Shown: piece by piece, positions 1 to 64,000 of the stretch
Layout of the letters: each line of letters opens with the position of its first letter
Numbering within the stretch: position 1 is the first letter of the stretch
Assembly (NCBI GenBank): GCA_009695095.1
Contig: SIBQ01000003.1
Location: 1-64,000, forward strand
Source: Lacunisphaera sp.
GTDB taxonomy: Bacteria > Verrucomicrobiota > Verrucomicrobiia > Opitutales > Opitutaceae
Length of the DNA stretch: 64,000 bases
Direction: 5' to 3'
Position numbers and translations under genes: made by a program
Notes under the pieces: model-generated
What the model was told of the DNA's origin: nothing
Seen by the model: only the letters and a program-made list of their open reading frames with translations
The model's database searches: none

Positions 1-125
1 TGCGCTCGGAGCACGTCCGGCAGCGGTTTGCCTTGTTCGGCTTCCCGCAGGATGCCGAGGATCTGTTGTTCAGTATGATGTTTTTCATGGTCCTTGGGGT
101 GGTTTAACCACCCAAGGACTCTCAC
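1..125 (-). CDS. IS3 transposase OrfA, N-terminal part (partial)
   Basis: This is a partial frame starting at GTG 125 on the minus strand and leaving the window at position 1. About 41 residues are visible, including the OrfA signature ILREAEQGKPLPDV. A GTG start just inside the terminal repeat resembles the GTG start of OrfA in the complete copy at 42295. The rest of the transposase lies outside the window. Confidence 0.7.
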   Translation of the reverse strand, partial: MRVLGWLNHPKDHEKHHTEQQILGILREAEQGKPLPDVLRA

Positions 126-157
126 TCAAGCCCCTCCAGTTTCAGGGGGGCAGGTCA
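1..157 (-). mobile_element. IS3-family element, left-edge fragment with its terminal repeat
   Basis: The minus strand reads a GTG-started frame (start at 125) whose product contains HTEQQILGILREAEQG, the typical beginning of an IS3-family OrfA helix-turn-helix. It runs off the left edge of the window. The outer end is marked by TGACCTGCCCCCC read inward from position 157, a classic IS3-type inverted repeat. Only the end of the element is visible, so it cannot be judged whether the copy is intact. The same TGACCT outer terminus is seen on the complete IS3 copies further right. Confidence 0.8.
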
Positions 158-490
158 TGGCCCGCAAGCGCCACCGCCACTCATAGTACCGCAACCGCTA
201 CAGAAACAACAGAGCGCGACTAACATCGCAATTGAACTGGCGATTTTTGTTATTTGGATTTCCATTTTATGGTTTGTATCTACTGAAAAATTATCCCACG
301 ATTCGCCCAATCGTAACATTGCCACACAGAAAGCGGGTCAATGTAATTATCTCTCATTTATGACTGTAAGGTATCATGAAGGCGTCAGTCCGCAGTATTG
401 ACACCAATTCATTTTATTAAGTTCAGCCCGCCTGCGTCCCCGTCATTACTTTCAGATATCATTCGCCAGAAAAGCCAGTTTCCTATCACT
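158..490. other. Intergenic region upstream of the amidohydrolase
   Basis: About 330 bases lie between the IS3 end and the amidohydrolase start. The stretch is AT-rich compared with its surroundings (about 230-400). I see no coding potential, no clear hairpin and no convincing promoter that I could place. An in-frame TTG at 398 would extend the downstream protein by 31 residues that do not resemble the family. Confidence 0.5.
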
Positions 491-1885
491 ATGAGTGGCA
501 TGTCGCTGCCAGCCGATTTGCTGGTTCTTCACGGCAAGCTCATCAGCATGGACGCTCAGCGTCGAATATATTCAGACGGTGCTGTTGCTGTTCAGGGAAA
601 TCGAATCGTGGCAGTGGGGCCCAGCACTGAGGTGGTGGCGGCGTATACCGCCAAAGAAACGATCGATGCCAGAGGGGGAGTCGTCCAACCGGGATTTGTG
701 GATTCTCACGTTCATCTTTCCCAGCATTTGGGGCGCGGCATCATTCCTGATCTCTGGCCCGAGGAACGCGAGCACGAGCACTGGCTCCCCTACTGGTTGA
801 ATCTCTCTGAAGAAGATGCGGAAGCCTCGACGATGCTGGCTTGCTTGGAAATGGTGCGCAATGGAACGACCACTTTTTGTGACCATGGTGGAAAATTTTG
901 CGGCGAATCAACAGCGGCTGTCGTCAATCGCGTTGGCCTGCGGGGGATGATCTCGGAAATCTGCTGGGACATTCCTCCTTACCCGAGTGTCGGGACCGGC
1001 GACACTGATGCCTGCCTTCAGAGATTGGAACGGCTGACCCAGGTCCTTCCGAAACGGGCAGACGTTCGGGTCTGGGCGGGGGTGAGCATGGCCGGCATGG
1101 GTCGCTGCAGCGACCGCCTCCTTGTCGAAGGGAAGCACCTGGCCGACCGGTTGAACCTAATCCTGGATTTTCATCAGTCCTTTGCGTCGGGCGACGTGGC
1201 CCAGTACTGGAAACATGCTCACGGGAAGACAGCGATCGAGCACTTCGCCAATCTGGGAATCTTGGGAGAAAACCTGCAGTTGGTTCATATGATCCATACT
1301 GAGGACTCGGAAGTGGCTTTGCTGGCAGCAACCCGAACCAATGTCGTTCACTGTCCGGCAGCATCAACGCGGGTAGGGAGGGGAGTTTCTCGAGTGGGTC
1401 GATTTCCCGAGATGCTGGCACAGGGAGTCAATGTCGCCCTGGGATCGGATTCAGGCAACTACTCGGATTTCTTCGATGTGGGCCGCCAGGCGTATTTGGC
1501 ATCCACGATCCACCGAGAGGCCCGAGGGCTCATGCCCACTATTTCGGCGCACGAGGCCCTGGAGATGGCGACGTTGAACGGCGCCAGGTCCTTGGGGGTG
1601 CTTGACGCCATCGGCTCGCTGGAAGTCGGGAAGAAGGCGGACATCGTGATTCATTCCAATTGCCGGCCGGAGTGGCACCCCGGTCTGAACGTGGTCAACA
1701 GCCTCATCTACAGTGCCCAGTCGGTGGCTGTAGACACGGTCATTGTGGACGGTGAGGTGATCCTTCGCGGCGGCCAATTTCGGCGGCTCAATGAGGAAGA
1801 GGAATATCGCAGGATTGATGCACTTGCTCAGCAGTTGCATCGGCGAATGGGTTTCAAAATCCCGTCGCGCTGGCCGGTCATCTGA
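491..1885 (+). CDS. Amidohydrolase, ATZ/TRZ / MtaD-like deaminase family
   Basis: Predicted cytosolic metal-dependent hydrolase of about 464 residues, of the family that includes S-adenosylhomocysteine/methylthioadenosine deaminase and the triazine hydrolases. Visible features are the N-terminal strand LLVLHGKLISMD typical of the composite beta domain, the metal motif DSHVHLSQH, then HQSF, LVHMIHTED and LGSDSGNYSDFFD, which supply the later His and Asp ligands. The C-terminal SLEVGKKADIVI is also characteristic. The ATG at 491 is preferred over TTG 398 because the family sequence begins there; ATG 500 is a second option. Substrate cannot be deduced. The gene stands alone between an IS3 end and a fragment of a related gene. 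Confidence 0.85.
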   Translation: MSGMSLPADLLVLHGKLISMDAQRRIYSDGAVAVQGNRIVAVGPSTEVVAAYTAKETIDARGGVVQPGFVDSHVHLSQHLGRGIIPDLWPEEREHEHWLPYWLNLSEEDAEASTMLACLEMVRNGTTTFCDHGGKFCGESTAAVVNRVGLRGMISEICWDIPPYPSVGTGDTDACLQRLERLTQVLPKRADVRVWAGVSMAGMGRCSDRLLVEGKHLADRLNLILDFHQSFASGDVAQYWKHAHGKTAIEHFANLGILGENLQLVHMIHTEDSEVALLAATRTNVVHCPAASTRVGRGVSRVGRFPEMLAQGVNVALGSDSGNYSDFFDVGRQAYLASTIHREARGLMPTISAHEALEMATLNGARSLGVLDAIGSLEVGKKADIVIHSNCRPEWHPGLNVVNSLIYSAQSVAVDTVIVDGEVILRGGQFRRLNEEEEYRRIDALAQQLHRRMGFKIPSRWPVI

Positions 1886-2053
1886 GCTGTCATCGCACGA
1901 GCCACGATCAATCCCGCCCGAGCTCTGGGCCTTGAGCAGACCGTGGGATCCCTTGCCCCGGGCAAGGAAGCAGACATCTCAATTTTCAAGAGTGTGGCGG
2001 GAAACTGGACATTCATCACGCTGGCCGCTATTTGCATCAGCGGGGAAACCTGA
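1886..2053 (+). pseudogene. Amidohydrolase C-terminal remnant
   Basis: Directly after the stop of the preceding amidohydrolase, and in the same frame, the sequence translates to a stretch containing ATINPARALGLEQTVGSLAP followed by GKEADISIFK and ends at a TGA at 2051. This is the conserved C-terminal segment of a different amidohydrolase (dihydroorotase/dipeptidase-like), not a repeat of the upstream gene. No start or catalytic part is present. It is best read as the tail of a deleted neighbour gene. Confidence 0.7.
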
Positions 2054-2172
2054 GCGGGAGCGGACCGTCTTTTATGGGGATGCCTCTCAAGAGTTCGACT
2101 TTCCCGCAGCGGTACCGGATGGGCTTAGACGTTGCGCACGGCACGGAACTCATTAGCAAAGATGCATAATCC

Positions 2173-2718
2173 ATGGCCTCCCGCCTTCTTATCGCCGCTT
2201 TCGTATGCTCGCTTACGGCTCTCCCGCGGGGCGTCGCCCGCAACACCCCGGACAAGCTCGGCGGACTGCTGGCCAATCCGCCTTTCGGCCTGTCACGGAC
2301 CGGTGCCGCCGGCAGCGCCGCCGCCGAGCCGCTCGAGTTTCGCGCCGTGCTCGAGGAAAACGGCAACAGAATTTTCAGCATTTATGATACGTCAACGCAC
2401 CAGTCGAACTGGGTTGATTTGAACGACCCCGTGAAGGAATTTTCCGTCAAGGAATACGACGCGGAGCACGCCAGCGTCACGGTCGAGTATCAGGGCAAGC
2501 TCCTGAAGCTGGCCCTGAATCGCGCCGCACCCGTCGCAGCGGCCCCGTTGCCCGGCAGCGCGGTTCCGCCAACCAATCGAATGGCCCAGGTCACCCAGAA
2601 GCCGGTCGCTCCGCAGCAGCTCCAGCAAATCCAGGAGGAAATCCGCCGCCGCCGGGCCCTGCGCCAGCCGCCGGTGACCCCCGCCAGCAACGCCGCGCCG
2701 CCACCCCCGACTGCCTGA
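2173..2718 (+). CDS. Exported GspC/PilP-like periplasmic protein of the type II secretion cluster
   Basis: Protein of 181 residues with an N-terminal hydrophobic signal-like segment (residues 3-20, ending in VARN). A compact domain (about 55-115) has the alternating pattern VLEENGNRIFSIYD...W..L......FSVKEYD seen in GspC HR/PilP-type domains. A Pro/Gln/Arg-rich tail follows. It is the first gene of the + strand run and sits 7 bases before gspG. Its place suggests the inner-membrane/secretin link normally provided by GspC. The assignment is by position and weak sequence resemblance only. Confidence 0.5.
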   Translation: MASRLLIAAFVCSLTALPRGVARNTPDKLGGLLANPPFGLSRTGAAGSAAAEPLEFRAVLEENGNRIFSIYDTSTHQSNWVDLNDPVKEFSVKEYDAEHASVTVEYQGKLLKLALNRAAPVAAAPLPGSAVPPTNRMAQVTQKPVAPQQLQQIQEEIRRRRALRQPPVTPASNAAPPPPTA

Positions 2719-2725
2719 CCCTAAG

Positions 2726-3151
2726 ATGAAATCCGCCTCCGTCCGCGCCTTCACGCTCATTGAGATCCTCGTGGTCGTCGCCATCATCGGCCTGCTGGCC
2801 GGGCTGCTTTTCACCAACACCGACAAGATTTTCAGCCAGAGCCAGGAAGTGGTCGCCCGCGTCTTTGTGCGCGACTCTTTCAAGACGGCGCTCGTGCGCT
2901 ACAAGATCGACCTGGGCAGTTATCCCACGACCGCCGAGGGACTCGGCGCGCTCCTCGCCGCGCCGGCCAACGCCGCCGACCGCTGGCACGGGCCCTATGC
3001 CGAGGTGACCGGGAGCCAGATTCCGCCCGATCCTTGGGGCGAACCCTACCAATACCGCAACCCCGGCACGCATAACAAGGACACCTACGACCTGTTCTCG
3101 AAGGGCCCGGACAAGACCGAGGGCACGGCGGACGACATCGGGAATTGGTGA
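2726..3151 (+). CDS. gspG: Type II secretion major pseudopilin GspG
   Basis: A 141-residue class III pseudopilin, the main subunit of the periplasmic pseudopilus. The prepilin motif AFTLIEILVVVAIIGLLAG lies at residues 9-27. The C-terminal domain carries the full GspG signature: YPTTAEGLGALLAAP, GPYAEV, PPDPWGEPYQYRNPG, and the calcium-loop region ending in DDIGNW. The residue before the cleavage Phe is Ala rather than the usual Gly. Its stop overlaps the start of gspH by four bases, which indicates translational coupling. Confidence 0.95.
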   Translation: MKSASVRAFTLIEILVVVAIIGLLAGLLFTNTDKIFSQSQEVVARVFVRDSFKTALVRYKIDLGSYPTTAEGLGALLAAPANAADRWHGPYAEVTGSQIPPDPWGEPYQYRNPGTHNKDTYDLFSKGPDKTEGTADDIGNW

Positions 3152-3681
3152 CGCTGCTCCCTGTCAACGCGCCCGAGCCCGCTGCGCCGGCGCCGCCCGC
3201 CGGGCGCCGCGCCTTCACCCTGCTCGAGATCCTGCTCGTCATCGGCCTGCTCGGGCTGGCCTCGCTGCTGCTGGTCAACAGCGCCTCCGACCTGTTCCGC
3301 TCCCGTGAGCCGCGCCCTGACGACGTCTTCTGGCTGGCGGTCAGCGCCGCGCGCCAGCTCGCACTGGAGAGCAACCGGACCGTCACGCTCCGCTACGACC
3401 AGGAGAAACGCACGCTGGCCTGGGCGGCCGGGCCGGACAACGGACAAGCGCGCGCGTTTCCCGGCCGCCTGCTGGAGTTTCTCCCGGTCGCCGGGGCCGG
3501 CACCGTGCTGATCGGCGGCCAGCTGGCCGAGACCGACGGCCTCCCGTTCATCCGGTTTTATCCCGACGGCGGCTGCGACGCCTTCCGCGCCCAGCTGACC
3601 GACGCCACCGGGCGCCGGAGTGTCCTCGCGATCGATCCCTGGACCTGCGCCCCCATGCTGGCCGCCGACCCGCCCAAATGA
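3148..3681 (+). CDS. gspH: Type II secretion minor pseudopilin GspH-like
   Basis: Pseudopilin of 177 residues. The prepilin helix RRAFTLLEILLVIGLLGLAS starts near residue 22 after a long Pro/Ala-rich leader. The downstream beta-rich part contains ARQLALESNRTVTLRYDQ, which resembles GspH/FimT, and ends LAIDPWTCAP. The start is taken as GTG 3148 because it overlaps the gspG stop as GTGA; the TTG one codon earlier is less likely. Its stop overlaps the ATG of the next gene. It would sit at or near the pseudopilus tip. Confidence 0.85.
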   Translation: MTLLPVNAPEPAAPAPPAGRRAFTLLEILLVIGLLGLASLLLVNSASDLFRSREPRPDDVFWLAVSAARQLALESNRTVTLRYDQEKRTLAWAAGPDNGQARAFPGRLLEFLPVAGAGTVLIGGQLAETDGLPFIRFYPDGGCDAFRAQLTDATGRRSVLAIDPWTCAPMLAADPPK

Positions 3682-4133
3682 AACGCCCCGGCTTCACCTT
3701 GCGCGCCTTCACCCTGATCGAGGTGCTGATCAGCCTGGCCATTTTTGCCCTCGCGGCCGTCGTGCTGGCCGCCGCCTACCTCAATGTCCTCGGCGGCTAC
3801 CAGGCGGTGGCCCGCCGCCAGCAGGGCGAGGAGGATTGGAAACTGGTCCGCGCGGCGGTGCTCTCCGAGTCCGATCGCACCGTGCTCGAGTCCGGCGGCC
3901 GGCTGCCGCTCGCCGACGGCAGCAACCTGCGATGGACGGTGAAGATCGAGGGCACCGCGATCGCCGATCTCTTTGTCGTGAACGTCCGCGCCGAGCCCGA
4001 GCTGTCGGTCACTGGCGAGAGTTGGGCGCGCGCGCAAAAATTATTGCTGCTGCGTCCCGGTTGGTCCGACCCGGCCGAGCGTGACAAACTCCGCGCCGCG
4101 ACCCAGCAACGGTTCGTCCAGCAACGCCGATGA
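3678..4133 (+). CDS. gspI: Type II secretion minor pseudopilin GspI-like
   Basis: A 151-residue protein with the prepilin helix AFTLIEVLISLAIFALAAVV at about residues 9-28, the pattern found in GspI. A short soluble domain follows. The start ATG overlaps the gspH stop (ATGA) and its own stop overlaps the next ATG at 4130. GspI normally nucleates the I-J-K tip complex. The subunit name is based on order in the cluster and on the helix; the soluble domain is divergent. Confidence 0.8.
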   Translation: MKRPGFTLRAFTLIEVLISLAIFALAAVVLAAAYLNVLGGYQAVARRQQGEEDWKLVRAAVLSESDRTVLESGGRLPLADGSNLRWTVKIEGTAIADLFVVNVRAEPELSVTGESWARAQKLLLLRPGWSDPAERDKLRAATQQRFVQQRR

Positions 4134-4795
4134 ACCGCCAGCCGGAAATTCTCCGCGCCCGCCGCGGCTTCACGCTGATCGAACTGCTGCTGGCTATCGC
4201 CCTCATGGCGCTGCTGCTGGTGGCGCTGTTCACGTTTGTCTTCTCCATGGGTGAGATCTGGGGGCAGGGGAGCGAGAAGCGGCTCTTTGAGCAGCACGTC
4301 AACGCCGTCACCCGCCACCTCGAGGCGATGTTCCGCCGCGCCACGCTGCCGCTCGGCGCCACGGCCGCCGCCGAGCCGTTCACCATCCGCGAGGTGCGCA
4401 CGGCCACCGGCGGCACCGGCAACCTGCTCGGCTTCGACCTGGCCGATGGCGACCGCATTTTCGTGTGGCCCGGCCCGCCGCTGCCCGGCGTGCAGTGCTC
4501 GATTGGCCTCGAGTCCAGCCGCGGCCTGATCCTCTACTGGCAATCCGCGGTCGAGATCCGGCGCGACACCGACCCGCCGCGCACCGTGCAAGTCTCGCCG
4601 TTTGTCACCCGCATCACCTATTACTACCGCGACCCCGCCACCGGTTCCTGGCACAACGACCCCGCCCCTCAAAAAACCGCCGAGGGCCACTGGCGCGTGC
4701 CCGACACCATCAAGCTCACGTTCGCCCACGCCGGCGCCACGGCTGAGCGCACCCTCACGCTGCCCGCCCGCAACGGCGTTCTGCCGCTCTTCTGA
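4130..4795 (+). CDS. gspJ: Type II secretion minor pseudopilin GspJ-like
   Basis: A 221-residue pseudopilin with RRGFTLIELLLAIALMALLL at about residues 12-31. This is the only one of the four pseudopilins here with the canonical Gly before Phe. The C-terminal part has the GspJ-like VTRITYYYRDPATGSWHND and ends LPLF. It overlaps gspI by four bases and is followed after two bases by gspK. It is expected to form the pseudopilus tip with GspI and GspK. Confidence 0.85.
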   Translation: MNRQPEILRARRGFTLIELLLAIALMALLLVALFTFVFSMGEIWGQGSEKRLFEQHVNAVTRHLEAMFRRATLPLGATAAAEPFTIREVRTATGGTGNLLGFDLADGDRIFVWPGPPLPGVQCSIGLESSRGLILYWQSAVEIRRDTDPPRTVQVSPFVTRITYYYRDPATGSWHNDPAPQKTAEGHWRVPDTIKLTFAHAGATAERTLTLPARNGVLPLF

Positions 4796-4797
4796 AC

Positions 4798-5898
4798 ATG
4801 GCCGCCCGCCCACCGCTTCGGATTTTTCTTCCGCGACATCCGCGCCGCGGCTCAGTGATCCTGTTCGTGCTCGGTGTCATCCTGCTCACGGCGTTTCTCC
4901 TCACGCGCCTGATCGATCGGGCCGGCGGCGAACTCCTCGCCGAGACCAAGGCCGCCAGCCGCACCGCCTTGCGCGACGAAGCTTACTCTGCCCTCGAGGT
5001 CACGCTCGCCGTGCTGGCCGACGTTTCGGCCAACGACGGCGGCCTACATTCTCCCTCGCAAGGCTGGGACGACCCGCTGGATTACTCCGGTTACGAGCCG
5101 CCCCCCGGTTTCACGGTCGCCGTTTCGTTCGAGGACGAGACCGGCAAGCTTCCGCTCGCTTCCGTCAGTGAGACGGTGCTCCAGCATTATTTCGAGACCA
5201 TCGGGGCCACGACCGCCGAGGCCGAGCGGCTGACCGATGCGCTCCTCGCCTGGACCAAGGCCGACTACCTCCCGCGCACTTCCGAGGCCGTCCCCCGCAT
5301 CTATGAAAACGCCGCGCTCCCGTATGCGCCGCCGCACCGCGCTCTCCGCTCCTTCGAGGAGTTGCGCGCCATCGCCATCATCCGCGAGCTCTTTTTCGAC
5401 CCCGAGGGCCAGTGGACCGGGCTCGGCGAAAAATTCAGGGCGGACGTCTCGCTCCAGTCCTTCGACCACGTGAATGTCAATTCCGCCCGGCCCAGCGTGC
5501 TGGTTGCCCTCGGCGTCGACCCCACGCGCACCATCACGCTGGCGGATGAGCTCGCCCCCGCGCCGGACCCCATCCGCGACCCCAAGTTCTACCGCTCCAT
5601 CGCGGAGGCGGCCGCCGAGCACGGCGCCGAGCTCATGGCGGCCGGCCTCGGGACCGACGTGCAATGTCTCCGTGTCCGCGTAACCGTGCGGCAAGGTGCG
5701 CGCGTCTTTCAACTGGAGGCAGTGGTCCAGCCGGGAAACACCCCCGCGCGTACTCCCGCCCCGGAAACCGCCACTACCACCACCGATCCCAACGCCAGCC
5801 TCGCCACCCCGGTCAATCCCCGCGCGCTTACCCGCAAAAGTATCGACTATCCCTTCCGCATCCTCGAACTTCGCGAAACCGACGAGCCCGCCCAATGA
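4798..5898 (+). CDS. gspK: Type II secretion minor pseudopilin GspK-like
   Basis: A 366-residue protein. The N-terminus RRGSVILFVLGVILLTAFLL is a prepilin-like helix without the Glu+5, as is usual for GspK. The large domain contains RSFEELRAI and the FDHVNVNSARPSVLVALGVD segment, which is the SAM-like helix-hairpin region conserved in GspK. A Pro/Thr-rich linker near residues 315-345 precedes the C-terminus. It lies tightly between gspJ and gspL and is the predicted pseudopilus cap. Confidence 0.85.
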   Translation: MAARPPLRIFLPRHPRRGSVILFVLGVILLTAFLLTRLIDRAGGELLAETKAASRTALRDEAYSALEVTLAVLADVSANDGGLHSPSQGWDDPLDYSGYEPPPGFTVAVSFEDETGKLPLASVSETVLQHYFETIGATTAEAERLTDALLAWTKADYLPRTSEAVPRIYENAALPYAPPHRALRSFEELRAIAIIRELFFDPEGQWTGLGEKFRADVSLQSFDHVNVNSARPSVLVALGVDPTRTITLADELAPAPDPIRDPKFYRSIAEAAAEHGAELMAAGLGTDVQCLRVRVTVRQGARVFQLEAVVQPGNTPARTPAPETATTTTDPNASLATPVNPRALTRKSIDYPFRILELRETDEPAQ

Positions 5899-5899
5899 C

Positions 5900-7033
5900 A
5901 TGCCGCAGGCAAGCACTCCAGTCCTGAATTCCTCCGCCCGCCAAGGGGCCGTCGTGCTCGTGCCCGGCGAGAAGTTCTTCATCCGCCGCGTGCCGCTCGC
6001 CCCAGAGGGGGATGCCGCCGCGCAGGTCGGGCTCGCCCTCGAGAGCCTCTCGCCGTTTCCCGCCGCCCAGCTCTATTATGGTTTCCGTGCCGACAACGCG
6101 CGCACCCATGCCCTGGTTTTTGCCGCTTACCGGAAGAATTTCACGCCAGAGGAAACCGCGGGGTGGGACGTGGCCGCGGCGGTGCTGCCCGATTTTTCGA
6201 TCTGGCTCGCCGCCGGCGCCGCGACCGCCGCGGGCCTCGGAGTGCGCGAGCGGGGCGAGCGGGTGGAGGTGGTCGCCTGGGACGGACGCAGCGAACTGCC
6301 CGCCGTGTTGCTGGCCCGGCCGACGGGAGCGAACGGGCGCGACGCCCTCGTGGCCGAGGCACGCCAGCAGGCCGGCCTCGCGGCCGGCGCGCCCGTGAAG
6401 ATATTTCCGTCATCCGAGGTCGAGACCGCCCGCGAGAAACGCGAGCTGGTCGTCCGCCTGGCCGGCGGCGGAGCCGAGGCGCGTTTCGACGAGGCGACCC
6501 TCGCGCAGGTGGATGTGCGCGACAAGGCGCTGCTCACCGAGCACCGGCAAACGCACCGCCGGGACACTTTGCTCTGGCGCGTTTTCGCCGCGACGCTCGG
6601 CGGGCTCGCCGCCTGCCTCGTGCTCGAACTGGGCCTGCAGGCGATGCGCGGCTGGCTGCGCGGGCAGCAACGGGAGATTGACGGGCGGGCCGCCACGGTG
6701 AAGCAGATCGATCTGGCGCAAAGCCTGGCACAGCGGCTCGAGGAAATCTCCGCGCAGCGGCTGCTGCCCTTTGAGATGCTGGACGCCCTGAACAACCAGC
6801 GCCCGAAATCCGTCGTATTCACCCGCGTGAGCACGAACGGTCTCTGGCGGATAGACATCGAGGCGCAGACCACCAACGCGGCCGATCTCCGCGACTTCGA
6901 GGCCGAGGTGCGCCGGCTGGCCGGCATCGAGCATGTGGAGCTGCGCGACCCGCGCACCCGTGAAGGTCTGACGACCTTTCTGCTCGAGGTGACTTTCAAG
7001 CGCGGCTGGTTCAAGGCGGGAGGCGGCGCATGA
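5900..7033 (+). CDS. gspL: Type II secretion GspL/PilM-like inner-membrane platform protein
   Basis: About 377 residues from ATG 5900, which follows the gspK stop by one base. The open frame upstream to 5696 only shadows gspK. An actin-like cytoplasmic half is followed by one membrane helix (LLWRVFAATLGGLAACLVLE, about residues 213-232). The periplasmic half has coiled-coil character and ends with a ferredoxin-like strand set (VSTNGLWRIDIEAQTTN). This is the architecture of GspL, or PilM fused to PilN. It overlaps gspM by four bases. Confidence 0.75.
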   Translation: MPQASTPVLNSSARQGAVVLVPGEKFFIRRVPLAPEGDAAAQVGLALESLSPFPAAQLYYGFRADNARTHALVFAAYRKNFTPEETAGWDVAAAVLPDFSIWLAAGAATAAGLGVRERGERVEVVAWDGRSELPAVLLARPTGANGRDALVAEARQQAGLAAGAPVKIFPSSEVETAREKRELVVRLAGGGAEARFDEATLAQVDVRDKALLTEHRQTHRRDTLLWRVFAATLGGLAACLVLELGLQAMRGWLRGQQREIDGRAATVKQIDLAQSLAQRLEEISAQRLLPFEMLDALNNQRPKSVVFTRVSTNGLWRIDIEAQTTNAADLRDFEAEVRRLAGIEHVELRDPRTREGLTTFLLEVTFKRGWFKAGGGA

Positions 7034-7554
7034 AGGCGTTCTTCTCGGCCCGTTCGCTGCGGGAGCGCCTGTTGCTGGTGGCCTTTGCGCTCATTGCGCT
7101 CGGCTGGTGGGCGCCGGTCGCCCTCGGGCGGCTGGGCGCCCTGCGGCACGACCGGCAGGCACTCAGCGTGGAGCGCGCCACACAGCAGATGTGGCTTTCG
7201 CACCGGGATGAGATCGAGGCGCGCGCCGCGGCGGCGGGCCGCACGCTGGATCCTGCCAGGACCTTCGATGCCGCGCAGGCCTTCGCCGAACTGAACCGGA
7301 TCGCGGCGGGCCTGACGGTGGAGATCGGCGCGCAGCGCATCGAGCGCGCGGAGCAATTTGCGTTGCACAGCGTGCAGGTGAGCATCCGCCGCACGGATCT
7401 CGCCGGTCTCCTGCGCTTCTACGAACAGCTAGGGGAGCGCGCGCCCTATCTCGGCATCGAACAGTGCGTTGTGTCGGTGGACCGGGCCAGCCCCGGGTTG
7501 CTCAACGCCGTGTTCCGCATCTATTCCATCGAGGCCTTGCGCCCGGCGAAATAA
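7030..7554 (+). CDS. gspM: Type II secretion GspM-like protein
   Basis: A 174-residue protein with a short cytoplasmic start, a single membrane helix (LLLVAFALIALGWWAPVAL, about residues 15-33), a helical stretch and a C-terminal ferredoxin-like domain (QVSIRRTDLAGLLRFYEQL). The size and topology are those of GspM/PilO, the partner of GspL. The ATG overlaps the gspL stop. Sequence identity to known GspM proteins is weak, so the call rests on topology and position. Confidence 0.7.
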   Translation: MKAFFSARSLRERLLLVAFALIALGWWAPVALGRLGALRHDRQALSVERATQQMWLSHRDEIEARAAAAGRTLDPARTFDAAQAFAELNRIAAGLTVEIGAQRIERAEQFALHSVQVSIRRTDLAGLLRFYEQLGERAPYLGIEQCVVSVDRASPGLLNAVFRIYSIEALRPAK

Positions 7555-7646
7555 CGCCGGCTTATTCCGCTGGGTATGAACTTTACCTGGAAACACCGGT
7601 CTGATTCCAAGCTCGCGCGTCCCGGTTGACCAATTATCCTGCCACC

Positions 7647-8282
7647 ATGAAAACAGCCAGCCCAACTGCCTGGCGGAGGTGGCTGTGCGGCGCGATGATT
7701 TGCGGGGCGCTGGCGGCCGGCGCCCTGGCCACGACGGTGATGCCCCCGGGTTTCTCCGAGATGGTCAATGGCTCCGATTACATCGTCCGGGCAAAGGTGA
7801 AGTCCGTCTCGTCGGAGCTGCGCAACCGCAACGGCCGCGAGAAAATTTATACGAAAGTGGAGCTGCAGGTCCTGGAGGTGGTGGCCGGCCAGCCACCTTC
7901 GCCACTGATCCTCACGATGCTGGGCGGGAAAAGCGGGGATCAGGAATTGATCGTGGAGGGTGCGCCGAAATTCATCCCGGGCAACGAGGACATTTTGTTT
8001 GTGTCGGGCAACGGCAAGGCGGTCACTCCGCTTTATGCCATGATGCACGGGCAGTATCCCGTGCTCCATGACACGGCCAAGGGGCGCACCTACGTGTGCC
8101 GCAGCAATCTCGTGCCCCTGCTGTCCGCTGCCGAGGTAGCTCTGCCGATGGCGGACGGTGAACCCGCCGAGCGACTGCGTCGGCTCGTGAATCCGGCCCA
8201 AGCGCTGACTCCGGAGGAGTTCATCTTGGCCATCAAGGGCGTGCGCAATGCCAATCCCACCCGTGCAAAATCCCTCCATTAA
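7647..8282 (+). CDS. Exported protein of unknown function
   Basis: A 211-residue protein with a Sec-type signal (RRWLCGAMICGALAAGALAT). It has a beta-rich domain that opens with MPPGFSEMVNGSDYIVRAKV and contains GKSGDQELIVEGAPKF and GNEDILFVSG. The ATG at 7647 gives a normal signal peptide; the seven-residue extension upstream does not. I do not recognise a named family. The end overlaps the start of the metalloprotease gene by 35 bases in another frame, so the two are probably translated together. It could be a partner or inhibitor of the protease, but that is inference from position. Confidence 0.75.
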   Translation: MKTASPTAWRRWLCGAMICGALAAGALATTVMPPGFSEMVNGSDYIVRAKVKSVSSELRNRNGREKIYTKVELQVLEVVAGQPPSPLILTMLGGKSGDQELIVEGAPKFIPGNEDILFVSGNGKAVTPLYAMMHGQYPVLHDTAKGRTYVCRSNLVPLLSAAEVALPMADGEPAERLRRLVNPAQALTPEEFILAIKGVRNANPTRAKSLH

Positions 8283-9741
8283 TCCCCGCCGCCTCGGCGG
8301 CGGGCTCATAGGAGCCGCCCTGCTCGGCACCGCGGCCTGGGGCTTCGTTCACCTCACCGACGACAGCGGGATCTACGTGGTGGTGTGGAATCCTGGGACG
8401 ATCACCATGCAATTGAAACTCCCGGCCCCGGCCGTGCCGCTGAGCGACGGCGCCGCCGATTACAACGCCAGCGTGCAGGCGGCCATGCAGGCTTGGAACT
8501 CCCTGCTTGGAGTCGTGCAGCTGAACGGCGCGGTCAATGGCTCCGCCGCCTATCACAACGGCAATCGCATCAACGAAATCGCGATGGCCAGCACCATTGA
8601 GGGGGACGCATTTTCCGCCGGCACCCTGGCCCTCACCCTGTCATTTCGGAGCAACGGCAACACCCGGTCGGAATCCGACATCGTGTTCAACACGAACCCG
8701 AACATCACTCCCCCCGTTATATGGGACTCCTACCGCGGTGTGCGGCGGCCCGGCGTGGTAGACATCCAGCGGGTAGCCTTGCACGAACTGGGCCATGTGC
8801 TGGGGCTGGACCATCCCGATACCGCCGGCCAGCAGGTGTCCGCCATTATGAATAGCCGGGTCAGCGACGCGGACGCGCTGCGGGAGGACGACATCACGGG
8901 TGTCCAGGTGCTCTACGGCGCACCGGGGTTTGTGCCGGCGAACAACAATTTTGGCAACGCCACCACCATCACCCTTTCAACCGACAACACCGGAACCTTC
9001 AGTGGCAGCAACGTCGCTGCCACGAAGGAAACCGGCGAGCCCAACCACGCGAACAACCTCGGGGGCCACTCCGTCTGGTGGAAATGGACCGCGAATGGAA
9101 CGGGCAGCACGACCATGACCACGCTGGGCAGTAATTTCGACACCACGCTCGCGGTCTACAACGGATCGGCCAGCAGCGCCCTCACTACCATCACCTCGAA
9201 CGACGATGTGCAAAGTGGCGTCGTGCGCACGAGCACGGTTGCTTTCAACGCCTCCAGTGGCACGACGTATTACTTCGCGGTGGACGGCCGGGACGCGGCT
9301 TTTGGCTCGGTCACCCTCAATCTCAGAGCCACGCTCACGGGCGACAGTGCGGCGCCGGTCATCACCACCCAGCCCGCCAGCGCGACCGTCACGACCGGCG
9401 GCAGTGCCACTTTCAGCGTCGTGGCCACCGGGGCCGGCCCGCTGACCTACCAGTGGTCCTTCGGCAGCACGGCCATCAGCGGCGCCACCAGCGATACGCT
9501 CACGTTGAACAATGTGCAGTCGGGCAGCGGCGGATCCTATGCGGTGGTCGTTACCAATGCGGCGGGCTCCACCACCAGCAACTCCGCCACGCTCATCGTT
9601 TCGACGCCGGTGGTGACACCGCCTGCTCCAGCCCCGGCTCCCGCCCGGAGTGGCGGCGGTGGCGGCGGCGCGCCGAGCCTCTGGTTCTACGGGGCGCTGT
9701 CGCTCCTCGGCCTCGGCCGTTTCCTTCGCCGGCGCGAGTGA
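8248..9741 (+). CDS. Matrixin-type metalloprotease with Ig-like domain and GlyGly-CTERM-like tail
   Basis: A 497-residue exported protein. A hydrophobic N-terminal segment (GGGLIGAALLGTAAWGF) is followed by a catalytic domain with the metzincin zinc motif HELGHVLGLDH (His179, His183, His189) and a Met-turn region SAIMNSRVS. Next come a PPC/beta-sandwich region (GHSVWWKWTANG), an Ig-like domain (about 370-450; PLTYQWSFGSTAISG), and a C-terminal sorting signal: a Gly run, one membrane helix and the basic end FLRRRE. That tail matches the GlyGly-CTERM design of type II-secreted surface proteins. Genes for the secretion machine flank it and a rhombosortase-like gene follows after five bases. Confidence 0.9.
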   Translation: MPIPPVQNPSINPRRLGGGLIGAALLGTAAWGFVHLTDDSGIYVVVWNPGTITMQLKLPAPAVPLSDGAADYNASVQAAMQAWNSLLGVVQLNGAVNGSAAYHNGNRINEIAMASTIEGDAFSAGTLALTLSFRSNGNTRSESDIVFNTNPNITPPVIWDSYRGVRRPGVVDIQRVALHELGHVLGLDHPDTAGQQVSAIMNSRVSDADALREDDITGVQVLYGAPGFVPANNNFGNATTITLSTDNTGTFSGSNVAATKETGEPNHANNLGGHSVWWKWTANGTGSTTMTTLGSNFDTTLAVYNGSASSALTTITSNDDVQSGVVRTSTVAFNASSGTTYYFAVDGRDAAFGSVTLNLRATLTGDSAAPVITTQPASATVTTGGSATFSVVATGAGPLTYQWSFGSTAISGATSDTLTLNNVQSGSGGSYAVVVTNAAGSTTSNSATLIVSTPVVTPPAPAPAPARSGGGGGGAPSLWFYGALSLLGLGRFLRRRE

Positions 9742-9746
9742 CCGGC

Positions 9747-10352
9747 ATGAAGTATTCCTTCAGGCTGGAAATGCGCGGCCTGACACTGGGCTACGTCGCG
9801 GTGTTCCTGGCGGCGGTCGTCATCCAGTTCAACCCCGGCTGGCGCAACGCCCTGGTCTACGACCGGCCGGCGGTGCTGGCGGGCGAGTTCTGGCGGATGT
9901 GGACCGGGCATCTCGTGCATTTCGGCTGGCCGCACCTCGTGGCGGATGGCGGGCTGCTGCTCATCCTGGGCTGGCCGCTCGGGCTGAAGCATCCGGTGTT
10001 CAGCCGGTTCGCCTTGCTGCTCCTGCCGCCGTTCATTTGTGGTGTGCTGCTCTGGTTTGATCCAACGCTGACCCGCTACGCCGGGCTCAGCGCAGTAAAC
10101 CTGGGTATGCTCCTGTATCTCGCCGCCCAGGGCTGGCAAAAGAACTGGACCGACTGGTTCTGGCCGGCGGTGCTCGTCATTTATGTTGCGGAGGTGGTTT
10201 TTGAGATCGTGCGCGGCGGGCAGGGCGGCGGGATGATTCAGTTTGACGACCCCACCGTGAAGGTGGCCACCAGCGCGCACCTCGCCGCCGCGGCTTACGG
10301 CCTGCTGGCCTGGCTCGCCGGCCGGTTTATCCGTGGCAAAGAATCGAATTAA
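9747..10352 (+). CDS. rrtA: Rhombosortase-like rhomboid-family intramembrane serine protease
   Basis: A 201-residue polytopic membrane protein with about six hydrophobic segments. Rhombosortase features are visible: RMWTGHLVHFGWPHLVADG (helix 2 His region), the candidate catalytic Ser in YAGLSAVNLG, and the candidate catalytic His in TSAHLAAAAYG. Rhombosortases cleave GlyGly-CTERM tails at the membrane. The immediately preceding gene encodes exactly such a tail. ATG 9747 is chosen because the longer frame only overlaps the protease gene. The usual GxSG is GLSA here, so the family assignment is good but not proven. Confidence 0.8.
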   Translation: MKYSFRLEMRGLTLGYVAVFLAAVVIQFNPGWRNALVYDRPAVLAGEFWRMWTGHLVHFGWPHLVADGGLLLILGWPLGLKHPVFSRFALLLLPPFICGVLLWFDPTLTRYAGLSAVNLGMLLYLAAQGWQKNWTDWFWPAVLVIYVAEVVFEIVRGGQGGGMIQFDDPTVKVATSAHLAAAAYGLLAWLAGRFIRGKESN

Positions 10353-10415
10353 TGTAGTTCGGTCTTTATGCCCGGCACTCGGTCGCAGCCTGTCGGGGGT
10401 AAACTCCGACCTACA
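10353..10415. repeat. REP-like palindrome between convergent genes
   Basis: Imperfect inverted repeat of about 22-base arms (10353-10374 and 10394-10415), beginning TGTAG and ending CTACA with a TTTA/TAAA core. It lies between the stop of the rhombosortase gene and the stop of gspF, which run toward each other. It may act as a bidirectional transcription stop. Its outer TGTAG and overall design recall the palindrome at 61484-61563. Confidence 0.65.
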
Positions 10416-10435
10416 AAAGAACCGGCAATTCCGCC

Positions 10436-11686
10436 CTAAAACTTGAAGCTCGCGCTGACCTGCAGCACGGCGGAGACGATGGCGTAGGCGATGAAGCCGA
10501 CGAACGCGAAGGCGAAGAGCAGCACGGCGCTGGAGATGACAGTGGTGAGCGCGTGGAGCCGTCGAGCATGGACGGCGGCGTAGTTGCGGGCGATGTCGAG
10601 CAGGCAGGGGGCGAGTTTGCCGGTGCTTTCCCCGACGGCGAGGCGGTCGGTCACGAGGTCCGGCAGGTAGCCGGTGCGCGAGAGGGCGGTGGAGAGGCTT
10701 TCGCCCTCGAGCACGCGGTCTGTCGCGGTGCGGATCGCTGCCTGCACGGTGCGGTTGCCGATGGTCCGCTCGGTGAGACGGAGCGCCTCGGCGGGATTGA
10801 TGCCGTTTTCGAGGAGCACGGCAAGGGTCTGGGCGAAATTGAGAAGGGCCGAGTCGATCGCGATGCGACGCACACCGGGCAGCTTCACCAACCAGTCGTC
10901 GGTGGTGGCCTTGCCGCGCTCGGAGTGGCGCCAGCGCCAGAGCAGCAGCGCCCCGAACACCGCCAGCGGCAGGAGCACGATGCCGTAGCGCAGGAGCAGC
11001 TGGGCGGAGCCGACGAGCAATTGCGTGGAAACCGGGAGCTTGCTGCCGAGCGAGGTGAGCAGGGTCTGCAGCCGCGGCATAAGGAACAGGACGAAGAACA
11101 GGATGACGCCGAACGCCACGACGCAGACGAACACCGGGTAGATGAGCGCGTTGGTCAGTTTCTGGCGCAGCTCGCGCTGCTCGATGTGGTGCGTGATGAG
11201 CCGGTGCAGCACCTCGTTGAGGCTGCCGGTGGCCTCGGCGGCCCGGACGAGGCTGATGGTCTGCCGGTCGAAGACGCGCGGCCGCTGCTCCATGGCCTGC
11301 GAGAGCGGCCGGCCCTCGCTGAGGCTTTCCCACACCGCCGCGCTCAGGCCGCGCAGGTTGCGGTCTTTGAGCCGCAGTGCGAGCAGGCGCACAGCCTCGC
11401 CGGCGGAGAGGCCGCTGGTGGTGAGCTCGGCGAGCGCCTGGAGAAAAGGCAGGAAATCCCGCCGGGAAAATTCCGCCCCGGGACCGGTTGCGAGCGAGAA
11501 CAGGCTGGACTCCTTGGCCACGGTGGGTGCGGCCGGTCGGCCACTGGTGCCGAGCTCGTCCAGTTGCTGCAATTGCAGGCCGCGGGCGGCGAGGAGGCGG
11601 AGGGCATCCTTGCGCGACGGGGCGGTGACCTCGGCGGCGGCGGTGCGGCCGGTGGAGTCGCGTGCGCTATAGGCGAAGCGCGGCAT
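10436..11686 (-). CDS. gspF: Type II secretion inner-membrane platform protein GspF
   Basis: A 416-residue protein from ATG 11686; the longer open frame is a shadow of gspE. It starts with the family motif MPRFAYSARDSTGRTAAAEV and has two T2SSF cytoplasmic domains (about 90-210 and 290-410; TSGLSAGEAVRLLALRLKD and LLENGINPAEALRLTE). Three membrane helices are present, around 190-215, 235-255 and 385-410. Two bases separate it from the gspE stop, so D-E-F form one operon read right to left. Confidence 0.93.
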   Translation of the reverse strand: MPRFAYSARDSTGRTAAAEVTAPSRKDALRLLAARGLQLQQLDELGTSGRPAAPTVAKESSLFSLATGPGAEFSRRDFLPFLQALAELTTSGLSAGEAVRLLALRLKDRNLRGLSAAVWESLSEGRPLSQAMEQRPRVFDRQTISLVRAAEATGSLNEVLHRLITHHIEQRELRQKLTNALIYPVFVCVVAFGVILFFVLFLMPRLQTLLTSLGSKLPVSTQLLVGSAQLLLRYGIVLLPLAVFGALLLWRWRHSERGKATTDDWLVKLPGVRRIAIDSALLNFAQTLAVLLENGINPAEALRLTERTIGNRTVQAAIRTATDRVLEGESLSTALSRTGYLPDLVTDRLAVGESTGKLAPCLLDIARNYAAVHARRLHALTTVISSAVLLFAFAFVGFIAYAIVSAVLQVSASFKF

Positions 11687-11688
11687 GG

Positions 11689-13380
11689 TCAGCGGTCGGA
11701 GATGTTGATGACGCGGAGCACTTCGTCGAGCGTGGTGTGCCCGGCGCGGACCTGGCCCCAGCCGGACTGGGCGAGAGTGCGCATGCCATGGGCCCGGGCG
11801 CACTGGACGAGCGAGCGCGTGGGCTCGCGCTTCACGATGAGGTCGTGAAGCTCGTCGTTGGGCCGGAGAATTTCGAAGAGGCCGACGCGGCCGCGGAAGC
11901 CGGTGCCGCGACAGCGGTCGCAGCCAACGGGGGCGATGAGTGTGGTGACTCCGGCGGTTTCCGTGGGCTCGAGGCCAAGAATGGCGATAGCGTCGCCGAA
12001 CTTCACGCGGTTGACCGGCTCGGGCTTGGAGCAGTGCGGACAGAGACGACGGACGAGGCGCTGGGCGATGACCAGCTCGAGGGCCGAGGCGATGAGGAAG
12101 GGCTCGATGCCCATGTCCACGAGGCGCGTGATGGCGCCGGGGGCGTCGTTGGTGTGGAGGGTGGTGAAGACCAGGTGGCCTGTGAGCGAGGCGCGGATGG
12201 CGATGTCGGCCGTCTCGCGGTCGCGGATTTCGCCGACCATGATGACGTCGGGGTCCTGCCGAAGGATATGGCGGAGCGCGCTGGCGAATGTCAGGCCAAT
12301 CTCGGGGCGGACCTGGAGCTGGTTGGCGCCGGGCACCTCGTATTCGATGGGGTCCTCGACCGTGACGATGCGGAGATCGGTCGAGTTGATCTGGCGGAGA
12401 AAGGCGTTGAGCGAGGTGGATTTGCCGGAGCCGGTGGGGCCGGTGACGAGGATGATGCCGTGCGGATACTCGAGGATCTTCGTGATCTGCACGCGCTCGG
12501 GTTCGCCGAGGCCCAGGCGCTCCATGGTGTAGGCCTCGCGCTTCTGGTTGAGCAGGCGGAGGCTGACGCTCTCGGCATAGATGGTGGGGATGGTGGAGAC
12601 GCGGATGTCGAGGGAGCTGCCGCTGACCTTGAAGTTGATGCGGCCGTCCTGCGGGAGGCGTTTTTCGGAGATGTTGAGACGCGCCATGATCTTGAGGCGC
12701 GAAATGATGGCGTCCTGGTAGCGGAGGAGATTCTCCGGCACCGGGACAGGGATGAGAAGCCCGTCAACCCGGTAGCGGATGCGAAGCTGGCCCTCCTGCG
12801 GCTCGAAATGGATGTCGGTCGCGCCGTCCTCGATGGCCTGCGAGATGACGTCACTGACGAAGCGGACGACGGCGGCGTCCTCGTCGGCCTCGATGTCGCC
12901 GGCGGCGGGGGCGACCATGGCGGGGTCGGGTTCATCCTCCCCGTCGAGACTGCCGGCGCCGACGCCGTAATGGTCGAGGATGAGCTGGCCGATGCGCTCG
13001 GCCGGGGCGAGGTACCAGTGCAATTGGCGCGGGGTGAAGGTGGCGATCCAGTCGGTCATCACCTCGTCGGGCGGCCACGGCGTGGCCAGGTTAAGCTGGT
13101 GTTCGTCGGCCCCGACGACGGCGAGCGGGGCGAGGTGAAAGTCGCGGATCAGGCGCGCGGGCAGCAACGGGATGGCGCCGGGCTCGATGCGGAGATCGGT
13201 CGCAACGGGCAGGCCGGAGGCGCGGGAGAGTTCGAGGCGGGCGGCGGGCTCGCTCAGGTGCAATCCCTCGGCGAGGAGGGCGGGGCGGCGGGCGCGCGGA
13301 GCCTCAGCGAGCGCGCGCAGCTGCTCTTCGTTGAGGCGCAACCGGAGCGACGCGGGCAGCACGGCGGTTGGAGCCAGCAT
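11689..13380 (-). CDS. gspE: Type II secretion ATPase GspE
   Basis: A 563-residue cytoplasmic hexameric ATPase that powers pseudopilus assembly. The N-terminal MshEN-type domain is followed by the ATPase core with Walker A GPTGSGKST (314-322), the Asp box around VEDPIEYEVPG, Walker B DPDVIMVGEIRD and the His box. The zinc finger of GspE/PilB is complete: RLCPHCSKPEP and VGCDRCRGTG. The start at 13380 lies two bases after gspD. Only one ATPase is present in the cluster, as expected for secretion rather than twitching. Confidence 0.95.
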   Translation of the reverse strand: MLAPTAVLPASLRLRLNEEQLRALAEAPRARRPALLAEGLHLSEPAARLELSRASGLPVATDLRIEPGAIPLLPARLIRDFHLAPLAVVGADEHQLNLATPWPPDEVMTDWIATFTPRQLHWYLAPAERIGQLILDHYGVGAGSLDGEDEPDPAMVAPAAGDIEADEDAAVVRFVSDVISQAIEDGATDIHFEPQEGQLRIRYRVDGLLIPVPVPENLLRYQDAIISRLKIMARLNISEKRLPQDGRINFKVSGSSLDIRVSTIPTIYAESVSLRLLNQKREAYTMERLGLGEPERVQITKILEYPHGIILVTGPTGSGKSTSLNAFLRQINSTDLRIVTVEDPIEYEVPGANQLQVRPEIGLTFASALRHILRQDPDVIMVGEIRDRETADIAIRASLTGHLVFTTLHTNDAPGAITRLVDMGIEPFLIASALELVIAQRLVRRLCPHCSKPEPVNRVKFGDAIAILGLEPTETAGVTTLIAPVGCDRCRGTGFRGRVGLFEILRPNDELHDLIVKREPTRSLVQCARAHGMRTLAQSGWGQVRAGHTTLDEVLRVINISDR

Positions 13381-13382
13381 GG

Positions 13383-15395
13383 TCAGGAGCCGCTTTTGGA
13401 ACCGATGGCCTGCTGCACCCTGTCGCGGGGCTCCTGGGGGAATTGCTCAATCTGGCGAAGTGCCGGGGCGTTGTCCGCCGGGGTGTTCGTGAGTACGGTC
13501 GGGCGGAGGAAGAAGACGAGGTCGGTCCGGGTGTCCTCGCGCTGCCGCAAGCCGAGGAGGTCGCCGATGATGGGGATGGGGCCGAGGCGGCTGGTGCTTT
13601 TGGTCTTGGAGGAGCGCTGCAGGCCACCCAGGACGATAATCTGGCCGGTGCGGGCGCTGACAAAGGATTCGGTTTCACGCTTGCCGATGCGGGGCTGGGG
13701 ATTGCCGTCGATGATGATCTCGCCGAGCACGTCGTCGACATTCTGGGTGATTTCCAGCTGCACCGAACCATCCGCGCCGATCAACGGCTTCACCTTCAGC
13801 TCTATGCCGATTTCCTGCTGGCCGACCGTGCTGCGGTAGCCGCCGATGCCGGCGGCGGTGCCCGTGCTGGTGTTGTCGTTGAGGTAGCTGCTGATCACCG
13901 GTCGCGATTCGCCGACGAAAATGCGCGCCTCCTTGTTATGGGTGGTGACGATGTTGGGAACGGAAAGGATGGTGGCGTTGTTCTTGCGCGGCGTGGTGGC
14001 GAGGGAGATCTCCGCGGCGAGGTCGTGCGGCCCGGTGCCGACGATCCCGGGAGAGGTGATGACGCCGTTGGTGACGATGATACCGGCACCCTCGCCGCTG
14101 AACCCCACGAGCCGGTTGCCGTCAATCTGGAGGCCGAGGGCGCTGATGCCGGAGGTGGCGTTGTCGGAGAGGGTAATTTCGGCAATGACAACCTCGATCC
14201 GGACCTGGGCGAGGAGAATGTCGATCTTGGCCACGAGGTCGTTGATGAGGCGGATGTCATCGACGGTGCCGGAGACGAGGATGGAGTTGGTGCGTTCCTC
14301 GGGCAGGATGGTGAGGAGCGTGCTGAACTGGTTGGAGTTGTCGATGGTCAGGCCGAGCGAGGCCACGGCGACCACCGGGGTGGGGGCCGGGATGGCGGCT
14401 GGTGGCATGGGGGATTGGAACCGGCGGTTGGGTTGCTCGGTCTGGGTGGCCTTGGCGGCGGTGTTCTGACCGGAGACGAGCTGGCTGAGGACGGTGGCGA
14501 CCTCCTTGGCGGTGGCGTGCTTGAGATAGATGACCTCGTTGCGGGTGTTGGGGTCGGACTTGACGTCCAATTTGGCGATGAGTTCGTCGAAGAACGCATA
14601 CTGGCGCGGGTCGGAGACGAGGACAATCTGGTTGGTGCGGTCGTCGGCGTTGTAGGTAGTGGTGGAGCCGAGCTGATTCAGGCCGGAAAGGATCGTGCGG
14701 AGTTTGTTGACGACGTCGCTGGCCTTGGCGCCGGAACTGAGCTGGTAGAACTTGGGGGTCAGGCCGGCGAGCGCGGGCTGGTCGAGGCGGACGACCAAGG
14801 TCTCGATGCGCTGGAGATTGCTGACGGAGTCGGTGATGAGGGCGGCGTTGACCTTGTCGAAGATGACGGGCGGGCTGCCCGCGGCGGGATTGAGCAAGCC
14901 GGCGATTTGCGGCATAAATTCACTGACGCGGAGAAACTGGAGGGTGAAGAGCTTGCTGACGGTGCGGCCGCTGGGCGTGAGGTCGAGGGTGGAGCCTTCG
15001 ATAAACTCCGGCGCCTCAGACTTGGCGGTGTTGAGCGGCGTGATCTTCAGGAAACGGTCGCCGAGCGGTGTGACCGCGATGCCGTTGAGGTTGAGGAGGG
15101 TCTCGACCGCCTGGATGGCCTCCTTCTTGGTGACACCTGGATCCTTGATTACCAGCGTGAGGGAGGCGGGCGGCAGGCTTTGCGGCTTCAGCAATGTTTT
15201 ACCGGTCCAGCGTTCGAGCAGGGCCAGGACTTCATCGAGGCTGGAGCCCGGCATGGTGATCTTAATGGGCTCGATGGTCTCTCCGGTGCCCGCCGGCCGG
15301 GGTGCAGCCGGTTGCGCGCAAACCGGTAGCGCCATCACCGCCAGCGTCATGGCCCAGAGAAATGACCGCCTGAGTTGCTTGGAGCGTGAATTCAT
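13383..15395 (-). CDS. gspD: Type II secretion outer-membrane secretin GspD
   Basis: A 670-residue protein with a signal peptide (MNSRSKQLRRSFLWAMTLAV, cleavage near VCAQ). Periplasmic N domains follow, including the repeated N1-N3 type (TDSVSNLQRIETLVVRLDQP; DPRQYAFFDELIAKLDVKSD). The secretin C-domain holds VEVVIAEITLSDNAT, TTPRKNNATILSVPNIVT and RLGPIPIIGDLLGLRQRED. It forms the exit gate for folded proteins. First gene of the gspD-E-F operon. No pilotin is visible nearby. Confidence 0.95.
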   Translation of the reverse strand: MNSRSKQLRRSFLWAMTLAVMALPVCAQPAAPRPAGTGETIEPIKITMPGSSLDEVLALLERWTGKTLLKPQSLPPASLTLVIKDPGVTKKEAIQAVETLLNLNGIAVTPLGDRFLKITPLNTAKSEAPEFIEGSTLDLTPSGRTVSKLFTLQFLRVSEFMPQIAGLLNPAAGSPPVIFDKVNAALITDSVSNLQRIETLVVRLDQPALAGLTPKFYQLSSGAKASDVVNKLRTILSGLNQLGSTTTYNADDRTNQIVLVSDPRQYAFFDELIAKLDVKSDPNTRNEVIYLKHATAKEVATVLSQLVSGQNTAAKATQTEQPNRRFQSPMPPAAIPAPTPVVAVASLGLTIDNSNQFSTLLTILPEERTNSILVSGTVDDIRLINDLVAKIDILLAQVRIEVVIAEITLSDNATSGISALGLQIDGNRLVGFSGEGAGIIVTNGVITSPGIVGTGPHDLAAEISLATTPRKNNATILSVPNIVTTHNKEARIFVGESRPVISSYLNDNTSTGTAAGIGGYRSTVGQQEIGIELKVKPLIGADGSVQLEITQNVDDVLGEIIIDGNPQPRIGKRETESFVSARTGQIIVLGGLQRSSKTKSTSRLGPIPIIGDLLGLRQREDTRTDLVFFLRPTVLTNTPADNAPALRQIEQFPQEPRDRVQQAIGSKSGS

Positions 15396-16068
15396 TAACC
15401 CGGAGTTGATGCAGAGAAGACGCTGGCGAGGGCCGTGCGTCTCCTAATGGAACGGGCTTGGCGACGGTTGGCAAGCTGCGTGATGCCTGGGTGCGGGTTT
15501 CGCCGTGATAAATCCTGATCAACCGGCCGGGCCGCCGGCTGCCGCCCCCCGCCCGGTTACGGCGGGCGCAGGGCGGGTGAGGTTGGGTGCGCTGTTGCAG
15601 ACGCTGGAGGGCAGCGCCACTAGCCTGCCCATTTACGACACCAGGGGCAATATACACGGCATGATCAAGGCCGCGGGTGGCACTCTCGCCGCCGCGTATG
15701 ACGAAGCACAGTAGTACGGAGATGGACCGACCGCCAGGTCGGCCCGACGACGGGCGAAGCGCTGCCGGCGCAGACCCGGTGGCAGCGCAAAGTGATATGA
15801 CGCTTATCCCGCCATCGAGTGCACCCGTGTCTTCCCTAGCGGAGAACAACGCCTGCACTTGGTCGCGGCTCGGCAAGATCCGCACTTTTCCGGTCACTTT
15901 TTTCTTCAACCTCCCACCGGAGAGCCGTCGAACGGCAACCGGATTCTGGTGAATCTGCTAAACCACTCCCGCTGAAAATCCAGTTTCCCATCGGTCGTTT
16001 TGCTTTATCTTGATCGCACAAGTCGGTAGGGAATTCCCTCCGTGCCACCCTTGAACTGGATTTGCTCT
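15396..16068. other. Intergenic region containing an RHS remnant
   Basis: About 670 bases upstream of gspD on one side and of the HupE-like gene on the other. It holds the short RHS remnant described separately and must contain the gspDEF promoter. Several open frames cross it, but none has a recognisable product or good start. The segment from 15715 to about 16020 shows nothing I can name. Confidence 0.5.
15625..15714 (+). pseudogene. RHS/YD-repeat fragment
   Basis: The frame reads LPIYDTRGNIHGMIKAAGG followed by TLAAAYDEAQ and a stop. The pattern YDxxGNxxGxxxAAGGxxxAxYxYD is the hallmark of RHS/YD repeats. Only one repeat remains, with no larger RHS gene around it, so it is a leftover of a deleted RHS-type toxin or wall protein gene. 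Confidence 0.6.
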
Positions 16069-17196
16069 GTGAAGCAGGGCATCCTCGCGCTGATTCTCGT
16101 TTATGCGACCGCTGTCGCGTGGGCGCACGATCCCGGCTTGAGTACGGCAACCGTGCGGCTGTTCCCCGACAAACTGGAAGCCATTCTCACGTTCGCGCTG
16201 AAAGACGCGAATGAACTCGCGGGCCTCGACACCAACAATGACGGGCAGGTGTCGGTCGAGGAATTCGCCGCCGCGCAAGAGCGGCTGGGGGAAACCGTGG
16301 CGAAAGCATTTGAGGTGCGTTTCGACGACACGCTCGCCAAGGCGACCGATGTCCGCTGCCAGCTTGATCAGAACAGCAACGTGGATGTGTATCTGAGTGT
16401 GGCGGGCAGGAAATTCTCGAAGCTGGCGGTCCGCTCGAAAATGATCGCGGGTTTTCGGATCGACCATCGGCAATACATCATGCTACAAAATCCCAGCGGC
16501 GTCACGATGGTGGAACGCCTGCTGAGTGCAAACTCCGATACCGTCGAGATTCAGTTTGCCGCCGAATCGCCCGCCGCGACAACGCCGGTAGCACCCGCGG
16601 CGGAGACACCACCACCAGCCCCGGCGAAAGGGGCCGACTTGACCTTCAGATCGTTTGTGCTTCTGGGCGTCGAGCACATCGGCACGGGCTACGATCATTT
16701 GCTCTTTCTGTTCGCGCTGCTGGTGGTGACGCGCAGTTTTCGTTCAGCATTGGTCGTGATAACCGCGTTCACCCTCGCACACTCGATCACGCTGGCGATA
16801 GCTACATTCAACCTCGTGCAACTCCCGGCCAAATACAACGAGCCGCTCATTGCGGCGACCATCGTTTATGTCGGCGTCGAAAACCTGGCGTGGCGCGGCG
16901 ACCCGCACGGGCGCTGGATGCTGACATTCGCGTTCGGATTGATCCACGGATTCGGCTTTGCCTCCGTGCTGCGCGACATGGGCGTGGGCGCGCACGCCGG
17001 CGGCGTGGCGATGCCGCTGTTCTCCTTCAATCTCGGCGTCGAACTGGGACAAATCGCCGTGGCGGCCATCATGCTGCCGATTATATGGCAGTTGCGGAAG
17101 AGGGAATTCTTCGTGCAACGCGGAGTGCCTGCGTGCTCGGTGATTGTGGCCCTGGTGGGGACGTATTGGTTTGTCCAACGCGTGTGGCCGAATTGA
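16069..17196 (+). CDS. HupE/UreJ-2 family membrane protein with an EF-hand
   Basis: About 375 residues. A signal peptide (KQGILALILVYATAVAWAHD) is followed by a periplasmic domain of about 170 residues containing one canonical EF-hand loop, DTNNDGQVSVEE (residues 54-65). After a Pro/Ala linker comes a six-helix membrane domain with the HupE/UreJ-2 signatures HIGTGYDHLLFLFALL, LAHSITLAI and GLIHGFGFASVLRDMG. The conserved His residues suggest metal handling (nickel/cobalt in characterised relatives). GTG 16069 is preferred to GTG 16042 because the signal peptide starts there. It is monocistronic. Confidence 0.85.
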   Translation: MKQGILALILVYATAVAWAHDPGLSTATVRLFPDKLEAILTFALKDANELAGLDTNNDGQVSVEEFAAAQERLGETVAKAFEVRFDDTLAKATDVRCQLDQNSNVDVYLSVAGRKFSKLAVRSKMIAGFRIDHRQYIMLQNPSGVTMVERLLSANSDTVEIQFAAESPAATTPVAPAAETPPPAPAKGADLTFRSFVLLGVEHIGTGYDHLLFLFALLVVTRSFRSALVVITAFTLAHSITLAIATFNLVQLPAKYNEPLIAATIVYVGVENLAWRGDPHGRWMLTFAFGLIHGFGFASVLRDMGVGAHAGGVAMPLFSFNLGVELGQIAVAAIMLPIIWQLRKREFFVQRGVPACSVIVALVGTYWFVQRVWPN

Positions 17197-17334
17197 TTCG
17201 TTTAAACATTGAATCGTAAAACGGACGAACCAACGAGATGCTCCCGCACGCGATCACGTTTAACGTTTTCTAGGTATGCACTTTATTCCCTTTGGGTCCA
17301 ATACCCTGAAGCTGGCCTCGGCTTGGTTTGATAA

Positions 17335-17394
17335 TGTGGGAGCGAGCTTGCTCGCGACGGTGGCGTACGAGTCGCGAGCAAGCTCGCTCCCACA
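17335..17394. repeat. REP-like perfect palindrome
   Basis: Two perfectly complementary 24-base arms (17335-17358 and 17371-17394) separated by 12 bases. The arms begin TGTGGGAGCGAGCTTGC. It lies between the convergent HupE-like gene and the glycoside-hydrolase-like gene. The core GGAGCxxGCTTGC resembles REP elements well known from Pseudomonas genomes. It could fold into a very stable hairpin in RNA from either strand and act as a terminator. Confidence 0.85.
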
Positions 17395-17419
17395 AAGCCG
17401 ACAGCACTTGCCGCAATTG

Positions 17420-17439
17420 CCCCGGAGCTTGCTCCGGGG
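17420..17439. repeat. Short palindrome next to the REP-like repeat
   Basis: CCCCGGAGCTTGCTCCGGGG is a perfect 9-base stem with a TT loop. It sits 25 bases after the larger palindrome and shares its GGAGCTTGCTCC core, so it may be a shortened relative of the same repeat. Confidence 0.75.
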
Positions 17440-17537
17440 ATCTTTAGCAAAGTGCCCCGATGAAGGAGCACGACCACCCGGACGATGATTGATATTCCTA
17501 AGAAACTGGATTTTCAGGGGGAGGGGTTGCCGCCGCC

Positions 17538-19244
17538 TCACGTCTCGATTTCCCTTCCGATCCGCAGCGGCAGGACGTTGTAGTCGACCTCCAGGCGCAC
17601 CGCCCACAGCATGAAGGGAAGGGTGATATCTTTCGGCCGGTTCTTCAGCCTGATCTTCAGGATGTTGTCGCCGCCCTTCACCCAATCGCCATGCGTGAGG
17701 TCGAATTTCGCCTCGAGCTGGCTGTGCATTCCGTTCCAGTTCCACGGATACTGCTGGCTCACATCCATCTTCGCCATGGCGAGGGGGATCTTCTTCCCAT
17801 TCCAGCTGAATTCAATCTCCTCGTCTCCGGTGACATTGCAGAGGTCGAGGCGCAGCACGAGTCCCGTGAGCAGATGCTTCGCCCTGGCCTCGGCGATATT
17901 ATCCCCGACCGGAATGCGGATCGCGACCACCGGCCCTCCCGCCTCGATCGTCACCGGCACCTGGCGGGGGTGATCCCCGAGTGGATGCTCCTGCGGTGCG
18001 TACTCGGTGATCGACTTGTTCTGGCCCTGGTAGTGCCCCGCCTGGCCGGCGATCATGTACAGTTTCCTCGTGTATTCGAGGGTGTGGGGACTGCCGATCT
18101 CCGACAGCAACGTTACGTCCTGGATCCGGTTCGTGATCGTCTGATGGTGAAAATTGAAAAGGTTGATCCCCTGGATGCCCTGCCGCCAGGCATTGAGCGC
18201 GGCCGCGCGCACCGCTTCCAAGGGCGGCGGCGCAAACCGCCCGGGCCCCACGCCTTCCATCACGCTCGCGTAGACGAGGCAGCTCGAGCCCCGAGCCATC
18301 TCCACGAAGGAGCCGAATGGCAGCTCGCATGAGGTATCGTAATAGACAGACGGAGTCAGGACATCGATGAGTCCTTCCTTGATCCAGGTGGGCACGTCAT
18401 AGCCCACCTGCTTGCAGATCTCCGGGGTGGCCGGGACCCGCACGCCGAATTTGAGCGGCTGGCCCCGTTTCTGCCCGACCCGGTTCAGCATCTGCCGGAT
18501 CTCATTCATGTACGCATTGAGGATCCCGACCCCGGCCTCCTTCTTCTGAGGCGGGAAATGCACCCCGATGTCCCGGGTGAAATCGAATTCGAAACCGTCG
18601 AGGTCGTACAGCGTGCAGACCTCTTCCACCTGCCGCAGCCGGAACGCCCTCACCTCCGGCAGCGAGAAATCCCGGTGGATGTCGTCCTTTATGAAATACT
18701 CCGGATGCTTCAGGCTGAAGCTGCTCCTCAGGCCGTAGCTGTCCGGATGGCCGTCATTGAATCGCATGGCCGACCAGAACTCCTTCCCGTTCGCATGGGC
18801 CGTCGCGATGGATTGCTTCCACGGATCCGCCTCCATTTTCAGCAGCGCCATCCGGTTCCGCAGATTTCGCCAGTTGTTGACGCTCTTCAGCATCTTCGGC
18901 GCGACGAGTGCCGCCTCCTCGATCTCCGACTTGAACATGGGCACCGTGTCCCCGAAAGAAAACATGTGGCAGATGATCCCGTCGACCTGTGTCCCCAGCA
19001 GGCGTCCGACGGTCTCGTAAACAAAGCTTTCCAAGGTGATCGGCGGCGGGACGTACATGAAGAAGCTGCCATCATGATGAATGTACAGCCTCGGGACCGG
19101 GGGCGCTTTTTCCCGCCCGGAGGCCGGGGGCTGCGCTGTCCGCGCCGAGACGGGAAGCAGCGCGGTGCCCGCTGCCATGGCGGCTGCCTTCTGCAGAAAA
19201 CTCCTGCGGTCTACGGGGCGGGGAGTGGGTTCAGGATTTTTAAT
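17538..19244 (-). CDS. Glycoside-hydrolase-like TIM-barrel protein, TAT-exported (copy 1, start codon altered)
   Basis: A 568-codon frame nearly identical to the gene at 27384-29093. The barrel part contains DGFEFDFTRDIGVHFPP, where acidic residues sit at a strand end as in glycosidase-like families (GHL10-type). The C-terminal part is a beta-sandwich (RIPVGDNIAEARAKHLLTGL). In copy 2 the protein begins MKNPEPTPRPVDRRSFLQKA with a twin-Arg signal. Here the same codons are present in frame but the ATG has become ATT at 19244. The next ATG (19178) would drop the twin Arg, so export is probably lost or start efficiency low. Substrate unknown. Confidence 0.7.
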   Translation of the reverse strand: MKNPEPTPRPVDRRSFLQKAAAMAAGTALLPVSARTAQPPASGREKAPPVPRLYIHHDGSFFMYVPPPITLESFVYETVGRLLGTQVDGIICHMFSFGDTVPMFKSEIEEAALVAPKMLKSVNNWRNLRNRMALLKMEADPWKQSIATAHANGKEFWSAMRFNDGHPDSYGLRSSFSLKHPEYFIKDDIHRDFSLPEVRAFRLRQVEEVCTLYDLDGFEFDFTRDIGVHFPPQKKEAGVGILNAYMNEIRQMLNRVGQKRGQPLKFGVRVPATPEICKQVGYDVPTWIKEGLIDVLTPSVYYDTSCELPFGSFVEMARGSSCLVYASVMEGVGPGRFAPPPLEAVRAAALNAWRQGIQGINLFNFHHQTITNRIQDVTLLSEIGSPHTLEYTRKLYMIAGQAGHYQGQNKSITEYAPQEHPLGDHPRQVPVTIEAGGPVVAIRIPVGDNIAEARAKHLLTGLVLRLDLCNVTGDEEIEFSWNGKKIPLAMAKMDVSQQYPWNWNGMHSQLEAKFDLTHGDWVKGGDNILKIRLKNRPKDITLPFMLWAVRLEVDYNVLPLRIGREIET

Positions 19245-19478
19245 AAAGTTTAGCGTCGCTGCAGGGTTTAGCCTTCAACGAAGTCCGGGATGATCAGGTT
19301 GGGTTTGGGCGGGAGGTGCCCCTTGTTCACCAGTTTCAGTATCAGGCGCGCGAGTCGCTGCATGTAGGCGTCGGATGCTCACTGGTAATGACGGGGTGCG
19401 GGATTCGGGCCCGGGGGCGATGTTAGTCCGGGAGGTAGGTTTGATGTGACGAAAGGGGTGGGTTTGGCAAGCCTGCGC
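17538..19478. repeat. 1.9-kb duplicated segment, copy 1 (pair: 27384-29328)
   Basis: The glycoside-hydrolase-like gene and about 230 bases upstream recur at 27384-29328 in the same orientation. Similarity begins at the common stop region (cgcctcacgtctcgatttcc) and continues through the upstream region to GTGGGTTTGGCAAGCCTGCG. That last stretch lies inside an IS3 transposase end. The two coding copies differ by scattered substitutions, so the duplication is not very recent. Confidence 0.85.
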
Positions 19479-19625
19479 GGAGGGAGGCCGTAGGCCGACC
19501 AGAGCGATGGCTGGAGGGAGTTGGGCGGCGAAGCGCTGCGGGGACTGATAGCCCAGCGCGCTGTGCGGCCGGGCGGAGTTGTAGTCCTGGCGGAAGTCCT
19601 CGATGACGACGCGGGCCTCGGTCAA
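19440..19625 (-). pseudogene. IS3 transposase OrfB C-terminal remnant
   Basis: The minus strand encodes LTEARVVIEDFRQDYNSARP followed by HSALGYQSPQRFAAQ. These are the last 60 or so residues of an IS3-family OrfB, closely matching the end of the complete copy at 41083. The catalytic core is missing. It lies directly upstream of the first glycoside-hydrolase-like copy, and a shorter piece of the same end precedes the second copy. Confidence 0.85.
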
Positions 19626-19854
19626 TCCTGGCGAACCGTCGAGTCTTACGGGCCGACTCTTAGAAAAACCAAGTCTTGAGGAGATATTTCGTGGCGACAA
19701 TTCACTCTACTCCCAAACAAAAGTAAGCAGCCACCGGACAGCTAGATGACGAGGCGGATGAGCCGCCTAGAAAACAGGTTTTGCGGCCGGCGTAGCGCGT
19801 GATCGCCGGAAGGGAAAACGGCAGGGCTGCGTCGTTATTGTCGCTTCTAGGGAG

Positions 19855-19970
19855 TGTTTTCAAACCTCATGAGAGAGCCAATCCAAGACTGCGGCAAATT
19901 AAATAATGCCGAGAAAGGTGACGACGAGTTTGTCGCAGCGGGTCTAGAGGCGGCGCAGTCCTCGTGGGTG
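19855..19970 (-). pseudogene. IS5-type transposase C-terminal remnant, degenerate
   Basis: The DNA from about 19855 (gtgttttcaaacctcatgag) to 19970 aligns base by base, with scattered changes, to the IS5-like remnant at 50826-50940. No open frame survives. It is a decayed copy of the same transposase end. Confidence 0.6.
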
Positions 19971-20078
19971 ACATCGCAATTCACTAGCGTTAGGGAGGGG
20001 GCTGCTAATTTTACCTGACCACTATATTATTCCTTGTAATGATTTGTCCGATCATCCATAAGCCTCGTCGATAGCATG

Positions 20079-20095
20079 TGGATGACGGTCATCCA
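20079..20095. promoter_or_regulatory. 17-bp palindrome upstream of the TonB receptor (candidate operator)
   Basis: TGGATGACgGTCATCCA is a perfect inverted repeat with a single central base. It is centred about 70 bases before the receptor ATG, a typical operator position. A GntR/LacI hybrid regulator is encoded in the same accessory region, but I found no second copy of this palindrome, so the partner is unknown. Confidence 0.4.
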
Positions 20096-20155
20096 TTTCG
20101 TGATTTCACACCTAGCCCTAAGCCAGACCATTGGCTGAAAGTGGTTCTTCATACT

Positions 20156-22450
20156 ATGAAAATACAATTCGGTAAGCTGTTCAAACTCTGGGCACCCATA
20201 GCGGCGCTCACATTGTCGGGGAATCTTCTTCTTGGGCAGGCCAAGGATGATAAAGATGAGGTAATAGTACTGGATCCGTTTAAGATTACAGGCGAATCCA
20301 CCAAAGGTTGGGGTGCGACTGAATCATTAGGTGGTACACGCATTCTAACTTCAATTCTGGACACGCCAATGAGCATTGCCGTTATTACGAAAGATTTGAT
20401 GGACACCGTTGGCGCTCACAGCGGTTTTGACTCGCTTCGCTGGGTGGCGGGGCTTGGGCCGGCGGCCCAGAGTGATATTGGAGCCTACTCCCTTCGCGGA
20501 CAACTTCCGCGCGGAACAGACACCGGAGTGGTCGATGGCCTGCCAGCCGGCGATGGCCAGCCGGCCGAGTCAGAGTTTATCGAGCGCTGGGAAGTGATCA
20601 AGGGTGCAGCTGGCACCCTTTTCGGTGATCATAACCTCGGCGGACTGGTTAATCGCGTCTACAAAAGGCCGCTGCAGACCAGACAGACGGTTCTAGGCAC
20701 TTCTTTCAGTTCGATTGGCAATACCATTCAAGGAACTATCGATACCACCGGCCCGATCGACCGCAAGGGTCAATTGACCTATCGGGCTGTCGGTATTCTC
20801 CGCTCGGGGGAAACTTCACTTGGTGACAAAGATGATAGAAAGAGAGGTTTCTATGGGACGATCGAATATGCACCGCAAGGCAGCGCAAGTAAGATTTGGG
20901 CGCGATATGAAAATTACGATTATCGTATCTATGAATACACGACGTCAGGAATCATCGATGGTGGCGGGAAAAATTTCTACGATGCAGGTCTTGGACGGCG
21001 GTATACCCGCCCGTGGAGCAAACACGTACCTCATTATGTGAACAAGTATTACGAGTTTGGCTTTTCATCAAAGATATCGGGCTCACTGGGCGAATGGAAC
21101 GCCCGGTTTGTTGCGCGCTATATTGATGCATTAAATCTTCCGACTACACCAATCATGACCACCAATGGGTGGCAGTTTCTCGACAAGAATGGCGCAGTCG
21201 TTGGTGAGCTCCTTGGACCTAACGTGAGTCCAACGGAGATTAGGTGGAGCGATAAAACATGGGTGGATGTTAGGAGCTCAGATACGCGAGCCTCAACCCT
21301 AAATGGTCGGTCGCAACGCAGGCTCTTGTTCTTTGATCTCGTGGGCGCCTTCAATACGGGGCCGCTCAGGCATAACATGATACTCTATACCCAGACGGCG
21401 GATAACCAAAGCATCAGCCAGCAATGGTTTTATACAATAAAACCCGAATTCGGTGGCAGCAGGTTCAGGAACAATCTGAATATTGCGAATGCCTTTAGTT
21501 TGATTAATCCAGTATTCGTCAAAGATCCATTCCAGCAGATACTTCCCGACAGCAAGGTGCTCGTCGGCAACGATCGGGCCGAAGATACTCGTTACAATGC
21601 CGGCATACAAGATAACATCTATTTTTGGGATAATCGTGTTCTATTTGTCGGGGGGTTGCGTTACGATTATGTGCAAGATCGCGGAACACGTAACTTAATT
21701 ACGAAGACGGAGTCGCCTAATCAGCAAAAGTCGAATGTTGTGAATAAACTCTCCGTAGTAGTTAAGCCGTTTGCCAACCGGGGTGTGGCTTTTTTCCTCA
21801 ACCGTTCGGAAACGTTCACTCCGCTTTTTGGAGAATTGGTTGTGGGTTCGGGCATTCCGTTTAAGAACCAAGTGGGTATAAGCAAAGAGGTCGGGGTGAA
21901 ACTTGAGGTTTTTGATCAAAGGCTGATACTGACCGCCTCATATTTTGAGGCCGAAGTACAGAACCTGACTATCTTCCTCTTCAATCCGGCGACCGGTTTC
22001 AATGAATACCAGCAAAGAGGAGTTTCTCCCTCGAAGGGTTGGGATCTCGACGCCACTTGGACCATAAATGACAATTGGAACGTTCTGGTCGCTTTGTCGG
22101 ACGTTGAATCAAAGGACTTCAGGGGATTATTCTTACGCAACGTAATGAACGGCTTTAACTATAGAACTCTCGTGCGCTGGTCTGCTCCTTCTATGGGGAA
22201 ACTCAAAGGATTCTCCTGTGGCGCGGGAGTTGTCACTCTCAGTGACCGGGTCGATGCGACAAATCGCTTCACCGAACCAGGCTATAACCAATACGAAGCG
22301 TTTGCAGCATACGCCCGGGGGAAGTGGGTGGTGCAGGTTAACCTAAAGAATCTTTCGGACGTCATAGGCACGCAAAGTCTTACTGGCCGCTACACTCAAT
22401 GGGTGAATGAACCGCGGTCATTTGAGCTGTCTACGCGGTATAAATTCTAA
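20156..22450 (+). CDS. TonB-dependent outer-membrane receptor
   Basis: A 764-residue protein from ATG 20156, with a signal peptide ending near LLLGQA. The N-terminal box EVIVLDPFKITGESTKGWGA and the plug (TPMSIAVITKDLMD, GQLPRGTDTGVVDG, FIERWEVIKGAAGTLFGDH) match siderophore-type TonB receptors of Opitutaceae. A 22-strand barrel ends in the aromatic RSFELSTRYKF. There is no SusD partner. The gene leads a + strand group with a TAT-type protein (22740) and a PHP metallohydrolase (23802). The ligand is probably a carbohydrate or its derivative, judged by neighbours only. Confidence 0.92.
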   Translation: MKIQFGKLFKLWAPIAALTLSGNLLLGQAKDDKDEVIVLDPFKITGESTKGWGATESLGGTRILTSILDTPMSIAVITKDLMDTVGAHSGFDSLRWVAGLGPAAQSDIGAYSLRGQLPRGTDTGVVDGLPAGDGQPAESEFIERWEVIKGAAGTLFGDHNLGGLVNRVYKRPLQTRQTVLGTSFSSIGNTIQGTIDTTGPIDRKGQLTYRAVGILRSGETSLGDKDDRKRGFYGTIEYAPQGSASKIWARYENYDYRIYEYTTSGIIDGGGKNFYDAGLGRRYTRPWSKHVPHYVNKYYEFGFSSKISGSLGEWNARFVARYIDALNLPTTPIMTTNGWQFLDKNGAVVGELLGPNVSPTEIRWSDKTWVDVRSSDTRASTLNGRSQRRLLFFDLVGAFNTGPLRHNMILYTQTADNQSISQQWFYTIKPEFGGSRFRNNLNIANAFSLINPVFVKDPFQQILPDSKVLVGNDRAEDTRYNAGIQDNIYFWDNRVLFVGGLRYDYVQDRGTRNLITKTESPNQQKSNVVNKLSVVVKPFANRGVAFFLNRSETFTPLFGELVVGSGIPFKNQVGISKEVGVKLEVFDQRLILTASYFEAEVQNLTIFLFNPATGFNEYQQRGVSPSKGWDLDATWTINDNWNVLVALSDVESKDFRGLFLRNVMNGFNYRTLVRWSAPSMGKLKGFSCGAGVVTLSDRVDATNRFTEPGYNQYEAFAAYARGKWVVQVNLKNLSDVIGTQSLTGRYTQWVNEPRSFELSTRYKF

Positions 22451-22478
22451 CGGAGGGACTTAGCGCGAAATGCAAGAA

Positions 22479-22515
22479 TGATTCCGTGTCGCAGGCAGCA
22501 GGCGGCACGGAATCA
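22479..22515. terminator. Hairpin downstream of the TonB receptor
   Basis: TGATTCCGTG and CACGGAATCA form the outer stem, with CGC/GCG continuing it. The hairpin lies 29 bases after the receptor stop. No U-run follows, so it may slow transcription or protect the mRNA rather than end it. It probably lowers expression of the two genes downstream relative to the receptor. Confidence 0.45.
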
Positions 22516-22739
22516 CTAAGAAAGCGGGCGCGGTTTCCCGAACTTGGCGGATATATTATTTCAGCTGCCCCCGCCGCAGCTCGGGAATCACCCCCGCGAC
22601 CTGAACAGCACCTGAAAGAACTCTGACCCTTCAGCGTAAAGCCGGTTCCGGCATGCGCATACACCCCCTATCAACACCGGTTGGAGCCAAGAAAGGGCGA
22701 CCGCAAAGACCAGACCAAAATTAAATCCATGGAGAACCA

Positions 22740-23753
22740 GTGAATGATAATCGCAGGCATTTTTTGCTCAGCGCAGGAGTTTTGTCCCTGGGAGTCGTGC
22801 CTCTCATGAAAAAAATAATGAACAACAGCGGGAGCGCTAACGGAAAAGGCGATTGGGAATGTGTCGTGGAGTTAGATGATAAGCGGAACCTGGTGTCCGG
22901 CAGCATGGAGACCCTTGCCGCTGCGATCCGGCACGGCGCGGATCTTCGCTTTAAAAGTGCTTTCCACCATAATGAGCACATTGATCCCAAATCTACTAAT
23001 CCCGAGCTAATCGAAGAGGTGATGGATTGGAGGGTGACGTACCTATTGGATAATCGGTGGGTGGCAGCATGTTGCCCCTTGAGGCAGCCGGTCATTTTAC
23101 TTGGGAATGGATTTGGCCCCGATCCGTCCCTGTCACTGTTTATGTATAATCAAGATGGTCGCCAGGCCGTCGCGCGTTTGTTCCTAAAGGCGGAGATTGC
23201 TTTGGGCGAGATTGGCCCATCGCCGTTGGATGTTAATGATCATAGCGGCGGGCCGAAGTCTCACCAGTTCGATTCGTGGGACAAGAATACCAACGCACCC
23301 AGTAACAACTTTGTTTGGGACTTTGATAGTTTCCGATGGTACGTTCGGGATGATTGGAAGGAGGTTTATGCCCACGCTGCGGACGGCACTCCGACCGCGG
23401 GTTCGATCGATTCCCTTGCAGAGGAATTCCGCCGGGGCAGGGAAGTAAAGGTCGGCATCACTGGACTCTGTGCGGATCTCGCGGGTGACGATAATGCGAC
23501 TGTTCCCCACGAGGTTTTTGTTCACTGCGGGGCATGCTATTATTACACCGTGCAAAAGATATTTAGTGCAGGATCGCAACCAGTCGTGCGAGTCAAACCG
23601 CAAATCCCTCTTCGCTACCAAAGTCGCGGGTGGGACTACGGTTGGCTCTACATGCGGACCGACGGGCTTGTAACCCGACGTATAGTTAATCCGTACACGC
23701 TGCGTTTCAATGACGCGGTAGGTCAGTATGCAATACGTTGGTTCGTGCGGTAA
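22740..23753 (+). CDS. TAT-type exported protein of unknown function
   Basis: A 337-residue protein starting at GTG 22740 with a GGAG box seven bases before. The N-terminus NRRHFLLSAGVLSLGVVPL is a twin-Arg signal. The mature part has WECVVELDDKRNLVSGS, ADLRFKSAFHHNEHID, RVTYLLDNRWVAACCPLRQP and a Trp/Tyr-rich end (YQSRGWDYGWLYMRTDG). I do not recognise a characterised family. It is 48 bases ahead of the PHP metallohydrolase and probably cotranscribed with it. A role in binding or processing the same ligand is inferred from the neighbours. Confidence 0.8.
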   Translation: MNDNRRHFLLSAGVLSLGVVPLMKKIMNNSGSANGKGDWECVVELDDKRNLVSGSMETLAAAIRHGADLRFKSAFHHNEHIDPKSTNPELIEEVMDWRVTYLLDNRWVAACCPLRQPVILLGNGFGPDPSLSLFMYNQDGRQAVARLFLKAEIALGEIGPSPLDVNDHSGGPKSHQFDSWDKNTNAPSNNFVWDFDSFRWYVRDDWKEVYAHAADGTPTAGSIDSLAEEFRRGREVKVGITGLCADLAGDDNATVPHEVFVHCGACYYYTVQKIFSAGSQPVVRVKPQIPLRYQSRGWDYGWLYMRTDGLVTRRIVNPYTLRFNDAVGQYAIRWFVR

Positions 23754-23801
23754 GATCTAAAAGTCGCACTGACCTGGCCTAATGAACATGGCCCGTATCT
23801 T

Positions 23802-26800
23802 ATGCATGAGAATCTCCGCGAATATTGCGTTCCAGTGAAAAAGAATCCCGGCAATCTGACGGGCATGTCGTTATTGGAGACTTGGCTGCTGCGTTGGTGC
23901 CTCGCCGCATTCCTTTTCCCGGTTGTACTATTTGCCGATCAACAACTAGAGCGGGGCGGTAACGTTCCTGCGGGTAATGGGGCTGAAGATAGCAGCGCTG
24001 CTTACCGCGACGCGAACGGGGGCGCGGGCAATGAAATGGCGGCTTCCATTCCGTTTGCGTCATTCCGGATAATCTTTGGCTTAAGAGACACCTCACCTCG
24101 TGATTGGTCCGGCCAAGTACTGCCAAAACCTGGACAGCTCTTGCAAGTTGAGGGGGACCGGTTGCGCCGAAAAAACGAGCATTCGGTAGGGGAGGGCGGG
24201 GTCAACTTCGGAACGCCGGCGGTTAACCTCATTGAACCGTTGTTTGGCGAAGATCTTATAGTCGACCGCACGTCGTGGATTTGCAGTTCTCGCCTGGCGT
24301 CAATGCATGGTCCGACCACCGAGTGGCATTTTTTTGAACAGGAACCGGTTCCTGTCATCCAGCAACCCAGTGTACTGATTCACCTCAGGAACGATGCCCT
24401 TGGTCAGCCAATTGAAATTACGACCAAGTCCGGAAATTTCACGTTTGTGCCGCGCTTGGTCATTCCCTTTAGGCCGGCGAGCTTTTTGGAAGGCGATGTC
24501 CGGGTTGAATGCGTTCCGAGGGTCGCCTCGGTGTTTCCGCGAAGCAATGTCCAGCAGGATTTTCCGTCCGAGCTATCTGCGACAGGAGGAAAGGTCTGGG
24601 TCGCCTGGCAGGAGCACGACGGCAATACTGATTCAGTTCTTGTTCGGGCTCGGGAGGGTGACTCATGGGGTCCCGTAAAGGTTTTAGTCGATAAGGCTGA
24701 TGTGTTCCGCACTCAAATTGGCGAAGATGCCGACAAGCGAATCTGGGTGGTATGGTCGATGCAAGTTGAGGGTAATTGGCACCTGTGGGGTCGGGCCTTC
24801 GATGGGAAGGAGTGGTCTGCGATGCAACGGTTGACCCAGGCTGGAAAGAAGAATGTTTATCATCAAGTGCTCGCGGACTCGGAGGGTCGCCTTTGGCTGA
24901 TTTGGCAGAGCACAGACGAAGGGCTTAGCCAGATATTCGCAAGATGTCTGGAAAGCGGTCGTTGGACAAACGAAGAACAAATCTCCGAGGGTGTATCCGC
25001 AGCGGGGAATAACTGGTGGCCGGCATTGGCCGCAGGTTCGAACGGGTCGGTTGTTGTTGTGTGGGATGGTTATGCCGCGGGTAACTACGATGTATTCATC
25101 CGGCGTTATGCAGGCGGTGCGTGGGGCGAAACGAAAGTCGTGGCCGCGACGGACCGATTTGAGGCGCATCCTTCGGTAGCCATCGACAACAAGAATCGGG
25201 TGTGGATTGCATGGGACGAATCAGGGCCAAATTGGGGAAAGGATACCGGATTTCTCGTAATCAAGCAGGAAACTCAATTGCACGAATCCCGTAACATTCG
25301 CGTTGCCTGCCTTGACGGGGATCGATGGCTGGAACCACTCGGAGACATCAGCCATGTGTTCAGCCCACGAGAATTTTGGGAGCTGCCCTATCTGAAGATC
25401 GACAAACAAGGTGTCCCCTGGTTGTTCGCGAGGCATTTGGTCATGAAGCAGCCCGATACTCCACTGGGAGGCCCGATCGATTATGCTCTTTGGGAAATTC
25501 ATGCTACGAGGTATGAGGGGAACCAGTGGACGGAGCCTGTTTGCTTGCCCGGTAGCAGTGGGAGAAACGAGATGATGCCGGCCGCGGTTGCTGGTACTGA
25601 TGGCGGGCTCTGGGCGGTTTGGGCAACTGATGGACGCGACAGCAAAACCTACGTGGCGCAGAGCTTGCAGATTAAGCTCGGCCTGGTCGAAAGTGTCTCG
25701 GGATCGATAGCCGCCGACCTGGTGCAGCGGCAAGCTCCTCCGTTACTTCCCAAGGTACTCACCACTGCAGAAACTGAGCAAATCAAGGCCGTCCGTTCGT
25801 ACCGCATTCAGCACCACGGAAAGATTTATTCAATATTTCGGGGTGATCTACACCGACATACGGACAATTCACTCGACGGCAAGAACGACGGCTCTTTGCT
25901 CGACGCCTATCGATATGCGCGAGACGCAGCTGGGCTGGACTACCTTGGTGTCTCCGACCATACGGACGGATTCGATGATTCTGACGCGTGTTCCTACCTG
26001 TGGTGGCTCAACCAGAAAATGGCTGATTTATTTCAGATTCCGAATTCGTTCGCAGCATTCTATGGATATGAAAGGTCGGTCCCGTATCCCAATGGGCATC
26101 GAAATATTTTCTTCGCAAAGCGGGGGCAAAAGATCTTGCACACAGACTATAACATCTTGGGTCCTGAGATGAAGGGCATTAAAGGAAGTGCTGATCTCTA
26201 CGAATATCTCCATCGAGGCGACGGCTTCAGTATTCCACATACTACCGGTAGGACATCCGGCACAGACTGGCGCGACCACGATTCCAAAGTCGAAAGCATT
26301 ATGGAGATCTACCAGGGCATGCGAGACACCTATGAGCACGTTAGCGCGCCCCGTCCGAAGAGACTCTGGTCGGAATGGCTCGATCCGAGCCGGCCGATTC
26401 CACGGGCTTCATCCTTGCCTTCGAGCCCTTCGTTTAAGCCCCTTGGGTTTGCTTGGAAGGCCTTGGGGAAAGGACATCACCTGGGATTCATCGCCGCTTC
26501 CGATCATATTTCTACCCACATCAGCTATGGATTCCTAGTCGCTGAGCATTTAACCCCTGAAAGCCTGCTAGAGGCTGTGCGGGCGCGAAGAACTTACGGG
26601 GCCACTGATAATATCATTCTTGATGCACGCTTTGTTGGCTCTGACGGAGAGCACCTTATGGGTGATGTTTTTGAGAGCAGCACTCCAGTATCAATTAAAG
26701 CAGAAATTGTCGGTACTGGCGAAATCTTACAAATTGATCTAATCAAGAATGGTGAGGTTGTGCATACGACCTACCCGGCCAGGCGCGAGGTCACATTTGT

Positions 26801-26933
26801 GTATACCGATTCTTATGGCAGAATCGGAGAGAACTACCTTTATCTTCGCCTAATTCAGAACAACGGCGAAATTGCCTGGGGATCGCCAATATGGGTAACA
26901 TATTCGCATAGTGCTGATAAGAATGTTAAGTAA
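23802..26933 (+). CDS. Exported PHP/CehA-McbA-type metallohydrolase with beta-propeller-like N-terminus
   Basis: A 1043-residue protein; the true start may be ATG 23865, where a signal peptide (SLLETWLLRWCLAAFLFPVV) begins. Residues about 240-500 hold repeated WVAWQEHDG / WVVWSMQVEG / WLIWQSTDEG / VVVWDGYAAG strands, a propeller of about six blades. The C-terminal part (about 680-1000) is a PHP-like hydrolase: GDLHRHTDNSLDG, GVSDHTDGFDDSD, IPHTTGR and GFIAASDHIS supply metal ligands of the CehA/McbA family. These enzymes cleave phosphate or carbamate-type esters in known members. The substrate here is unknown. It is the last gene of the receptor group. Confidence 0.85.
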   Translation: MHENLREYCVPVKKNPGNLTGMSLLETWLLRWCLAAFLFPVVLFADQQLERGGNVPAGNGAEDSSAAYRDANGGAGNEMAASIPFASFRIIFGLRDTSPRDWSGQVLPKPGQLLQVEGDRLRRKNEHSVGEGGVNFGTPAVNLIEPLFGEDLIVDRTSWICSSRLASMHGPTTEWHFFEQEPVPVIQQPSVLIHLRNDALGQPIEITTKSGNFTFVPRLVIPFRPASFLEGDVRVECVPRVASVFPRSNVQQDFPSELSATGGKVWVAWQEHDGNTDSVLVRAREGDSWGPVKVLVDKADVFRTQIGEDADKRIWVVWSMQVEGNWHLWGRAFDGKEWSAMQRLTQAGKKNVYHQVLADSEGRLWLIWQSTDEGLSQIFARCLESGRWTNEEQISEGVSAAGNNWWPALAAGSNGSVVVVWDGYAAGNYDVFIRRYAGGAWGETKVVAATDRFEAHPSVAIDNKNRVWIAWDESGPNWGKDTGFLVIKQETQLHESRNIRVACLDGDRWLEPLGDISHVFSPREFWELPYLKIDKQGVPWLFARHLVMKQPDTPLGGPIDYALWEIHATRYEGNQWTEPVCLPGSSGRNEMMPAAVAGTDGGLWAVWATDGRDSKTYVAQSLQIKLGLVESVSGSIAADLVQRQAPPLLPKVLTTAETEQIKAVRSYRIQHHGKIYSIFRGDLHRHTDNSLDGKNDGSLLDAYRYARDAAGLDYLGVSDHTDGFDDSDACSYLWWLNQKMADLFQIPNSFAAFYGYERSVPYPNGHRNIFFAKRGQKILHTDYNILGPEMKGIKGSADLYEYLHRGDGFSIPHTTGRTSGTDWRDHDSKVESIMEIYQGMRDTYEHVSAPRPKRLWSEWLDPSRPIPRASSLPSSPSFKPLGFAWKALGKGHHLGFIAASDHISTHISYGFLVAEHLTPESLLEAVRARRTYGATDNIILDARFVGSDGEHLMGDVFESSTPVSIKAEIVGTGEILQIDLIKNGEVVHTTYPARREVTFVYTDSYGRIGENYLYLRLIQNNGEIAWGSPIWVTYSHSADKNVK

Positions 26934-27383
26934 TTGCGAGGTGGCTACTCTGGCCGGCAGGAATTATTCGATGCACCCGCGGTGTCAGTCATGGGGGATG
27001 CCCTTGGATTGCACCCTGCTCGTTCGTGGTCGGAGAGTGCGATGTCGACGGCGCTGATCGCCAACCGGAGGGGTCCGGCTTACCACAGCCAGTGCATGTC
27101 CCGATAAATCTTGGTCCAGAGATAATCGATCCGACGTACATCCTCTCCGATGAGGCATTCGCTGACGTGCCGGCAGGCCGCCGCCACCAAAGGCGAGCCG
27201 GGTCAGTTCGTGGCCTCGCCCCAGCCGTGGAGACCGGATTCCGGATCGATTCTCAGCAAAGTCGAGTTGTACTTGATGCCCTCGACCAGGAAGGTTCGGC
27301 AGGAGGTTGTTTTCATCGCCCGTTGATCCAAGCTCGCGCCCTGTCCATCGCAGCCCGGTGGTAGGAGCGGCGGACGCGCCGCC
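26934..27383. other. Intergenic region with an enolase-superfamily remnant
   Basis: 450 bases between two convergent genes. The middle part on the minus strand is a decayed enolase-superfamily gene (listed separately). The remaining 90 bases after the metallohydrolase show nothing recognisable. Confidence 0.5.
27025..27316 (-). pseudogene. Enolase-superfamily dehydratase, broken N-terminal fragment
   Basis: From ATG 27316 the minus strand reads MKTTSCRTFLVEGIKYNSTL and then LRIDPESGLHGWGEATN, the start of a mandelate racemase-type capping domain. A stop follows, then in the same frame HVSECLIGEDVRRIDYLWTK. After another stop and a frameshift comes AGPLRLAISAVDIALSD, matching the family's SAVDIALWD. 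The rest of the barrel is gone. It is a dead relative of the two intact enolase genes at 34788 and 48298. Confidence 0.8.
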
Positions 27384-29093
27384 TCACGTCTCGATTTCCC
27401 GTCCAATCCGCAGCGGCAGGACGTTGTAGTCGACCTCCAGGCGCACCGCCCACAGCATGAAGGGAAGGGTGATATTATTCGGCCGGTTCTTCAGCCTGAT
27501 CTTCAGGGTGTTGTCGCCGCCCTTCACCCAATCGCCATGCGTGAGGTCGAATTTCGCCTCGAGCTGGCTGTGCATTCCGTTCCAGTTCCACGGATATTGC
27601 AGACTCACGTCCATCTTCGCCATGGCGAGGGGGATTTTCTTCCCGTTCCAGGTGAACTCCATTTCCTCGTCTCCGGTGACATTGCAGAGGTCCAGACGGA
27701 GGAGCAGTCCCGAGAGCAGATGCTTCGCCCTGGCCTCGGCGATATTATCCCCGACGGGAATGCGGATCGCGATCACCGGCCCGCCCGGCTCGATCACCAC
27801 GGGCACTTGGCGGGGATGACTCCCGAGGTAATCCTTCTGCGGCGCGTACTCGGTGATCGACTTGTTCTGGCCCTGGTAGAATTCCGCCTGGCCGGCGATC
27901 ATGTACAGTTTCCTCGTGTATTCGAGGGTGTGGGGACTGCCAATCTCGGAGAGCAATGTCATGGCCTCGACCCGGTTGGTGATCGTCTGATGGTGAAAGT
28001 TGAAGAGGTTGATCCCCTGGATGCCCTGCCGCCAGGCATTGAGCGCGGCCGCCCGGACCGCTTCCAGCGGTGGCGGCGCAAACCGGCCGGGTCCCACGCC
28101 CTCCGTCACGCTGGCATAGACGAGGCAGGATGAGCCTCGGGCCATATCCACGAAGGAGTCGAAAGGCAGCTCGCAGGTGGTATCGTAATAGACGGAAGGA
28201 GTCAGGACATCTATGAGTTCCTCCCTGATCCAAGTGGCAACGTCATAACCCACCTGTCGGCAAATCTCCGGGGTGCCCGTCACACGTACGCCGAACTTGA
28301 GCGGCCGACCCCGTTTCTGGCCGACCCGGTCCAACATCTGCCGGAACTCCTTCAGGTACGCATTGAGGATCCCGACCCCGGCCTCTTTCTTCTCCGGTGG
28401 GAAATGCACCCCGATGTCTCGCGTGAAGTCCAATTCGAAACCGTCGACGTCGTACAAGGTACAGATTTCCTCCACCTGCCGCAGACGAAACGCCCTCACC
28501 TCGGGGAACGAGAAATCCTGGTGGATGCCGTCCTTTAGGTTATACTCCGGATGCTTCAGGCGGAAGCTGTTCCGCAGGCCGTAACTGTCGGGATGGCCGT
28601 CGTTGAACCGCATGGCCGACCAGAACTCCTTCCCGTTCGCATGGGTCAACGCGATCGCCTCCTTCCATGGATCAGCCTCCATCTTCAGCAGTGCTGTCAG
28701 GTTTCGCACGTTCCTCCAGTTGTTGACGCTCTTCAGCATCTTCGGTGCGACCAGTGCCGCCTCCTCGATACCCGACTTGAACAGGGGCACCGTGTCTCCG
28801 ACTGTAAACATGTGGCAGATGATCCCGTCGACCTGTGTCCCCAACAGGCGTCCGACGATCTCGTAGACAAAGTGTTCCAAGGTGATCGGCGACGGGACGC
28901 ACATGAGGATCCAGCTGCCGTCATGATGATAGTACAGCCTCGGGGCCGGGGGCACTTTTTCCCGCCCGGAGGCCGGGGGCTGCGCCGTCCGCGCCGGGAC
29001 GGGAAGCAGCGCGACGCCCGCGGCCATGGCGGCTGCCTTCTGCAGGAAACTCCTGCGGTCTACGGGGCGGGGAGTGGGTTCAGGATTTTTCAT
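27384..29093 (-). CDS. Glycoside-hydrolase-like TIM-barrel protein, TAT-exported (copy 2, intact)
   Basis: A 569-residue protein. The N-terminus has the twin-arginine signal RRSFLQKAAAMAAGVALLPV. The barrel region (about 60-360) contains EFWSAMRFNDGHPDSYGL, DGFELDFTRDIGVHFPP and DVLTPSVYYDTTCELPFDSF; these acidic and Tyr residues at strand ends suit a carbohydrate-active fold of the GHL10 type. The C-terminal beta-sandwich has WNGKKIPLAMAKMDVS. This copy has a normal ATG, unlike copy 1. It lies beside an enolase remnant and ahead of an SDR on the other strand. Catalysis is not proven. Confidence 0.75.
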   Translation of the reverse strand: MKNPEPTPRPVDRRSFLQKAAAMAAGVALLPVPARTAQPPASGREKVPPAPRLYYHHDGSWILMCVPSPITLEHFVYEIVGRLLGTQVDGIICHMFTVGDTVPLFKSGIEEAALVAPKMLKSVNNWRNVRNLTALLKMEADPWKEAIALTHANGKEFWSAMRFNDGHPDSYGLRNSFRLKHPEYNLKDGIHQDFSFPEVRAFRLRQVEEICTLYDVDGFELDFTRDIGVHFPPEKKEAGVGILNAYLKEFRQMLDRVGQKRGRPLKFGVRVTGTPEICRQVGYDVATWIREELIDVLTPSVYYDTTCELPFDSFVDMARGSSCLVYASVTEGVGPGRFAPPPLEAVRAAALNAWRQGIQGINLFNFHHQTITNRVEAMTLLSEIGSPHTLEYTRKLYMIAGQAEFYQGQNKSITEYAPQKDYLGSHPRQVPVVIEPGGPVIAIRIPVGDNIAEARAKHLLSGLLLRLDLCNVTGDEEMEFTWNGKKIPLAMAKMDVSLQYPWNWNGMHSQLEAKFDLTHGDWVKGGDNTLKIRLKNRPNNITLPFMLWAVRLEVDYNVLPLRIGREIET

Positions 29094-29328
29094 GAAGTTT
29101 AGCGTCGCCGCAGGGTTTCGCCTTCGACGAAGTCCGGGATGATCAGGTTGGGTTGGGCGGGAGGTGCCCCTGGTTCACCAGTTTCAGTATCAGGCGCGCG
29201 AGTCGCTGCATGTAGGCGTCGGATGCGCACTGGTAATGACGGGGTGCGGGATTCGAGCCCGGGGGCGATGTTAGTCCGGTTGATTGGTCAAAGTGTCGGG
29301 AAGAGGTGGGTTTGGCAAGCCTGCGCGG
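27384..29328. repeat. 1.9-kb duplicated segment, copy 2 (pair: 17538-19478)
   Basis: Second member of the duplicated pair. The upstream block with the phrase GCATGTAGGCGTCGGATG is shared with copy 1 and contains no gene. The segment ends in GTGGGTTTGGCAAGCCTGCG, a piece of the same IS3 end found beside copy 1. An IS3 element probably took part in the duplication. Confidence 0.85.
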
Positions 29329-29514
29329 CAGAAGTGCCGTGACCGCCTGAAACGGAACCGGGACTGGGGTTTGTCTGGGCAACCTGAAAGGACCCTGGCC
29401 CATGAAAGGCAAACGCCAGAGATGGACAAACCACAGAAACCACCCCAGCCTCAACCAACTTCCCCCCATCGACTCCAAAGGTGGACCGAAAAAGTGGGGC
29501 CGATCACATTCCCT
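29094..29514. other. Shared upstream block and IS3 end fragment
   Basis: About 420 bases between the divergent glycoside-hydrolase-like gene and the SDR gene. The left half is the block shared with 19245-19478. From about 29329 the sequence is unique. An open frame continues into the SDR gene, but it shows no family resemblance before 29515. Confidence 0.5.
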
Positions 29515-30291
29515 ATGACTATAAAAGAGCTCATGAATTTGGACGGACGCACCGCGCTCGTGACCGGAGGTTACGGGATTTACGGCGCTCCTATCTCAGA
29601 AGCCTTGGCCGAGGCAGGAGCCCACGTCATCATCGCATCGCGTTCCATCAAGCCGTGCGCGGCGTTCGCCGCGAAGCTTCGCGAACGCGGATGGAAGGCG
29701 GACGCCGAGAGCTTCGACCAAAGCAGCGAATCCTCCATCCTGCAATTGCGAGATAGGCTCATCAAGCAGTTCTCCGCGGTGCCCATCCTGGTCAATAATT
29801 CCGTGGGCAGGACGATGCGCGGATTCGACGATTCCCTCGAGGCTTGGCACCAGTCGATGCAAGTCAACGCCGATGGTTTTTTTGCGATCAGTCGCGCCTT
29901 CATCGAGCCAATGATGGCAGCCGGCCAGGGCTCTATCGTCAACATCAGTTCCATCCAGGGTGTTGTCGCCCCCGATTTTTCCAACTACGCGGGAACGAAT
30001 AAGACGACCCCTCCCGACTATCATTTCCACAAGCATGGCATGATCGGTTTGACAAAATACCTGGCCGCCTACTCCGGTCCGCGCGGGGTCCGTGTCAACG
30101 CCATCTCGCCTGGCGGCTTCCAAACCGACGATCACCAGGAACCCTTTCTCAGCCAGTATTGCCGTCGCGTGTTTCTAGGCCGGATGGCGCGCCACGATGA
30201 CATCAAGGGAGCGGTTGTTTTCCTGGCGTCCGATGCCTCGGGCTACATCACCGGACAAAACATAGTGGTGGACGGCGGATACACCGTCTGA
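29515..30291 (+). CDS. Short-chain dehydrogenase/reductase (SDR A)
   Basis: A 258-residue NAD(P)-dependent oxidoreductase. The cofactor motif TGGYGIYG replaces the usual TGxxxGIG. NNSVGR matches NNAG, the catalytic Ser is in NISSIQGV, and the YxxxK pair is YHFHK. The C-terminal end ITGQNIVVDGGYTV is typical. ATG 29515 is chosen because similarity to the sister SDR at 47514 begins there. The two share long identical stretches (DQSSESSILQLRD, VNAISPGGFQT against VNCVSPGGFQT). It probably oxidises a sugar or sugar acid together with the nearby enolase-type enzymes. Confidence 0.88.
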   Translation: MTIKELMNLDGRTALVTGGYGIYGAPISEALAEAGAHVIIASRSIKPCAAFAAKLRERGWKADAESFDQSSESSILQLRDRLIKQFSAVPILVNNSVGRTMRGFDDSLEAWHQSMQVNADGFFAISRAFIEPMMAAGQGSIVNISSIQGVVAPDFSNYAGTNKTTPPDYHFHKHGMIGLTKYLAAYSGPRGVRVNAISPGGFQTDDHQEPFLSQYCRRVFLGRMARHDDIKGAVVFLASDASGYITGQNIVVDGGYTV

Positions 30292-30310
30292 GATCCAGGA
30301 GCCCGGACTG

Positions 30311-30346
30311 ACTCACGGGGTGGCTCGAAATGTTGAGGCCGGTCAG
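30311..30346. mobile_element. Solo IS3 terminal repeat
   Basis: CACGGGGTGGCTCGAAATG followed by TTGAGGCCGGTCA closely matches the inverted complement of the left end of the IS3 element at 41049 (TGACCGGGTTCAACTTTTCG...CCACC). No transposase is attached. It also forms a stem, GGACTGAC/GTCAGTCC (30305-30349), that could act as a terminator for SDR A. Confidence 0.6.
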
Positions 30347-30387
30347 TCCCTTTCCAGGCCGCGGCTCACAGCAGCGGGCTGGGCAGA

Positions 30388-31713
30388 TCAATTGGCAAGC
30401 TTGAGGATGTGCCGCAGCTGCAAGGGACGATCAACTCCGGAAAGTAGATTGGTCACGGTTAGCTGAATCTCCAGAGGGCTACTCTGATCACGATTCTTTT
30501 TTAAAGTAAAGGGGACCAATGTCGTGGCGTTGGGGGCTAGACTCATAGTTTTGGGCAGGCTGCCGGGCAAACTGGGAATGCCTGCATTGAACGAGATGGA
30601 CCCATCCCCTTCGTTCAGCGCGAACCGCACGACGAAAGGAAACGAGGAGCGATTCTCCACTGAAAAATAGCTCATTGAGAATCCGGAAAGATCGGCTGGC
30701 GCGTATGAAAGCTGCAGGGAGGCCTCGGCAACTGCCTTGAGCCAACGCTCTGATCCCCAAATCATCTCATTGAAGTAAGCCAGGGTTCGACGTTGCTTAA
30801 TGGCCTCATGGACGCCTTGAGGATCCTGGCTCTTCGAGAGCACCAAAGTCATGGGGCGGCGTTCCCCTTTTGAACGATCAACGAGCAAATCGATTGGCCA
30901 GTGGGCATCGGAAACCGCGAAAACAGCCAGGTTGTTTTCCAGACACCAGTCCATCACTTGGGGATAAAACCACGTCCCCAATGAGAACTGTGTGCCCAAT
31001 CTATTGCCGACCTGAGTGTTCTTGATCTCAATGCCATCCAGTCTGCCGCTTTTCAATAGCTCGCGGGCTTCTGGAACCCATTCGGTGTGAGGATGAGCCC
31101 AAACCAGGATTCCGCGCTGATCCTGAGAGACTGACTTGAACACCGAGGGATAATCGCCGGACAGTGGAGATTCATCGCTGATGAAGTGGGCCTCATAATC
31201 GCTGTTGCGGGCTGGGCGCAAGGAAGCAGAGGAAGTGGAGGAAGTGGTGATTTCAGCGCTGTGAATCAACAACATGTTCAGCTGGGCAGCGAGATGCTTC
31301 GCTCGCTCATAGGCGCGCCCCCGGTCGTCAGGAAAAGCGACGTTCAGATACTCGGGATGGTCCGTGATGGCCAGAACGTCTAGGCCGTCTCGCCATGCTT
31401 CATAAACACGCACTTCCGGTGTCACCTGTCCGTCGGAGTAAAGCGTGTGAATATGGAACTCCCCTTTCAGTACCTGATAGCCCTCCACTTCGGGAAAGGT
31501 GATTTGATCGCGGTGAAGACCAGCCTCATAGCCTAGATAGAACATCTGATAAGGCCACTCCTGGTGCACCTGAGAAGGCCGCTTCGCCGCCGCAGTGGAG
31601 CCGGCGTCGGGCTGTGGGCCGGGAGCGGCTTGCCCCCATCCCAGTAGAGGCAGGGCGACAAGCATAGCAGACCGGTACAACGTCTGAACTGTGATCTTGA
31701 GGTTCGCTAACAT
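30388..31713 (-). CDS. Exported PHP-domain metallohydrolase
   Basis: A 441-residue protein. ATG 31713 is chosen because GGGAGAGG lies seven bases before it and a signal peptide follows (TLYRSAMLVALPLLGWGQA). The PHP signatures are GEFHIHTLYSDGQVTP, LAITDHPEY, LIHSAEITT, WAHPHTEW and VFAVSDAHWP, which provide the metal-binding His and Asp residues. A C-terminal beta domain (about 330-440) follows. It is related in fold to the C-terminal half of the gene at 23802 but has no propeller. It is transcribed alone, toward SDR A. Substrate unknown; phosphoester or similar is likely from the family. Confidence 0.87.
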   Translation of the reverse strand: MLANLKITVQTLYRSAMLVALPLLGWGQAAPGPQPDAGSTAAAKRPSQVHQEWPYQMFYLGYEAGLHRDQITFPEVEGYQVLKGEFHIHTLYSDGQVTPEVRVYEAWRDGLDVLAITDHPEYLNVAFPDDRGRAYERAKHLAAQLNMLLIHSAEITTSSTSSASLRPARNSDYEAHFISDESPLSGDYPSVFKSVSQDQRGILVWAHPHTEWVPEARELLKSGRLDGIEIKNTQVGNRLGTQFSLGTWFYPQVMDWCLENNLAVFAVSDAHWPIDLLVDRSKGERRPMTLVLSKSQDPQGVHEAIKQRRTLAYFNEMIWGSERWLKAVAEASLQLSYAPADLSGFSMSYFSVENRSSFPFVVRFALNEGDGSISFNAGIPSLPGSLPKTMSLAPNATTLVPFTLKKNRDQSSPLEIQLTVTNLLSGVDRPLQLRHILKLAN

Positions 31714-31865
31714 CTGAGACCTCTCCCGATGGCCTGTTTGTTCAACAACATTCCTGTTAGGAATTCTGTTCATATCGTCATGTCAAGGGCGTTCGATAAC
31801 CAGTCGCTCCTTAAAAACACCCCATACTGTTGTTTGGTATAATGGTAGGCATGGTATATGCATGA

Positions 31866-32219
31866 TTGGCTTACAGGAAAACCGGTCATGAAGGTCGGAT
31901 TTCCGGCAAAACTCCGACGAGGAAGCCCAACCCCGACGCCACTGATTACGCCAAGCGCCAGGCCCGGCAACGCTTCCGGCGCCGCGCCGCCATCGAACCG
32001 AGAATCGGTCACCGCAAGAGTGACTTCCGGCTCGGACGCAACTTTCTGCGCGGCGTCCAAGGCGACGCCCTCAACCTCCTCCTCGCCGCCACTGCCGCGA
32101 ACTTGAGCTGCTGGCTCCGCCGGGCTTCGGTGTGCCTTGATGCGTTTATCGCTCAGTTGCTCTCAATCCTCAACCTTGACGAATCTCTTCGTCTCCTTTC
32201 AGTGCAAACGGGTTTTTAA
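31866..32219 (+). pseudogene. IS5-family transposase C-terminal remnant
   Basis: The frame encodes YAKRQARQRFRRRAAIEPRI followed by GHRKSDFRLGRNFLRG and GDALNLLLAATAANL, which is the C-terminal catalytic region of an IS5-family transposase (RRRAAIEPVIGHLKSDHRLGRN type). The N-terminal half is missing. It belongs to a different IS5 subgroup from the remnants at 19855 and 50840. The TATAAT at about 31839 may be a leftover promoter. Confidence 0.8.
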
Positions 32220-32392
32220 GGGACGACTAACACCAGCACTGGCTCCGATTAAGGCGGTCACGTCAGCGCCATCGGCTCTGCCGGTGTTCATCAGGACCAG
32301 CGGCAACGCCTGATCGTGAACACGCTGCGAAGCGCAGGAACCGAGGGTCCCCGTCTCGACGATGATAATTCACGATATCGCTCATAAGCCGC

Positions 32393-33418
32393 TCAGCGGG
32401 GGCGGGGAAGAACAACCAGGCTGGCGAGGGCATCCCCGGTCGCGACGGAGCGTTTGCGCCGGAGGGATATCACGGTTCCGGGATGTGTCGCCCTGACAGG
32501 AATGCCCGTTTTTCCCCCCAACGGATAGACGGTGCCCACCAAAGCCCTCTTCCGCACCTTGTCGCCCACGGCGACAGCGGAAATAAACAAGCCGCCGGCC
32601 GGTGATGGGTGATGGAGCTGGATCGTGACTTCATGCCGGTCGGTGGTGAGCCTGATGGACTGCTTTTTCAGGCGCGGCGTCGCACCCTTGAGAAAGCCGA
32701 AGCGCAGAAGAAAGTTACGCAGACCCCGGTGCAGATCCCGGGCATCGTCGGGGTGCACGCCGGCGCCTCCGCGGTTTTCGGTGTATACCGCCGGAATCCC
32801 GTTGTCCACGGCCGCGCTGATGGTGCGGCCAGGATTGTAAGGGCTACCCCAACACCAGAAGTCATCGAAACAAGCGGCCATGGCCGCTTGAACCCGGTCG
32901 ATTTCAGACCGGCCGGTGATGATGTAACCGGTCCAAGGGAGCAAGTCATGGAGAACCCCGCCGCTGTGCAGGTCGAGATAATAGTCCGCATGCCGTAAAA
33001 TCTGATTCAAGAATAGATGGGCGACACGCTCGGCCTGGTTCCCGCGGGGGTCGCCGGGGAAGACCCGGGCCAGGTTGCTGCCATCCTTGGGGTGACCACG
33101 GGTGCCGGCGAAGAAGGCTTCTTCGTGGAGCACCGGAATGATCACCAGCGTGCCGCGCAAGTCTCGGGGATTGATGAGGCGGACGAGCTCTCGCAGGACG
33201 GTCGGGCCCTCGTATTCATCACCGTGGGTGGCGCCATTGATGACCGCCACCGGTCCGGGCTTGCCTCGAATAATGAACGCACTGAATCCCGGAGGCCCTT
33301 TTCCCACGCGCCGGAAGTGAAGCCCCGGAGGAAGGCGGAGCCAGGCGGGGTTTTCGTCCTTAGGCGGCGGTTTGATCATGATTGACGGTTCTGTCTGCGG
33401 CGAAGGACGCATCTGCAC
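32393..33418 (-). CDS. Succinylglutamate desuccinylase/aspartoacylase-family zinc deacylase
   Basis: A 341-residue M14-like protein; ATG 33379 is an alternative start. Zinc ligands are visible in NGATHGDEYEGP (His, Glu) and YYLDLHSGGVLHD (His). Further conserved parts are FPGDPRGNQAERVAHLF and AVYTENRGGAG (catalytic Glu). A C-terminal beta-barrel domain (HPGTVISLRRKRSVATGDAL) is typical of the AstE/AspA group. It would remove an acyl group from an amine or amino acid. It is divergent from the epimerase-like gene at 33592. The actual substrate cannot be told. Confidence 0.85.
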   Translation of the reverse strand: MQMRPSPQTEPSIMIKPPPKDENPAWLRLPPGLHFRRVGKGPPGFSAFIIRGKPGPVAVINGATHGDEYEGPTVLRELVRLINPRDLRGTLVIIPVLHEEAFFAGTRGHPKDGSNLARVFPGDPRGNQAERVAHLFLNQILRHADYYLDLHSGGVLHDLLPWTGYIITGRSEIDRVQAAMAACFDDFWCWGSPYNPGRTISAAVDNGIPAVYTENRGGAGVHPDDARDLHRGLRNFLLRFGFLKGATPRLKKQSIRLTTDRHEVTIQLHHPSPAGGLFISAVAVGDKVRKRALVGTVYPLGGKTGIPVRATHPGTVISLRRKRSVATGDALASLVVLPRPR

Positions 33419-33591
33419 AAGGGAGTTTCTCTGGGAATAATATGTAACCAGAATATGATGACTGACATTTCGGAACAGTCTGCTTGGGTGGTGGCCATGG
33501 CTGTGATTCGTCCAACAATTGTCTCCGGGGAGCCAACCACTCCGGGAGCCGCCCGCTGTCGTTGGCTCAGACTTCCGGTTGCCCGCCAGTC

Positions 33592-34659
33592 ATGAAATCG
33601 TCGCGTTCCAACCTTCGGATACGGCGCGCGCATCGGCACGGCGCCGAGCTGTTGATTCTCGAAAACCGTCGCGTTCGGGTGACGATCTGGCCGGAACATG
33701 GGGCGGCGATTTTGGGCTTCGAGGATATTGGACGAAAGCTCGACGTCATGTGGAAGAATCCGATGGTGCAGCCTCCGCGACGGACCCTGTTGGCTCAACC
33801 GATCGAGCGGAACAGCGATATTTACGATGTATTGGATGGGTCGTGGTTTCTTTCGCTGCCCACCGGATGGTTTCCGACCGACTATTTTGGGGCGCCGATC
33901 GGAGGGCACGGGGAATTCCGGGTTCTGCCCTTCGAGGCGGAAATACTGGAGGAGAGCCGGGAGCGGGTGCGGGTGAAAGTGGTGGGAAAATCGATCCGCA
34001 CGCCATTTGTCATGGAGAGGATCTGGGAACTTGGGCGGGACAGCGAGGTGCTCGGATGGGAGGAAACGCTGACCAACCGGAGCGGCACGGCGCGACCGTG
34101 CGCCTGGCTGCACCATCCGGCGTTTGGCGGCGCGCTGATCCAAGGGGCGGAATTGCGGGTTCCGGCCCGGACGATTGCGACCTATGATTTCAACCGCCAG
34201 ATCGGCACCCAGGTCAAACAGGGCTACCGGGGGCAGTGGCCGTTCATCCCGGAGCTGCGGGGTGGCGGCATGCGCGATTGCAGCAAGGTGCCGGCGGCGG
34301 GAAGCGGGGTGGATCATTCGGTGCAGATGACGGATCTGTCCGTGGGGTGGGGCTGTATCTGGAACCAGTCCGCGCGGCGGGGATTCGCCCTGCGGTGGGA
34401 TGAGCGGTTTTTCCCCTGGGCCTGGTCCTGGGCCCGCGGTGGCGGCCACGGTGTGCAGTCAGTCGGGGAGGACTATCCCTTTTGGGGGCACGGGCACTTG
34501 ATCACTCTGCAACCCAGCACTTCCCCGGTCGGACCCTTTTCCGAACTCGTGTCCGCGGGCCAGGTGGCGATGGTCCCCGCCGGAGGCTCCCTGAGCACCC
34601 GGTTGCTGAGTGGATTCACGGATCAACCCGATGATCCATGGGACCTCGGCCAGGCCTGA
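33592..34659 (+). CDS. Aldose 1-epimerase-like (DUF4432-type) protein A
   Basis: About 355 residues from ATG 33592. It shows the galactose mutarotase-like beta-sandwich pattern: NRRVRVTIWPEHGAAILGFE, WFPTDYFGAPIGGHGEFRVL, WEETLTNRSGTARPCAWLHH, HPAFGG and WDERFFPWAWSWARGGG. The His in GGHGE and LHHPAFG and the late acidic residue fit the active-site plan. The upstream extension to 33484 is not family-like. The enolase-type gene begins 128 bases later on the same strand. It pairs functionally with the related protein at 49605. Confidence 0.75.
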   Translation: MKSSRSNLRIRRAHRHGAELLILENRRVRVTIWPEHGAAILGFEDIGRKLDVMWKNPMVQPPRRTLLAQPIERNSDIYDVLDGSWFLSLPTGWFPTDYFGAPIGGHGEFRVLPFEAEILEESRERVRVKVVGKSIRTPFVMERIWELGRDSEVLGWEETLTNRSGTARPCAWLHHPAFGGALIQGAELRVPARTIATYDFNRQIGTQVKQGYRGQWPFIPELRGGGMRDCSKVPAAGSGVDHSVQMTDLSVGWGCIWNQSARRGFALRWDERFFPWAWSWARGGGHGVQSVGEDYPFWGHGHLITLQPSTSPVGPFSELVSAGQVAMVPAGGSLSTRLLSGFTDQPDDPWDLGQA

Positions 34660-34787
34660 AAAAAGATGAACATCCGGACCGGCGTTTCCCGTTCGCACGT
34701 CAGCATTGCCGGCCAGCCGGATGGAGCTTGAATTTCTTGCCTATGAAAACGACCAGGAAGGGAATTTCCAGTCATGCGGGAGACAAC

Positions 34788-35972
34788 ATGAAGGTGGCGA
34801 AGCTCGAGGCCATTCCTGTGCGCGTGCCTTACAAGCGTGTCGAGGAAAGCTCGCTTATCGCGCGTGGCGGCATCGCTGACGTCCTGATCAAGGTCACGGC
34901 TGACAATGGCATGGTAGGCTGGGGCGAATGCACCCGGGCGGCGGACGTGCCGGGTATCGAGTGCGCCGTGAGGGCGATGACGCCGATAATTCTTGGCCGG
35001 GACCCCTGGGACAAGGAGGCGATCCATCGCGACCTTGCCGTGCAAGGGCTGTGGGCATTTCAGCCGATGACCGGCAATTTCGCCTACGCCGGCATTGACA
35101 TGGCGCTGTGGGACCTTTGTGGAAAGGCGGCCGGCCAGCCGCTCTACCGGTTGTTCGGTGGCGCGCAGCGCGAAGAGGTCGATTATTTCTATTACATGGA
35201 GTGGGGCACGCCGAAGGAAATCGAACACCAGGCCAAAGACGGCATGAAACGCGGCTACCGCGCCTACTACATCAAGGCCGGCGTTGATGAGCACAAGGAA
35301 GAGGCGATGCTCGAGACGCTGCGCCAGATCATCGGGCCCGATGGCAAGATCCGCATTGATGTCAACCAAGCCTGGACCCTGCCTCAAGCGGTGCGCCTGT
35401 TGAAGCGCTGGCATGCGCGCTTCGACCTGGATTTCGTGGAGGCGCCGGTGCCGATCGATCCGGTTGAGAACAACCTCGATCTGATGCGGCAGGTGGACGT
35501 GCCGATCTGTGTCAACGAAGGCTTGTGGCGCGAGGCCGATGCCTGGCGAATCATCAACAGCCGCTGCGGCAGCTTTCTTTGTTTCAGCCAGTACTGGGTC
35601 GGTTCCCTTGTCCGCTTCCACATGCTGGTGCAGGCCAGCCACATGGAAGGCTGGCAGGTCTGCAAACACACGCATGGTGAGCTTGGTCTCACGGCCGCGG
35701 CCGGCCAGCACATGATGCTGGCGGCGCCCAACGCCTGCCTAGGCCACCAGCAGACGGCGCAGCTCATGGTGGATGACATCCTGACGGAGCGCATCCCGAT
35801 CGCGGATGGTCCGCGGTGGGGCCGCATTGACAAACCCGGGCTCGGGGTGGAAGTCGATGCGGACAAGGTGGCTCGATATCATGAGGCGTACCGCAAATAC
35901 GGCGAATTCCCCCCGTATGGCAACCGGTTTCCGGTCAAGGCTGCGAGGCGATTTTCCAGGAGACACCCCTAG
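34788..35972 (+). CDS. Enolase-superfamily (mandelate racemase/muconate lactonizing) enzyme A
   Basis: A 394-residue enzyme. ATG 34788 is chosen because CGGGAG precedes it by five bases; ATG 34743 is also in frame. The capping domain has VLIKVTADNGMVGWGECT. The barrel has YYIKAG at strand 2 (Tyr where the first Lys of KxK is usual), IRIDVNQAW (first metal ligand), DFVEAPVP (second), CVNEGLW (third), and the His of CKHTHGELGL. Members dehydrate or racemise carboxylate-containing sugars. The late WGRIDKPGLGVEVD is the family end motif. Substrate unknown. Confidence 0.87.
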   Translation: MKVAKLEAIPVRVPYKRVEESSLIARGGIADVLIKVTADNGMVGWGECTRAADVPGIECAVRAMTPIILGRDPWDKEAIHRDLAVQGLWAFQPMTGNFAYAGIDMALWDLCGKAAGQPLYRLFGGAQREEVDYFYYMEWGTPKEIEHQAKDGMKRGYRAYYIKAGVDEHKEEAMLETLRQIIGPDGKIRIDVNQAWTLPQAVRLLKRWHARFDLDFVEAPVPIDPVENNLDLMRQVDVPICVNEGLWREADAWRIINSRCGSFLCFSQYWVGSLVRFHMLVQASHMEGWQVCKHTHGELGLTAAAGQHMMLAAPNACLGHQQTAQLMVDDILTERIPIADGPRWGRIDKPGLGVEVDADKVARYHEAYRKYGEFPPYGNRFPVKAARRFSRRHP

Positions 35973-36116
35973 CAGACCGGACCCGTGGTCGGTAAAGGTT
36001 GAGGATGAGATGGGCTAAGCACGAAAACGCGCCGCCCGGAAGGGTCTGGCGAGTTTGACGGGAATTCGCGCATCCTTGCCCGTGATCCACGCTAAACGTC
36101 CGCCTGATGGAGGGAT

Positions 36117-36485
36117 CTAAGCCGGAAACTCGGCGACAAAGGCCGCTTCAACGAGCATGCCGACCTGCAAATCCACGCCGTACGCCCTTCGGCAGGGTGG
36201 ATGCGAGCCGAAATAATCCTTGTATACCGCATTCACCTCGGCGATGTCGCGATTGACGTGCTGCAGGTACAACCTGGCCGAGGCGACATGCGTCTTCGTC
36301 AGCCCCGCTTCGGTTAGAATCTCGTCGAGTTGCCGAAAAATTTCGCGCATCTCCCCGGCAACGCCCCCCTTGATCGGTTTGGTATCGCCGCCGCGGATGC
36401 CGGTCAGAACCACCTCCAGCAGTTTGTTGCCGGTGATGACAGCCGAGCTAATTGGGAAGGTCTTTCTAGTGTTGAGAAATTTCAT
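36117..36485 (-). CDS. RidA family (YjgF/YER057c/UK114) protein
   Basis: A 122-residue protein with the RidA features VLTGIRGGDTKPIKGGVAGE, EAGLTKTHVASARLYLQ and the C-terminal GVDLQVGMLVEAAFVAEFPA. The usual Arg of the active site lies in the PPCRRAYGV segment. RidA proteins hydrolyse reactive imines/enamines; this branch is catabolic-cluster-associated. It is the last gene of the minus-strand group that begins with the TonB receptor at 40973, about 230 bases after the sialidase-like gene. Confidence 0.88.
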   Translation of the reverse strand: MKFLNTRKTFPISSAVITGNKLLEVVLTGIRGGDTKPIKGGVAGEMREIFRQLDEILTEAGLTKTHVASARLYLQHVNRDIAEVNAVYKDYFGSHPPCRRAYGVDLQVGMLVEAAFVAEFPA

Positions 36486-36718
36486 GCGAAAGGAAAATAG
36501 GACCGAGAGTTTACCAAGGCTTGAAATGAAGGTGCGTTCCTCCCGGCATCAATGCCAGCTTATTGTCGGGAACAAACGACGCAGGTCGGCTTGTCCGGAA
36601 CAATGCAATCGAAACGCGGTGAGACATGTAGCAGGCAGGCTGACGAGGCTGTTTTTCGGCAACTCACCTCAACCAACCTGCTTCCGTCGGCTGCCACATC
36701 CGATTGCGCGGATCCGGC

Positions 36719-37867
36719 TTACGAAGGAACGGTCCAGACAACCGCCCTTGCCTTGGCAGTGGCCGGGGAGTTCTTCAAATCATCCACTTGGTAGTATACC
36801 GTGAAAATCCGCCCGTCCGGAAGCTGGACCGACGTCGGATAGCCGCAATCGGTGGTGGGCGCGTCCCAGACCAGTTGAAACCGATTCTGCCGGTCCCAGG
36901 TCTTTCCTTCGTCGCGGCTGATCATCGCCTGCACGCCGTAAAACGGAAGGCGCCGGTCACCATAGGAAAACAGCACCCGTCCGTCTTTCAACTGCAGCAG
37001 GCTGCCGGGTTTTTCGCCGGATTCGGTCGCCGTGCCGAAGTTCCACCACGTCCGGCCCTCGTCCACCGACTCGTGGATGGAGACACCGTGTTCGCCCCGT
37101 ACCGCCGCCAGCAATTTTCCGGACGACAGCAGGAGCAAGCCCGTCTCATCGCCGTTGCTGATCAACGACCGGTCACCCCAGGTTTTCCCGCCGTCTTTCG
37201 AGCGGAACACATGGCTTTGGAACTCCCGGTCCCCGGGCGACCGGAATATGTCCGCGCGACCGGGATTGTGGGAGTAGGCCGTGGCGACATGGATGAGCAG
37301 CGTGCCAGAGGGCAGTTCGACGATGCGGCTGTGCGTGTTTCCCCAGGTGTGCGGCGAAATGTCGATTTTCGAGGGAACCGTCCAGGTTCGGCCGAGATCC
37401 TTGGATTGGGTCAGGTAAACATTGACGTTTTGGTTATCCGCCCGGCCTTGGGCGTCGAACTCGTAGATATGAAAACCGAGAACGAGGGTTCCGTCCTTGA
37501 GCTGTGACAGCCATCCGTCGCGCAGGTCCTGGTTTGGGCGGGAGGCGGCGACTCCCACCGGCTCGGACCAGGTTCGTCCGCCGTCGCCTGATCTGGTCAG
37601 CGCCAGCTGGGATCCCCCGCGGGTCACCCCATGGGGCGCGCCGGTACGGGCGATGACCGCCAGTTCGCCGTTTTGGAGCAAGGCGATGGTCGGCCAGAAG
37701 CCGCCGTTCTCCATCACGATGACTCGCTCGGCCTCGAGCGTCCGAAACTGAAGAACTTCATCGTGGAATCGGTTCGGGACACCGAAAGCCGTCTCGGCCG
37801 GAAAGGCCTGCGGGTAAGCCAGGCCGAGCGCCAGCCAGGCGACGACCATGGCATTAGCTTTATTCAT
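36719..37867 (-). CDS. Exported BNR-repeat sialidase-like protein A
   Basis: A 382-residue six-bladed propeller. Five Asp-box motifs are clear: SGDGGRTW, SKDLGRTW, SKDGGKTW, SVDEGRTW and SRDEGKTW. The signal peptide is ANAMVVAWLALGLAYPQAFP. The start ATG 37867 overlaps the stop of the upstream gene (ATGAATAA), so the two are coupled. Sialidase-fold proteins of this kind in Verrucomicrobiota hydrolyse diverse acidic or neutral sugars. The Arg triad of true sialidases cannot be confirmed by eye. Confidence 0.85.
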   Translation of the reverse strand: MNKANAMVVAWLALGLAYPQAFPAETAFGVPNRFHDEVLQFRTLEAERVIVMENGGFWPTIALLQNGELAVIARTGAPHGVTRGGSQLALTRSGDGGRTWSEPVGVAASRPNQDLRDGWLSQLKDGTLVLGFHIYEFDAQGRADNQNVNVYLTQSKDLGRTWTVPSKIDISPHTWGNTHSRIVELPSGTLLIHVATAYSHNPGRADIFRSPGDREFQSHVFRSKDGGKTWGDRSLISNGDETGLLLLSSGKLLAAVRGEHGVSIHESVDEGRTWWNFGTATESGEKPGSLLQLKDGRVLFSYGDRRLPFYGVQAMISRDEGKTWDRQNRFQLVWDAPTTDCGYPTSVQLPDGRIFTVYYQVDDLKNSPATAKARAVVWTVPS

Positions 37868-38708
37868 AGATAAAAAACGCAACCTTCATCCGGTCGTCGT
37901 CGATATGGACAGTCCGGTTGAAATCATGCGTCACCGTCTCCCCATATGAGACCTGGTCGCGAACCTTGAACTGGAGCGACTTGGTCTGTCCGCGCTCGAT
38001 CCACGAAACCACATAGGCCGTGAAAAACAGGCCGTCCTTCTCGTAGAGCACATAGCCCGAGATGGGCTGCAAATACGACCGGACGCCTTTCGTGGGATGG
38101 GGAAAATTGATGTAGTTGCTTGGCGCATAAAGCACGTATTCATACCCATCTTGGCGATACGATATCGCTATGTAGAGCCTGCGGTAGCCGTCTTTGAAAT
38201 CCGACTGGAGCATCTGCAATGCTTCGGCAAAGGATACCGCCTTCGCCTTTCGGTCCGGACAGGCGACCTTGATCGTCATGTCGCTGGGCATTTTCCCATA
38301 TTGCTGGACTGGCTGGTTCGCGTGTCCCGGGCCGCTACGGATGGCATAGTTGCCATCCCAAGCGCTTAGTCCCACCCATTCGTAATTGCCATGGTGGCCA
38401 AACGGGTTTTCACCGACCGATTCGGCCCGGCATTCGTGGCCCAGATAGGCGCGCTGAACCTGCGATTTGCCGGCGGTCTTTCTGACCAGGACGCATTCGA
38501 TCGGGGTCAACCAGCGGTTTTCGTTCACCTTTTTATCGATGACTCCATCGTAATTGAAGATCATGAATCCGTCCTGCAGATCGGGAGCGATCATGGTTTG
38601 TTGGCCGGATGGAGTGGCTTCGGAGATTGCTTGGAGCTTGCCCGCGGCGGCGAGGGCGGCGAATCCCAAGATTACGTGGCCGAGAAAGAGCCAACGGGTT
38701 GAAGGCAT
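37860..38708 (-). CDS. Exported protein of unknown function in receptor-sialidase operon
   Basis: A 282-residue protein with a signal peptide (WLFLGHVILGFAALAAAGKL). The mature part contains DGFMIFNYDGVIDKKVNENR, YLGHECRAESVGENPFGHHG, GNYEWVGLSAWDGNYAI and YEYVLYAPSNYINFPHPTKG. The composition is beta-rich. I recognise no family. It lies 33 bases after the TonB receptor and overlaps the sialidase-like gene. It could be a surface glycan-binding protein, but that is position-based only. Confidence 0.8.
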   Translation of the reverse strand: MPSTRWLFLGHVILGFAALAAAGKLQAISEATPSGQQTMIAPDLQDGFMIFNYDGVIDKKVNENRWLTPIECVLVRKTAGKSQVQRAYLGHECRAESVGENPFGHHGNYEWVGLSAWDGNYAIRSGPGHANQPVQQYGKMPSDMTIKVACPDRKAKAVSFAEALQMLQSDFKDGYRRLYIAISYRQDGYEYVLYAPSNYINFPHPTKGVRSYLQPISGYVLYEKDGLFFTAYVVSWIERGQTKSLQFKVRDQVSYGETVTHDFNRTVHIDDDRMKVAFFIYE

Positions 38709-38741
38709 CGGACGGAAGACTATTTAGCGGAGGTTCCGGTA

Positions 38742-40973
38742 TCAGAAACTGTAGCCCAAGGCCAACTTCGCATTCCGCGGCCGGGACACCTCCATAGTGG
38801 TGTTCCCCCATCCGCCTTCTGAGTAAAGACTGTCGGCTAAATTCTCAATATTTACCATCACAGTCATTTTGCCGCGAGAGTAGCCGAACATGGCGTTATA
38901 GACTTTCATCGGGAGCCATGGGGCCCCGACCCGATCGCCATGGCCGAAGGCACTGGCACCGACAAAAAAGCCTTTGAGCGTGTCGCCCGTGAAATCATAA
39001 CGTGTCAGCAGATTCCAGCTGCTGTTGAGGGTATTCTTTTGCCGCAATCCGTTAGTGCCAATGATATTGCCCGAATAAACACCACCCATGATCGTCCAAT
39101 TTTTTGTCGCGCGAAAAGCTATGTCCACTTCATAGCCCTTGTTGTTCTGTTTACCAGCCGCGACACTGAACAAAACACCGTTTGAGTTAAGTACGGGGAT
39201 CGGGACGTTACTCACTGTAAGATCGAAATAGGTGATGGTGGAGGTAATCCGGCCTTCGTAAAAGGCCGTCTTAACGCCAATTTCCTTCACGTCGCCAATT
39301 ACTGGAGGGAGGGGGCCAAACTCGCCCTTGGCGCCGCCGCCTGAGAACATTGTGGAACTATTGACGTAGAATGACAGATCTTTTACCGCCTGTGGCTTGA
39401 ATACCGCTCCCAGACGATAGGGGTGGCCGGAAGTGTTTACTACGGTGGTTGTGGCTGTATCCCGGTTGAGGCTGCGGGTTTCGAGGACTGTTCCCTGAGT
39501 TCCGGCCACCAACGACAACACCTCTGGGATCACCTGCAACGTGTGCATGTAGTATCCAAAGATCTCCGTCCGGTTGCCCAAAGTCCTTCCGGCGTTCGCT
39601 TTTACCGCATCGAAGTCGAATCTCGGCACAGCATAGATATTCGGATTCGTGATCGATGTGACAACCCCAGGGTAACCCCAGCTCTTCTGGTCCGTCATCG
39701 ATTTTTCTGAAGCAAAGCCGAAGGTGGATCGGTGTTTCATGCCAAACAGCGTGTAATCGCCACTCACGTCGGCTTGGAGATTAGCGGCATACTGGTAAAA
39801 CCACCATCTTATGAAGTTCTGAGGTATGGTTTTGGTCACATAGTTTGGAAGGGCGGTATTTGAAATACCCTCATCGTTGCGGCCCAAGCCATTATAGGTG
39901 AACGAGGCAACCAGATCCCAATTGGTGCCCAAGCGATGGGTCAATGTCGCTCGACCCCACATCCGATCGATATCGGAATGGGACCACTCAGCGTCGTAAC
40001 CCTTCTCATACCCCGGTCCGGTATAAACGTCGGTGTTAGCCTCGTCGGGAAAATAATTCTGTTGGGGCAGAGCACTGTTGCTAAAATAGTCGCCTTGCAG
40101 CAGCAGGCTGGTATTGGAGCTGAAATCGAATCGGAGTCCTCCACCAATAATCAGCCGGTTATCAAAGTCCGGTAGGAAAAACCCGTCAAACTTCTGGGCG
40201 GCCCCGTAGACTCGATAGTAAGTCTTGGTGTTACCGATGGTGGCGGCAGGCCTAGAACTGTCGAACTCGCCGCGAAAAAGACCGCCTCCGCCCACCGTGA
40301 GCCGTACCAAGTTTTGCGCGTATGAGAGGGGTTGTTTGGAATGCTTGAGGATCGCTCCGGCCAGCGAGGTTCGCGCGCCGTACAACACGGCCGTGGGTCC
40401 CTTGATGACCTCGAAAGAGTCAATGGACACATTATCCGAATATTGGGCCAGGTCGACCTGCCCATCGAGCAAGGCGTAGCCGGTGCGGAAGCCGCGTTGC
40501 ATCTGAAAATCGCCAACCCGTGAATACGAGAATGTGCCGGCAGACACATACTTAATGGTATCGGCCACGGTGCTCAACTGGCCAAGGTCGTCGATGATGT
40601 CGCGCGGGACCACCATGATAGACTGGGGAATATCGATGATCAACGCGCGGGACTTGAGGCCGGATGTGGCGCTGGGTGAACGGTAGCCTTTGCCTCGGGA
40701 GTCGCTCACGAAGAACGGGGAAAGCTCCAAGACATCCTCTTCCTTGAGGGGCTTGACTTGCTCAGAATCAGTAACGGGCTTTACTTGACCAGACAGAAAG
40801 CTTTGGCTAGCTAACACAAGTAGTATGCAAATGTAAGCTTGGCTAATATTGCGGACAGACAGGTTGGTCATGTTATTGCGGACAGACAGGTTGGTCATGT
40901 TATTGCGGACAGACAGGTTGGTCATGTTATTGCGGACAGACAGGTTGGTCAGTATGTTTTTTAGGGTATCCAA
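38742..40973 (-). CDS. TonB-dependent outer-membrane receptor with repeated N-terminal peptide
   Basis: Up to 743 residues. It starts at TTG 40973 or, more likely, at one of three in-frame ATGs inside the repeat (40951 and below). The first 40 residues are four copies of TNLSVRN(NM), encoded by 27-base repeats, before the signal helix AYICILLVLASQSFLSGQ. The mature start has EDVLELSPFFVSDSRGKGYR. The plug holds DIPQSIMVVPRDIIDDLGQL and FEVIKGPTAVLYGAR, and the barrel ends in RPRNAKLALGYSF. It is the first gene of the operon with a hypothetical protein and a sialidase-like protein. The ligand is presumably released or bound by them. Confidence 0.9.
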   Translation of the reverse strand: MDTLKNILTNLSVRNNMTNLSVRNNMTNLSVRNNMTNLSVRNISQAYICILLVLASQSFLSGQVKPVTDSEQVKPLKEEDVLELSPFFVSDSRGKGYRSPSATSGLKSRALIIDIPQSIMVVPRDIIDDLGQLSTVADTIKYVSAGTFSYSRVGDFQMQRGFRTGYALLDGQVDLAQYSDNVSIDSFEVIKGPTAVLYGARTSLAGAILKHSKQPLSYAQNLVRLTVGGGGLFRGEFDSSRPAATIGNTKTYYRVYGAAQKFDGFFLPDFDNRLIIGGGLRFDFSSNTSLLLQGDYFSNSALPQQNYFPDEANTDVYTGPGYEKGYDAEWSHSDIDRMWGRATLTHRLGTNWDLVASFTYNGLGRNDEGISNTALPNYVTKTIPQNFIRWWFYQYAANLQADVSGDYTLFGMKHRSTFGFASEKSMTDQKSWGYPGVVTSITNPNIYAVPRFDFDAVKANAGRTLGNRTEIFGYYMHTLQVIPEVLSLVAGTQGTVLETRSLNRDTATTTVVNTSGHPYRLGAVFKPQAVKDLSFYVNSSTMFSGGGAKGEFGPLPPVIGDVKEIGVKTAFYEGRITSTITYFDLTVSNVPIPVLNSNGVLFSVAAGKQNNKGYEVDIAFRATKNWTIMGGVYSGNIIGTNGLRQKNTLNSSWNLLTRYDFTGDTLKGFFVGASAFGHGDRVGAPWLPMKVYNAMFGYSRGKMTVMVNIENLADSLYSEGGWGNTTMEVSRPRNAKLALGYSF
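40848..40951. repeat. 27-bp tandem repeat, four copies, at the 5' end of the TonB receptor gene
   Basis: The unit attgcggacagacaggttgg followed by tcatgtt is present three times in full (40848-40874, 40875-40901, 40902-40928) and a fourth time for 23 bases (40929-40951). The copies are identical in the bases I compared. On the coding strand each adds nine residues, and each junction offers an ATG. Copy number changes would keep the frame. Confidence 0.95.
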
Positions 40974-41082
40974 GCCGATGCTGCATGCGAGCTAAGGCAT
41001 TTGTCAATGTTGAATCCTGATGTATTTCACATATAACATTCGTGCCTCTGACCGGGTTCAACTTTTCGAGCCACCCCGAGCG

Positions 41083-42000
41083 TTAGTCTGTGAGCTTGTT
41101 TTGGGTTGAGGAGGTGGGTGGGGTTGGCGCTGCCCCGACGGAGGGAGGCCGAAGGCCGACCGGAATCGGGGCAGCGGTAAGTTGGGCGGCGTAGTTCATG
41201 GGGCTGCGGTATCCAAGCCGACTGTGTGGCCGGCGGGTGTTGTAGTCGAGGCGGAAGTCCTCGATGACAACCCGGGCCTCGGTGAGCGTCCAGAGTTGCT
41301 CCCGGTTGAGGCACTCGTCGCGGAAGCGGCCATGGAAGCTCTCGACAAAACCGTTCTGCCAAGGACTGGCCGGCTTGATGTAGATCGTGCGGATCTTCTC
41401 CGCGGCCAGCCACTGCTGGAGTTCCTTGGCGATGAACTCCGAGCCGTTGTCCGAGCGGATGAACTCCGGGGCGCCGTGCTGCGCGATGGCCTGCTTCACC
41501 AACGCGATCACGTCGGCCGACTTCAAGGCCCGGTCGGCCCGCAGCACATGACACTCCCGGGTATGCTCATCGAGCACGGTGAGCATGCGCAGGGCCCCGC
41601 CGCGCACGGTGGCGTCGGCAATGAAGTCCCAGGCCCAGACATGACCCCGGTGCGTGGCCTTGGTCGGCAGACCCGTCGAGTGGCCCCGTCGGGCAAGCTT
41701 CCGCTTGGTGGGCGGCACCCGCAGGCCTTCCGCCCGCCGCAACCGCTGGATCTGGCGCTGGCCGGTTGGCCAGCCTTCCTGGCCCAACAGGGCGGCGATC
41801 CGGCGGTAGCCGTAGCGCGGGTGCGCCTCGGACAAGGCGTGCAGCCTGGCGACCATCTGCTGCTGGCGGTCGCTGCGCTGCCCGGCGCGATACCACAGGG
41901 CGGCTCGCGCCAGGCGCAGGATGCGGCAAGCGCTGCGCCCGGAGCACAAGCCGTCTTTCACGACGGCGATCACCATCACCTTCTTGTGTCCCGGGCTCAT
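41083..42000 (-). CDS. IS3 transposase OrfB (DDE catalytic part)
   Basis: A 305-residue integrase-type protein. The HTH_21 part contains HPRYGYRRIAALLGQEGWPT. The DDE triad is in WAWDFIADATV (Asp), FIRSDNGSEF (Asp) and NGFVESFHGRFRDECL (Glu). It ends with the region PSVGAAPTPPTSSTQNKLTD. It is probably made as a fusion with OrfA by -1 slippage at the A7 run 42003-42009; ATG 42000 would allow independent translation. Confidence 0.93.
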   Translation of the reverse strand: MSPGHKKVMVIAVVKDGLCSGRSACRILRLARAALWYRAGQRSDRQQQMVARLHALSEAHPRYGYRRIAALLGQEGWPTGQRQIQRLRRAEGLRVPPTKRKLARRGHSTGLPTKATHRGHVWAWDFIADATVRGGALRMLTVLDEHTRECHVLRADRALKSADVIALVKQAIAQHGAPEFIRSDNGSEFIAKELQQWLAAEKIRTIYIKPASPWQNGFVESFHGRFRDECLNREQLWTLTEARVVIEDFRLDYNTRRPHSRLGYRSPMNYAAQLTAAPIPVGLRPPSVGAAPTPPTSSTQNKLTD

Positions 42001-42295
42001 AATTTTTTTCGTTCACATACCGCAGCACGCGGTTCTCCAAGAGCGAGTCGGCCAGCATCTTCTTCAGCTCGGTGTTCTCTTTCTCCAGGGTCTTCAGCCG
42101 CCGAGCTTCGTTGAGGTCCATCAGGCCGAACTCCCGCTTCCAGCGGTGGAACGTCAGTGCGGAGATGTTCTTTTCCTGGCAGATCTCGCCGATGCTGCGG
42201 CCGCCGTCGGCCTCGCGCAGGATGCGATCTTGTCTTCGGTCGTGTGTTTTTTGCCTTTTATTGGTCTGGGTCCTTTCCTTGGCCCAGACTGTCAC
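41567..42295 (-). CDS. IS3 transposase OrfA (with read-through tail)
   Basis: Starts at GTG 42295 just inside the right terminal repeat. The first 95-100 residues are genuine OrfA: helix-turn-helix ILREADGGRSIGEICQEKNI with ALTFHRWKREFG, then a leucine zipper (LKTLEKENTELKKMLADSLL). Beyond the A7 slip site (42003-42009) the frame stays open to 41567 but only shadows OrfB. The functional products are therefore OrfA ending near 41990 or the frameshifted OrfAB. Confidence 0.7.
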   Translation of the reverse strand: MTVWAKERTQTNKRQKTHDRRQDRILREADGGRSIGEICQEKNISALTFHRWKREFGLMDLNEARRLKTLEKENTELKKMLADSLLENRVLRYVNEKNYEPGTQEGDGDRRRERRLVLRAQRLPHPAPGASRPVVSRRAAQRPPAADGRQAARLVRGAPALRLPPDRRPVGPGRLANRPAPDPAVAAGGRPAGAAHQAEACPTGPLDGSADQGHAPGSCLGLGLHCRRHRARRGPAHAHRAR

Positions 42296-42413
42296 TCAAG
42301 GTGGCTCGAAAAAGAGAGGTCACGTCACCGCCGCCTGGTCTCGGCGCGAAAAATAAACCCAGGCCGGCAAAGAATGATGGCTAATCAGGGAGCCTACGGC
42401 TTTAACCCCTCCC

Positions 42414-43574
42414 ATGCCGATGAAGTCTAATGCATTGATTCACAATGTAATTGAGTTTCCAAACCGGGTTGACCTGGCGACGCGGGTTGCCGACGTGATA
42501 CAGCAGACGATCAGGCGGGGAATCTGGGGCAAGGACATCCCGAGCGAACGCCGGATGTCGGAACTGCTGAACGTCAGCCGGCCCACGATCAGGGCCGCGC
42601 TGCACAAACTCGCCAAGAACGGTCTGCTCGAAATCAGACCGCGCACGCGCAAACGGCTGCTCGTCGGCCTGTCCCACCCCGAGGCCCCGCGGGGAAAAGT
42701 GGTCGGCATCATCACCAACGATCAAATCACCAGTCTGAGCGGGGGCAGCTACATTCAGATCAACGAGCTGATCGCGCGTTTGAAGAGATGGGGAGTAGGC
42801 ATCGAGATATTTGTGTGCAATCCACCCGGCGAATCTCCCGAACCCAGGAAGCTCGCCAACTTTATTAAGACCACCCGCGCGTCATGTTACCTATTGCTCC
42901 ATGTCAGCAAGGCCGTGCAAGAGTGGTTATCGGTGCGGTCGCTTCCCGCGCTGGTGCTCGGCTCGTGCTATGATACCGTGCGTTTACCTTCCTTTGAGGT
43001 CAACTTATGGGCGAGTTGCCGTCACGCGGTGGGTATATTTCTGCGCAATAGCCATCGGCGGTTGGCGTTGATCTTGCCCGATACCGGGCTGGCCGGCGAC
43101 CTTGCCAGCGAACGTGGGTTTCGCGATGCGGTGGATTCCCACAATGCCACGGCGAAGGACAAGGCCCGCATCGTGATCGTTCGGCACAACGACACCGCCC
43201 CGGGTGTCACGGCGAAGCTCAAGATTCTTTTCCGGTCGCCGGATGCGCCCACCGCCATGCTGGTGGCCAAGCCCGGGCCCACTTTCACCACAATCATATT
43301 CCTGCTGAAGCATGGTCTGGCGGTGCCGGAATCGGTCTCGGTCATCGCGCGTGATCAGGATCAGCTCTACGAGATCATCGATCCGCTGGTATCGCACTAT
43401 CGATTCAAGCACAGCTCATACACGCGGCTGGCCACGCGCCTGGTGTCGAAGATTCTCCGGCAGGGCAATCTTCCGGCCGCCAAGAATATGATCCTGCCTG
43501 AATTCTTCGAGGGCGGAACGGTCGCCCCACCGCCAGGTGACCTGGACCCGATAAACTGGACGGTTGTGGCTTAG
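42414..43574 (+). CDS. GntR/LacI hybrid transcriptional regulator, C-terminus altered by an IS
   Basis: A 386-residue protein. The N-terminal GntR-type winged helix (about 20-90) contains IWGKDIPSERRMSELLNVSR and PTIRAALHKLAKNGLLEIRP. The C-terminal part is a LacI/periplasmic-binding-protein ligand domain (KVVGIITNDQ, HRRLALILPDTGLAGD, RGFRDAV, VIARDQDQLYEIIDP). The last 11 residues and the stop come from the IS3 element that inserted at 43538. Without it the gene would end four codons after PPPG, as ITW and a stop (44731-44733). The sensor domain is complete. It precedes the catabolic operon at 45024 and is the natural candidate for its control. Confidence 0.9.
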   Translation: MPMKSNALIHNVIEFPNRVDLATRVADVIQQTIRRGIWGKDIPSERRMSELLNVSRPTIRAALHKLAKNGLLEIRPRTRKRLLVGLSHPEAPRGKVVGIITNDQITSLSGGSYIQINELIARLKRWGVGIEIFVCNPPGESPEPRKLANFIKTTRASCYLLLHVSKAVQEWLSVRSLPALVLGSCYDTVRLPSFEVNLWASCRHAVGIFLRNSHRRLALILPDTGLAGDLASERGFRDAVDSHNATAKDKARIVIVRHNDTAPGVTAKLKILFRSPDAPTAMLVAKPGPTFTTIIFLLKHGLAVPESVSVIARDQDQLYEIIDPLVSHYRFKHSSYTRLATRLVSKILRQGNLPAAKNMILPEFFEGGTVAPPPGDLDPINWTVVA

Positions 43575-43615
43575 AGGATTCAGCTACGGGTAGTCCCAAA
43601 AAAAAGGCACTACCA

Positions 43616-43830
43616 ATGAAGCAGAAACGATACAGCAATGAGCTGATAGTCCATGCACTTAAACAGGCCGACGCTGGCCAGAGGATCGCGGAGTTATGCC
43701 GGGATGGGCGTGAGCGAAGCCCGGGAGCTGCGCCAGCTACGTGAGGAGAACGCCAAGCTGAAGCAGTTGGTCGCGGATCTCAGCCTGGACAAGCACATGC
43801 TGCAGGAGGTGATCGCAAAAAAGCTCTGTG
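43616..43830 (+). pseudogene. IS3 OrfA, broken by internal deletion
   Basis: Begins at ATG 43616 with MKQKRYSNELIVHALKQADA and reaches ELCR, then changes frame to GMGVSEARELRQLREENAKL and KQLVADLSLDKHMLQEVIAK. About 20 residues that form the recognition helix and linker are missing between the two parts, and the frame is lost (stop at 43742). The second part still carries the A AAA AAG slippage site at 43817-43823 used to enter OrfB. Confidence 0.85.
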
Positions 43831-43906
43831 GCCTGCGCGCAAGCGGGAACTCGTCGCCTGGCTGGGCCTGGCGCTCGAGGTCAGCAAACAGTGCGCGTGC
43901 AGGCTG

Positions 43907-44683
43907 GTGCACTTGGGGCACTCTACCTTTTACTACAAAGCGTTGCCTGATCCTAAAGAGCCGGCGTTGCGTCAGCGGCTGCGGGAGCTGGCGGCGGCCA
44001 GGATCCGCTTTGGCTACCGCCGGCTGACGATCATGCTGCGGCGCGAAGGCTGGTTGGTGAACGCGAAGCGGATTTATCGGCTCTATCGTGAGGAAGGGCC
44101 TGGACTGGGACGTAAGCGCAAAAAGAAACGTCCGGCCCGGGTCAGAGGGACGGTGCATGCCCCGCAACGCGTCAATCAGCTTTGGGCCATGGATTTTGTG
44201 GCCGATCGCTTGGAGAACGGCCACCCGATCAGGATACTCACATTGATCGATGCCTTTACCCGCGAGGCGCTGCGACTGTGGGCCGACTACGGCATGTGTG
44301 GAGAGAAAGTGGCCGGGCAGCTCGAATCGCTCGGCACCGAGCGGGATCTGCCCGAGGCCATCCGGGTGGACAACGGTTCTGAGTTTTACAGTCGGGCGAT
44401 GGATGCTTGGGCTTATCGCCACGATGTCCGGCTGGATGTTATCCGACCCGGAAAACCAACCGAAAACGGCCACATCGAAAGCTTCAATGGAAAGCTGCGG
44501 GATGAATGCCTGAACGTGCATCTGTTCTTCTCCATCGCTGATGCACAGCAAAAACTTGAAGTCTGGAGAAACGACTACAATCATCACCGCCCACACAGTG
44601 CCATTGCTTCGCTGCCTCCGGCAGCCTTCGCAAAGGAACTGTGTGGGCCAACCGAAACCGACTACCTTAGCTGCAAAACTTAG
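43907..44683 (+). CDS. IS3 transposase OrfB (different subgroup from 41083)
   Basis: The frame is open from about 43824 through the slip site; the first usual start is GTG 43907. It contains STFYYKALPDPKEPALRQRL, RFGYRRLTIMLRREGW, the DDE residues in LWAMDFVADRL, IRVDNGSEFYS and NGHIESFNGKLRDECLN, and the end RPHSAIASLPPAAFAKEL. As OrfA is broken, a normal OrfAB fusion cannot be made, so transposition in cis is unlikely. Confidence 0.9.
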   Translation: MHLGHSTFYYKALPDPKEPALRQRLRELAAARIRFGYRRLTIMLRREGWLVNAKRIYRLYREEGPGLGRKRKKKRPARVRGTVHAPQRVNQLWAMDFVADRLENGHPIRILTLIDAFTREALRLWADYGMCGEKVAGQLESLGTERDLPEAIRVDNGSEFYSRAMDAWAYRHDVRLDVIRPGKPTENGHIESFNGKLRDECLNVHLFFSIADAQQKLEVWRNDYNHHRPHSAIASLPPAAFAKELCGPTETDYLSCKT

Positions 44684-44720
44684 AGCCCCAACCGTCCAGT
44701 CCACGGGGGCAGGTCACAGG

Positions 44721-45023
44721 AATAACATGGTAAAGCTGGGCTTTGGTCAGCGGGAGGGGGCAAGACCGGCCGCTGAACCTAAATCGGCCGGACGGGAGGC
44801 GGACGTCCCGCAAGCCGTTCCGCGGGTTCGAGCGGCGGCGGACGGACCGGCCCGACATTGACCGGCATCTGGGCATCCCGGCCCGGGATTTGCCATCATT
44901 GCCGGGCGATCCGCGGCCTTCGAAAGTTGCGTTGGCGTTCAGCGCCCATCAGGTTGGTGGGAGAATTGCCCAGGCGTTTAACCCTTTACAGAACGAAGCT
45001 GACAGGGCAGGAGGGGGAGCACG
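44721..45023. other. Intergenic region between the IS and the catabolic operon
   Basis: About 300 bases holding the lost 3' end of the regulator (to 44733) and the presumed promoter of the operon starting at 45024. A GC-rich open frame (44743-45027) crosses it but has no recognised family or good start. No clear operator palindrome was found. Confidence 0.5.
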
Positions 45024-46112
45024 TTGAAACTACGCATTATTCTTGTGCTCTCCTTCCTCGCGATCAGGACACCTCAATTGCTTGCGGGCTCGGCGGCTGC
45101 CGGTTTGCGATGGGGATCGCTCCCGGCGCTGCCGGACCAATATGGATTTGCTGCCATGTATGCCGGGAGTAGCGGCGATGTCTTGCTTGCCGCCGGAGGC
45201 GCCAATTTTTCCGAACGCCCACTGAAGGAGGGCGGAACGAAGGTCTGGCATGACCGGATTTTCGTGCTCTCCCGTCCCGACGGTCACTGGCAGGTGGTCG
45301 GCCGGCTGCCGCGCCCGTCCGCTTATGGCGTGTCAGGTACCTGGCGGGACGCGGTCGTCTACGCGGGAGGGGGGGATGCACGTACAAATTTTTCCGAAGC
45401 GTGGCTGATGCGCTGGAACGGTCAGGCGATCGCATTCGAATCCCTGCCGTCGCTCCCTATTCCGATCGCCAACGGATCCGGCATGGTCATGGGCAATGTC
45501 TTTTACGTGATCGGCGGACAAGGCCAGCCCGACTCTGCCGCGGCACTGGCGCACATGTTTGCGCTCGACCTCGGGCGCATTCCTTCCGAGCGCCAATGGG
45601 AAGAAAAGCCGTGGCCGGCCGGCGCACCGGCCCGAATCCATGCGGTGGTGGGAGCTCATCACGGTGAGTTGTATTTGTTCAGTGGCATCGAATTGTTTGC
45701 CGACTCCTTGGGCAAGGTGGACCGGCGTTACCTGCGGGACGCCCATGCGTTCAGGTCAGGGCGGGGTTGGCGGCGCTTGGCGGACATGCCGCAGGCGATC
45801 GCTGCGGCCCCCAGTCCGGCCATCGAGTTCGATGCGGCGAATCTCCTGATCCTCGGCGGAGTGAACGCCCCTTGGGGCAGTGCCACCGGGCCGGGAGGGG
45901 CAACGCCTGGCTTCACCAAACGGATATGGGCGTACCGGCCGGCCGCCGACACTTGGAGCATTTTTGCAGAGGGCCCGACCGAACCGGATTCCCTGCCGGC
46001 CCGGGTCACGGCCCCTCTGGTCGCCTGGCATGGCCGCTTCGTGGCCGTAAGCGGTGAGATTGCCCCTGGCATTCGCACTTCGACCGTGCTTTCGTTGGAA
46101 GTGGCACCATAG
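45024..46112 (+). CDS. NanM-like Kelch mutarotase (N-acetylneuraminate epimerase family)
   Basis: A 362-residue exported six-bladed Kelch propeller. TTG 45024 is chosen because AGGAGGGGG lies upstream at good spacing and a signal peptide follows (RIILVLSFLAIRTPQLLAG). Family motifs include WGSLPALPDQYGFAAMYAG, LLAAGGANFSERP, VWHDRIFVLSRPDGHW, PRPSAYGVSGTWRDAVVYAG and LLILGGVNAPWGS. NanM interconverts anomers of sialic acid, but relatives act on other sugars. First gene of a five-gene operon. Confidence 0.88.
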   Translation: MKLRIILVLSFLAIRTPQLLAGSAAAGLRWGSLPALPDQYGFAAMYAGSSGDVLLAAGGANFSERPLKEGGTKVWHDRIFVLSRPDGHWQVVGRLPRPSAYGVSGTWRDAVVYAGGGDARTNFSEAWLMRWNGQAIAFESLPSLPIPIANGSGMVMGNVFYVIGGQGQPDSAAALAHMFALDLGRIPSERQWEEKPWPAGAPARIHAVVGAHHGELYLFSGIELFADSLGKVDRRYLRDAHAFRSGRGWRRLADMPQAIAAAPSPAIEFDAANLLILGGVNAPWGSATGPGGATPGFTKRIWAYRPAADTWSIFAEGPTEPDSLPARVTAPLVAWHGRFVAVSGEIAPGIRTSTVLSLEVAP

Positions 46113-46170
46113 CCACAGGTAGCGTTCAGCATCAATAAAACCACAGCTGTCTGGCCGACGCCTTCACTCT

Positions 46171-47421
46171 ATGAAAACTCTCCAGTTCCGTCCCGTTCGC
46201 CGGCCGTTGCGCCGGCAGAGCATAGCGTGGTCTCTAGCACGCCTGCTCGCAGGGTTTCATTTCTTCCTGACTGCCACCGTCGCAACAAGCCTTGCGGGCC
46301 CCAACGAAACCAGCCAGGTGACCGGAAGCAGGCTCATGCTCGATATCCCGCCTAGTCCGGGCAATCCGCGCAACAGTGAGGGCGCCTTTCTGGAGCTGAA
46401 GGACGGCAGGATCCTTTTCATCTACAGCAGATTTGAGGGAAAGAGCTCAAGTGATCACGCGAAAGCCCGTTTGGCGAAACGATATTCGAGCGATGGAGGC
46501 GAAACCTGGTCGGATGACACGATCCTCACGACTCCGGAAGAGGATCAGGTGATGAACGTGATGGACGTTTCGCTCCTCCGCATGGGAAACGGCGACATCG
46601 GGATGTTTTACAACCTGCGGCGCAGTTGGCGCGATATGCGCCTGCAACTCCGGAGATCCTCCGACGAGGGGCTGACCTGGAGCGAACCGATGCAATGCAT
46701 TCCCGTGGCAGGTTATTGGGTCGTCTTGAACGACCGGATTGTTCGGTTATCCTCCGGGCGACTGGTGCTTCCCGCGGTCCTGCACCGGCAACGAATGGAC
46801 TTCACCCCGGCCGAACCGGACGCGTGGGGCAGCGAGAAGATCGATAGGCGCGGCGTCGCCTTCTTTTTTCTTTCCGATGACGACGGGCGGACCTGGCGGG
46901 AGGCTCCCGGATTCGGCACTATCCCAGTTCCGCACACCAAGTCGGGCCTGCAGGAAACCGGCGTGGTCGAACTCCTCAACGGGGTGCTCTGGGCGTGGAA
47001 TCGCACGGATCTCGGTCGGCAGTATGAATTCTTTTCCGGGGATGGTGGCGAGACCTGGAGCCAGCCGGGGCCCTCCCGCTTCACCTCGCCCCGCTCGCCG
47101 ATGTCGATCAAGCGCATACCGAATACGGATCGTTTCCTCGCGATCTGGAACCCCGCGCCCAACTATGAAACGCGCCCGATCAAACCGATCGGCGGGGACC
47201 GCACGCCCTTGGTGGGGGCGATTGGCCCCGGCCCGTTCGGTGCGTGGACACCCGCCTATGTAATCGAGGGACAGGACGACGTGGATGCGGGCTATCATTA
47301 CACGGCCATCCATTTCACGAAGGACGCGGTGCTGCTGGCGTACTGCGCGGGGAATGCTCAGGACAAAGGCGGGCTGAACCGGGTGAGGATTCGGAAAATG
47401 AGCCTCAGCCTTTTCAAATAA
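46171..47421 (+). CDS. Exported BNR-repeat sialidase-like protein B
   Basis: A 416-residue propeller. The signal-like segment is LARLLAGFHFFLTATVATSL. Asp boxes are visible: SSDGGETW, SSDEGLTW, SDDDGRTW and SGDGGETW. Other conserved parts are EGAFLELKDGRILFIYSRFE and TGVVELLNGVLWAWNRTD. It is the second gene of the operon, 58 bases after the mutarotase gene. A fold relative of the protein at 36719, but with a longer N-terminus. Likely exo-acting glycosidase; substrate unknown. Confidence 0.87.
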   Translation: MKTLQFRPVRRPLRRQSIAWSLARLLAGFHFFLTATVATSLAGPNETSQVTGSRLMLDIPPSPGNPRNSEGAFLELKDGRILFIYSRFEGKSSSDHAKARLAKRYSSDGGETWSDDTILTTPEEDQVMNVMDVSLLRMGNGDIGMFYNLRRSWRDMRLQLRRSSDEGLTWSEPMQCIPVAGYWVVLNDRIVRLSSGRLVLPAVLHRQRMDFTPAEPDAWGSEKIDRRGVAFFFLSDDDGRTWREAPGFGTIPVPHTKSGLQETGVVELLNGVLWAWNRTDLGRQYEFFSGDGGETWSQPGPSRFTSPRSPMSIKRIPNTDRFLAIWNPAPNYETRPIKPIGGDRTPLVGAIGPGPFGAWTPAYVIEGQDDVDAGYHYTAIHFTKDAVLLAYCAGNAQDKGGLNRVRIRKMSLSLFK

Positions 47422-47513
47422 GCTCATCGGATCAAACCTTCTCTCCCCCGGAAAATCGTGTCCGATCCGAACCGCTCGCTCCGCCCAAGGCTGTCGGGCC
47501 GGGAGAGTTTTCC

Positions 47514-48269
47514 TTGGCCGGGAAAGTCATCCTGCTTACCGGTGGGGCCGGGATCTACGGCCGGGACCTGGCCGCTGATCTCGCCGCGGCGGGAGCCACG
47601 CTCGTTATTGCATCCCGCGACGTCGCGGCGTTGCAAAAAGTGGCCGCGGCTGAGCGGGCCCGGGGCTTCGCAGTGCACGCCCGGGCCCTCGATCAGAGCA
47701 GCGAATCCTCCATCCTCCAACTGCGCGACGCCATGGTCGCGGAGTTCGGGCGAATCGACGGACTGGTGAACAATGCCGTGGCGCGTCCTATGAGGAGTCC
47801 GGCCGATCCGCTGAGCCACTGGGAGATATCCATGAAGACCAACGCCACCGGATTGTTCGCCATCACCCGCGCCTTCGGCGCCGTGATGGCCCAACGGGGC
47901 GTGGGCAGCATTGTCAACGTCGGATCCATCCAGGGGATGGTCGGACCGACCTACTCGCTTTATGAGGGGCTCAAGATGGATGCGCTTCCGGATTACTTTT
48001 TCCACAAGGGTGGAATGATCAATCTGACGCGATTCTTCGCCGCCTACTACGGCCCCCAGGGAGTCCGGGTAAACTGTGTTTCCCCGGGCGGATTTCAAAC
48101 CGAAGAAATGCACCCGACCTTCGTTGGGCGCTATTCCCAGGCCACATTTCTCCGTCGCCTGGCAGAAAAGGGTGACTTGGGCGGGCCTGTCGTATTTCTG
48201 CTGAGCGCCGCCGCCCGCTACGTTACCGGCGTCAATCTCCCCGTCGACGGCGGTTACACGGCGCATTGA
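47514..48269 (+). CDS. Short-chain dehydrogenase/reductase (SDR B)
   Basis: A 251-residue sister of SDR A. The cofactor motif is TGGAGIYG, then NNAVARPM, the catalytic Ser in VGSIQGMV, and YxxxK as YFFHK, ending VTGVNLPVDGGYTAH. There is no ATG near the expected start. TTG 47514 is proposed because GGGAGAG lies seven bases before it. The open frame itself extends into the preceding gene, so a start slightly upstream cannot be excluded. Third gene of the operon. Confidence 0.85.
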   Translation: MAGKVILLTGGAGIYGRDLAADLAAAGATLVIASRDVAALQKVAAAERARGFAVHARALDQSSESSILQLRDAMVAEFGRIDGLVNNAVARPMRSPADPLSHWEISMKTNATGLFAITRAFGAVMAQRGVGSIVNVGSIQGMVGPTYSLYEGLKMDALPDYFFHKGGMINLTRFFAAYYGPQGVRVNCVSPGGFQTEEMHPTFVGRYSQATFLRRLAEKGDLGGPVVFLLSAAARYVTGVNLPVDGGYTAH

Positions 48270-48297
48270 CCTGTTTTTTATCCCAACTGATCTTATT

Positions 48298-49485
48298 ATG
48301 AAACCATCCATGAAAATCGAGGCCGTGAAGGCGACGCCGGTTACGATCGGCTTCACCGAACCTGAAATCTGGTCGCAGGGGGTACGCCATGGGGTGACCG
48401 CCATCGTGGTGGAGGTGATCACCGACTGCGGGATTGTCGGGATTGGTGAATCCGTGCCTGCTCCGTCGCCGGAAGTGACGCTGGCGGCCATCGGATCCAC
48501 GACGAGGCTAATCTTGGGAAAAGACCCGCGGCAGATCCATCAACGCTGGCTGGAAATGCAGAGCATGGGCGGCTGGTGCAGCTTTCCCTACGTTGGAAAC
48601 GGCGCCCTGGCCGGGGTTGAGATCGCACTCTGGGACATCCTCGGCAAATCACTGAACGCACCGGTGCATGCCTTGCTGGGTGGAGCAATCCGAAGCCGGG
48701 TGCCCATCATGGGCTTTGTCCAGCACACCACCCCGGAAAAGATCGAACGTGACGCCCGGGAGATGGCCGCCAAGGGCTATACGACTCTTTACACGAAAGT
48801 GGGTCTGGACATGACCCGGGATCTGGCGGCGGCGGGCGCGCTGCGCCGGGGCGGAGGTCCCGAAGTCCAATTGCGCGTGGATGCCAACGAGGCTTGGACT
48901 CCCGGGACTGCATTGCGCATGGCGCACGCGCTCAAGCCCTACGATCTGCAATACATCGAACAACCCATCCGGATGAGGAATTTGCGGGAACTCGCCGAGC
49001 TGCGGCGGCGGTCTCCAATTCCGATCGCCGCCAATCAAAGCAGCTGGCTCAATTGGGATATCGCGGACATCCTGGCGATGGGCGCGGCGGATGTCATCAT
49101 GAGCGATCCCTGGCAGGCCGGCGGCATCGCCAATTTTCAGCGGGCGGCGGCCTTGTGCGAAACCGCCGGTCTGCCGCTCGTCTATCACAGCTTTGCTCCT
49201 CTTTCGATCGCGACCCGTGCCGCAATGCAGGTGGTGTGTGTAAGTCCGGTATGCATGTTCGCCCATCAGACCTACAATCACATGCTGGCGGATGACGTGG
49301 TGGTGGAAGCCGTCCGGATCGATCAAGGCCACATCGCGGTGAGTGACGCGCCGGGATTGGGGGTCGCCCTCGACCACGAAAAACTGGGAAAATACCACGA
49401 AGCCTATCTCCAACAAGGTTACGCCAGTGCCTACCTCCGTGAGGGAACCGGCTCCGGCACCTCCTTTTCTCTGCCCAATCAATAG
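48298..49485 (+). CDS. Enolase-superfamily enzyme B
   Basis: A 395-residue protein, 28 bases after SDR B. The capping domain has IVVEVITDCGIVGIGESVPA. The barrel has TLYTKVGLD (Tyr where the first Lys is usual), LRVDANEAW (metal Asp), YIEQPIRM (metal Glu), then AANQSSW at the place where DES or xEN is expected, so the third acidic ligand appears to be Asn/Gln. VYHSFAPLS gives a His candidate. ALDHEKLGKYHEAY is the family end. The altered third ligand may mean altered metal binding or a different acid nearby. Likely acid-sugar dehydratase or a derivative. Confidence 0.85.
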   Translation: MKPSMKIEAVKATPVTIGFTEPEIWSQGVRHGVTAIVVEVITDCGIVGIGESVPAPSPEVTLAAIGSTTRLILGKDPRQIHQRWLEMQSMGGWCSFPYVGNGALAGVEIALWDILGKSLNAPVHALLGGAIRSRVPIMGFVQHTTPEKIERDAREMAAKGYTTLYTKVGLDMTRDLAAAGALRRGGGPEVQLRVDANEAWTPGTALRMAHALKPYDLQYIEQPIRMRNLRELAELRRRSPIPIAANQSSWLNWDIADILAMGAADVIMSDPWQAGGIANFQRAAALCETAGLPLVYHSFAPLSIATRAAMQVVCVSPVCMFAHQTYNHMLADDVVVEAVRIDQGHIAVSDAPGLGVALDHEKLGKYHEAYLQQGYASAYLREGTGSGTSFSLPNQ

Positions 49486-49604
49486 CTGTTTGCAGCCCGG
49501 ACGTCCGGGTTCAGGAATAAATCCGCACCATTGCATTTGATGAAAACAAGACTCTCATCCGCACCGACTCAGGCGGAGGCAATTTTTTCCCGGGAGGACG
49601 GTTG

Positions 49605-50789
49605 ATGGCATTGTACCGCACTGTCTTGTTGGATGTCTCGGCGGGAATAAAGGCCGACCCCATTGAAATTACGCCGGCTGTCGTGGGTGGGCCGGCGCGG
49701 GGATACTGCGTGAGGCTGCAACAGCTGCGCGGAGGGACCAGCGATGGGGTCGACCTGATCCAGGTCGACAATGGGGCGATGTCATTTTCGTTGATTCCCA
49801 CGCGGGGGATGGGGATCTGGAAAGCGCAGCGTCAGGATCTCGCGTTGGGCTGGTCTTCCCCTGTGCGCGGACCAGTGCATCCGCAGTACGTGCCGCTGAG
49901 TGAACCAAGCGGCCTGGGCTGGCTCGATGGCTTCGACGAATTACTGGTTCGCTGCGGGCTGGAGAGCAACGGGGCAGCGGAGTTCGATCCGTCAACGGGC
50001 CGGCTGCGGTATCCGTTGCATGGCCGTATCGGCAATCAACCGGCCCGCCGCGTGACCGTGACCGTCGACGGGGAAACCGGTCAGATTACGGTAACGGGCG
50101 TGGTTGACGAAGTCCGTTTCCATTTCCTCAAGCTGCGGATGACTACCCAAGTGACAACGCGCGTCGGCCAGCCGGGTTTGCAGATTTGCGACGAGATCGA
50201 GAACCTGTCCGCCAGGCCGGCTGAGATGCAGCTGCTTTACCACATCAACTTCGGCGCTCCGCTGCTGGAAGCCGGCGGACGGTTTGTCGCTCCCGTCAGG
50301 ACATTGGTGCCGCGCAACTCGCACTCCGCCTCCGAGATCGACGGTTGGGACCGCTACGCCGCACCGGAGCCAGGATTCAGGGAGCAGGTGTATTTCCTGG
50401 CCTTGCGCGGCGACCTCAGCGGTCAAACCCGCGCCTTGCTGAGCAACGCCCACGGCACCCGGGGGGTGAGCCTCACCTATGACGTGCGGCAACTACCGTG
50501 CTTCACGGTTTGGAAAAACACGACGGCGCTCGTCGATGGCTACGTTACCGGTCTCGAACCGGGCACAAACTACCCGAACCCACGCAGCTTCGAAGGTCAG
50601 CAGGGTCGCGTGGTAAGACTGGCGGGTGGAGCCAGAAAAACATTCGAGCTGGGTCTTGAAGCGCACATTTCCACGGAAGAAGTCGAGGTCGCCCGGCGCG
50701 AAGTGAAAAGGCTGCAAGGCACTGAAGCTCCGCAAATATTCCGCGAGCCGCAGCCCGGTTGGTGGATCGATCCGGCCGGAATGACCTGA
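49605..50789 (+). CDS. DUF4432-type aldose 1-epimerase-like protein B
   Basis: A 394-residue protein. ATG 49605 is preferred because GGGAGG lies seven bases before it. DUF4432 signatures are DLIQVDNGAMSFSLIPTRGM with GIWKAQ, FDELLVRCGLESNG, YPLHGRIGNQPARRV, LLYHINFGAPLLEAGGRFV, YVTGLEPGTNYPNPRSFEGQ and RKTFELGLEAHIS. The galactose mutarotase fold suggests anomer interconversion or sugar binding. It is the last gene of the operon and the likely counterpart of the protein at 33592. Confidence 0.9.
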   Translation: MALYRTVLLDVSAGIKADPIEITPAVVGGPARGYCVRLQQLRGGTSDGVDLIQVDNGAMSFSLIPTRGMGIWKAQRQDLALGWSSPVRGPVHPQYVPLSEPSGLGWLDGFDELLVRCGLESNGAAEFDPSTGRLRYPLHGRIGNQPARRVTVTVDGETGQITVTGVVDEVRFHFLKLRMTTQVTTRVGQPGLQICDEIENLSARPAEMQLLYHINFGAPLLEAGGRFVAPVRTLVPRNSHSASEIDGWDRYAAPEPGFREQVYFLALRGDLSGQTRALLSNAHGTRGVSLTYDVRQLPCFTVWKNTTALVDGYVTGLEPGTNYPNPRSFEGQQGRVVRLAGGARKTFELGLEAHISTEEVEVARREVKRLQGTEAPQIFREPQPGWWIDPAGMT

Positions 50790-50839
50790 AGAGTCGTAAT
50801 CAAATCGCGCGCGAGATGAACGAGGGCGTGTTTGCAAAA

Positions 50840-51085
50840 TCAATGAGCGAGCCAATCGAGGATGACGGCAAGCTGAACGAAGCCGGGAAAGGTTTCGGCC
50901 GGTTTGTCGTGGCGGGTGGAGATGCGGCGGTGGGTTTTATGCCGGCAGAAGAAGTTTCGACGCCGTGCCGCTGGCGATAGTAGTCGCGGTAGCGCGCAAG
51001 GCACTACGACGCCTTTGGCAACACGCTCCGAGAATAAGGCACGAATGCCGCCGCGAATCCCATCCGCTTCTCCACCAAATATGAC
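50840..51085 (-). pseudogene. IS5-type transposase C-terminal remnant
   Basis: The minus strand carries ADGIRGGIRALFSERVAKGV, then in a second frame RYRDYYRQRHGVE, then back in the first frame NFFCRHKTHRRISTRHDKPA and ETFPGFVQLAVILDWLAH before the stop. This is the IS5 group pattern (YRQRHxVENFFxRLKxxRRxATRYDKLA). Frame changes and lack of the N-terminus make it a dead fragment. Homologous DNA is at 19855-19970. Confidence 0.85.
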
Positions 51086-51191
51086 GTCATTGAGACGGGC
51101 CCAGTCTGCTCCGGCCTGAGATTTGACAGTCCCTCGGATGGGGACGCGGGATTGGCGCCGGAGGCGTGTTGATTTTTGACTAAGGCGGGTC

Positions 51192-52265
51192 TCAGCCCCC
51201 GCCCGGGGCCGGCGGGCGCGGGGGAGTCGTGGCGGTTTCCGCTGGCGCGGTGGCGCCCGACGGCGTGTTTGCGCCCCGATTCCAGCCTTCAAGATTGCCC
51301 CGCATTTGCTGCATCAGCTGGGTGGTGGCCTGCTGCTCCTGCTGCAGATTCTGCAGGGCGGAAACCTGCTGCGTCGACAACACAGTCCGAGCCTGGGTGA
51401 TGGCCTCGTTGGAAATAGGTGTGGTGCCACCGGTCAGAGCGTTGATGGCACCACCTCGGCCGACGAAGGCTTGGACGAACCCGGCGGCCATGGGGTTGCG
51501 GTTGGCATTGCTGCTCGGGGGCGCCGTCTGGGTCAGGATCTGCACCAGTTGCTCGGACTGCGAGGCCGTGAGGGTGGTGGTGGAGTAGCTGAGTCGCTGT
51601 TCCAGCTGGCTGACCACGCTGCGCTGTGGCTGGGTGGCTTCGTAATTCTGGTATTGGGCGAAACCGGCCTCGCCTAGGGTCGAGCGGAGGGTGTTGTCCA
51701 GTTCCGTCTGCGTGTCCTGCACGAGCTGGCGGATTTGATCGCGGTTTTCCCGTCCGTCCAGGCCCTCGGCCCGGACGGCGGCCATGACATCCATGGCGGC
51801 GGACTGTTTTTCGACAAGGAGGCCTTTGAATTTTTCCAGATCAGCCGGACTCAAATTGAGCTGCTTGAAGAGCGAGGAATAACGGCCGTCCAAGGCGGCC
51901 TTTTGCTGGACGGCCATGAGCTGCTGGACCTCGGGCCTTGCCAGGATGTTGGCCAGGCGGTTGCCCTCGTTGCGGTCTCGGACGCGGGGGTTGCCGGGCG
52001 GGCCCTCATTGCCCGCCGGCGGTTCGCCGGCACGCTCGCCCTCGGCCGCCGTGGCGGCAGCGGGGTCGGTGGCCCGGTTGCGGCGATTTTCCAGTTCGCC
52101 GTTTTGTTTCTGCAGATCCCAGAGGCGCTTTTGCAGCGCGGTGCGCTCCTGGCCTAGGGCGGCAAGATTTTGCTGTAATTTCTTGATCTCACCCAGCTGG
52201 GCGACTCCGAAACCCGCCGAACCTAGGATCAGGACAACGAGGATGACCAGAAGAAGGCGATTCAT
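51192..52265 (-). CDS. Membrane-anchored coiled-coil protein of unknown function
   Basis: A 357-residue protein from ATG 52265; the longer frame has no plausible start. One N-terminal membrane helix (RLLLVILVVLILGSAGFGVA) is followed by a coiled coil (IKKLQQNLAALGQERTALQK, residues about 28-60), a helical domain rich in Gln (LFKQLNLSPADLEKFKGLLV, TASQSEQLVQILTQ), and a Pro/Ala/Thr-rich tail. No enzyme signature. It is divergent from the acyltransferase-like gene at 52413. Role unknown. Confidence 0.75.
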   Translation of the reverse strand: MNRLLLVILVVLILGSAGFGVAQLGEIKKLQQNLAALGQERTALQKRLWDLQKQNGELENRRNRATDPAAATAAEGERAGEPPAGNEGPPGNPRVRDRNEGNRLANILARPEVQQLMAVQQKAALDGRYSSLFKQLNLSPADLEKFKGLLVEKQSAAMDVMAAVRAEGLDGRENRDQIRQLVQDTQTELDNTLRSTLGEAGFAQYQNYEATQPQRSVVSQLEQRLSYSTTTLTASQSEQLVQILTQTAPPSSNANRNPMAAGFVQAFVGRGGAINALTGGTTPISNEAITQARTVLSTQQVSALQNLQQEQQATTQLMQQMRGNLEGWNRGANTPSGATAPAETATTPPRPPAPGGG

Positions 52266-52370
52266 GATGAGGGAGAGACGCCCAGCATGTAGGGATGGTT
52301 GCATCTCCAGGGCGAGCACCATTGCAATACCCGCGCCCGGGGCCGGGCCGGCCGACCAGACGATTTTCCG

Positions 52371-52398
52371 AAAACCGCTGGTTTCCAGCGGTTTTTTT
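52371..52398 (+). terminator. Intrinsic terminator just upstream of the LbH-trpS genes
   Basis: AAAACCGCTGG TTT CCAGCGGTTTT followed by three more T on the + strand: an 11-base stem with a short loop and a T7 run. It ends 15 bases before the GTG of the downstream gene. No gene ends here on the + strand, so it may attenuate the leader of the following genes, or stop transcripts on the opposite strand. Confidence 0.7.
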
Positions 52399-52412
52399 GT
52401 TATCCAAGACAC

Positions 52413-53093
52413 GTGAAAGCCTCCGAATTCTTCGCCCTGCCAGTCTCACTGGCCCGTTTCGCCAAATTTTTCCCGCCCGCGGCCAGCCCTTGGGAATGGC
52501 TGAATAAAATCGGCGCCGCCCTTGAGACGGTTGAGTTTGGCGAGAACCAGCCCAAGATTCCGCCGGGAGTGCAGATCGAGGGCCGCGTCTGGCTGCACCC
52601 CTCGGTCAGACTGCCGGCTTATGCCACGATCACCGGCCCGACTTACCTCAGTGCGAACACCGAGATCCGCCCCGGGGCTTTCATCCGCGGCCACGTGATT
52701 GCGGGCGAGGGCTGCGTGCTGGGCAACGCCAGCGAGTTCAAAAACTGCTTGCTGCTCGATGGCGTGCTGGCATCGCATTTCAACTACGTGGGCGACTCCA
52801 TTCTCGGCAACGGGGCGCATCTCGGCGCGGGCGTCATCTGCTCCAACCTCCGGCTCGACCAGGGCGAGGTGACGGTGCGGCTGCTGGCCCGTACCGTGAA
52901 GACCGGCCTGAAAAAATTCGGCGCGGTGCTCGGCGACCGGGCCGAGGTCGGTTGCAACGCCGTGCTCAACCCCGGAACGCTGCTCGGCCCGCGCGCCCTG
53001 GTCATGCCCTGCACGGCCTTCGGCGGCTACCTGCCTGCCGATACTATCGCGCGGGTCCGCCAGTCGGTGACGACCCTCCAGCGCCGCGACTGA
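52413..53093 (+). CDS. Left-handed beta-helix acyltransferase/nucleotidyltransferase-like protein
   Basis: A 226-residue protein from GTG 52413; upstream codons shadow nothing useful. The hexapeptide pattern of a left-handed beta-helix runs from about residue 70 to 190: IEGRVWLHPSVRLPAYATIT, NTEIRPGAFIRGHVIAGEGC, GNASEFKNCLLLDG, LGAGVICSNLRLDQ. The phrase EFKNCLL and HFNYVGDSILG occur in the acetyltransferase half of GlmU-like proteins, here without the pyrophosphorylase domain. 45 bases before trpS, so likely cotranscribed. Confidence 0.85.
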   Translation: MKASEFFALPVSLARFAKFFPPAASPWEWLNKIGAALETVEFGENQPKIPPGVQIEGRVWLHPSVRLPAYATITGPTYLSANTEIRPGAFIRGHVIAGEGCVLGNASEFKNCLLLDGVLASHFNYVGDSILGNGAHLGAGVICSNLRLDQGEVTVRLLARTVKTGLKKFGAVLGDRAEVGCNAVLNPGTLLGPRALVMPCTAFGGYLPADTIARVRQSVTTLQRRD

Positions 53094-53138
53094 CCACCCG
53101 GCCGGGCTCGCCCTTTCACTCTCACTCTTCCCTCCTTT

Positions 53139-54107
53139 ATGCCCCGCATCCTCACCGGCATCACGCCCTCCGGCACCCTGCACATCGGCAATTATTTCGG
53201 CGCGATGCGCCCGGCCATCGAGCTGCAGGCCGGCGGCGATGCCTACTATTTCATCGCCGACTACCACTCGATGACGGCGCTGGCCGACGCCGCTGAGCGC
53301 CGCGCCTACACCCGGGGCATCGCCCTCGACTGGCTCGCCTGCGGGCTGGACCCGGCCAAGGCCGTCTTCTGGCGCCAGAGCGACGTGCCCGAGGTCTGCG
53401 AACTCACCTGGCTGCTCGGCACGCTCACGCCGATGGGCCTGCTCGAGCGCGCGCACAGCTACAAGGACAAGACCGCCAAGGGCCTTGCGCCCAACTTCGG
53501 CCTCTTCGCCTATCCCGTGCTCATGGCCGCCGACATCCTGCTCTACGACACCAACGTCGTGCCCGTGGGCCGGGACCAGAAGCAGCATGTCGAGATGACA
53601 CGCGACATTGCCATCAAGTTCAACCTCACCTATGGCGAAACGCTCGTCGTGCCCGAGTCCAGGATCGGCGAGGCCACGGCGGTCGTGCCCGGACTCGACG
53701 GCCAGAAGATGAGCAAGAGCTACGGCAACACCATCGACATCTTCGGTGACGAGAAAGCCACGCGCAAAAAAATCATGAGCCTCGTCATGGACTCGCGCAC
53801 GCCCGCCGAGCCCAAGCCCGACGCCGAGAAGAACCTCGCCATCCAGCTGCTCAAGCTTGTCGCCCCCCCCGTGGCTGCGTCCGACTGCGAAAAGCAACTG
53901 CGCGCCGGCGGGCTCGGCTACGGCGACCTGAAGCAGGCGTTGTTCGAGCACTACTGGAATTTCTTCGCGCCCTACCGCGCCAAGCGCGCCGAGCTGGCGG
54001 CCAATCCCGGTTACGTGGAGCAGGTGCTGCGCGACGGCGCCGCGCGCGCCCGCGCCGTGGCGGCCAAGACCATGGACCGGGCCCGCCGGGCGTGCGGTTT
54101 GCGTTAA
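53139..54107 (+). CDS. trpS: Tryptophan--tRNA ligase
   Basis: A 322-residue class I aminoacyl-tRNA synthetase that charges tRNA-Trp. The HIGH-type motif is SGTLHIGNYFGAM (residues 11-23) and the KMSKS loop is DGQKMSKSYGNTIDI (about 187-201). Further conserved parts are YFIADYHSMTAL, FAYPVLMAADILLYD and VPVGRDQKQHVEMTRDIA. Length is normal. It follows the beta-helix gene closely. Confidence 0.97.
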   Translation: MPRILTGITPSGTLHIGNYFGAMRPAIELQAGGDAYYFIADYHSMTALADAAERRAYTRGIALDWLACGLDPAKAVFWRQSDVPEVCELTWLLGTLTPMGLLERAHSYKDKTAKGLAPNFGLFAYPVLMAADILLYDTNVVPVGRDQKQHVEMTRDIAIKFNLTYGETLVVPESRIGEATAVVPGLDGQKMSKSYGNTIDIFGDEKATRKKIMSLVMDSRTPAEPKPDAEKNLAIQLLKLVAPPVAASDCEKQLRAGGLGYGDLKQALFEHYWNFFAPYRAKRAELAANPGYVEQVLRDGAARARAVAAKTMDRARRACGLR

Positions 54108-54192
54108 GCCGGGCTCGGTAGTGGATCAGTTTGGTGGAACCTGCACTCCGGGCGGGCGTCCTTGACAGCTGCGGCTGGTTGATTGTTTTAAC

Positions 54193-54576
54193 ATGAAAAA
54201 AGTGATCATCGCTTTGGTCAGTCTGTGCGCACTGGCGGCCCTTAACGCGGCCTACGATTACGAATTCAACATGGAGGAGAATGACGCCGCCGGAACGGTG
54301 ACCGGCAAGGTGGTGGACGTTGTCATTCACAGCTGCCACGGCACACCCTCCGCGGAGAAGCCGGGCTATTGCAACGGCACGATGCGCGTGGAGTATTTCG
54401 CCAGCGCCGCCACCAAGCGAAAGGACATCATCGTCTCCGCCCGCATCGCATTGGAACTCGACGGCAAGTCACCCGTGACCCTCGATACCCTGCCGGGGAA
54501 ACGTGTGGTGGTCAAATACGAGGAGCGCGACGGCCTGCGCTACGCCACCTCGGTCGTGGCGACCACGCCAAAGTAA
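54193..54576 (+). CDS. Small exported protein of unknown function
   Basis: A 127-residue protein with a signal peptide ([20 protein letters not shown]). The mature part contains [20 protein letters not shown] and [20 protein letters not shown]; two Cys residues (HSCHG and GYCNG) may pair or bind metal. No family recognised. The start is supported by the signal peptide. Located between trpS and the hydroxy-acid dehydrogenase gene. Confidence 0.75.
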
Positions 54577-54622
54577 ACGTCGCGCGTATTCCGCGGAGCC
54601 AGATGCTGGCAAGGTTCTTGCC

Positions 54623-55917
54623 TTGAGCGATCCCCACTCAGACATCGGCCGGAATCGCCAGCGCGCCATCTACGTCGCCGGGGCCGGCGGACACCGCCCC
54701 GCGGTGCCCGTGGCACAGACCGAACTGGAAAAAGCCGCGCAGGCCGCGATGTCACCCGGGGCCTGGGCCTATGTCGCGGGCGGGGCCGGGCGCGAGTCCA
54801 CGATGGACGCCAACCGCGCTGCGTTCGACCGATGGAGCATCGTGCCGCGCGTGCTGCGCGATGTCGAAAAGCGCGACCTGTCCATTGAGTTGTTCGGCCG
54901 GAAGCTGCCGTCGCCGCTGCTGCTTTGTCCCATCGGCGTGCTCGAGATGGCGCATCGCGAGGCCGACCTCGCCGTCGCCCGGGCCGCGGCGGCGATGGGC
55001 GTGCCCTATATCTTTTCCAACCAGGCGTCAGTGCCGATGGAAAACTGCGCGGCCGCGATGGGCGATGCGCCGCACTGGTTTCAGCTCTACTGGAGCAAGT
55101 CCAACGAACTGGTTGCGAGTTTTGTGAGCCGGGCCGAGGCGTGCGGCTGCTCGGCCATTGTGCTGACCCTCGACACGACCATGCTCGGCTGGCGGCCGCG
55201 TGACCTCGACCTTGGCTCGCTGCCGTTCATGCAGGGGCAGGGTATCGCCCAATACACCAGCGACCCGGTCTTCCGCAAGCAGCTGGCCCAAACGCTCGAC
55301 GCGGGTGCTGCGGCCAAACCGCTGCTCAATCTGCAGAGCATCGCCACGGCACTGACGCAGAAGGCAAATTTTCCCGGCGGGCTGCTGAAGAATCTCGCCT
55401 CGGGGATCCCCGTGCGGCGGTGCAGCGGTTTGCCGCGACCTACTCGCGGCCTTCGTTACAGTGGGATGATCTCAAGTTTTTGCGGCAGCACACGAAGCTG
55501 CCGGTCCTGCTCAAGGGCGTGCTGCATCCCGACGATGCGAAGAAAGCCGTGGAACTCGGCATCGACGGGCTGGTCGTGTCGAATCACGGCGGACGGCAGA
55601 TCGACGGCGAGATCGGCTCACTCGACGCCTTGCCTGCGGTGGCCGGCGCCGTGAAAAGCAAAATCCCGGTACTCTTCGACAGCGGCGTGCGCGGCGGGAC
55701 GGACGTGTTCAAGGCGCTTGCACTCGGCGCGACGGCGGTGTGCCTCGGCCGGCCTTACGTTTATGGTCTAGCAATCGCGGGCCAGCGCGGCATCGAGGAG
55801 GTCATCGGCAACGTGCTCGCCGAGTTTGACCTCACGCTCGGGCTGGCGGGTTGCACGATTGTGAGGGAGGTGACGAAGGATTCTCTCGTCAAATTGCAGG
55901 CTCCTACAAAAGGCTAG
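54623..55917 (+). pseudogene. FMN-dependent alpha-hydroxy-acid dehydrogenase (LldD-like), frameshifted
   Basis: The first part (from TTG 54623) contains [40 protein letters not shown] and [20 protein letters not shown]. The second part, in the next frame from about 55420, has [40 protein letters not shown], the catalytic-His motif [13 protein letters not shown] and LFDSGVRGGTDVFKALALGA. Adding one G to the run at 55402-55405 would join them as [11 protein letters not shown]. The substrate is an L-2-hydroxy acid such as lactate. The two halves otherwise look fully conserved, so the lesion is very recent or a sequencing error. Confidence 0.85.
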
Positions 55918-55970
55918 ATCTTAGATCGCCGGCAGGCTAACCGCGGCGCGAAAGGGATAACGCGCCCGCC

Positions 55971-56630
55971 TCAGATCACCGCGTAGACCGGCCGCGGCAG
56001 CGCGGCAATGCGATCCATGATGCGCTGGGCGGCGGTTTCGTAGCGCGCCTTGCCGGCCGCGGGATCGTCGTAATCACTGGCGGGGATGGACCGGCCGAAG
56101 ACAATCGTCACGGGTGTGCCGAAGCGGGGCAGGGCCGTGCCCTTGCCGAAGGCCGCAAAGGAATCGTAGACCCGGCAGGGCACCACCGGCACGCCGGTCT
56201 TGCAGGCCATCAGCCCGACGCCGGCCTTGGGCTTTTGCAGGTGGCCGTCCATCGAGCGCGTGCCCTCGGGAAAGAGGATGACCGCTCGATTTTCCTTCAA
56301 GGCCAGCAGCACGCGCTTGATGGCACCGACATCCCCGCTGTCGCGTTCGACGGGGATGACCTCCACCTGGTTGAGCCACCAGGCGTTGAAGCGGCTGTCC
56401 CAGAGGCTCCGGCGCGCGAAGAAACGCAACTGCCGCGGCACCTGGCAGCCGACGAAAAAAGAATCGAGGTGGCTGGCATGGTTGGAGGCGATAAGGAAGG
56501 GGCCTTCGCGGGGGAAATTCTCGGTGCCCACGACGTCACCGCGAAACCACATGCCAAAGACATTCGCCGCCAGATAATCAAAGAAGCCGTAGAACGGCGT
56601 CATCTGCAGGTGGTCGGGGCGGTTTGTCAT
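55971..56630 (-). CDS. plsC: 1-acyl-sn-glycerol-3-phosphate acyltransferase (PlsC family)
   Basis: A 219-residue membrane-associated acyltransferase of phospholipid synthesis. The catalytic NHxxxxD motif is ASNHASHLDSFFVG, the second conserved block is FPEGTRSMDGHLQ, and GVPVVPCRVYDSF gives the third. It overlaps the end of cmk by four bases, so it is translated from the tyrA-aroA-cmk-plsC operon. Confidence 0.93.
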   Translation of the reverse strand: MTNRPDHLQMTPFYGFFDYLAANVFGMWFRGDVVGTENFPREGPFLIASNHASHLDSFFVGCQVPRQLRFFARRSLWDSRFNAWWLNQVEVIPVERDSGDVGAIKRVLLALKENRAVILFPEGTRSMDGHLQKPKAGVGLMACKTGVPVVPCRVYDSFAAFGKGTALPRFGTPVTIVFGRSIPASDYDDPAAGKARYETAAQRIMDRIAALPRPVYAVI

Positions 56631-57298
56631 GACCCGGCGAATTTGGGCGCGATGCTCGCCGCCATTTTCTCCACCACCTGGCCAAGCGTGAGGTGGGTCG
56701 AGTCGATTTCGATGGCGCCGGCCGGGGAGGTCAGGGGCGATGCCTTGCGCGAGGAGTCGAGCCGGTCGCGCTCGGCGATGGAATCCTGCTGGCCCTCCTT
56801 CGCGCGGCGCTTGGCGCGCTCGGCGGGGTCGGCGTTCATAAAAAAACGGAAGTCTGCCTGGGGAAAAATCACGGAGCCGATGTCGCGGCCCTCCATCACC
56901 AGCCCGCGGAAGCCGTGCTGCTGCGCCACGGCCATCTGGCCGCGCTGGTAACTGAGCAGCGTGTGCCGCACCTCGGGGATGGCAGCGTAGTGCGACACGT
57001 GGTCGTTGACGTTATGCCCGCGGATATCGCTGGCGGCCGGCTGGCCGCTAATCAACATCTGCGCCGAGCGGCCGTTCAGCCGGGTGGTGAACTTGAGCTC
57101 GGCCAGCGCCTGAAGCAGCGACGGCAGGTCCGTGTGCGCCACGCCACGGCGCAACAGTTCATAGGTGATGTGCCGGTAAAAAGAACCCGTGTCCACATGC
57201 AGCAGGTTAAACCGTTCGGCGAGGATCTTGGACGACGACGACTTGCCGGAGGCGGCGCCGCCGTCGATGGCCACGATGATAAAGGACGGGGTCGCCAT
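56627..57298 (-). CDS. cmk: Cytidylate kinase
   Basis: A 223-residue P-loop kinase that phosphorylates CMP/dCMP. The P-loop is AIDGGAASGKSSSSKILAE (residues 10-28). LHVDTGSFYRHITYELL matches the conserved DTGAMYR region and VMEGRDIGSVIFPQADFRFF the GRDIG motif. ADPAERAKRR is the lid. It lies seven bases after aroA; the pairing of aroA and cmk is common in bacteria. Confidence 0.95.
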   Translation of the reverse strand: MATPSFIIVAIDGGAASGKSSSSKILAERFNLLHVDTGSFYRHITYELLRRGVAHTDLPSLLQALAELKFTTRLNGRSAQMLISGQPAASDIRGHNVNDHVSHYAAIPEVRHTLLSYQRGQMAVAQQHGFRGLVMEGRDIGSVIFPQADFRFFMNADPAERAKRRAKEGQQDSIAERDRLDSSRKASPLTSPAGAIEIDSTHLTLGQVVEKMAASIAPKFAGS

Positions 57299-57304
57299 GC
57301 GGTC

Positions 57305-58558
57305 TTAGTGGGATTCTGTGCGGAGGCGGGCCAGCAAGTCAAAGAATGCCGGGAAGGTTTTGGCGCAGCAAGCCGGGTCTCTGATCGTGAGCCAGGGCCG
57401 GCCGTTCTTCCGCAAATCGTGGCAGCCGAGAATGCCGAAGCTCATGGCGAAACGATGGTCATGATACGTCTCGATTTCGACGTCGGGGGTGAGAGGTCGC
57501 GGGTGAATCTCCAGCGAGTCCTTCGTCTCGATGACCTGCTGTCCGAGCTTTTTCAGTTCCCGGGCTGCACCGGACACGCGATCTGTCTCCTGCAGGCGGG
57601 TGTGGGCGATGCCAGTGATTCTCGTCGGTCCGTCGAGCAGCGGCGCGAGGGCGGCGAGGGTGAGGAAGGTGTCGGAGAAATCGTTGAAGTCACCTGTCAC
57701 CCCGCTGAACTCCGGACCCGGGGCGACCGTCGCGCCGGCCACGCTGAGATATTTTCGTGCCGCCAGGAAACGGAGGAATTCCGCATCACCCTGCAGCGCG
57801 CCAGCGGCAAGATTCAGGCCGGCCAGCTCGAGTTTTCCACCCGTGACCGCGGCCAGTGCAGCGAAATAACTGGCTGCCGTCGCGTCGCCCTCAATCGCAT
57901 ACTCGGTCAGGAGCGAGGAGAACTGCCGCACCATTTGCTCGGTCATCCCGACGAACGGGTGCGATACGGTTTCGCCCTTGAGCTTCACCATGAGCGGCGT
58001 CCGCGCATGGGGCGCGACCAACAGCAGGGCCGAGAGGAGCTGGCTGCTAGCGGAGGCATCGAGCTCAATTTTGCCACCGGACAAACCTGCGGTCTTGAGG
58101 GTGAAGGGGAAATTTTTTGCCGAAGCCCTGGCGCCTTGCGTGGCGAGGGCGTCGAGCAGCGCCCCGATGGGCCGGCGGCGCATGGCTTCGTCGCCGTCGA
58201 AATGGTAGAAACCATCGGGCCGCAAGCAGACGAAGGCGGTGAGGAAGCGCGCGGCCGTCCCGGCGTTGCCGACGTCGAGCCGTGCTTCGCGCGCCGGGAT
58301 TTCTCCGCCCCGCCCCGTGACCGTTATCGTCAGGGTTGCTTCGTCAGTCAGTACCGCGAAGCCGAGCGTGCGGAGCGCTGCGACCATGATTTGCGTGTCG
58401 CGGCTGAAAAGGGCATTGCGCAGGGTGACGGCCGACCGGCCCAGTGCGGCGAGGATGAGCGCGCGGTTTGTGATGCTCTTGGAGCCGGGCAGGGTGATGC
58501 GACCGCGCACCGACCGGGTGAACGGCGCGATGGAAAGTTTGTCGGGCAACGTGCTCAC
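57305..58558 (-). CDS. aroA: 3-phosphoshikimate 1-carboxyvinyltransferase (EPSP synthase)
   Basis: A 417-residue shikimate pathway enzyme that adds enolpyruvate to shikimate 3-phosphate. Conserved parts are LPGSKSITNRALILAALG, LDVGNAGTAARFLTAFVCLR, the RRRPIGALLDAL block, and ETYHDHRFAMSFGILG. Residues binding the substrates (Lys in GSKS, Arg in RR) are in place. It overlaps the tyrA stop by four bases. Upstream of cmk and plsC in one operon. Confidence 0.96.
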   Translation of the reverse strand: MSTLPDKLSIAPFTRSVRGRITLPGSKSITNRALILAALGRSAVTLRNALFSRDTQIMVAALRTLGFAVLTDEATLTITVTGRGGEIPAREARLDVGNAGTAARFLTAFVCLRPDGFYHFDGDEAMRRRPIGALLDALATQGARASAKNFPFTLKTAGLSGGKIELDASASSQLLSALLLVAPHARTPLMVKLKGETVSHPFVGMTEQMVRQFSSLLTEYAIEGDATAASYFAALAAVTGGKLELAGLNLAAGALQGDAEFLRFLAARKYLSVAGATVAPGPEFSGVTGDFNDFSDTFLTLAALAPLLDGPTRITGIAHTRLQETDRVSGAARELKKLGQQVIETKDSLEIHPRPLTPDVEIETYHDHRFAMSFGILGCHDLRKNGRPWLTIRDPACCAKTFPAFFDLLARLRTESH

Positions 58559-59409
58559 GGGATCGGGCGGAACTGGTCGCGGTAGCCTTTGCCGCGCTCG
58601 AGGATGGCCTGCACCTCAAACCAGTCGCGGTTGGCGAGGGCGCGCTCCAGTCCGTGCAACTCGTCCTGATAACTGCGCACGGCGCGGAGAATCTCGTCGC
58701 GGTTCTGCTCGATAATGGTCTTCCAGAGCTTGGGGTCGCTGCCGGCGATGCGCGTGGTGTCACGCAGGCCGCCGCCGGCGTAGTTGCGCCAGCCGGCCGT
58801 GCGGCGGTTCAGGCAGGCACAGAGCGTGGAGGCGAGCACCTGCGGCAGGTGGCTGATGTGCGCAACGATTTCGTCGTGAGCGTCAGGATCGATCGTGGCG
58901 ACATCGGCCTCGAGCGCGGTCCAGAACGCCGCCACGCGTCTGGCCGCTGGCGCGTCGTTCTCCGGCAACGGCGTGACAAAGACGGTGCGCCCCTTGAACA
59001 AATCCGCGCGGCTGTGTTCCCAGCCCGTTTTTTCCGAGCCGGCCATGGGGTGCGAGCCGACGAAGTGGGCATGACCGCCGAGGGCTTTGTGGCTCAAGCG
59101 GCAAATCTCGCCCTTCACACTGCCGACATCGGTGACGATGGTGCCGGCGGCGAGGGCCGGGGTGATTTGCTGCACGAGCGGCACAATCTGGTCGACCGGT
59201 GCGCAGATCACCACGAGCGGCGCCTCGCGCACGGCGTCGGCCGGGGTGTCCGCCACGCGGTCGCACCAGGGCTGGTCCCTGAGCAGCAACCGTACCTCGG
59301 GCCGGCGGGCCCAGAGCGTGATGCGTCGGGCCGCGCCGTAATGCCGCGCGGCTTGCGCGACGGAGGCGCCAAGCAGGCCGGGGGCGAGAATGGCGGTCTG
59401 GTCAAACAT
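58555..59409 (-). CDS. tyrA: Prephenate dehydrogenase
   Basis: About 284 residues from ATG 59409; ATG 59427 would add six residues. The NAD-binding start is ILAPGLLGASVAQAARHYGA (GLLGAS in place of GxGxxG with normal spacing). Conserved parts are TDVGSVKGEICR, HFVGSHPMAGSEKTGWEHSR (substrate-binding region) and AHISHLPQVLASTLCA. It makes 4-hydroxyphenylpyruvate for tyrosine synthesis. First gene of the tyrA-aroA-cmk-plsC operon. Confidence 0.93.
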   Translation of the reverse strand: MFDQTAILAPGLLGASVAQAARHYGAARRITLWARRPEVRLLLRDQPWCDRVADTPADAVREAPLVVICAPVDQIVPLVQQITPALAAGTIVTDVGSVKGEICRLSHKALGGHAHFVGSHPMAGSEKTGWEHSRADLFKGRTVFVTPLPENDAPAARRVAAFWTALEADVATIDPDAHDEIVAHISHLPQVLASTLCACLNRRTAGWRNYAGGGLRDTTRIAGSDPKLWKTIIEQNRDEILRAVRSYQDELHGLERALANRDWFEVQAILERGKGYRDQFRPIP

Positions 59410-59633
59410 GTTTAAGACGAAAAGCATCCCGTCACGGATTGTCGAGCCAGAGACATGCCCGCTGGCGGGGGGAGCAGGCAAACACGCTGCCTATTGGCAG
59501 CGGGCCGGGTTGGCTGAACCTCGCACATGAATTATGGCAAAGTACCGGAGCTACCCGATGAGCCACTGAATCCGAGGCGCAACCACCGGGCCGTCAGGCT
59601 GAGCATGGCGGCGTCGAAGGGCATAGACTGTTG

Positions 59634-60047
59634 CTACCACATACCGAGCTTCTTCAGCCGGGCGAACTCGGCGGGTTTGAGTGGCATGACAGAAAGCCGG
59701 CTCTGCCGCACCAGGGCGATGACCTGGAGCGCCACTTCGGCCTTGATCCGGGCCAGCGTCACGGGCCGGGCCAGCGGCGCCACGGGGGCGAGTTCCACCG
59801 CCACCCAGCCAGGTTCGCTCGCGGTGGGGTCGGGGTAGGCCGCCCTGGTCACGCGGGCGAGACCGACCACGCTCTTGGACTCGCCGCTGTGGTAGTAGAA
59901 CACCTCGTCGCCGGCCCGCATGGCCTTGAGGTGCAGGCGGGCGGCGTAATTGCGGACGCCGGTCCAGGCGGTGCAGCCGTCGCGGACGAAATCGTCCCAA
60001 GAGTAGTCCTCGGGTTCCTGTTTCACGAGCCAGTATTGCGTTGTCAT
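59634..60047 (-). CDS. EVE-domain protein
   Basis: A 137-residue single-domain protein of the EVE (thymocyte nuclear protein 1-like) family. The start YWLVKQEPEDYSWDDFVRDG and TAWTGVRNYAARLHLKAMRA are family signatures. GDEVFYYHSGESKSVVGLAR and the C-terminal RLSVMPLKPAEFARLKKLG complete the fold. EVE domains bind modified bases in nucleic acids. It stands alone on this strand; about 220 bases to tyrA hold no gene. Confidence 0.93.
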   Translation of the reverse strand: MTTQYWLVKQEPEDYSWDDFVRDGCTAWTGVRNYAARLHLKAMRAGDEVFYYHSGESKSVVGLARVTRAAYPDPTASEPGWVAVELAPVAPLARPVTLARIKAEVALQVIALVRQSRLSVMPLKPAEFARLKKLGMW

Positions 60048-60075
60048 CGGGTGGGGTGCTTGGTCGGATGCAGGG

Positions 60076-60207
60076 ATGGAACAGCCGGATCCAGAGCTAG
60101 AGAAAAAAGCCCACCGGGCACAAATGATTCTTTACGGAGTCATGATTCTTTTCCTCCTCCTGCCCTTTTTCTTGCTGTGGCTTAAAAACAAGGGTGTATT
60201 CAACTGA
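60076..60207 (+). CDS. Small single-pass membrane protein (43 aa)
   Basis: From ATG 60076 to TGA 60205-60207. The protein has a charged start (EQPDPELEKKAHRAQ), one membrane helix (MILYGVMILFLLLPFFLLWL) and the polar end KNKGVFN. The charge pattern and clean helix suggest a real small membrane protein. It lies 15 bases before the PIN/TRAM gene on the same strand and could be cotranscribed with it. Function unknown. Confidence 0.6.
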   Translation: MEQPDPELEKKAHRAQMILYGVMILFLLLPFFLLWLKNKGVFN

Positions 60208-60222
60208 ACTGACGCCCCACGC

Positions 60223-61239
60223 ATGAACAAAACGCTGACTGTCATCCGGGTTTTCTTTATCGTGCTTTGCGCCATCGGGAGCTGGCTGGTTTGCTACACC
60301 ATTGAGGAATGGGACCACCGCCGTGGGCTGGCCGTCGTCATTGGCCTCATGATCGGCACGCTGGTCGTGCTGGTTGACCTGATGCTGAAGGGCTTTTCAT
60401 TGCGCGGGCTGACTGCCCTGACCTTCGGGCTGGGCGTGGGGGCCTTGATCTTCTGGCTGATCTCCAATTCGCCCCTGCTCAACAAGGGCGACCCGCAGAC
60501 GATCTATCTCGTGCAGATGGGACTGTTTGTCATCTGCACCTACCTCGGCACCGTCATCGCCCTGCGCGGCAAGGACGACTTTAATCTGGTCATCCCCTAC
60601 GTGCGGTTCGTCCCGCACGAGGTGGACGTGCCGCTGGTGGTCGTCGACACCAGCGCGCTGATCGACGGCCGCATCGCCAAGGTGTGCCAGACGCAGTTTC
60701 TCGGCGCTGCGCTCATCATCCCCAGTTTTGTGCTGACCGAGCTGCAGCACATTGCTGACTCGGCCGAGTCCGTGAAGCAGGCCCGCGGCCGACGCGGCCT
60801 GCAAGTGCTCAACGAGCTGCGGGCCATCAAGCACATCGACATCCGCATCCACCAGAGCGAGGTCGCCCACCGGCAGGACATCGAAGCCAAACTAGTCTTT
60901 CTTGCGCAATCCATGCGGGCCAAGCTGCTCACCACCGACACCAACCTGGCCACCATGGCCAAGTTCCAGGGTGTGCCGTGGCTCAATCTGCGCGCGCTGG
61001 AGGACGCCCTCCGCCCGGAGATAGTCATCGGCGAGAGCATCGCCGTCGACCTGGTGAAGATCGGCAAAGAGGACGGCCAGGCCCTCGGCTATCTCAACGA
61101 CGGCTCGATGGTCGTGGTGAACAACGCCCGGGCGCTGGTCGGCAAGCGCGTGACGGCCGAGATAATCGGCGTGCTGCCCAGTGGCGGCGGCAAGATGATC
61201 TTCGCCAACCTCCTCGGCGAGGTCGAGGCCGCCTCCTGA
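60223..61239 (+). CDS. PIN/TRAM-domain membrane protein (YacL-like)
   Basis: A 338-residue protein. Four membrane helices occupy residues about 5-110 (TVIRVFFIVLCAIGSWLVCY, LAVVIGLMIGTLVVLVDLM, ALTFGLGVGALIFWLI, MGLFVICTYLGTVIAL). The PIN nuclease domain (about 140-265) has VVDTSALIDGRI and LLTTDTNLATMAKF with the acidic residues in place. A TRAM domain (about 275-335; IGKEDGQALGYLNDGSMVVV) would bind RNA. This is the YacL architecture widespread in bacteria. Confidence 0.93.
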   Translation: MNKTLTVIRVFFIVLCAIGSWLVCYTIEEWDHRRGLAVVIGLMIGTLVVLVDLMLKGFSLRGLTALTFGLGVGALIFWLISNSPLLNKGDPQTIYLVQMGLFVICTYLGTVIALRGKDDFNLVIPYVRFVPHEVDVPLVVVDTSALIDGRIAKVCQTQFLGAALIIPSFVLTELQHIADSAESVKQARGRRGLQVLNELRAIKHIDIRIHQSEVAHRQDIEAKLVFLAQSMRAKLLTTDTNLATMAKFQGVPWLNLRALEDALRPEIVIGESIAVDLVKIGKEDGQALGYLNDGSMVVVNNARALVGKRVTAEIIGVLPSGGGKMIFANLLGEVEAAS

Positions 61240-61302
61240 AGCCGGGTGGCCGGACCGTCCGTAGATCGCGGCGCGCCCGGCCGCACAGGGAGCCGGTCCG
61301 GC

Positions 61303-61470
61303 ATGACGGAAATGGGGTCGGAGAAGTCGCTCGGCGGCCCATGGCCGCTGCTGGAGGCCATTAATGCCTTCAACGAGGCCGAGCTAACCAAGGAGACATT
61401 CAAGGAGCAGGCGCGGCTTAGTCACGTATTCAAAGTTGACCCGGTCACCATCGAGCTGATCAACCCCTAG
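61303..61470 (+). CDS. Small soluble protein of unknown function
   Basis: About 55 residues from ATG 61303 (MTEMGSEKSLGGPWPLLEAI), or 74 from ATG 61246. The part from WPLLEAINAFNEAELTKETF to FKVDPVTIELINP is amphipathic and looks like a real small protein. The Arg/Pro-rich start of the longer form does not. It is followed directly by a REP-like palindrome. Family not recognised. Confidence 0.5.
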   Translation: MTEMGSEKSLGGPWPLLEAINAFNEAELTKETFKEQARLSHVFKVDPVTIELINP

Positions 61471-61483
61471 GTTTTGGTTCGAA

Positions 61484-61563
61484 CTGTAGGAGCTTGTTTA
61501 CTGGCGATACAGGATGTTGTCCCTCGGTGCGGGCCCTGATCGCCTGTAAACAGGCTCCTGCAG
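61484..61563. repeat. REP-like palindrome between convergent genes
   Basis: Arms CTGTAGGAGCTTGTTTACTG (61484 on) and CTGTAAACAGGCTCCTGCAG (to 61563) are complementary with few mismatches over about 25 bases; 30 bases separate them. It lies between a small + gene and the helicase gene on the minus strand. The GGAGCTTG core resembles the repeat at 17335, and TGTAG at the outer end that at 10353. Confidence 0.75.
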
Positions 61564-61588
61564 TAGAAACGAATTTTTTGACAGGGCG

Positions 61589-64000
61589 CTAATTCTCCCG
61601 GCCCAGCCAGTCGCGCAGGTCGGACTCGGATGCGACTTCCTTGAACATCTGGTAATCCGCCGCGAGCAACGCGGCGTAAGAGGGCTCGGCGAACCGCCGG
61701 CAGTGCAGCAGCACTTTCGCGTGCTGCCCCGGCGCGCGCACCAGCCGGCCAACCGCCTGATTCACCTTCTGCAGACCGGGAATCTGATAGACGCGCCGGA
61801 ACGCTTCCTCGCGGCCAAGTTTGCCCAGTGCCTCCAGCCGGGCCTTCTGCACTGCATTGACCTCAGGCAGGGCGGGGCCGACGACCATCGCGTGCGTCAC
61901 GCGGCCGCCGAGCAAATCGATGCCCTCGGCAAAACTGCTGCCGAGCACGAGGAAGAGTGCGTCGGCGAGCGCGAGGCTCTCCTCGATCCAGGCCGTTTGC
62001 GCGGCGAGATCGGGCAGCCGCGGCTGCAACGCCACGCGCAGCACCGAGCCGTCGTGCTCCAAGGCGCGCAGGACCGACTCGGCATAGGCGTAGGAGGGGA
62101 AGAAGACTGCGACGCACCGTTGTTGGCTTTCTGTTGCGCCCTGCTGGGCGCCCGGAATCAGTCGCGCGGCCTTCGCCGCAGCTGAGCTGCCAACCCGGTA
62201 TTTGTCCTGGCCGTCGCCAGGCAAACATGGCGTCGCTGAAACCTGAGAAGATGAGGCGGCGTGCAGCGCCTCGATGGTGGCGGCGGTCATGCCGTAGAAA
62301 TTGCCGCGCTGCTTGAAGCTGGTGTCGACGCGCACGTCCACGGCGACGTCGTAGGCGCCCGCCCGCCAGGGCGTCGGGGCATGGAGGGTGGCGGTTGATT
62401 CCAATCCGCACGAGGCCGCGAACTCTCGGTAGGGCTGCAGCGTGGCCGACATCAGGATCGCGCCGCCGAAGTTTTTCAGCGTTTCGCCAATCGCGACGGC
62501 GGCATCCACGCAGGTGAACTCCAGTTCGCCCTCGCGCGAGACGCACAGCAATTTCGTCAGCTTGGTGTCGCTGAGGAAATCACTGAGCGCGGCGAACTGC
62601 CAGAGGGATTCCGAATGACGCGGGCCAAGCGCGGCGTAGTCCAACTGTTGCGTGCTGACCTGCTCCGCGAGTTTGGAGACTTGTTCAAGAATATCAGCCT
62701 CAGCGACCGGATCGAGCGTGTCGGCGGGCCGCAGCGAGGCGAGCAACCGGGTCCATTCCTCCACCGCGAGCAAGAGCGGGGCGGGGCCCCGCAACTGATC
62801 CAGCTCGGCGAGCAGCAGCCGGGCGTCGTTCTCGGTGGCGCGGTGGGAGTGGGCGCTGGCTACGCGCGAGGGCAGGTTGTGAGCCTCGTCGATTATAAGC
62901 AATGTCTCCGCCGGGTTGAAACCGGGCTGCTCGAAGAAAAGCCCGCGATTGTCCGGGGCGAAGACGTAGTTGTAGTCGCCAATCCAGAGATCGTTGAAGG
63001 CGAGGGCGGTTCGGGTAATCTCGTAGGGGCAGATGCGGGCGTCGCGGCCGGCCGCGCGCAGCGTGCCGAGGTCGTGCGGCTGGGTGTCATCAAGGTAGAA
63101 TTTCGCGAGGTCGCTGCCGGGCCAGCGCTCTGCGCAGTCCTTGAGGTAATCGCAGCCATCGCGCACGCAGTGGAAAGTGTGGTTGACGCAGTGCTCGGAC
63201 TTGTTGCGCACCTGCCAGAACGCCAGCTGCGAACCGGCGGTCATCTGCTGGAGGGTCTGCACGACGTGCAACTGCCCGGTGGACTTGCCGGTGAGCCAGA
63301 TGAGCCGGGCCCAGCGCCCCGCCCGCATCTGGCCGAGTGCGAACTCAAGTACGCAGCCGGTCTTGCCGTAGCCTGTCGGAGCCTCGAACAACAGAACAGA
63401 GTCCGGAGAACTCCCCGTTGTTTCCTGTTGGAAACCCGGGGCATGTCCTGAAACCTGCATCCTGTGGCGCAGTTTCAGGCAAGGAGGACTAAAGGCCGAC
63501 TGAAGATCCTGCTGGATGGTTTCCTGACCGGGCCGGAGCGAGGGGAAGGGCGAGTGGAACTGCAGGGCCCGCCGGCGTTCGGTGGCGCGCAGCCGCAGGT
63601 TGAGGAACTCAACGATGGTATCGAGCTGATGATAAACTAGCACCTCGTCGAACGGCGTGAGCGCGATGGTTTGCGAGAGCCCCGAACCGGCCTCGACGAA
63701 AACTAATTCGCCTCGAAGCGGCGAATGTGACAAGTGACCTGTGACAAGTGAAGAGTGGGAGACCCGAAGCAGGACGGCGTAGGTGGCGAGCTGGAGAAAA
63801 TAGGCCGGATACTCGGCGCGCAGCTCGGCCTCCTCGACCGGCAGCGGGCGCAGCACGCTCTTGATTTCGCACAATGTCTCGCCGACGAGTTGATCGATGC
63901 GGCCATTAAGCGTGAACGTCCAGCCGCGGTGGGTGAACCGGCCCTCGATGACGACCTCGAACTGCGCCGCGGGCGACTCCGCCAGCGTACGGGAGCGGAG
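61589..64000 (-). CDS. XPD/DinG-type Fe-S helicase fused to a PD-(D/E)XK nuclease-like domain (partial)
   Basis: More than 800 residues; coding continues in frame to the right edge, so TTG 63874 is not the start. The N-terminal part holds FTLNGRIDQLVGE and LCEIKSV, the Asp and ExK of a RecB/Cas4-like nuclease fold. The helicase has Walker A EAPTGYGKTG, four candidate Fe-S Cys residues (EHCVNHTFHCVRDGC, LKDC, ICPYE), the DEAH box IIDEAHNLPSR, and motif VI QAVGRLVRAPGQHAKVLLHC. It would unwind DNA 5' to 3' and may cut it. The far N-terminus is outside the window. Confidence 0.9.
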   Translation of the reverse strand, partial: LRSRTLAESPAAQFEVVIEGRFTHRGWTFTLNGRIDQLVGETLCEIKSVLRPLPVEEAELRAEYPAYFLQLATYAVLLRVSHSSLVTGHLSHSPLRGELVFVEAGSGLSQTIALTPFDEVLVYHQLDTIVEFLNLRLRATERRRALQFHSPFPSLRPGQETIQQDLQSAFSPPCLKLRHRMQVSGHAPGFQQETTGSSPDSVLLFEAPTGYGKTGCVLEFALGQMRAGRWARLIWLTGKSTGQLHVVQTLQQMTAGSQLAFWQVRNKSEHCVNHTFHCVRDGCDYLKDCAERWPGSDLAKFYLDDTQPHDLGTLRAAGRDARICPYEITRTALAFNDLWIGDYNYVFAPDNRGLFFEQPGFNPAETLLIIDEAHNLPSRVASAHSHRATENDARLLLAELDQLRGPAPLLLAVEEWTRLLASLRPADTLDPVAEADILEQVSKLAEQVSTQQLDYAALGPRHSESLWQFAALSDFLSDTKLTKLLCVSREGELEFTCVDAAVAIGETLKNFGGAILMSATLQPYREFAASCGLESTATLHAPTPWRAGAYDVAVDVRVDTSFKQRGNFYGMTAATIEALHAASSSQVSATPCLPGDGQDKYRVGSSAAAKAARLIPGAQQGATESQQRCVAVFFPSYAYAESVLRALEHDGSVLRVALQPRLPDLAAQTAWIEESLALADALFLVLGSSFAEGIDLLGGRVTHAMVVGPALPEVNAVQKARLEALGKLGREEAFRRVYQIPGLQKVNQAVGRLVRAPGQHAKVLLHCRRFAEPSYAALLAADYQMFKEVASESDLRDWLGREN

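Follow-up and report, generated by a model that had tools for sequence, protein, structure and literature searches.

The window analysed here (the whole stretch of 64,000 nucleotides, contig C23) comes from a Lacunisphaera sp. assembly of 2.14 Mb in 41 contigs that is 91.5% complete. It carries a type II secretion system (T2SS) locus in two convergent arms, gspG-H-I-J-K-L-M on the forward strand (2726-7554) and gspF-E-D on the reverse strand (15395-10436), and the gap between these arms holds three forward-strand genes: 7647-8282, a matrixin at 8248-9741 and a rhombosortase at 9747-10352. An earlier, sequence-only reading had described a T2SS cluster enclosing a metzincin with a Gly-rich, one-helix, basic tail and a rhombosortase, and we found these genes where it had placed them; that reading did not mention the gene at 7647-8282, although it forms one unit with the matrixin and the rhombosortase.

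2173..2718, +, conserved T2SS-locus protein of 181 aa at the GspC position (homologues head the gspG arm in several relatives)
2726..3151, +, GspG major pseudopilin (TIGR01710, 108.9 bits, cut-off 88.85)
3148..3681, +, GspH minor pseudopilin (PF12019, 26.2 bits)
3678..4133, +, GspI-like minor pseudopilin (N_methyl motif and position)
4130..4795, +, GspJ-like minor pseudopilin (N_methyl motif and position)
4798..5898, +, GspK (PF21687, 38.5 bits)
5900..7033, +, GspL-like protein with PilN domain (PF05137, 23.4 bits)
7030..7554, +, GspM-like protein, last gene of the first arm (position and conservation)
7647..8282, +, exported protein with a predicted TIMP/NTR-like fold; its mature form is expected to begin at Thr29, behind GALA (AlphaFold2, Foldseek, VIA, adjacency)
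8248..9741, +, matrixin (M10) with a beta domain and one Ig domain (PF00413, E 1.9e-10; PF13927; model)
8782..8814, +, zinc motif HELGHVLGLDH, residues 179-189 of the matrixin
9649..9738, +, type-A C-terminal sorting tail SGGGGGGAPSLWFYGALSLLGLGRFLRRRE (tail HMM, E 7.2e-16)
9747..10352, +, type-A rhombosortase (TIGR03902, 98.2 bits), Ser115 codon 10089-10091, His178 codon 10278-10280
10436..11686, -, GspF (TIGR02120, 249.6 bits)
11689..13380, -, GspE (TIGR02533, 534 bits)
13383..15395, -, GspD secretin (TIGR02517, 263.6 bits, positions 7-593 of 600)

The locus is a T2SS, since GspD, GspE, GspF and GspG are all present together with the minor pseudopilins. GspD, GspE and GspF are full length and score below their equivalog cut-offs, and GspG scores above its NCBIfam cut-off. 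Pfam and NCBIfam profile searches gave no family match for the protein at 2173-2718, and a scan for promoters and terminators performed no better than on shuffled sequence.

Other features of this genome (G000) and window were recorded alongside. The genome has a single secretin at E ≤ 1e-20, relatives having further PilQ-like ones, and its type IV pilus genes may have disappeared from the genome or may be missing in the assembly. Elsewhere in the window, 17531-19480 and 27377-29328 are duplicate copies (89% identity over 1954 bases, about 9.9 kb apart), each with a reverse-strand gene of 546/547 aa, and a 305-aa frame at 41083-42000 (-) resembles a portion of an IS3-type transposase; over 202 bases (41082-41283) it is 72% identical to 19422-19622, which adjoins the first copy of the duplication.

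The matrixin tail, its rhombosortase and their targets

With 41.3 bits against PF00413 (gathering cut-off 24), the protease is a member of the matrixin family. The His, Glu and Gly positions of its zinc motif are invariant in two homologue alignments, and a Met-turn, IMNS, follows the HExxHxxGxxH motif. The protein has no propeptide and no Cys, its catalytic domain beginning soon after the signal helix in the predicted model; the matrixins of the unit likewise lack a propeptide and (in 21 members) have no Cys between that helix and the zinc motif, and therefore no cysteine switch. A Foldseek search with the whole matrixin model returned only Ig-domain matches among the best 50 listed.

The C-terminus is tripartite, with a Gly motif devoid of Cys, a hydrophobic helix and a basic end; in the predicted model it forms a disordered linker and then one helix (478-496). 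Only 5 bases separate the matrixin stop codon (ending at 9741) from the ATG of the rhombosortase (9747), whose assignment by the sequence-only reading was borne out by TIGR03902 (98.2 bits versus a curated cut-off of 84); it is the sole match above that cut-off in the 2.14-Mb genome, and its profile matches GlpG structures (E 1.9e-4). Residues G5-G7, P9, S10, F13 and R24 of the type-A tail are invariant over 19 homologues, as are S115 and H178 of the enzyme's GxS and H dyad in 17 sequences, and this double invariance argues that tail and enzyme are not there by chance. The same reading had taken the tail for GlyGly-CTERM-like, and here the HMM disagreed: TIGR03501 (cut-off 15.5) matched neither the matrixin nor the isolated tail, and across the whole genome it matched at other places only, all below the cut-off. 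It is a profile built from 19 lineage tails, with the signature GGGAPSxWF, that finds the tail. By HMM the tail is thus not a GlyGly-CTERM; its architecture and its co-distribution with the enzyme are those of a tail that functions as one.

Opitutaceae rhombosortases split into four clades, A to D, and in a tree of 112 enzymes the one in the window falls into the type-A clade with support of 100. Clade A goes with the GGGAPSxWF tail; clade B targets the rhombotarget lipoprotein TIGR04179 (309 bits), with the tail EHKPGYTGGGxLDGxF; clade D goes with VIT/VWA proteins and GGGGGALD. Clade C enzymes mostly stand alone, and genomes with type C but not type A have candidate tails of the form GGGGS[IL]E.WF or similar. 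Subtypes with tail signatures of their own provide a natural code for sortase specificity. By calling tails present at E ≤ 1e-6 (type A) or ≤ 1e-8 (type B) in 57 related genomes, we found the type-A tail in 20/20 genomes with a type-A rhombosortase versus 1/37 without (Fisher 1.7e-14; P values here overstate the evidence, given the kinship of the genomes and the use of some of these tails in building the model). The one exception, G020, is 85% complete. The type-B tail occurred in 12/12 genomes with a type-B enzyme versus 1/45 without. Fairer figures are those within the family, where the type-A tail was present in 20/20 genomes with the type-A enzyme versus 1/17 without, and the crossed A/B pairs had no association (P 1.0 and 0.49). 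These distributions support tail and enzyme as a cognate pair.

Several loci of relatives bear on the other subtypes. Three NHL-repeat proteins ending in GGGGS[IL]E.WF or similar (L158 2238-4964, L155 4511-6892, L157 4231-7413) are, from their sequences, candidate type-C targets in genomes with only a type-C rhombosortase; as isolated tails, that of L158 passes TIGR03501 (19.5 bits) and that of L155 passes MYXO-CTERM (24.7 bits). A rhombotarget lipoprotein in G016 (L160 4686-5477) has an altered tail, GFSGMG for GYTGGG, and directly 3' of it lies the transporter-like gene that elsewhere comes after rhombosortase B; here the rhombosortase B gene seems to have been lost and the tail to be decaying. 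In L039, L202 and L214-L217, the matrixin is followed by a tandem of rhombosortase genes, one of type A and one of type C.

The adjacency of matrixin and rhombosortase, and the presence of a single rhombosortase in the genome, would fit the dedicated one-to-one substrate/enzyme system of the T2SS that the sequence-only reading had proposed. Searching the genome with the lineage-tail profile, however, gave two tails, that of the matrixin (E 7.2e-16) and one at C41:14672-14758 (E 1.4e-11) carried by a DUF1501 protein of 536 aa that has a twin-arginine signal. Relatives carry 1-18 tails per genome, on GH10 xylanase, GH5 cellulase, GH16, NHL-repeat and DUF1501 proteins. The pair is therefore not one-to-one, and we rejected such a dedicated system as very improbable.

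Linkage to secretion genes across Opitutaceae

The link to the T2SS is real and recurrent in Opitutaceae, where 9 of about 57 type-A rhombosortases and 3 of the few type-C ones are T2SS-linked, at two places of the locus. The type-A unit lies in the gap in the window, in L203 (next to a DUF1800-DUF1501 neighbour with a tail) and in L211 (immediately behind gspM); in L193, L195, L199, L206, L281 and L282 it lies beyond gspD. Type C is found in the gap (G013), adjoining gspF (G005, where the contig ends) and beyond gspD (G001). Comparing gene order among Opitutaceae thus upheld a recurrent linkage but not a common position, as most relatives carry the type-A unit outside the T2SS locus. When the 10 linked enzymes known at the time are marked on the tree of all 112, the linkage label has to change 7 times, with starred branches forcing at least 4 of these changes. 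We rejected T2SS placement as the ancestral state of the unit given these changes and the position of the unit elsewhere in most relatives.

The gap has other occupants. In G017 it holds a type-A-tailed GH10 xylanase whose rhombosortase lies elsewhere. The gap genes of G017, G023 and G026 were at first profiled as M10 and then set aside as such, as they share only the tail or the Ig domain. Cyclophilin-type isomerases that have no sorting tail adjoin gspF in G026 (L094 7508-9415) and G027 (L099 6307-7500).

It could be that rhombosortase and tail work as a pair while the T2SS vicinity is incidental, the gap being a permissive site and the substrate taking another route or staying in the periplasm. 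The same gap does hold unrelated genes in relatives, namely a cyclophilin in G026 and a 1067-aa carbamoyl-phosphate-synthase-like gene in G029, and type-A units mostly lie elsewhere. Moreover, G003 (one contig, 99%), G011 (100%) and G019 (99%) keep the type-A enzyme and its tails, and in them we found no GspF beyond PilC-like scores, no full-length GspD and no GspK, so that passage through the T2SS is not obligatory everywhere. Set against this, T2SS genes are touched by 9 type-A units (out of about 57) and by 3 type-C enzymes, where well under 1 would be expected (about 0.1 by our own arithmetic, from three boundaries, about 3,000 genes and about 112 enzymes). The 7 label changes on the tree, at least 4 of them forced, and the type-A tail of the xylanase in the G017 gap weigh in the same direction, and on this evidence we regard incidental vicinity as unlikely. 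The earlier tie between rhombosortase and T2SS consisted of co-occurrence and of work in Vibrio, to which Opitutaceae add physical linkage of two subtypes; they also include near-complete genomes with the sorting pair and no T2SS, which makes both sides testable in one family.

The upstream protein and the proposed mechanism

The protein encoded at 7647-8282 has no Pfam or NCBIfam match, and none of the 28 members of its family matches a TIMP or NTR Pfam domain. Sequence searches aimed at TIMP, by Pfam and by PDB profile, gave nothing, and the fold search alone revealed the likeness. With an AlphaFold2 model (pLDDT 88.5, 28 members), Foldseek placed TIMP structures, many of them from MMP complexes, at every one of ranks 1-12 (best E 1.9e-4, probability 1.0), and NTR domains came next. 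VIA alignment with N-TIMP-3 (TACE complex) gave a Z of 8.5, barely above the usual background, over 115 residues at 3.1 Å, laying model residues 31-203 on TIMP 3-121. Since residue 31 of the model falls on TIMP residue 3, Thr29 would sit at TIMP Cys1. The residues just before Thr29, GALA, form a typical signal-peptidase site, and Thr29 itself shows no variation among 15 members and hardly any among 28. TIMPs are the natural animal inhibitors of matrix metalloproteases and have an N-terminal Cys1 and six disulfides. The bacterial protein has Thr29 instead of the N-terminal Cys, a single Cys in the expected mature form and no TIMP disulfides; it is predicted to have the NTR/OB fold of N-TIMP and does not belong to the TIMP family (PF00965). 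The region directly downstream has a metzincin motif in 46/48 loci, and likewise in 16/20 loci found from the TIMP-like family alone in a phylum search. TIMP-paired matrixins with a different C-terminus and no type-A tail occur in G023, G026, G205, G302, G141 and G316, which have no type-A enzyme; G327 has TIMP-paired matrixins without a tail although a type-A rhombosortase is present.

From the fold, the register of the N-terminus, the adjacency and the missing propeptide, we infer that the TIMP-like protein would inhibit the matrixin. The protein could instead be a chaperone, an activator or a substrate of the matrixin, as the Listeria metzincin Mtz, which cleaves and releases the TIMP-like Tim (PMC8235301), would suggest, and as the Thr in place of Cys1 and the want of a sequence match to TIMP might also indicate. 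Zinc chelation, however, requires just such a small residue with a free N-terminus in the Cys1 register, and the matrixin itself lacks a propeptide; we consider a role other than inhibition conceivable without being the probable one.

We favour, with some confidence, an operon of inhibitor, protease and sortase through which a latent matrixin is exported and anchored on the cell surface. The three-gene unit would have settled in the gap between the convergent T2SS arms. Matrixin and TIMP-like protein would cross via Sec, the C-terminal helix retaining the matrixin in the inner membrane, and the free N-terminus of Thr29 would enter the zinc cleft and keep the matrixin inactive in the periplasm. 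The rhombosortase may then cut the Gly-rich stretch ahead of APS-WF, and the new C-terminus may be lipidated, as in VesB of Vibrio cholerae, after which the T2SS would take the matrixin, already folded, outward to remain anchored at the outer surface and become active there; the same rhombosortase would also serve at least one more protein, the Tat-exported DUF1501. Cleavage, cut site, lipid anchor and T2SS passage are carried over by analogy from the consulted parts of the VesB/RssP work (PMC6219818), and surface anchoring of the matrixin by the rhombosortase is probable on that footing. More tentatively, the unit may be a bacterial counterpart of MMP/TIMP under sortase control, in which a TIMP-fold inhibitor replaces the propeptide and stays behind once the matrixin reaches the surface. 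Within the literature searched, this would be the first inhibitor-like gene reported beside a matrixin in a Gram-negative lineage.

Comparison with known systems

In VesB, according to the consulted parts of the reports (PMC6219818, PMC13393428), a tailed secreted protease is cut by rhombosortase, lipidated at its new C-terminus and exported by the T2SS, much as we propose here. Unlike the matrixin, VesB has a propeptide and belongs to the serine proteases, and those parts report neither an inhibitor gene nor placement in a T2SS locus. Listeria Mtz-Tim, as described (PMC8235301), likewise pairs a secreted metzincin with a TIMP-like protein encoded by the neighbouring gene; it differs in its phage origin, Gram-positive host, lipoprotein Tim and metzincin-first order, and has neither sorting tail nor rhombosortase. 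The MXAN_2677/2678 myxosortase-dependent metalloprotease (NF041905) and the SVAGG family GlyGly-CTERM protein (NF038115) are also of metzincin type with a C-terminal sorting tail, and our matrixins match them weakly, below threshold; their tails differ from that of the matrixin, and MYXO-CTERM also uses another enzyme. The type-B rhombosortase/TIGR04179 system of Opitutaceae has its enzyme next to the target, like the pair in the window, but with one target per genome and another enzyme clade, and it is absent from the window genome.

Closest is the rhombosortase/GlyGly-CTERM system of Haft and Varghese 2011 (PMC3237569), with the same enzyme family, an adjacent target, a tripartite tail and co-occurrence with T2SS. 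That study described adjacent dedicated pairs in single-target genomes, among them Opitutus terrae PB90-1 (Table 3), so that the dedicated verrucomicrobial pair of the sequence-only reading is not new as such. It could identify no T2SS subclass that rhombosortase marks, and in genomes with several targets it found none adjoining the enzyme, two named exceptions apart. Compared with those pairs, the one in the window has a GGGAPSxWF tail that TIGR03501 misses, an enzyme that serves several targets and still adjoins one, placement in the T2SS locus and an extra third gene with a predicted TIMP-like fold. The unit is real, and it is a variant of the rhombosortase/GlyGly-CTERM system with an unexpected third partner.

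Follow-up and report, generated by a model that had tools for sequence, protein, structure and literature searches.

A low-GC trio of co-directional genes in a carbohydrate-use region

The window, a 64,000-nucleotide stretch of contig SIBQ01000003.1 from a Lacunisphaera genome (2.14 Mb, 41 contigs, 91.5% complete), contains three open, co-directional plus-strand reading frames, which the initial annotation had described and which are present in the ORF list. They encode a TonB-dependent receptor, a protein of an unannotated family (P2, or the 22740 protein) and a propeller-PHP hydrolase (P3), and together they form a low-GC segment flanked on each side by a GHL10-like gene, the two flanking genes being diverged copies of one another. 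The features of the segment and its flanks are as follows.

17531..19480, unstranded: direct repeat copy 1, left flank (sequence comparison)
17538..19178, minus strand: GHLa, GHL10-like putative glycoside hydrolase, copy 1 (PF02638 9.8e-4, under cut-off)
19275..19700, minus strand: ORF carrying the remnant of a transposase C-terminus, located upstream of the receptor (rve_3 PF13683 5.6e-10, residues 24-54; PHROG transposase)
20156..22450, plus strand: TonB-dependent receptor, 764 aa, without a SusD partner (Plug PF07715 5.6e-11; GC3 0.532)
22740..23753, plus strand: P2, 337 aa, unannotated family, GTG start, twin-arginine N-terminus (by eye), two similar halves (ORF list)
23802..26933, plus strand, probable true start 23865 (M22): P3, putatively exported propeller-PHP hydrolase (ORF, domain scans, alignment)
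27377..29328, unstranded: direct repeat copy 2, right flank (sequence comparison)
27384..29093, minus strand: GHLb, GHL10-like putative glycoside hydrolase, copy 2, twin-arginine signal (TIGR01409 19.3 bits, cut-off 16.7; PF02638 2.5e-3, under cut-off)

The receptor and P2 genes are separated by 289 bp, and P2 and P3 by 48 bp (111 bp with the later P3 start), while the GC3 of the trio is 0.53-0.57, compared to 0.72-0.90 in most other window genes measured. The short gaps and common low GC fit one operon, and the three genes may therefore be transcribed as a single unit and cooperate locally. The low GC3 of the trio and the transposase remnant alongside are also consistent with horizontal acquisition. 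Base composition alone marks no island, since a second receptor gene (38742-40973, GC3 0.64) and a second PHP gene (30388-31773, GC3 0.61) outside the trio are lowish too. The latter, oriented against P3 and 3.5 kb away from it, encodes a CehA/McbA-like protein (43.1 bits, cut-off 80).

The flanking 1.95-kb repeat copies share 89.4% DNA identity, and each holds one GHL10-like gene, with PF02638 scores of 18.7 bits (GHLa) and 17.4 bits (GHLb) that fall below the cut-off of 27.9 for GHL10 membership. Copy 1 reads ATT (FIKNPEP...) at the position of the copy 2 ATG start, such that GHLa may start further in, or the gene may be decaying. The ORF with the transposase remnant spans the end of the left copy and extends into the unique segment. 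The repeats are unlikely to stem from a recent mobile element: the differences between the copies number 75, 48 and 120 at first, second and third codon positions, and this excess at third positions makes the copies look like diverged paralogues.

The wider window fits the carbohydrate context initially proposed for the trio. Its sugar-use genes include SDRs, an AstE/AspA-type gene, two BNR_2 genes, a NanM-like Kelch gene, an enolase-superfamily (mandelate-racemase-type) gene and DUF4432, and are accompanied by the second TonB receptor, a GntR/LacI-type regulator and the GHL10-like genes, with type II secretion-like genes at the left. A sugar-use cluster at 36719-50789 gathers the two BNR_2 genes, the NanM-like Kelch, the enolase-superfamily gene, an SDR, DUF4432, the GntR/LacI-type regulator and the second receptor. 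A HupE/UreJ_2 gene occurs near the trio (16042-17196), and another directly adjoins a P3 relative elsewhere (L039:6195-7661).

Receptor and propeller-PHP hydrolase

The first gene product is a TonB-dependent receptor, as annotated: it matches the Plug domain at 43.3 bits (cut-off 23.9), is barrel-sized and carries a signal peptide recognised by eye. Family matches are found in 99 of 223 genomes of the order. The nearest full-length relatives, in genomes G013 and G030, are 30% identical to the receptor. Beside each of them lies a gene in which the 'GWNTWDTRSVLRHV' stretch recurs, and that of G030 scans as an MGH1-like glycoside hydrolase. These neighbours point to carbohydrate uptake; iron uptake may be an alternative, because siderophore receptors head the list of NCBIfam matches, every one of which scores far below its cut-off. 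The lack of SusD, initially noted as a feature of the trio, is real but no peculiarity, as SusD (PF07980) was found in 0 of 19 genomes, namely the source genome and 18 relatives.

The description of P3 as a fusion of a propeller to a CehA/McbA-type hydrolase holds for the overall architecture, though not for the family name. Seven blade motifs (W or V, two residues, W or A) occur at residues 264, 313, 363, 416, 466, 538 and 602, spaced by approximately 50 residues apart from one interval of 72 and one of 64. The pattern was drawn up after inspection of the sequence and yields a count of 14, because each motif is matched in two registers, compared to a mean of 0.26 and a maximum of 4 in 1000 shuffles. 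This agrees with the six to eight repeats of ~50 residues expected of a seven-bladed beta-propeller, an assignment made by sequence alone (the single-sequence model has a pLDDT of 33.0). The C-terminal PHP region passes the cut-off of DUF3604 (PF12228; 28.4 bits, cut-off 20.4) over profile positions 128-254 of 591 only, but reaches only 52.7 bits against the CehA/McbA family NF038032 (cut-off 80), over profile positions 160-314. Residues H684, H686, D719, H720, E757, H766, H813, E835 and D901 are invariant in 10 aligned P3 proteins, with HxH, DH, E, H and D columns that we take to be the PHP metal-ligand motifs. In the last motif, the window protein and its near relatives have SDHxSTH, and L050 and L052 have SDTHH. 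Because the ligands are invariant in all ten proteins, P3 is likely an active metal hydrolase.

The initial annotation had further described an exported chain of 1043 residues. A Sec-type signal is indeed recognisable by eye, but it begins at M22, which is invariant in the 10 aligned proteins; since the relatives begin at this position, P3 probably starts at the ATG at 23865 and comprises 1022 aa. A profile search of PDB sequences with P3 returned nothing usable, the lone lead being the PHP-like protein 3e38 (E 0.28), and no characterised member of an exported propeller-PHP family was found in the open-access literature searched, where the one listing for DUF3604 concerned Chlamydia mutagenesis.

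The resemblance to CehA/McbA raises the alternative that the trio is a carbamate or aromatic-ester degradation set, with a cehA-like gene behind an upstream TonB receptor. The 52.7-bit match and the conserved PHP-type histidines speak for such a set; however, P3 stays below the family cut-off, its context consists of sugar genes, and aromatic catabolic genes were not recognised among the window genes scanned. We consider this reading very unlikely.

The propeller-PHP fusion is widespread rather than rare. The P3 family is present in 29 of 223 order genomes, including G047, and the Acidobacterium genome G574 has 11 long P3 profile matches, ten ORFs matching over both propeller and PHP by blastp; in the C174 region of that genome, the ORF caller took a different frame and the P3 ORF is not labelled. 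These approximately ten full-length paralogues (L095-L104) have varied neighbourhoods. Two relatives were found on plasmids, one of them spanning residues 250-1032 on a Cetobacterium plasmid, and none on viral contigs. In the P3 tree, the window copy branches with Acidobacterial and order copies at a fork that is not resolved, and a donor therefore cannot be named.

P2, an unannotated family with two similar halves

The second protein was rightly called one of unknown family: searches of Pfam, NCBIfam, PHROGs and PDB sequences gave nothing above cut-off, and its relatives share 29-56% identity. Its assignment to twin-arginine export stands in part. The motif NRRHFLL is recognisable by eye, but neither PF10518 nor TIGR01409 matches the N-terminus and a clear cleavage site is not visible there; an export-like N-terminus was seen, also by eye, in 4 of 11 P2 sequences (window, L007, L074 and L056). 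The two halves of P2 resemble each other (blastp of half against half, E 0.016), and a model from a 4-row alignment (mean pLDDT 46.9) shows, with low confidence, a repeated strand-strand-helix-strand pattern. The best Foldseek match with this low-confidence model had an E-value of 0.29.

Among the 223 order genomes, P2 was detected in the source genome and in G047 (33% identity). A weak G040 match, which covers 101 residues of a 1016-aa frame at E 7.4e-4, was dropped as chance. A profile search found the family in 9 of 387 phylum genomes, and in 1 of 396 genomes of the phylum to which the Acidobacterium genome G574 belongs, namely G574 itself. Members occur in several families of the phylum that includes the window, and also in a Planctomycetaceae MAG, in this Acidobacterium and in a MAG labelled Thaumarchaeota. 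In the last of these, the relative (L006:2522-3424, 50% identity) lies on a 5.7-kb contig and could reflect transfer or mis-binning. No P2 relatives were found on viral contigs or on the plasmids searched. P2 is the sole part of the trio with some novelty, and merits its own family entry.

The three families occur independently in related genomes

The trio had been proposed to act as one uptake unit, in which the receptor, the twin-arginine protein and the propeller-PHP hydrolase are dedicated to joint uptake and cleavage. The shared strand, the gaps given above and the common low GC3 favour such a unit, but the three families occur apart in related genomes, which is the outcome that the initial annotation had itself named as refuting it. 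P2 is convincing in 2 of the 223 order genomes and P3 in 29, and the two are adjacent in the window only. Of 18 order P3 loci fetched, 12 besides the window's have a near full-length propeller-PHP ORF (the rest being partial or split), and these 12 contain neither P2 nor a blastp match to the window receptor.

The converse analysis, of the neighbourhood of the 22740 family, used the 12 other P2 genomes (G047, eight found in the phylum search and three in a contig search) and found P3 beside P2 in none of them, the recurrent neighbour being a GHL10-like gene instead. Full-length P3 is present only in G574, with a divergent copy in G047 and a weak propeller-only match in G572; in neither G574 nor G047 does P3 lie on the P2 contig, and the G574 contig stretches read at both P2 ends lack it. 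A Plug match is absent from 5 of 11 P2 genomes, and none was found in G217, which has P3. Receptors are likewise no commoner beside propeller-PHP genes than expected, contrary to the proposed tie between receptor and hydrolase: 3 (L040, L051 and L102) were detected by Plug or Pfam within 5 kb of P3 in 24 loci, compared to ~2.7 expected from receptor density. By eye only, an Oar-like receptor was also seen beside P3 in L096 and a second such receptor in L102. The complete trio was found in one of the genomes searched, and closer relatives outside this set may carry it too; it is unusual as a local arrangement only, and a dedicated three-part unit appears improbable.

A GHL10-like gene recurs beside P2

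The neighbours of P2 elsewhere include GHL10, BNR_2, GH20, GH2, HpcH/HpaI aldolase, LacI, rhamnosidase, YhcH, UxuA, Gfo/Idh/MocA and DUF6807. The GHL10-like gene is a recurrent partner of the family. Using a model that combines the two window proteins with that of L007, we detected a GHL10-like relative in 4 of the 12 other P2 loci (L110, L073, L074 and L070), compared to 1 of 36 control loci (18 order P3 loci, 6 receptor loci and 12 G574 P3 loci; Fisher p = 0.011). L110 matches by construction, its own protein being in the model, and without it the count is 3 of 11; the G574 locus is divided into two pieces (L109 and L110), which brings the P2 locus set to 13 entries. The GHL10-like gene lies 35 bp from P2 in L070, overlaps it by 4 bp in L073, and is 54 bp away in L074 and ~3 kb away in L007/L110; in the window the distance is 3.6 kb on either side. 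At L007:4978-6780, an in-frame stop divides the GHL10-like gene into two ORFs that share a frame.

These observations suggest an alternative in which the functional partner of P2 is the GHL10-like pair bracketing the trio, the receptor and PHP gene having landed between them. By HMM, L070 matches only weakly (2.9e-4), but hhalign gives it a probability of 97.3%, compared to 0.07% and 0.44% for two unrelated TIM-barrel controls. Both PF02638 matches of G355 lie on its P2 contig, whereas P2 genomes can be rich in GHL10 genes (34 in G342). Furthermore, 8 of the 12 other P2 loci, several on short contigs, have no GHL10-like gene, and those of the window are on the opposite strand to the trio. We regard this partnership as a serious possibility, at somewhat below even odds.

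Interpretation and comparison with known systems

The occurrence of the three families apart in related genomes argues that the trio came together locally in a sugar-use region, and against a dedicated new system. We therefore favour, with a probability of roughly 0.7, a local cluster in a carbohydrate-use region, probably gained by horizontal transfer, whose three genes are inherited independently of one another. Within such a cluster, the PHP enzyme would be exported, kept on its substrate by the seven-bladed propeller, and would cut an ester or phosphoester bond outside the inner membrane, with the TonB receptor importing the substrate or a product. The initial annotation had put forward an ester-modified glycan or an aromatic glycoside as the putative target of cleavage. 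P2, apparently exported here though most relatives are without an export signal, may aid sugar use, and its partner would more plausibly be the GHL10-like hydrolases than the PHP enzyme. A more specific proposal, that P2 represents a new two-halved family acting in sugar or sugar-acid use with GHL10-like hydrolases, and is paired here with the receptor and propeller-PHP hydrolase on an ester-decorated glycan, is speculative and on balance unlikely. The tempting claim of a new system is thus corrected by the finding that the three families travel separately, and what remains is small and testable: an annotation-free P2 family that repeatedly neighbours GHL10-like genes, and a large propeller-PHP family with predicted export.

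The trio resembles the SusCD polysaccharide utilisation loci (PULs) of Bacteroidota in placing outer-membrane TonB uptake beside exported proteins, but is unlike them in that SusD is missing from the source genome and its relatives, and it does not qualify as a SusCD-type PUL. SusCD genes are also reported absent from the Verrucomicrobiota MAGs of one study (PMC8857213). The trio is further akin to the TonB/CUT-type loci already described for Verrucomicrobia, where a TonB receptor occurs among exported hydrolases and sugar-use genes, and SusD is not named in the portion of the source available (PMC5615132). Unlike those loci, the trio has neither an inner-membrane sugar transporter nor a recognised glycoside hydrolase, and its exported enzyme would be a PHP hydrolase; the GntR/LacI-type regulator, BNR and NanM-like genes lie 10-25 kb off, with no transporter among the scanned subset of window genes.

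With the CehA/McbA metallohydrolases, P3 shares the PHP-type histidines, and a TonB receptor is reported to precede cehA in Sphingomonas sp. CDS-1 (PMC8292978); P3 differs in scoring under the family cut-off, in its N-terminal propeller and in lacking a carbamate context. P3 does pass the cut-off of DUF3604 (PF12228), through a partial profile match. Finally, GHL10 (PF02638), although its window copies score under the Pfam cut-off, is the recurrent neighbour of the P2 family and flanks the trio on both sides.
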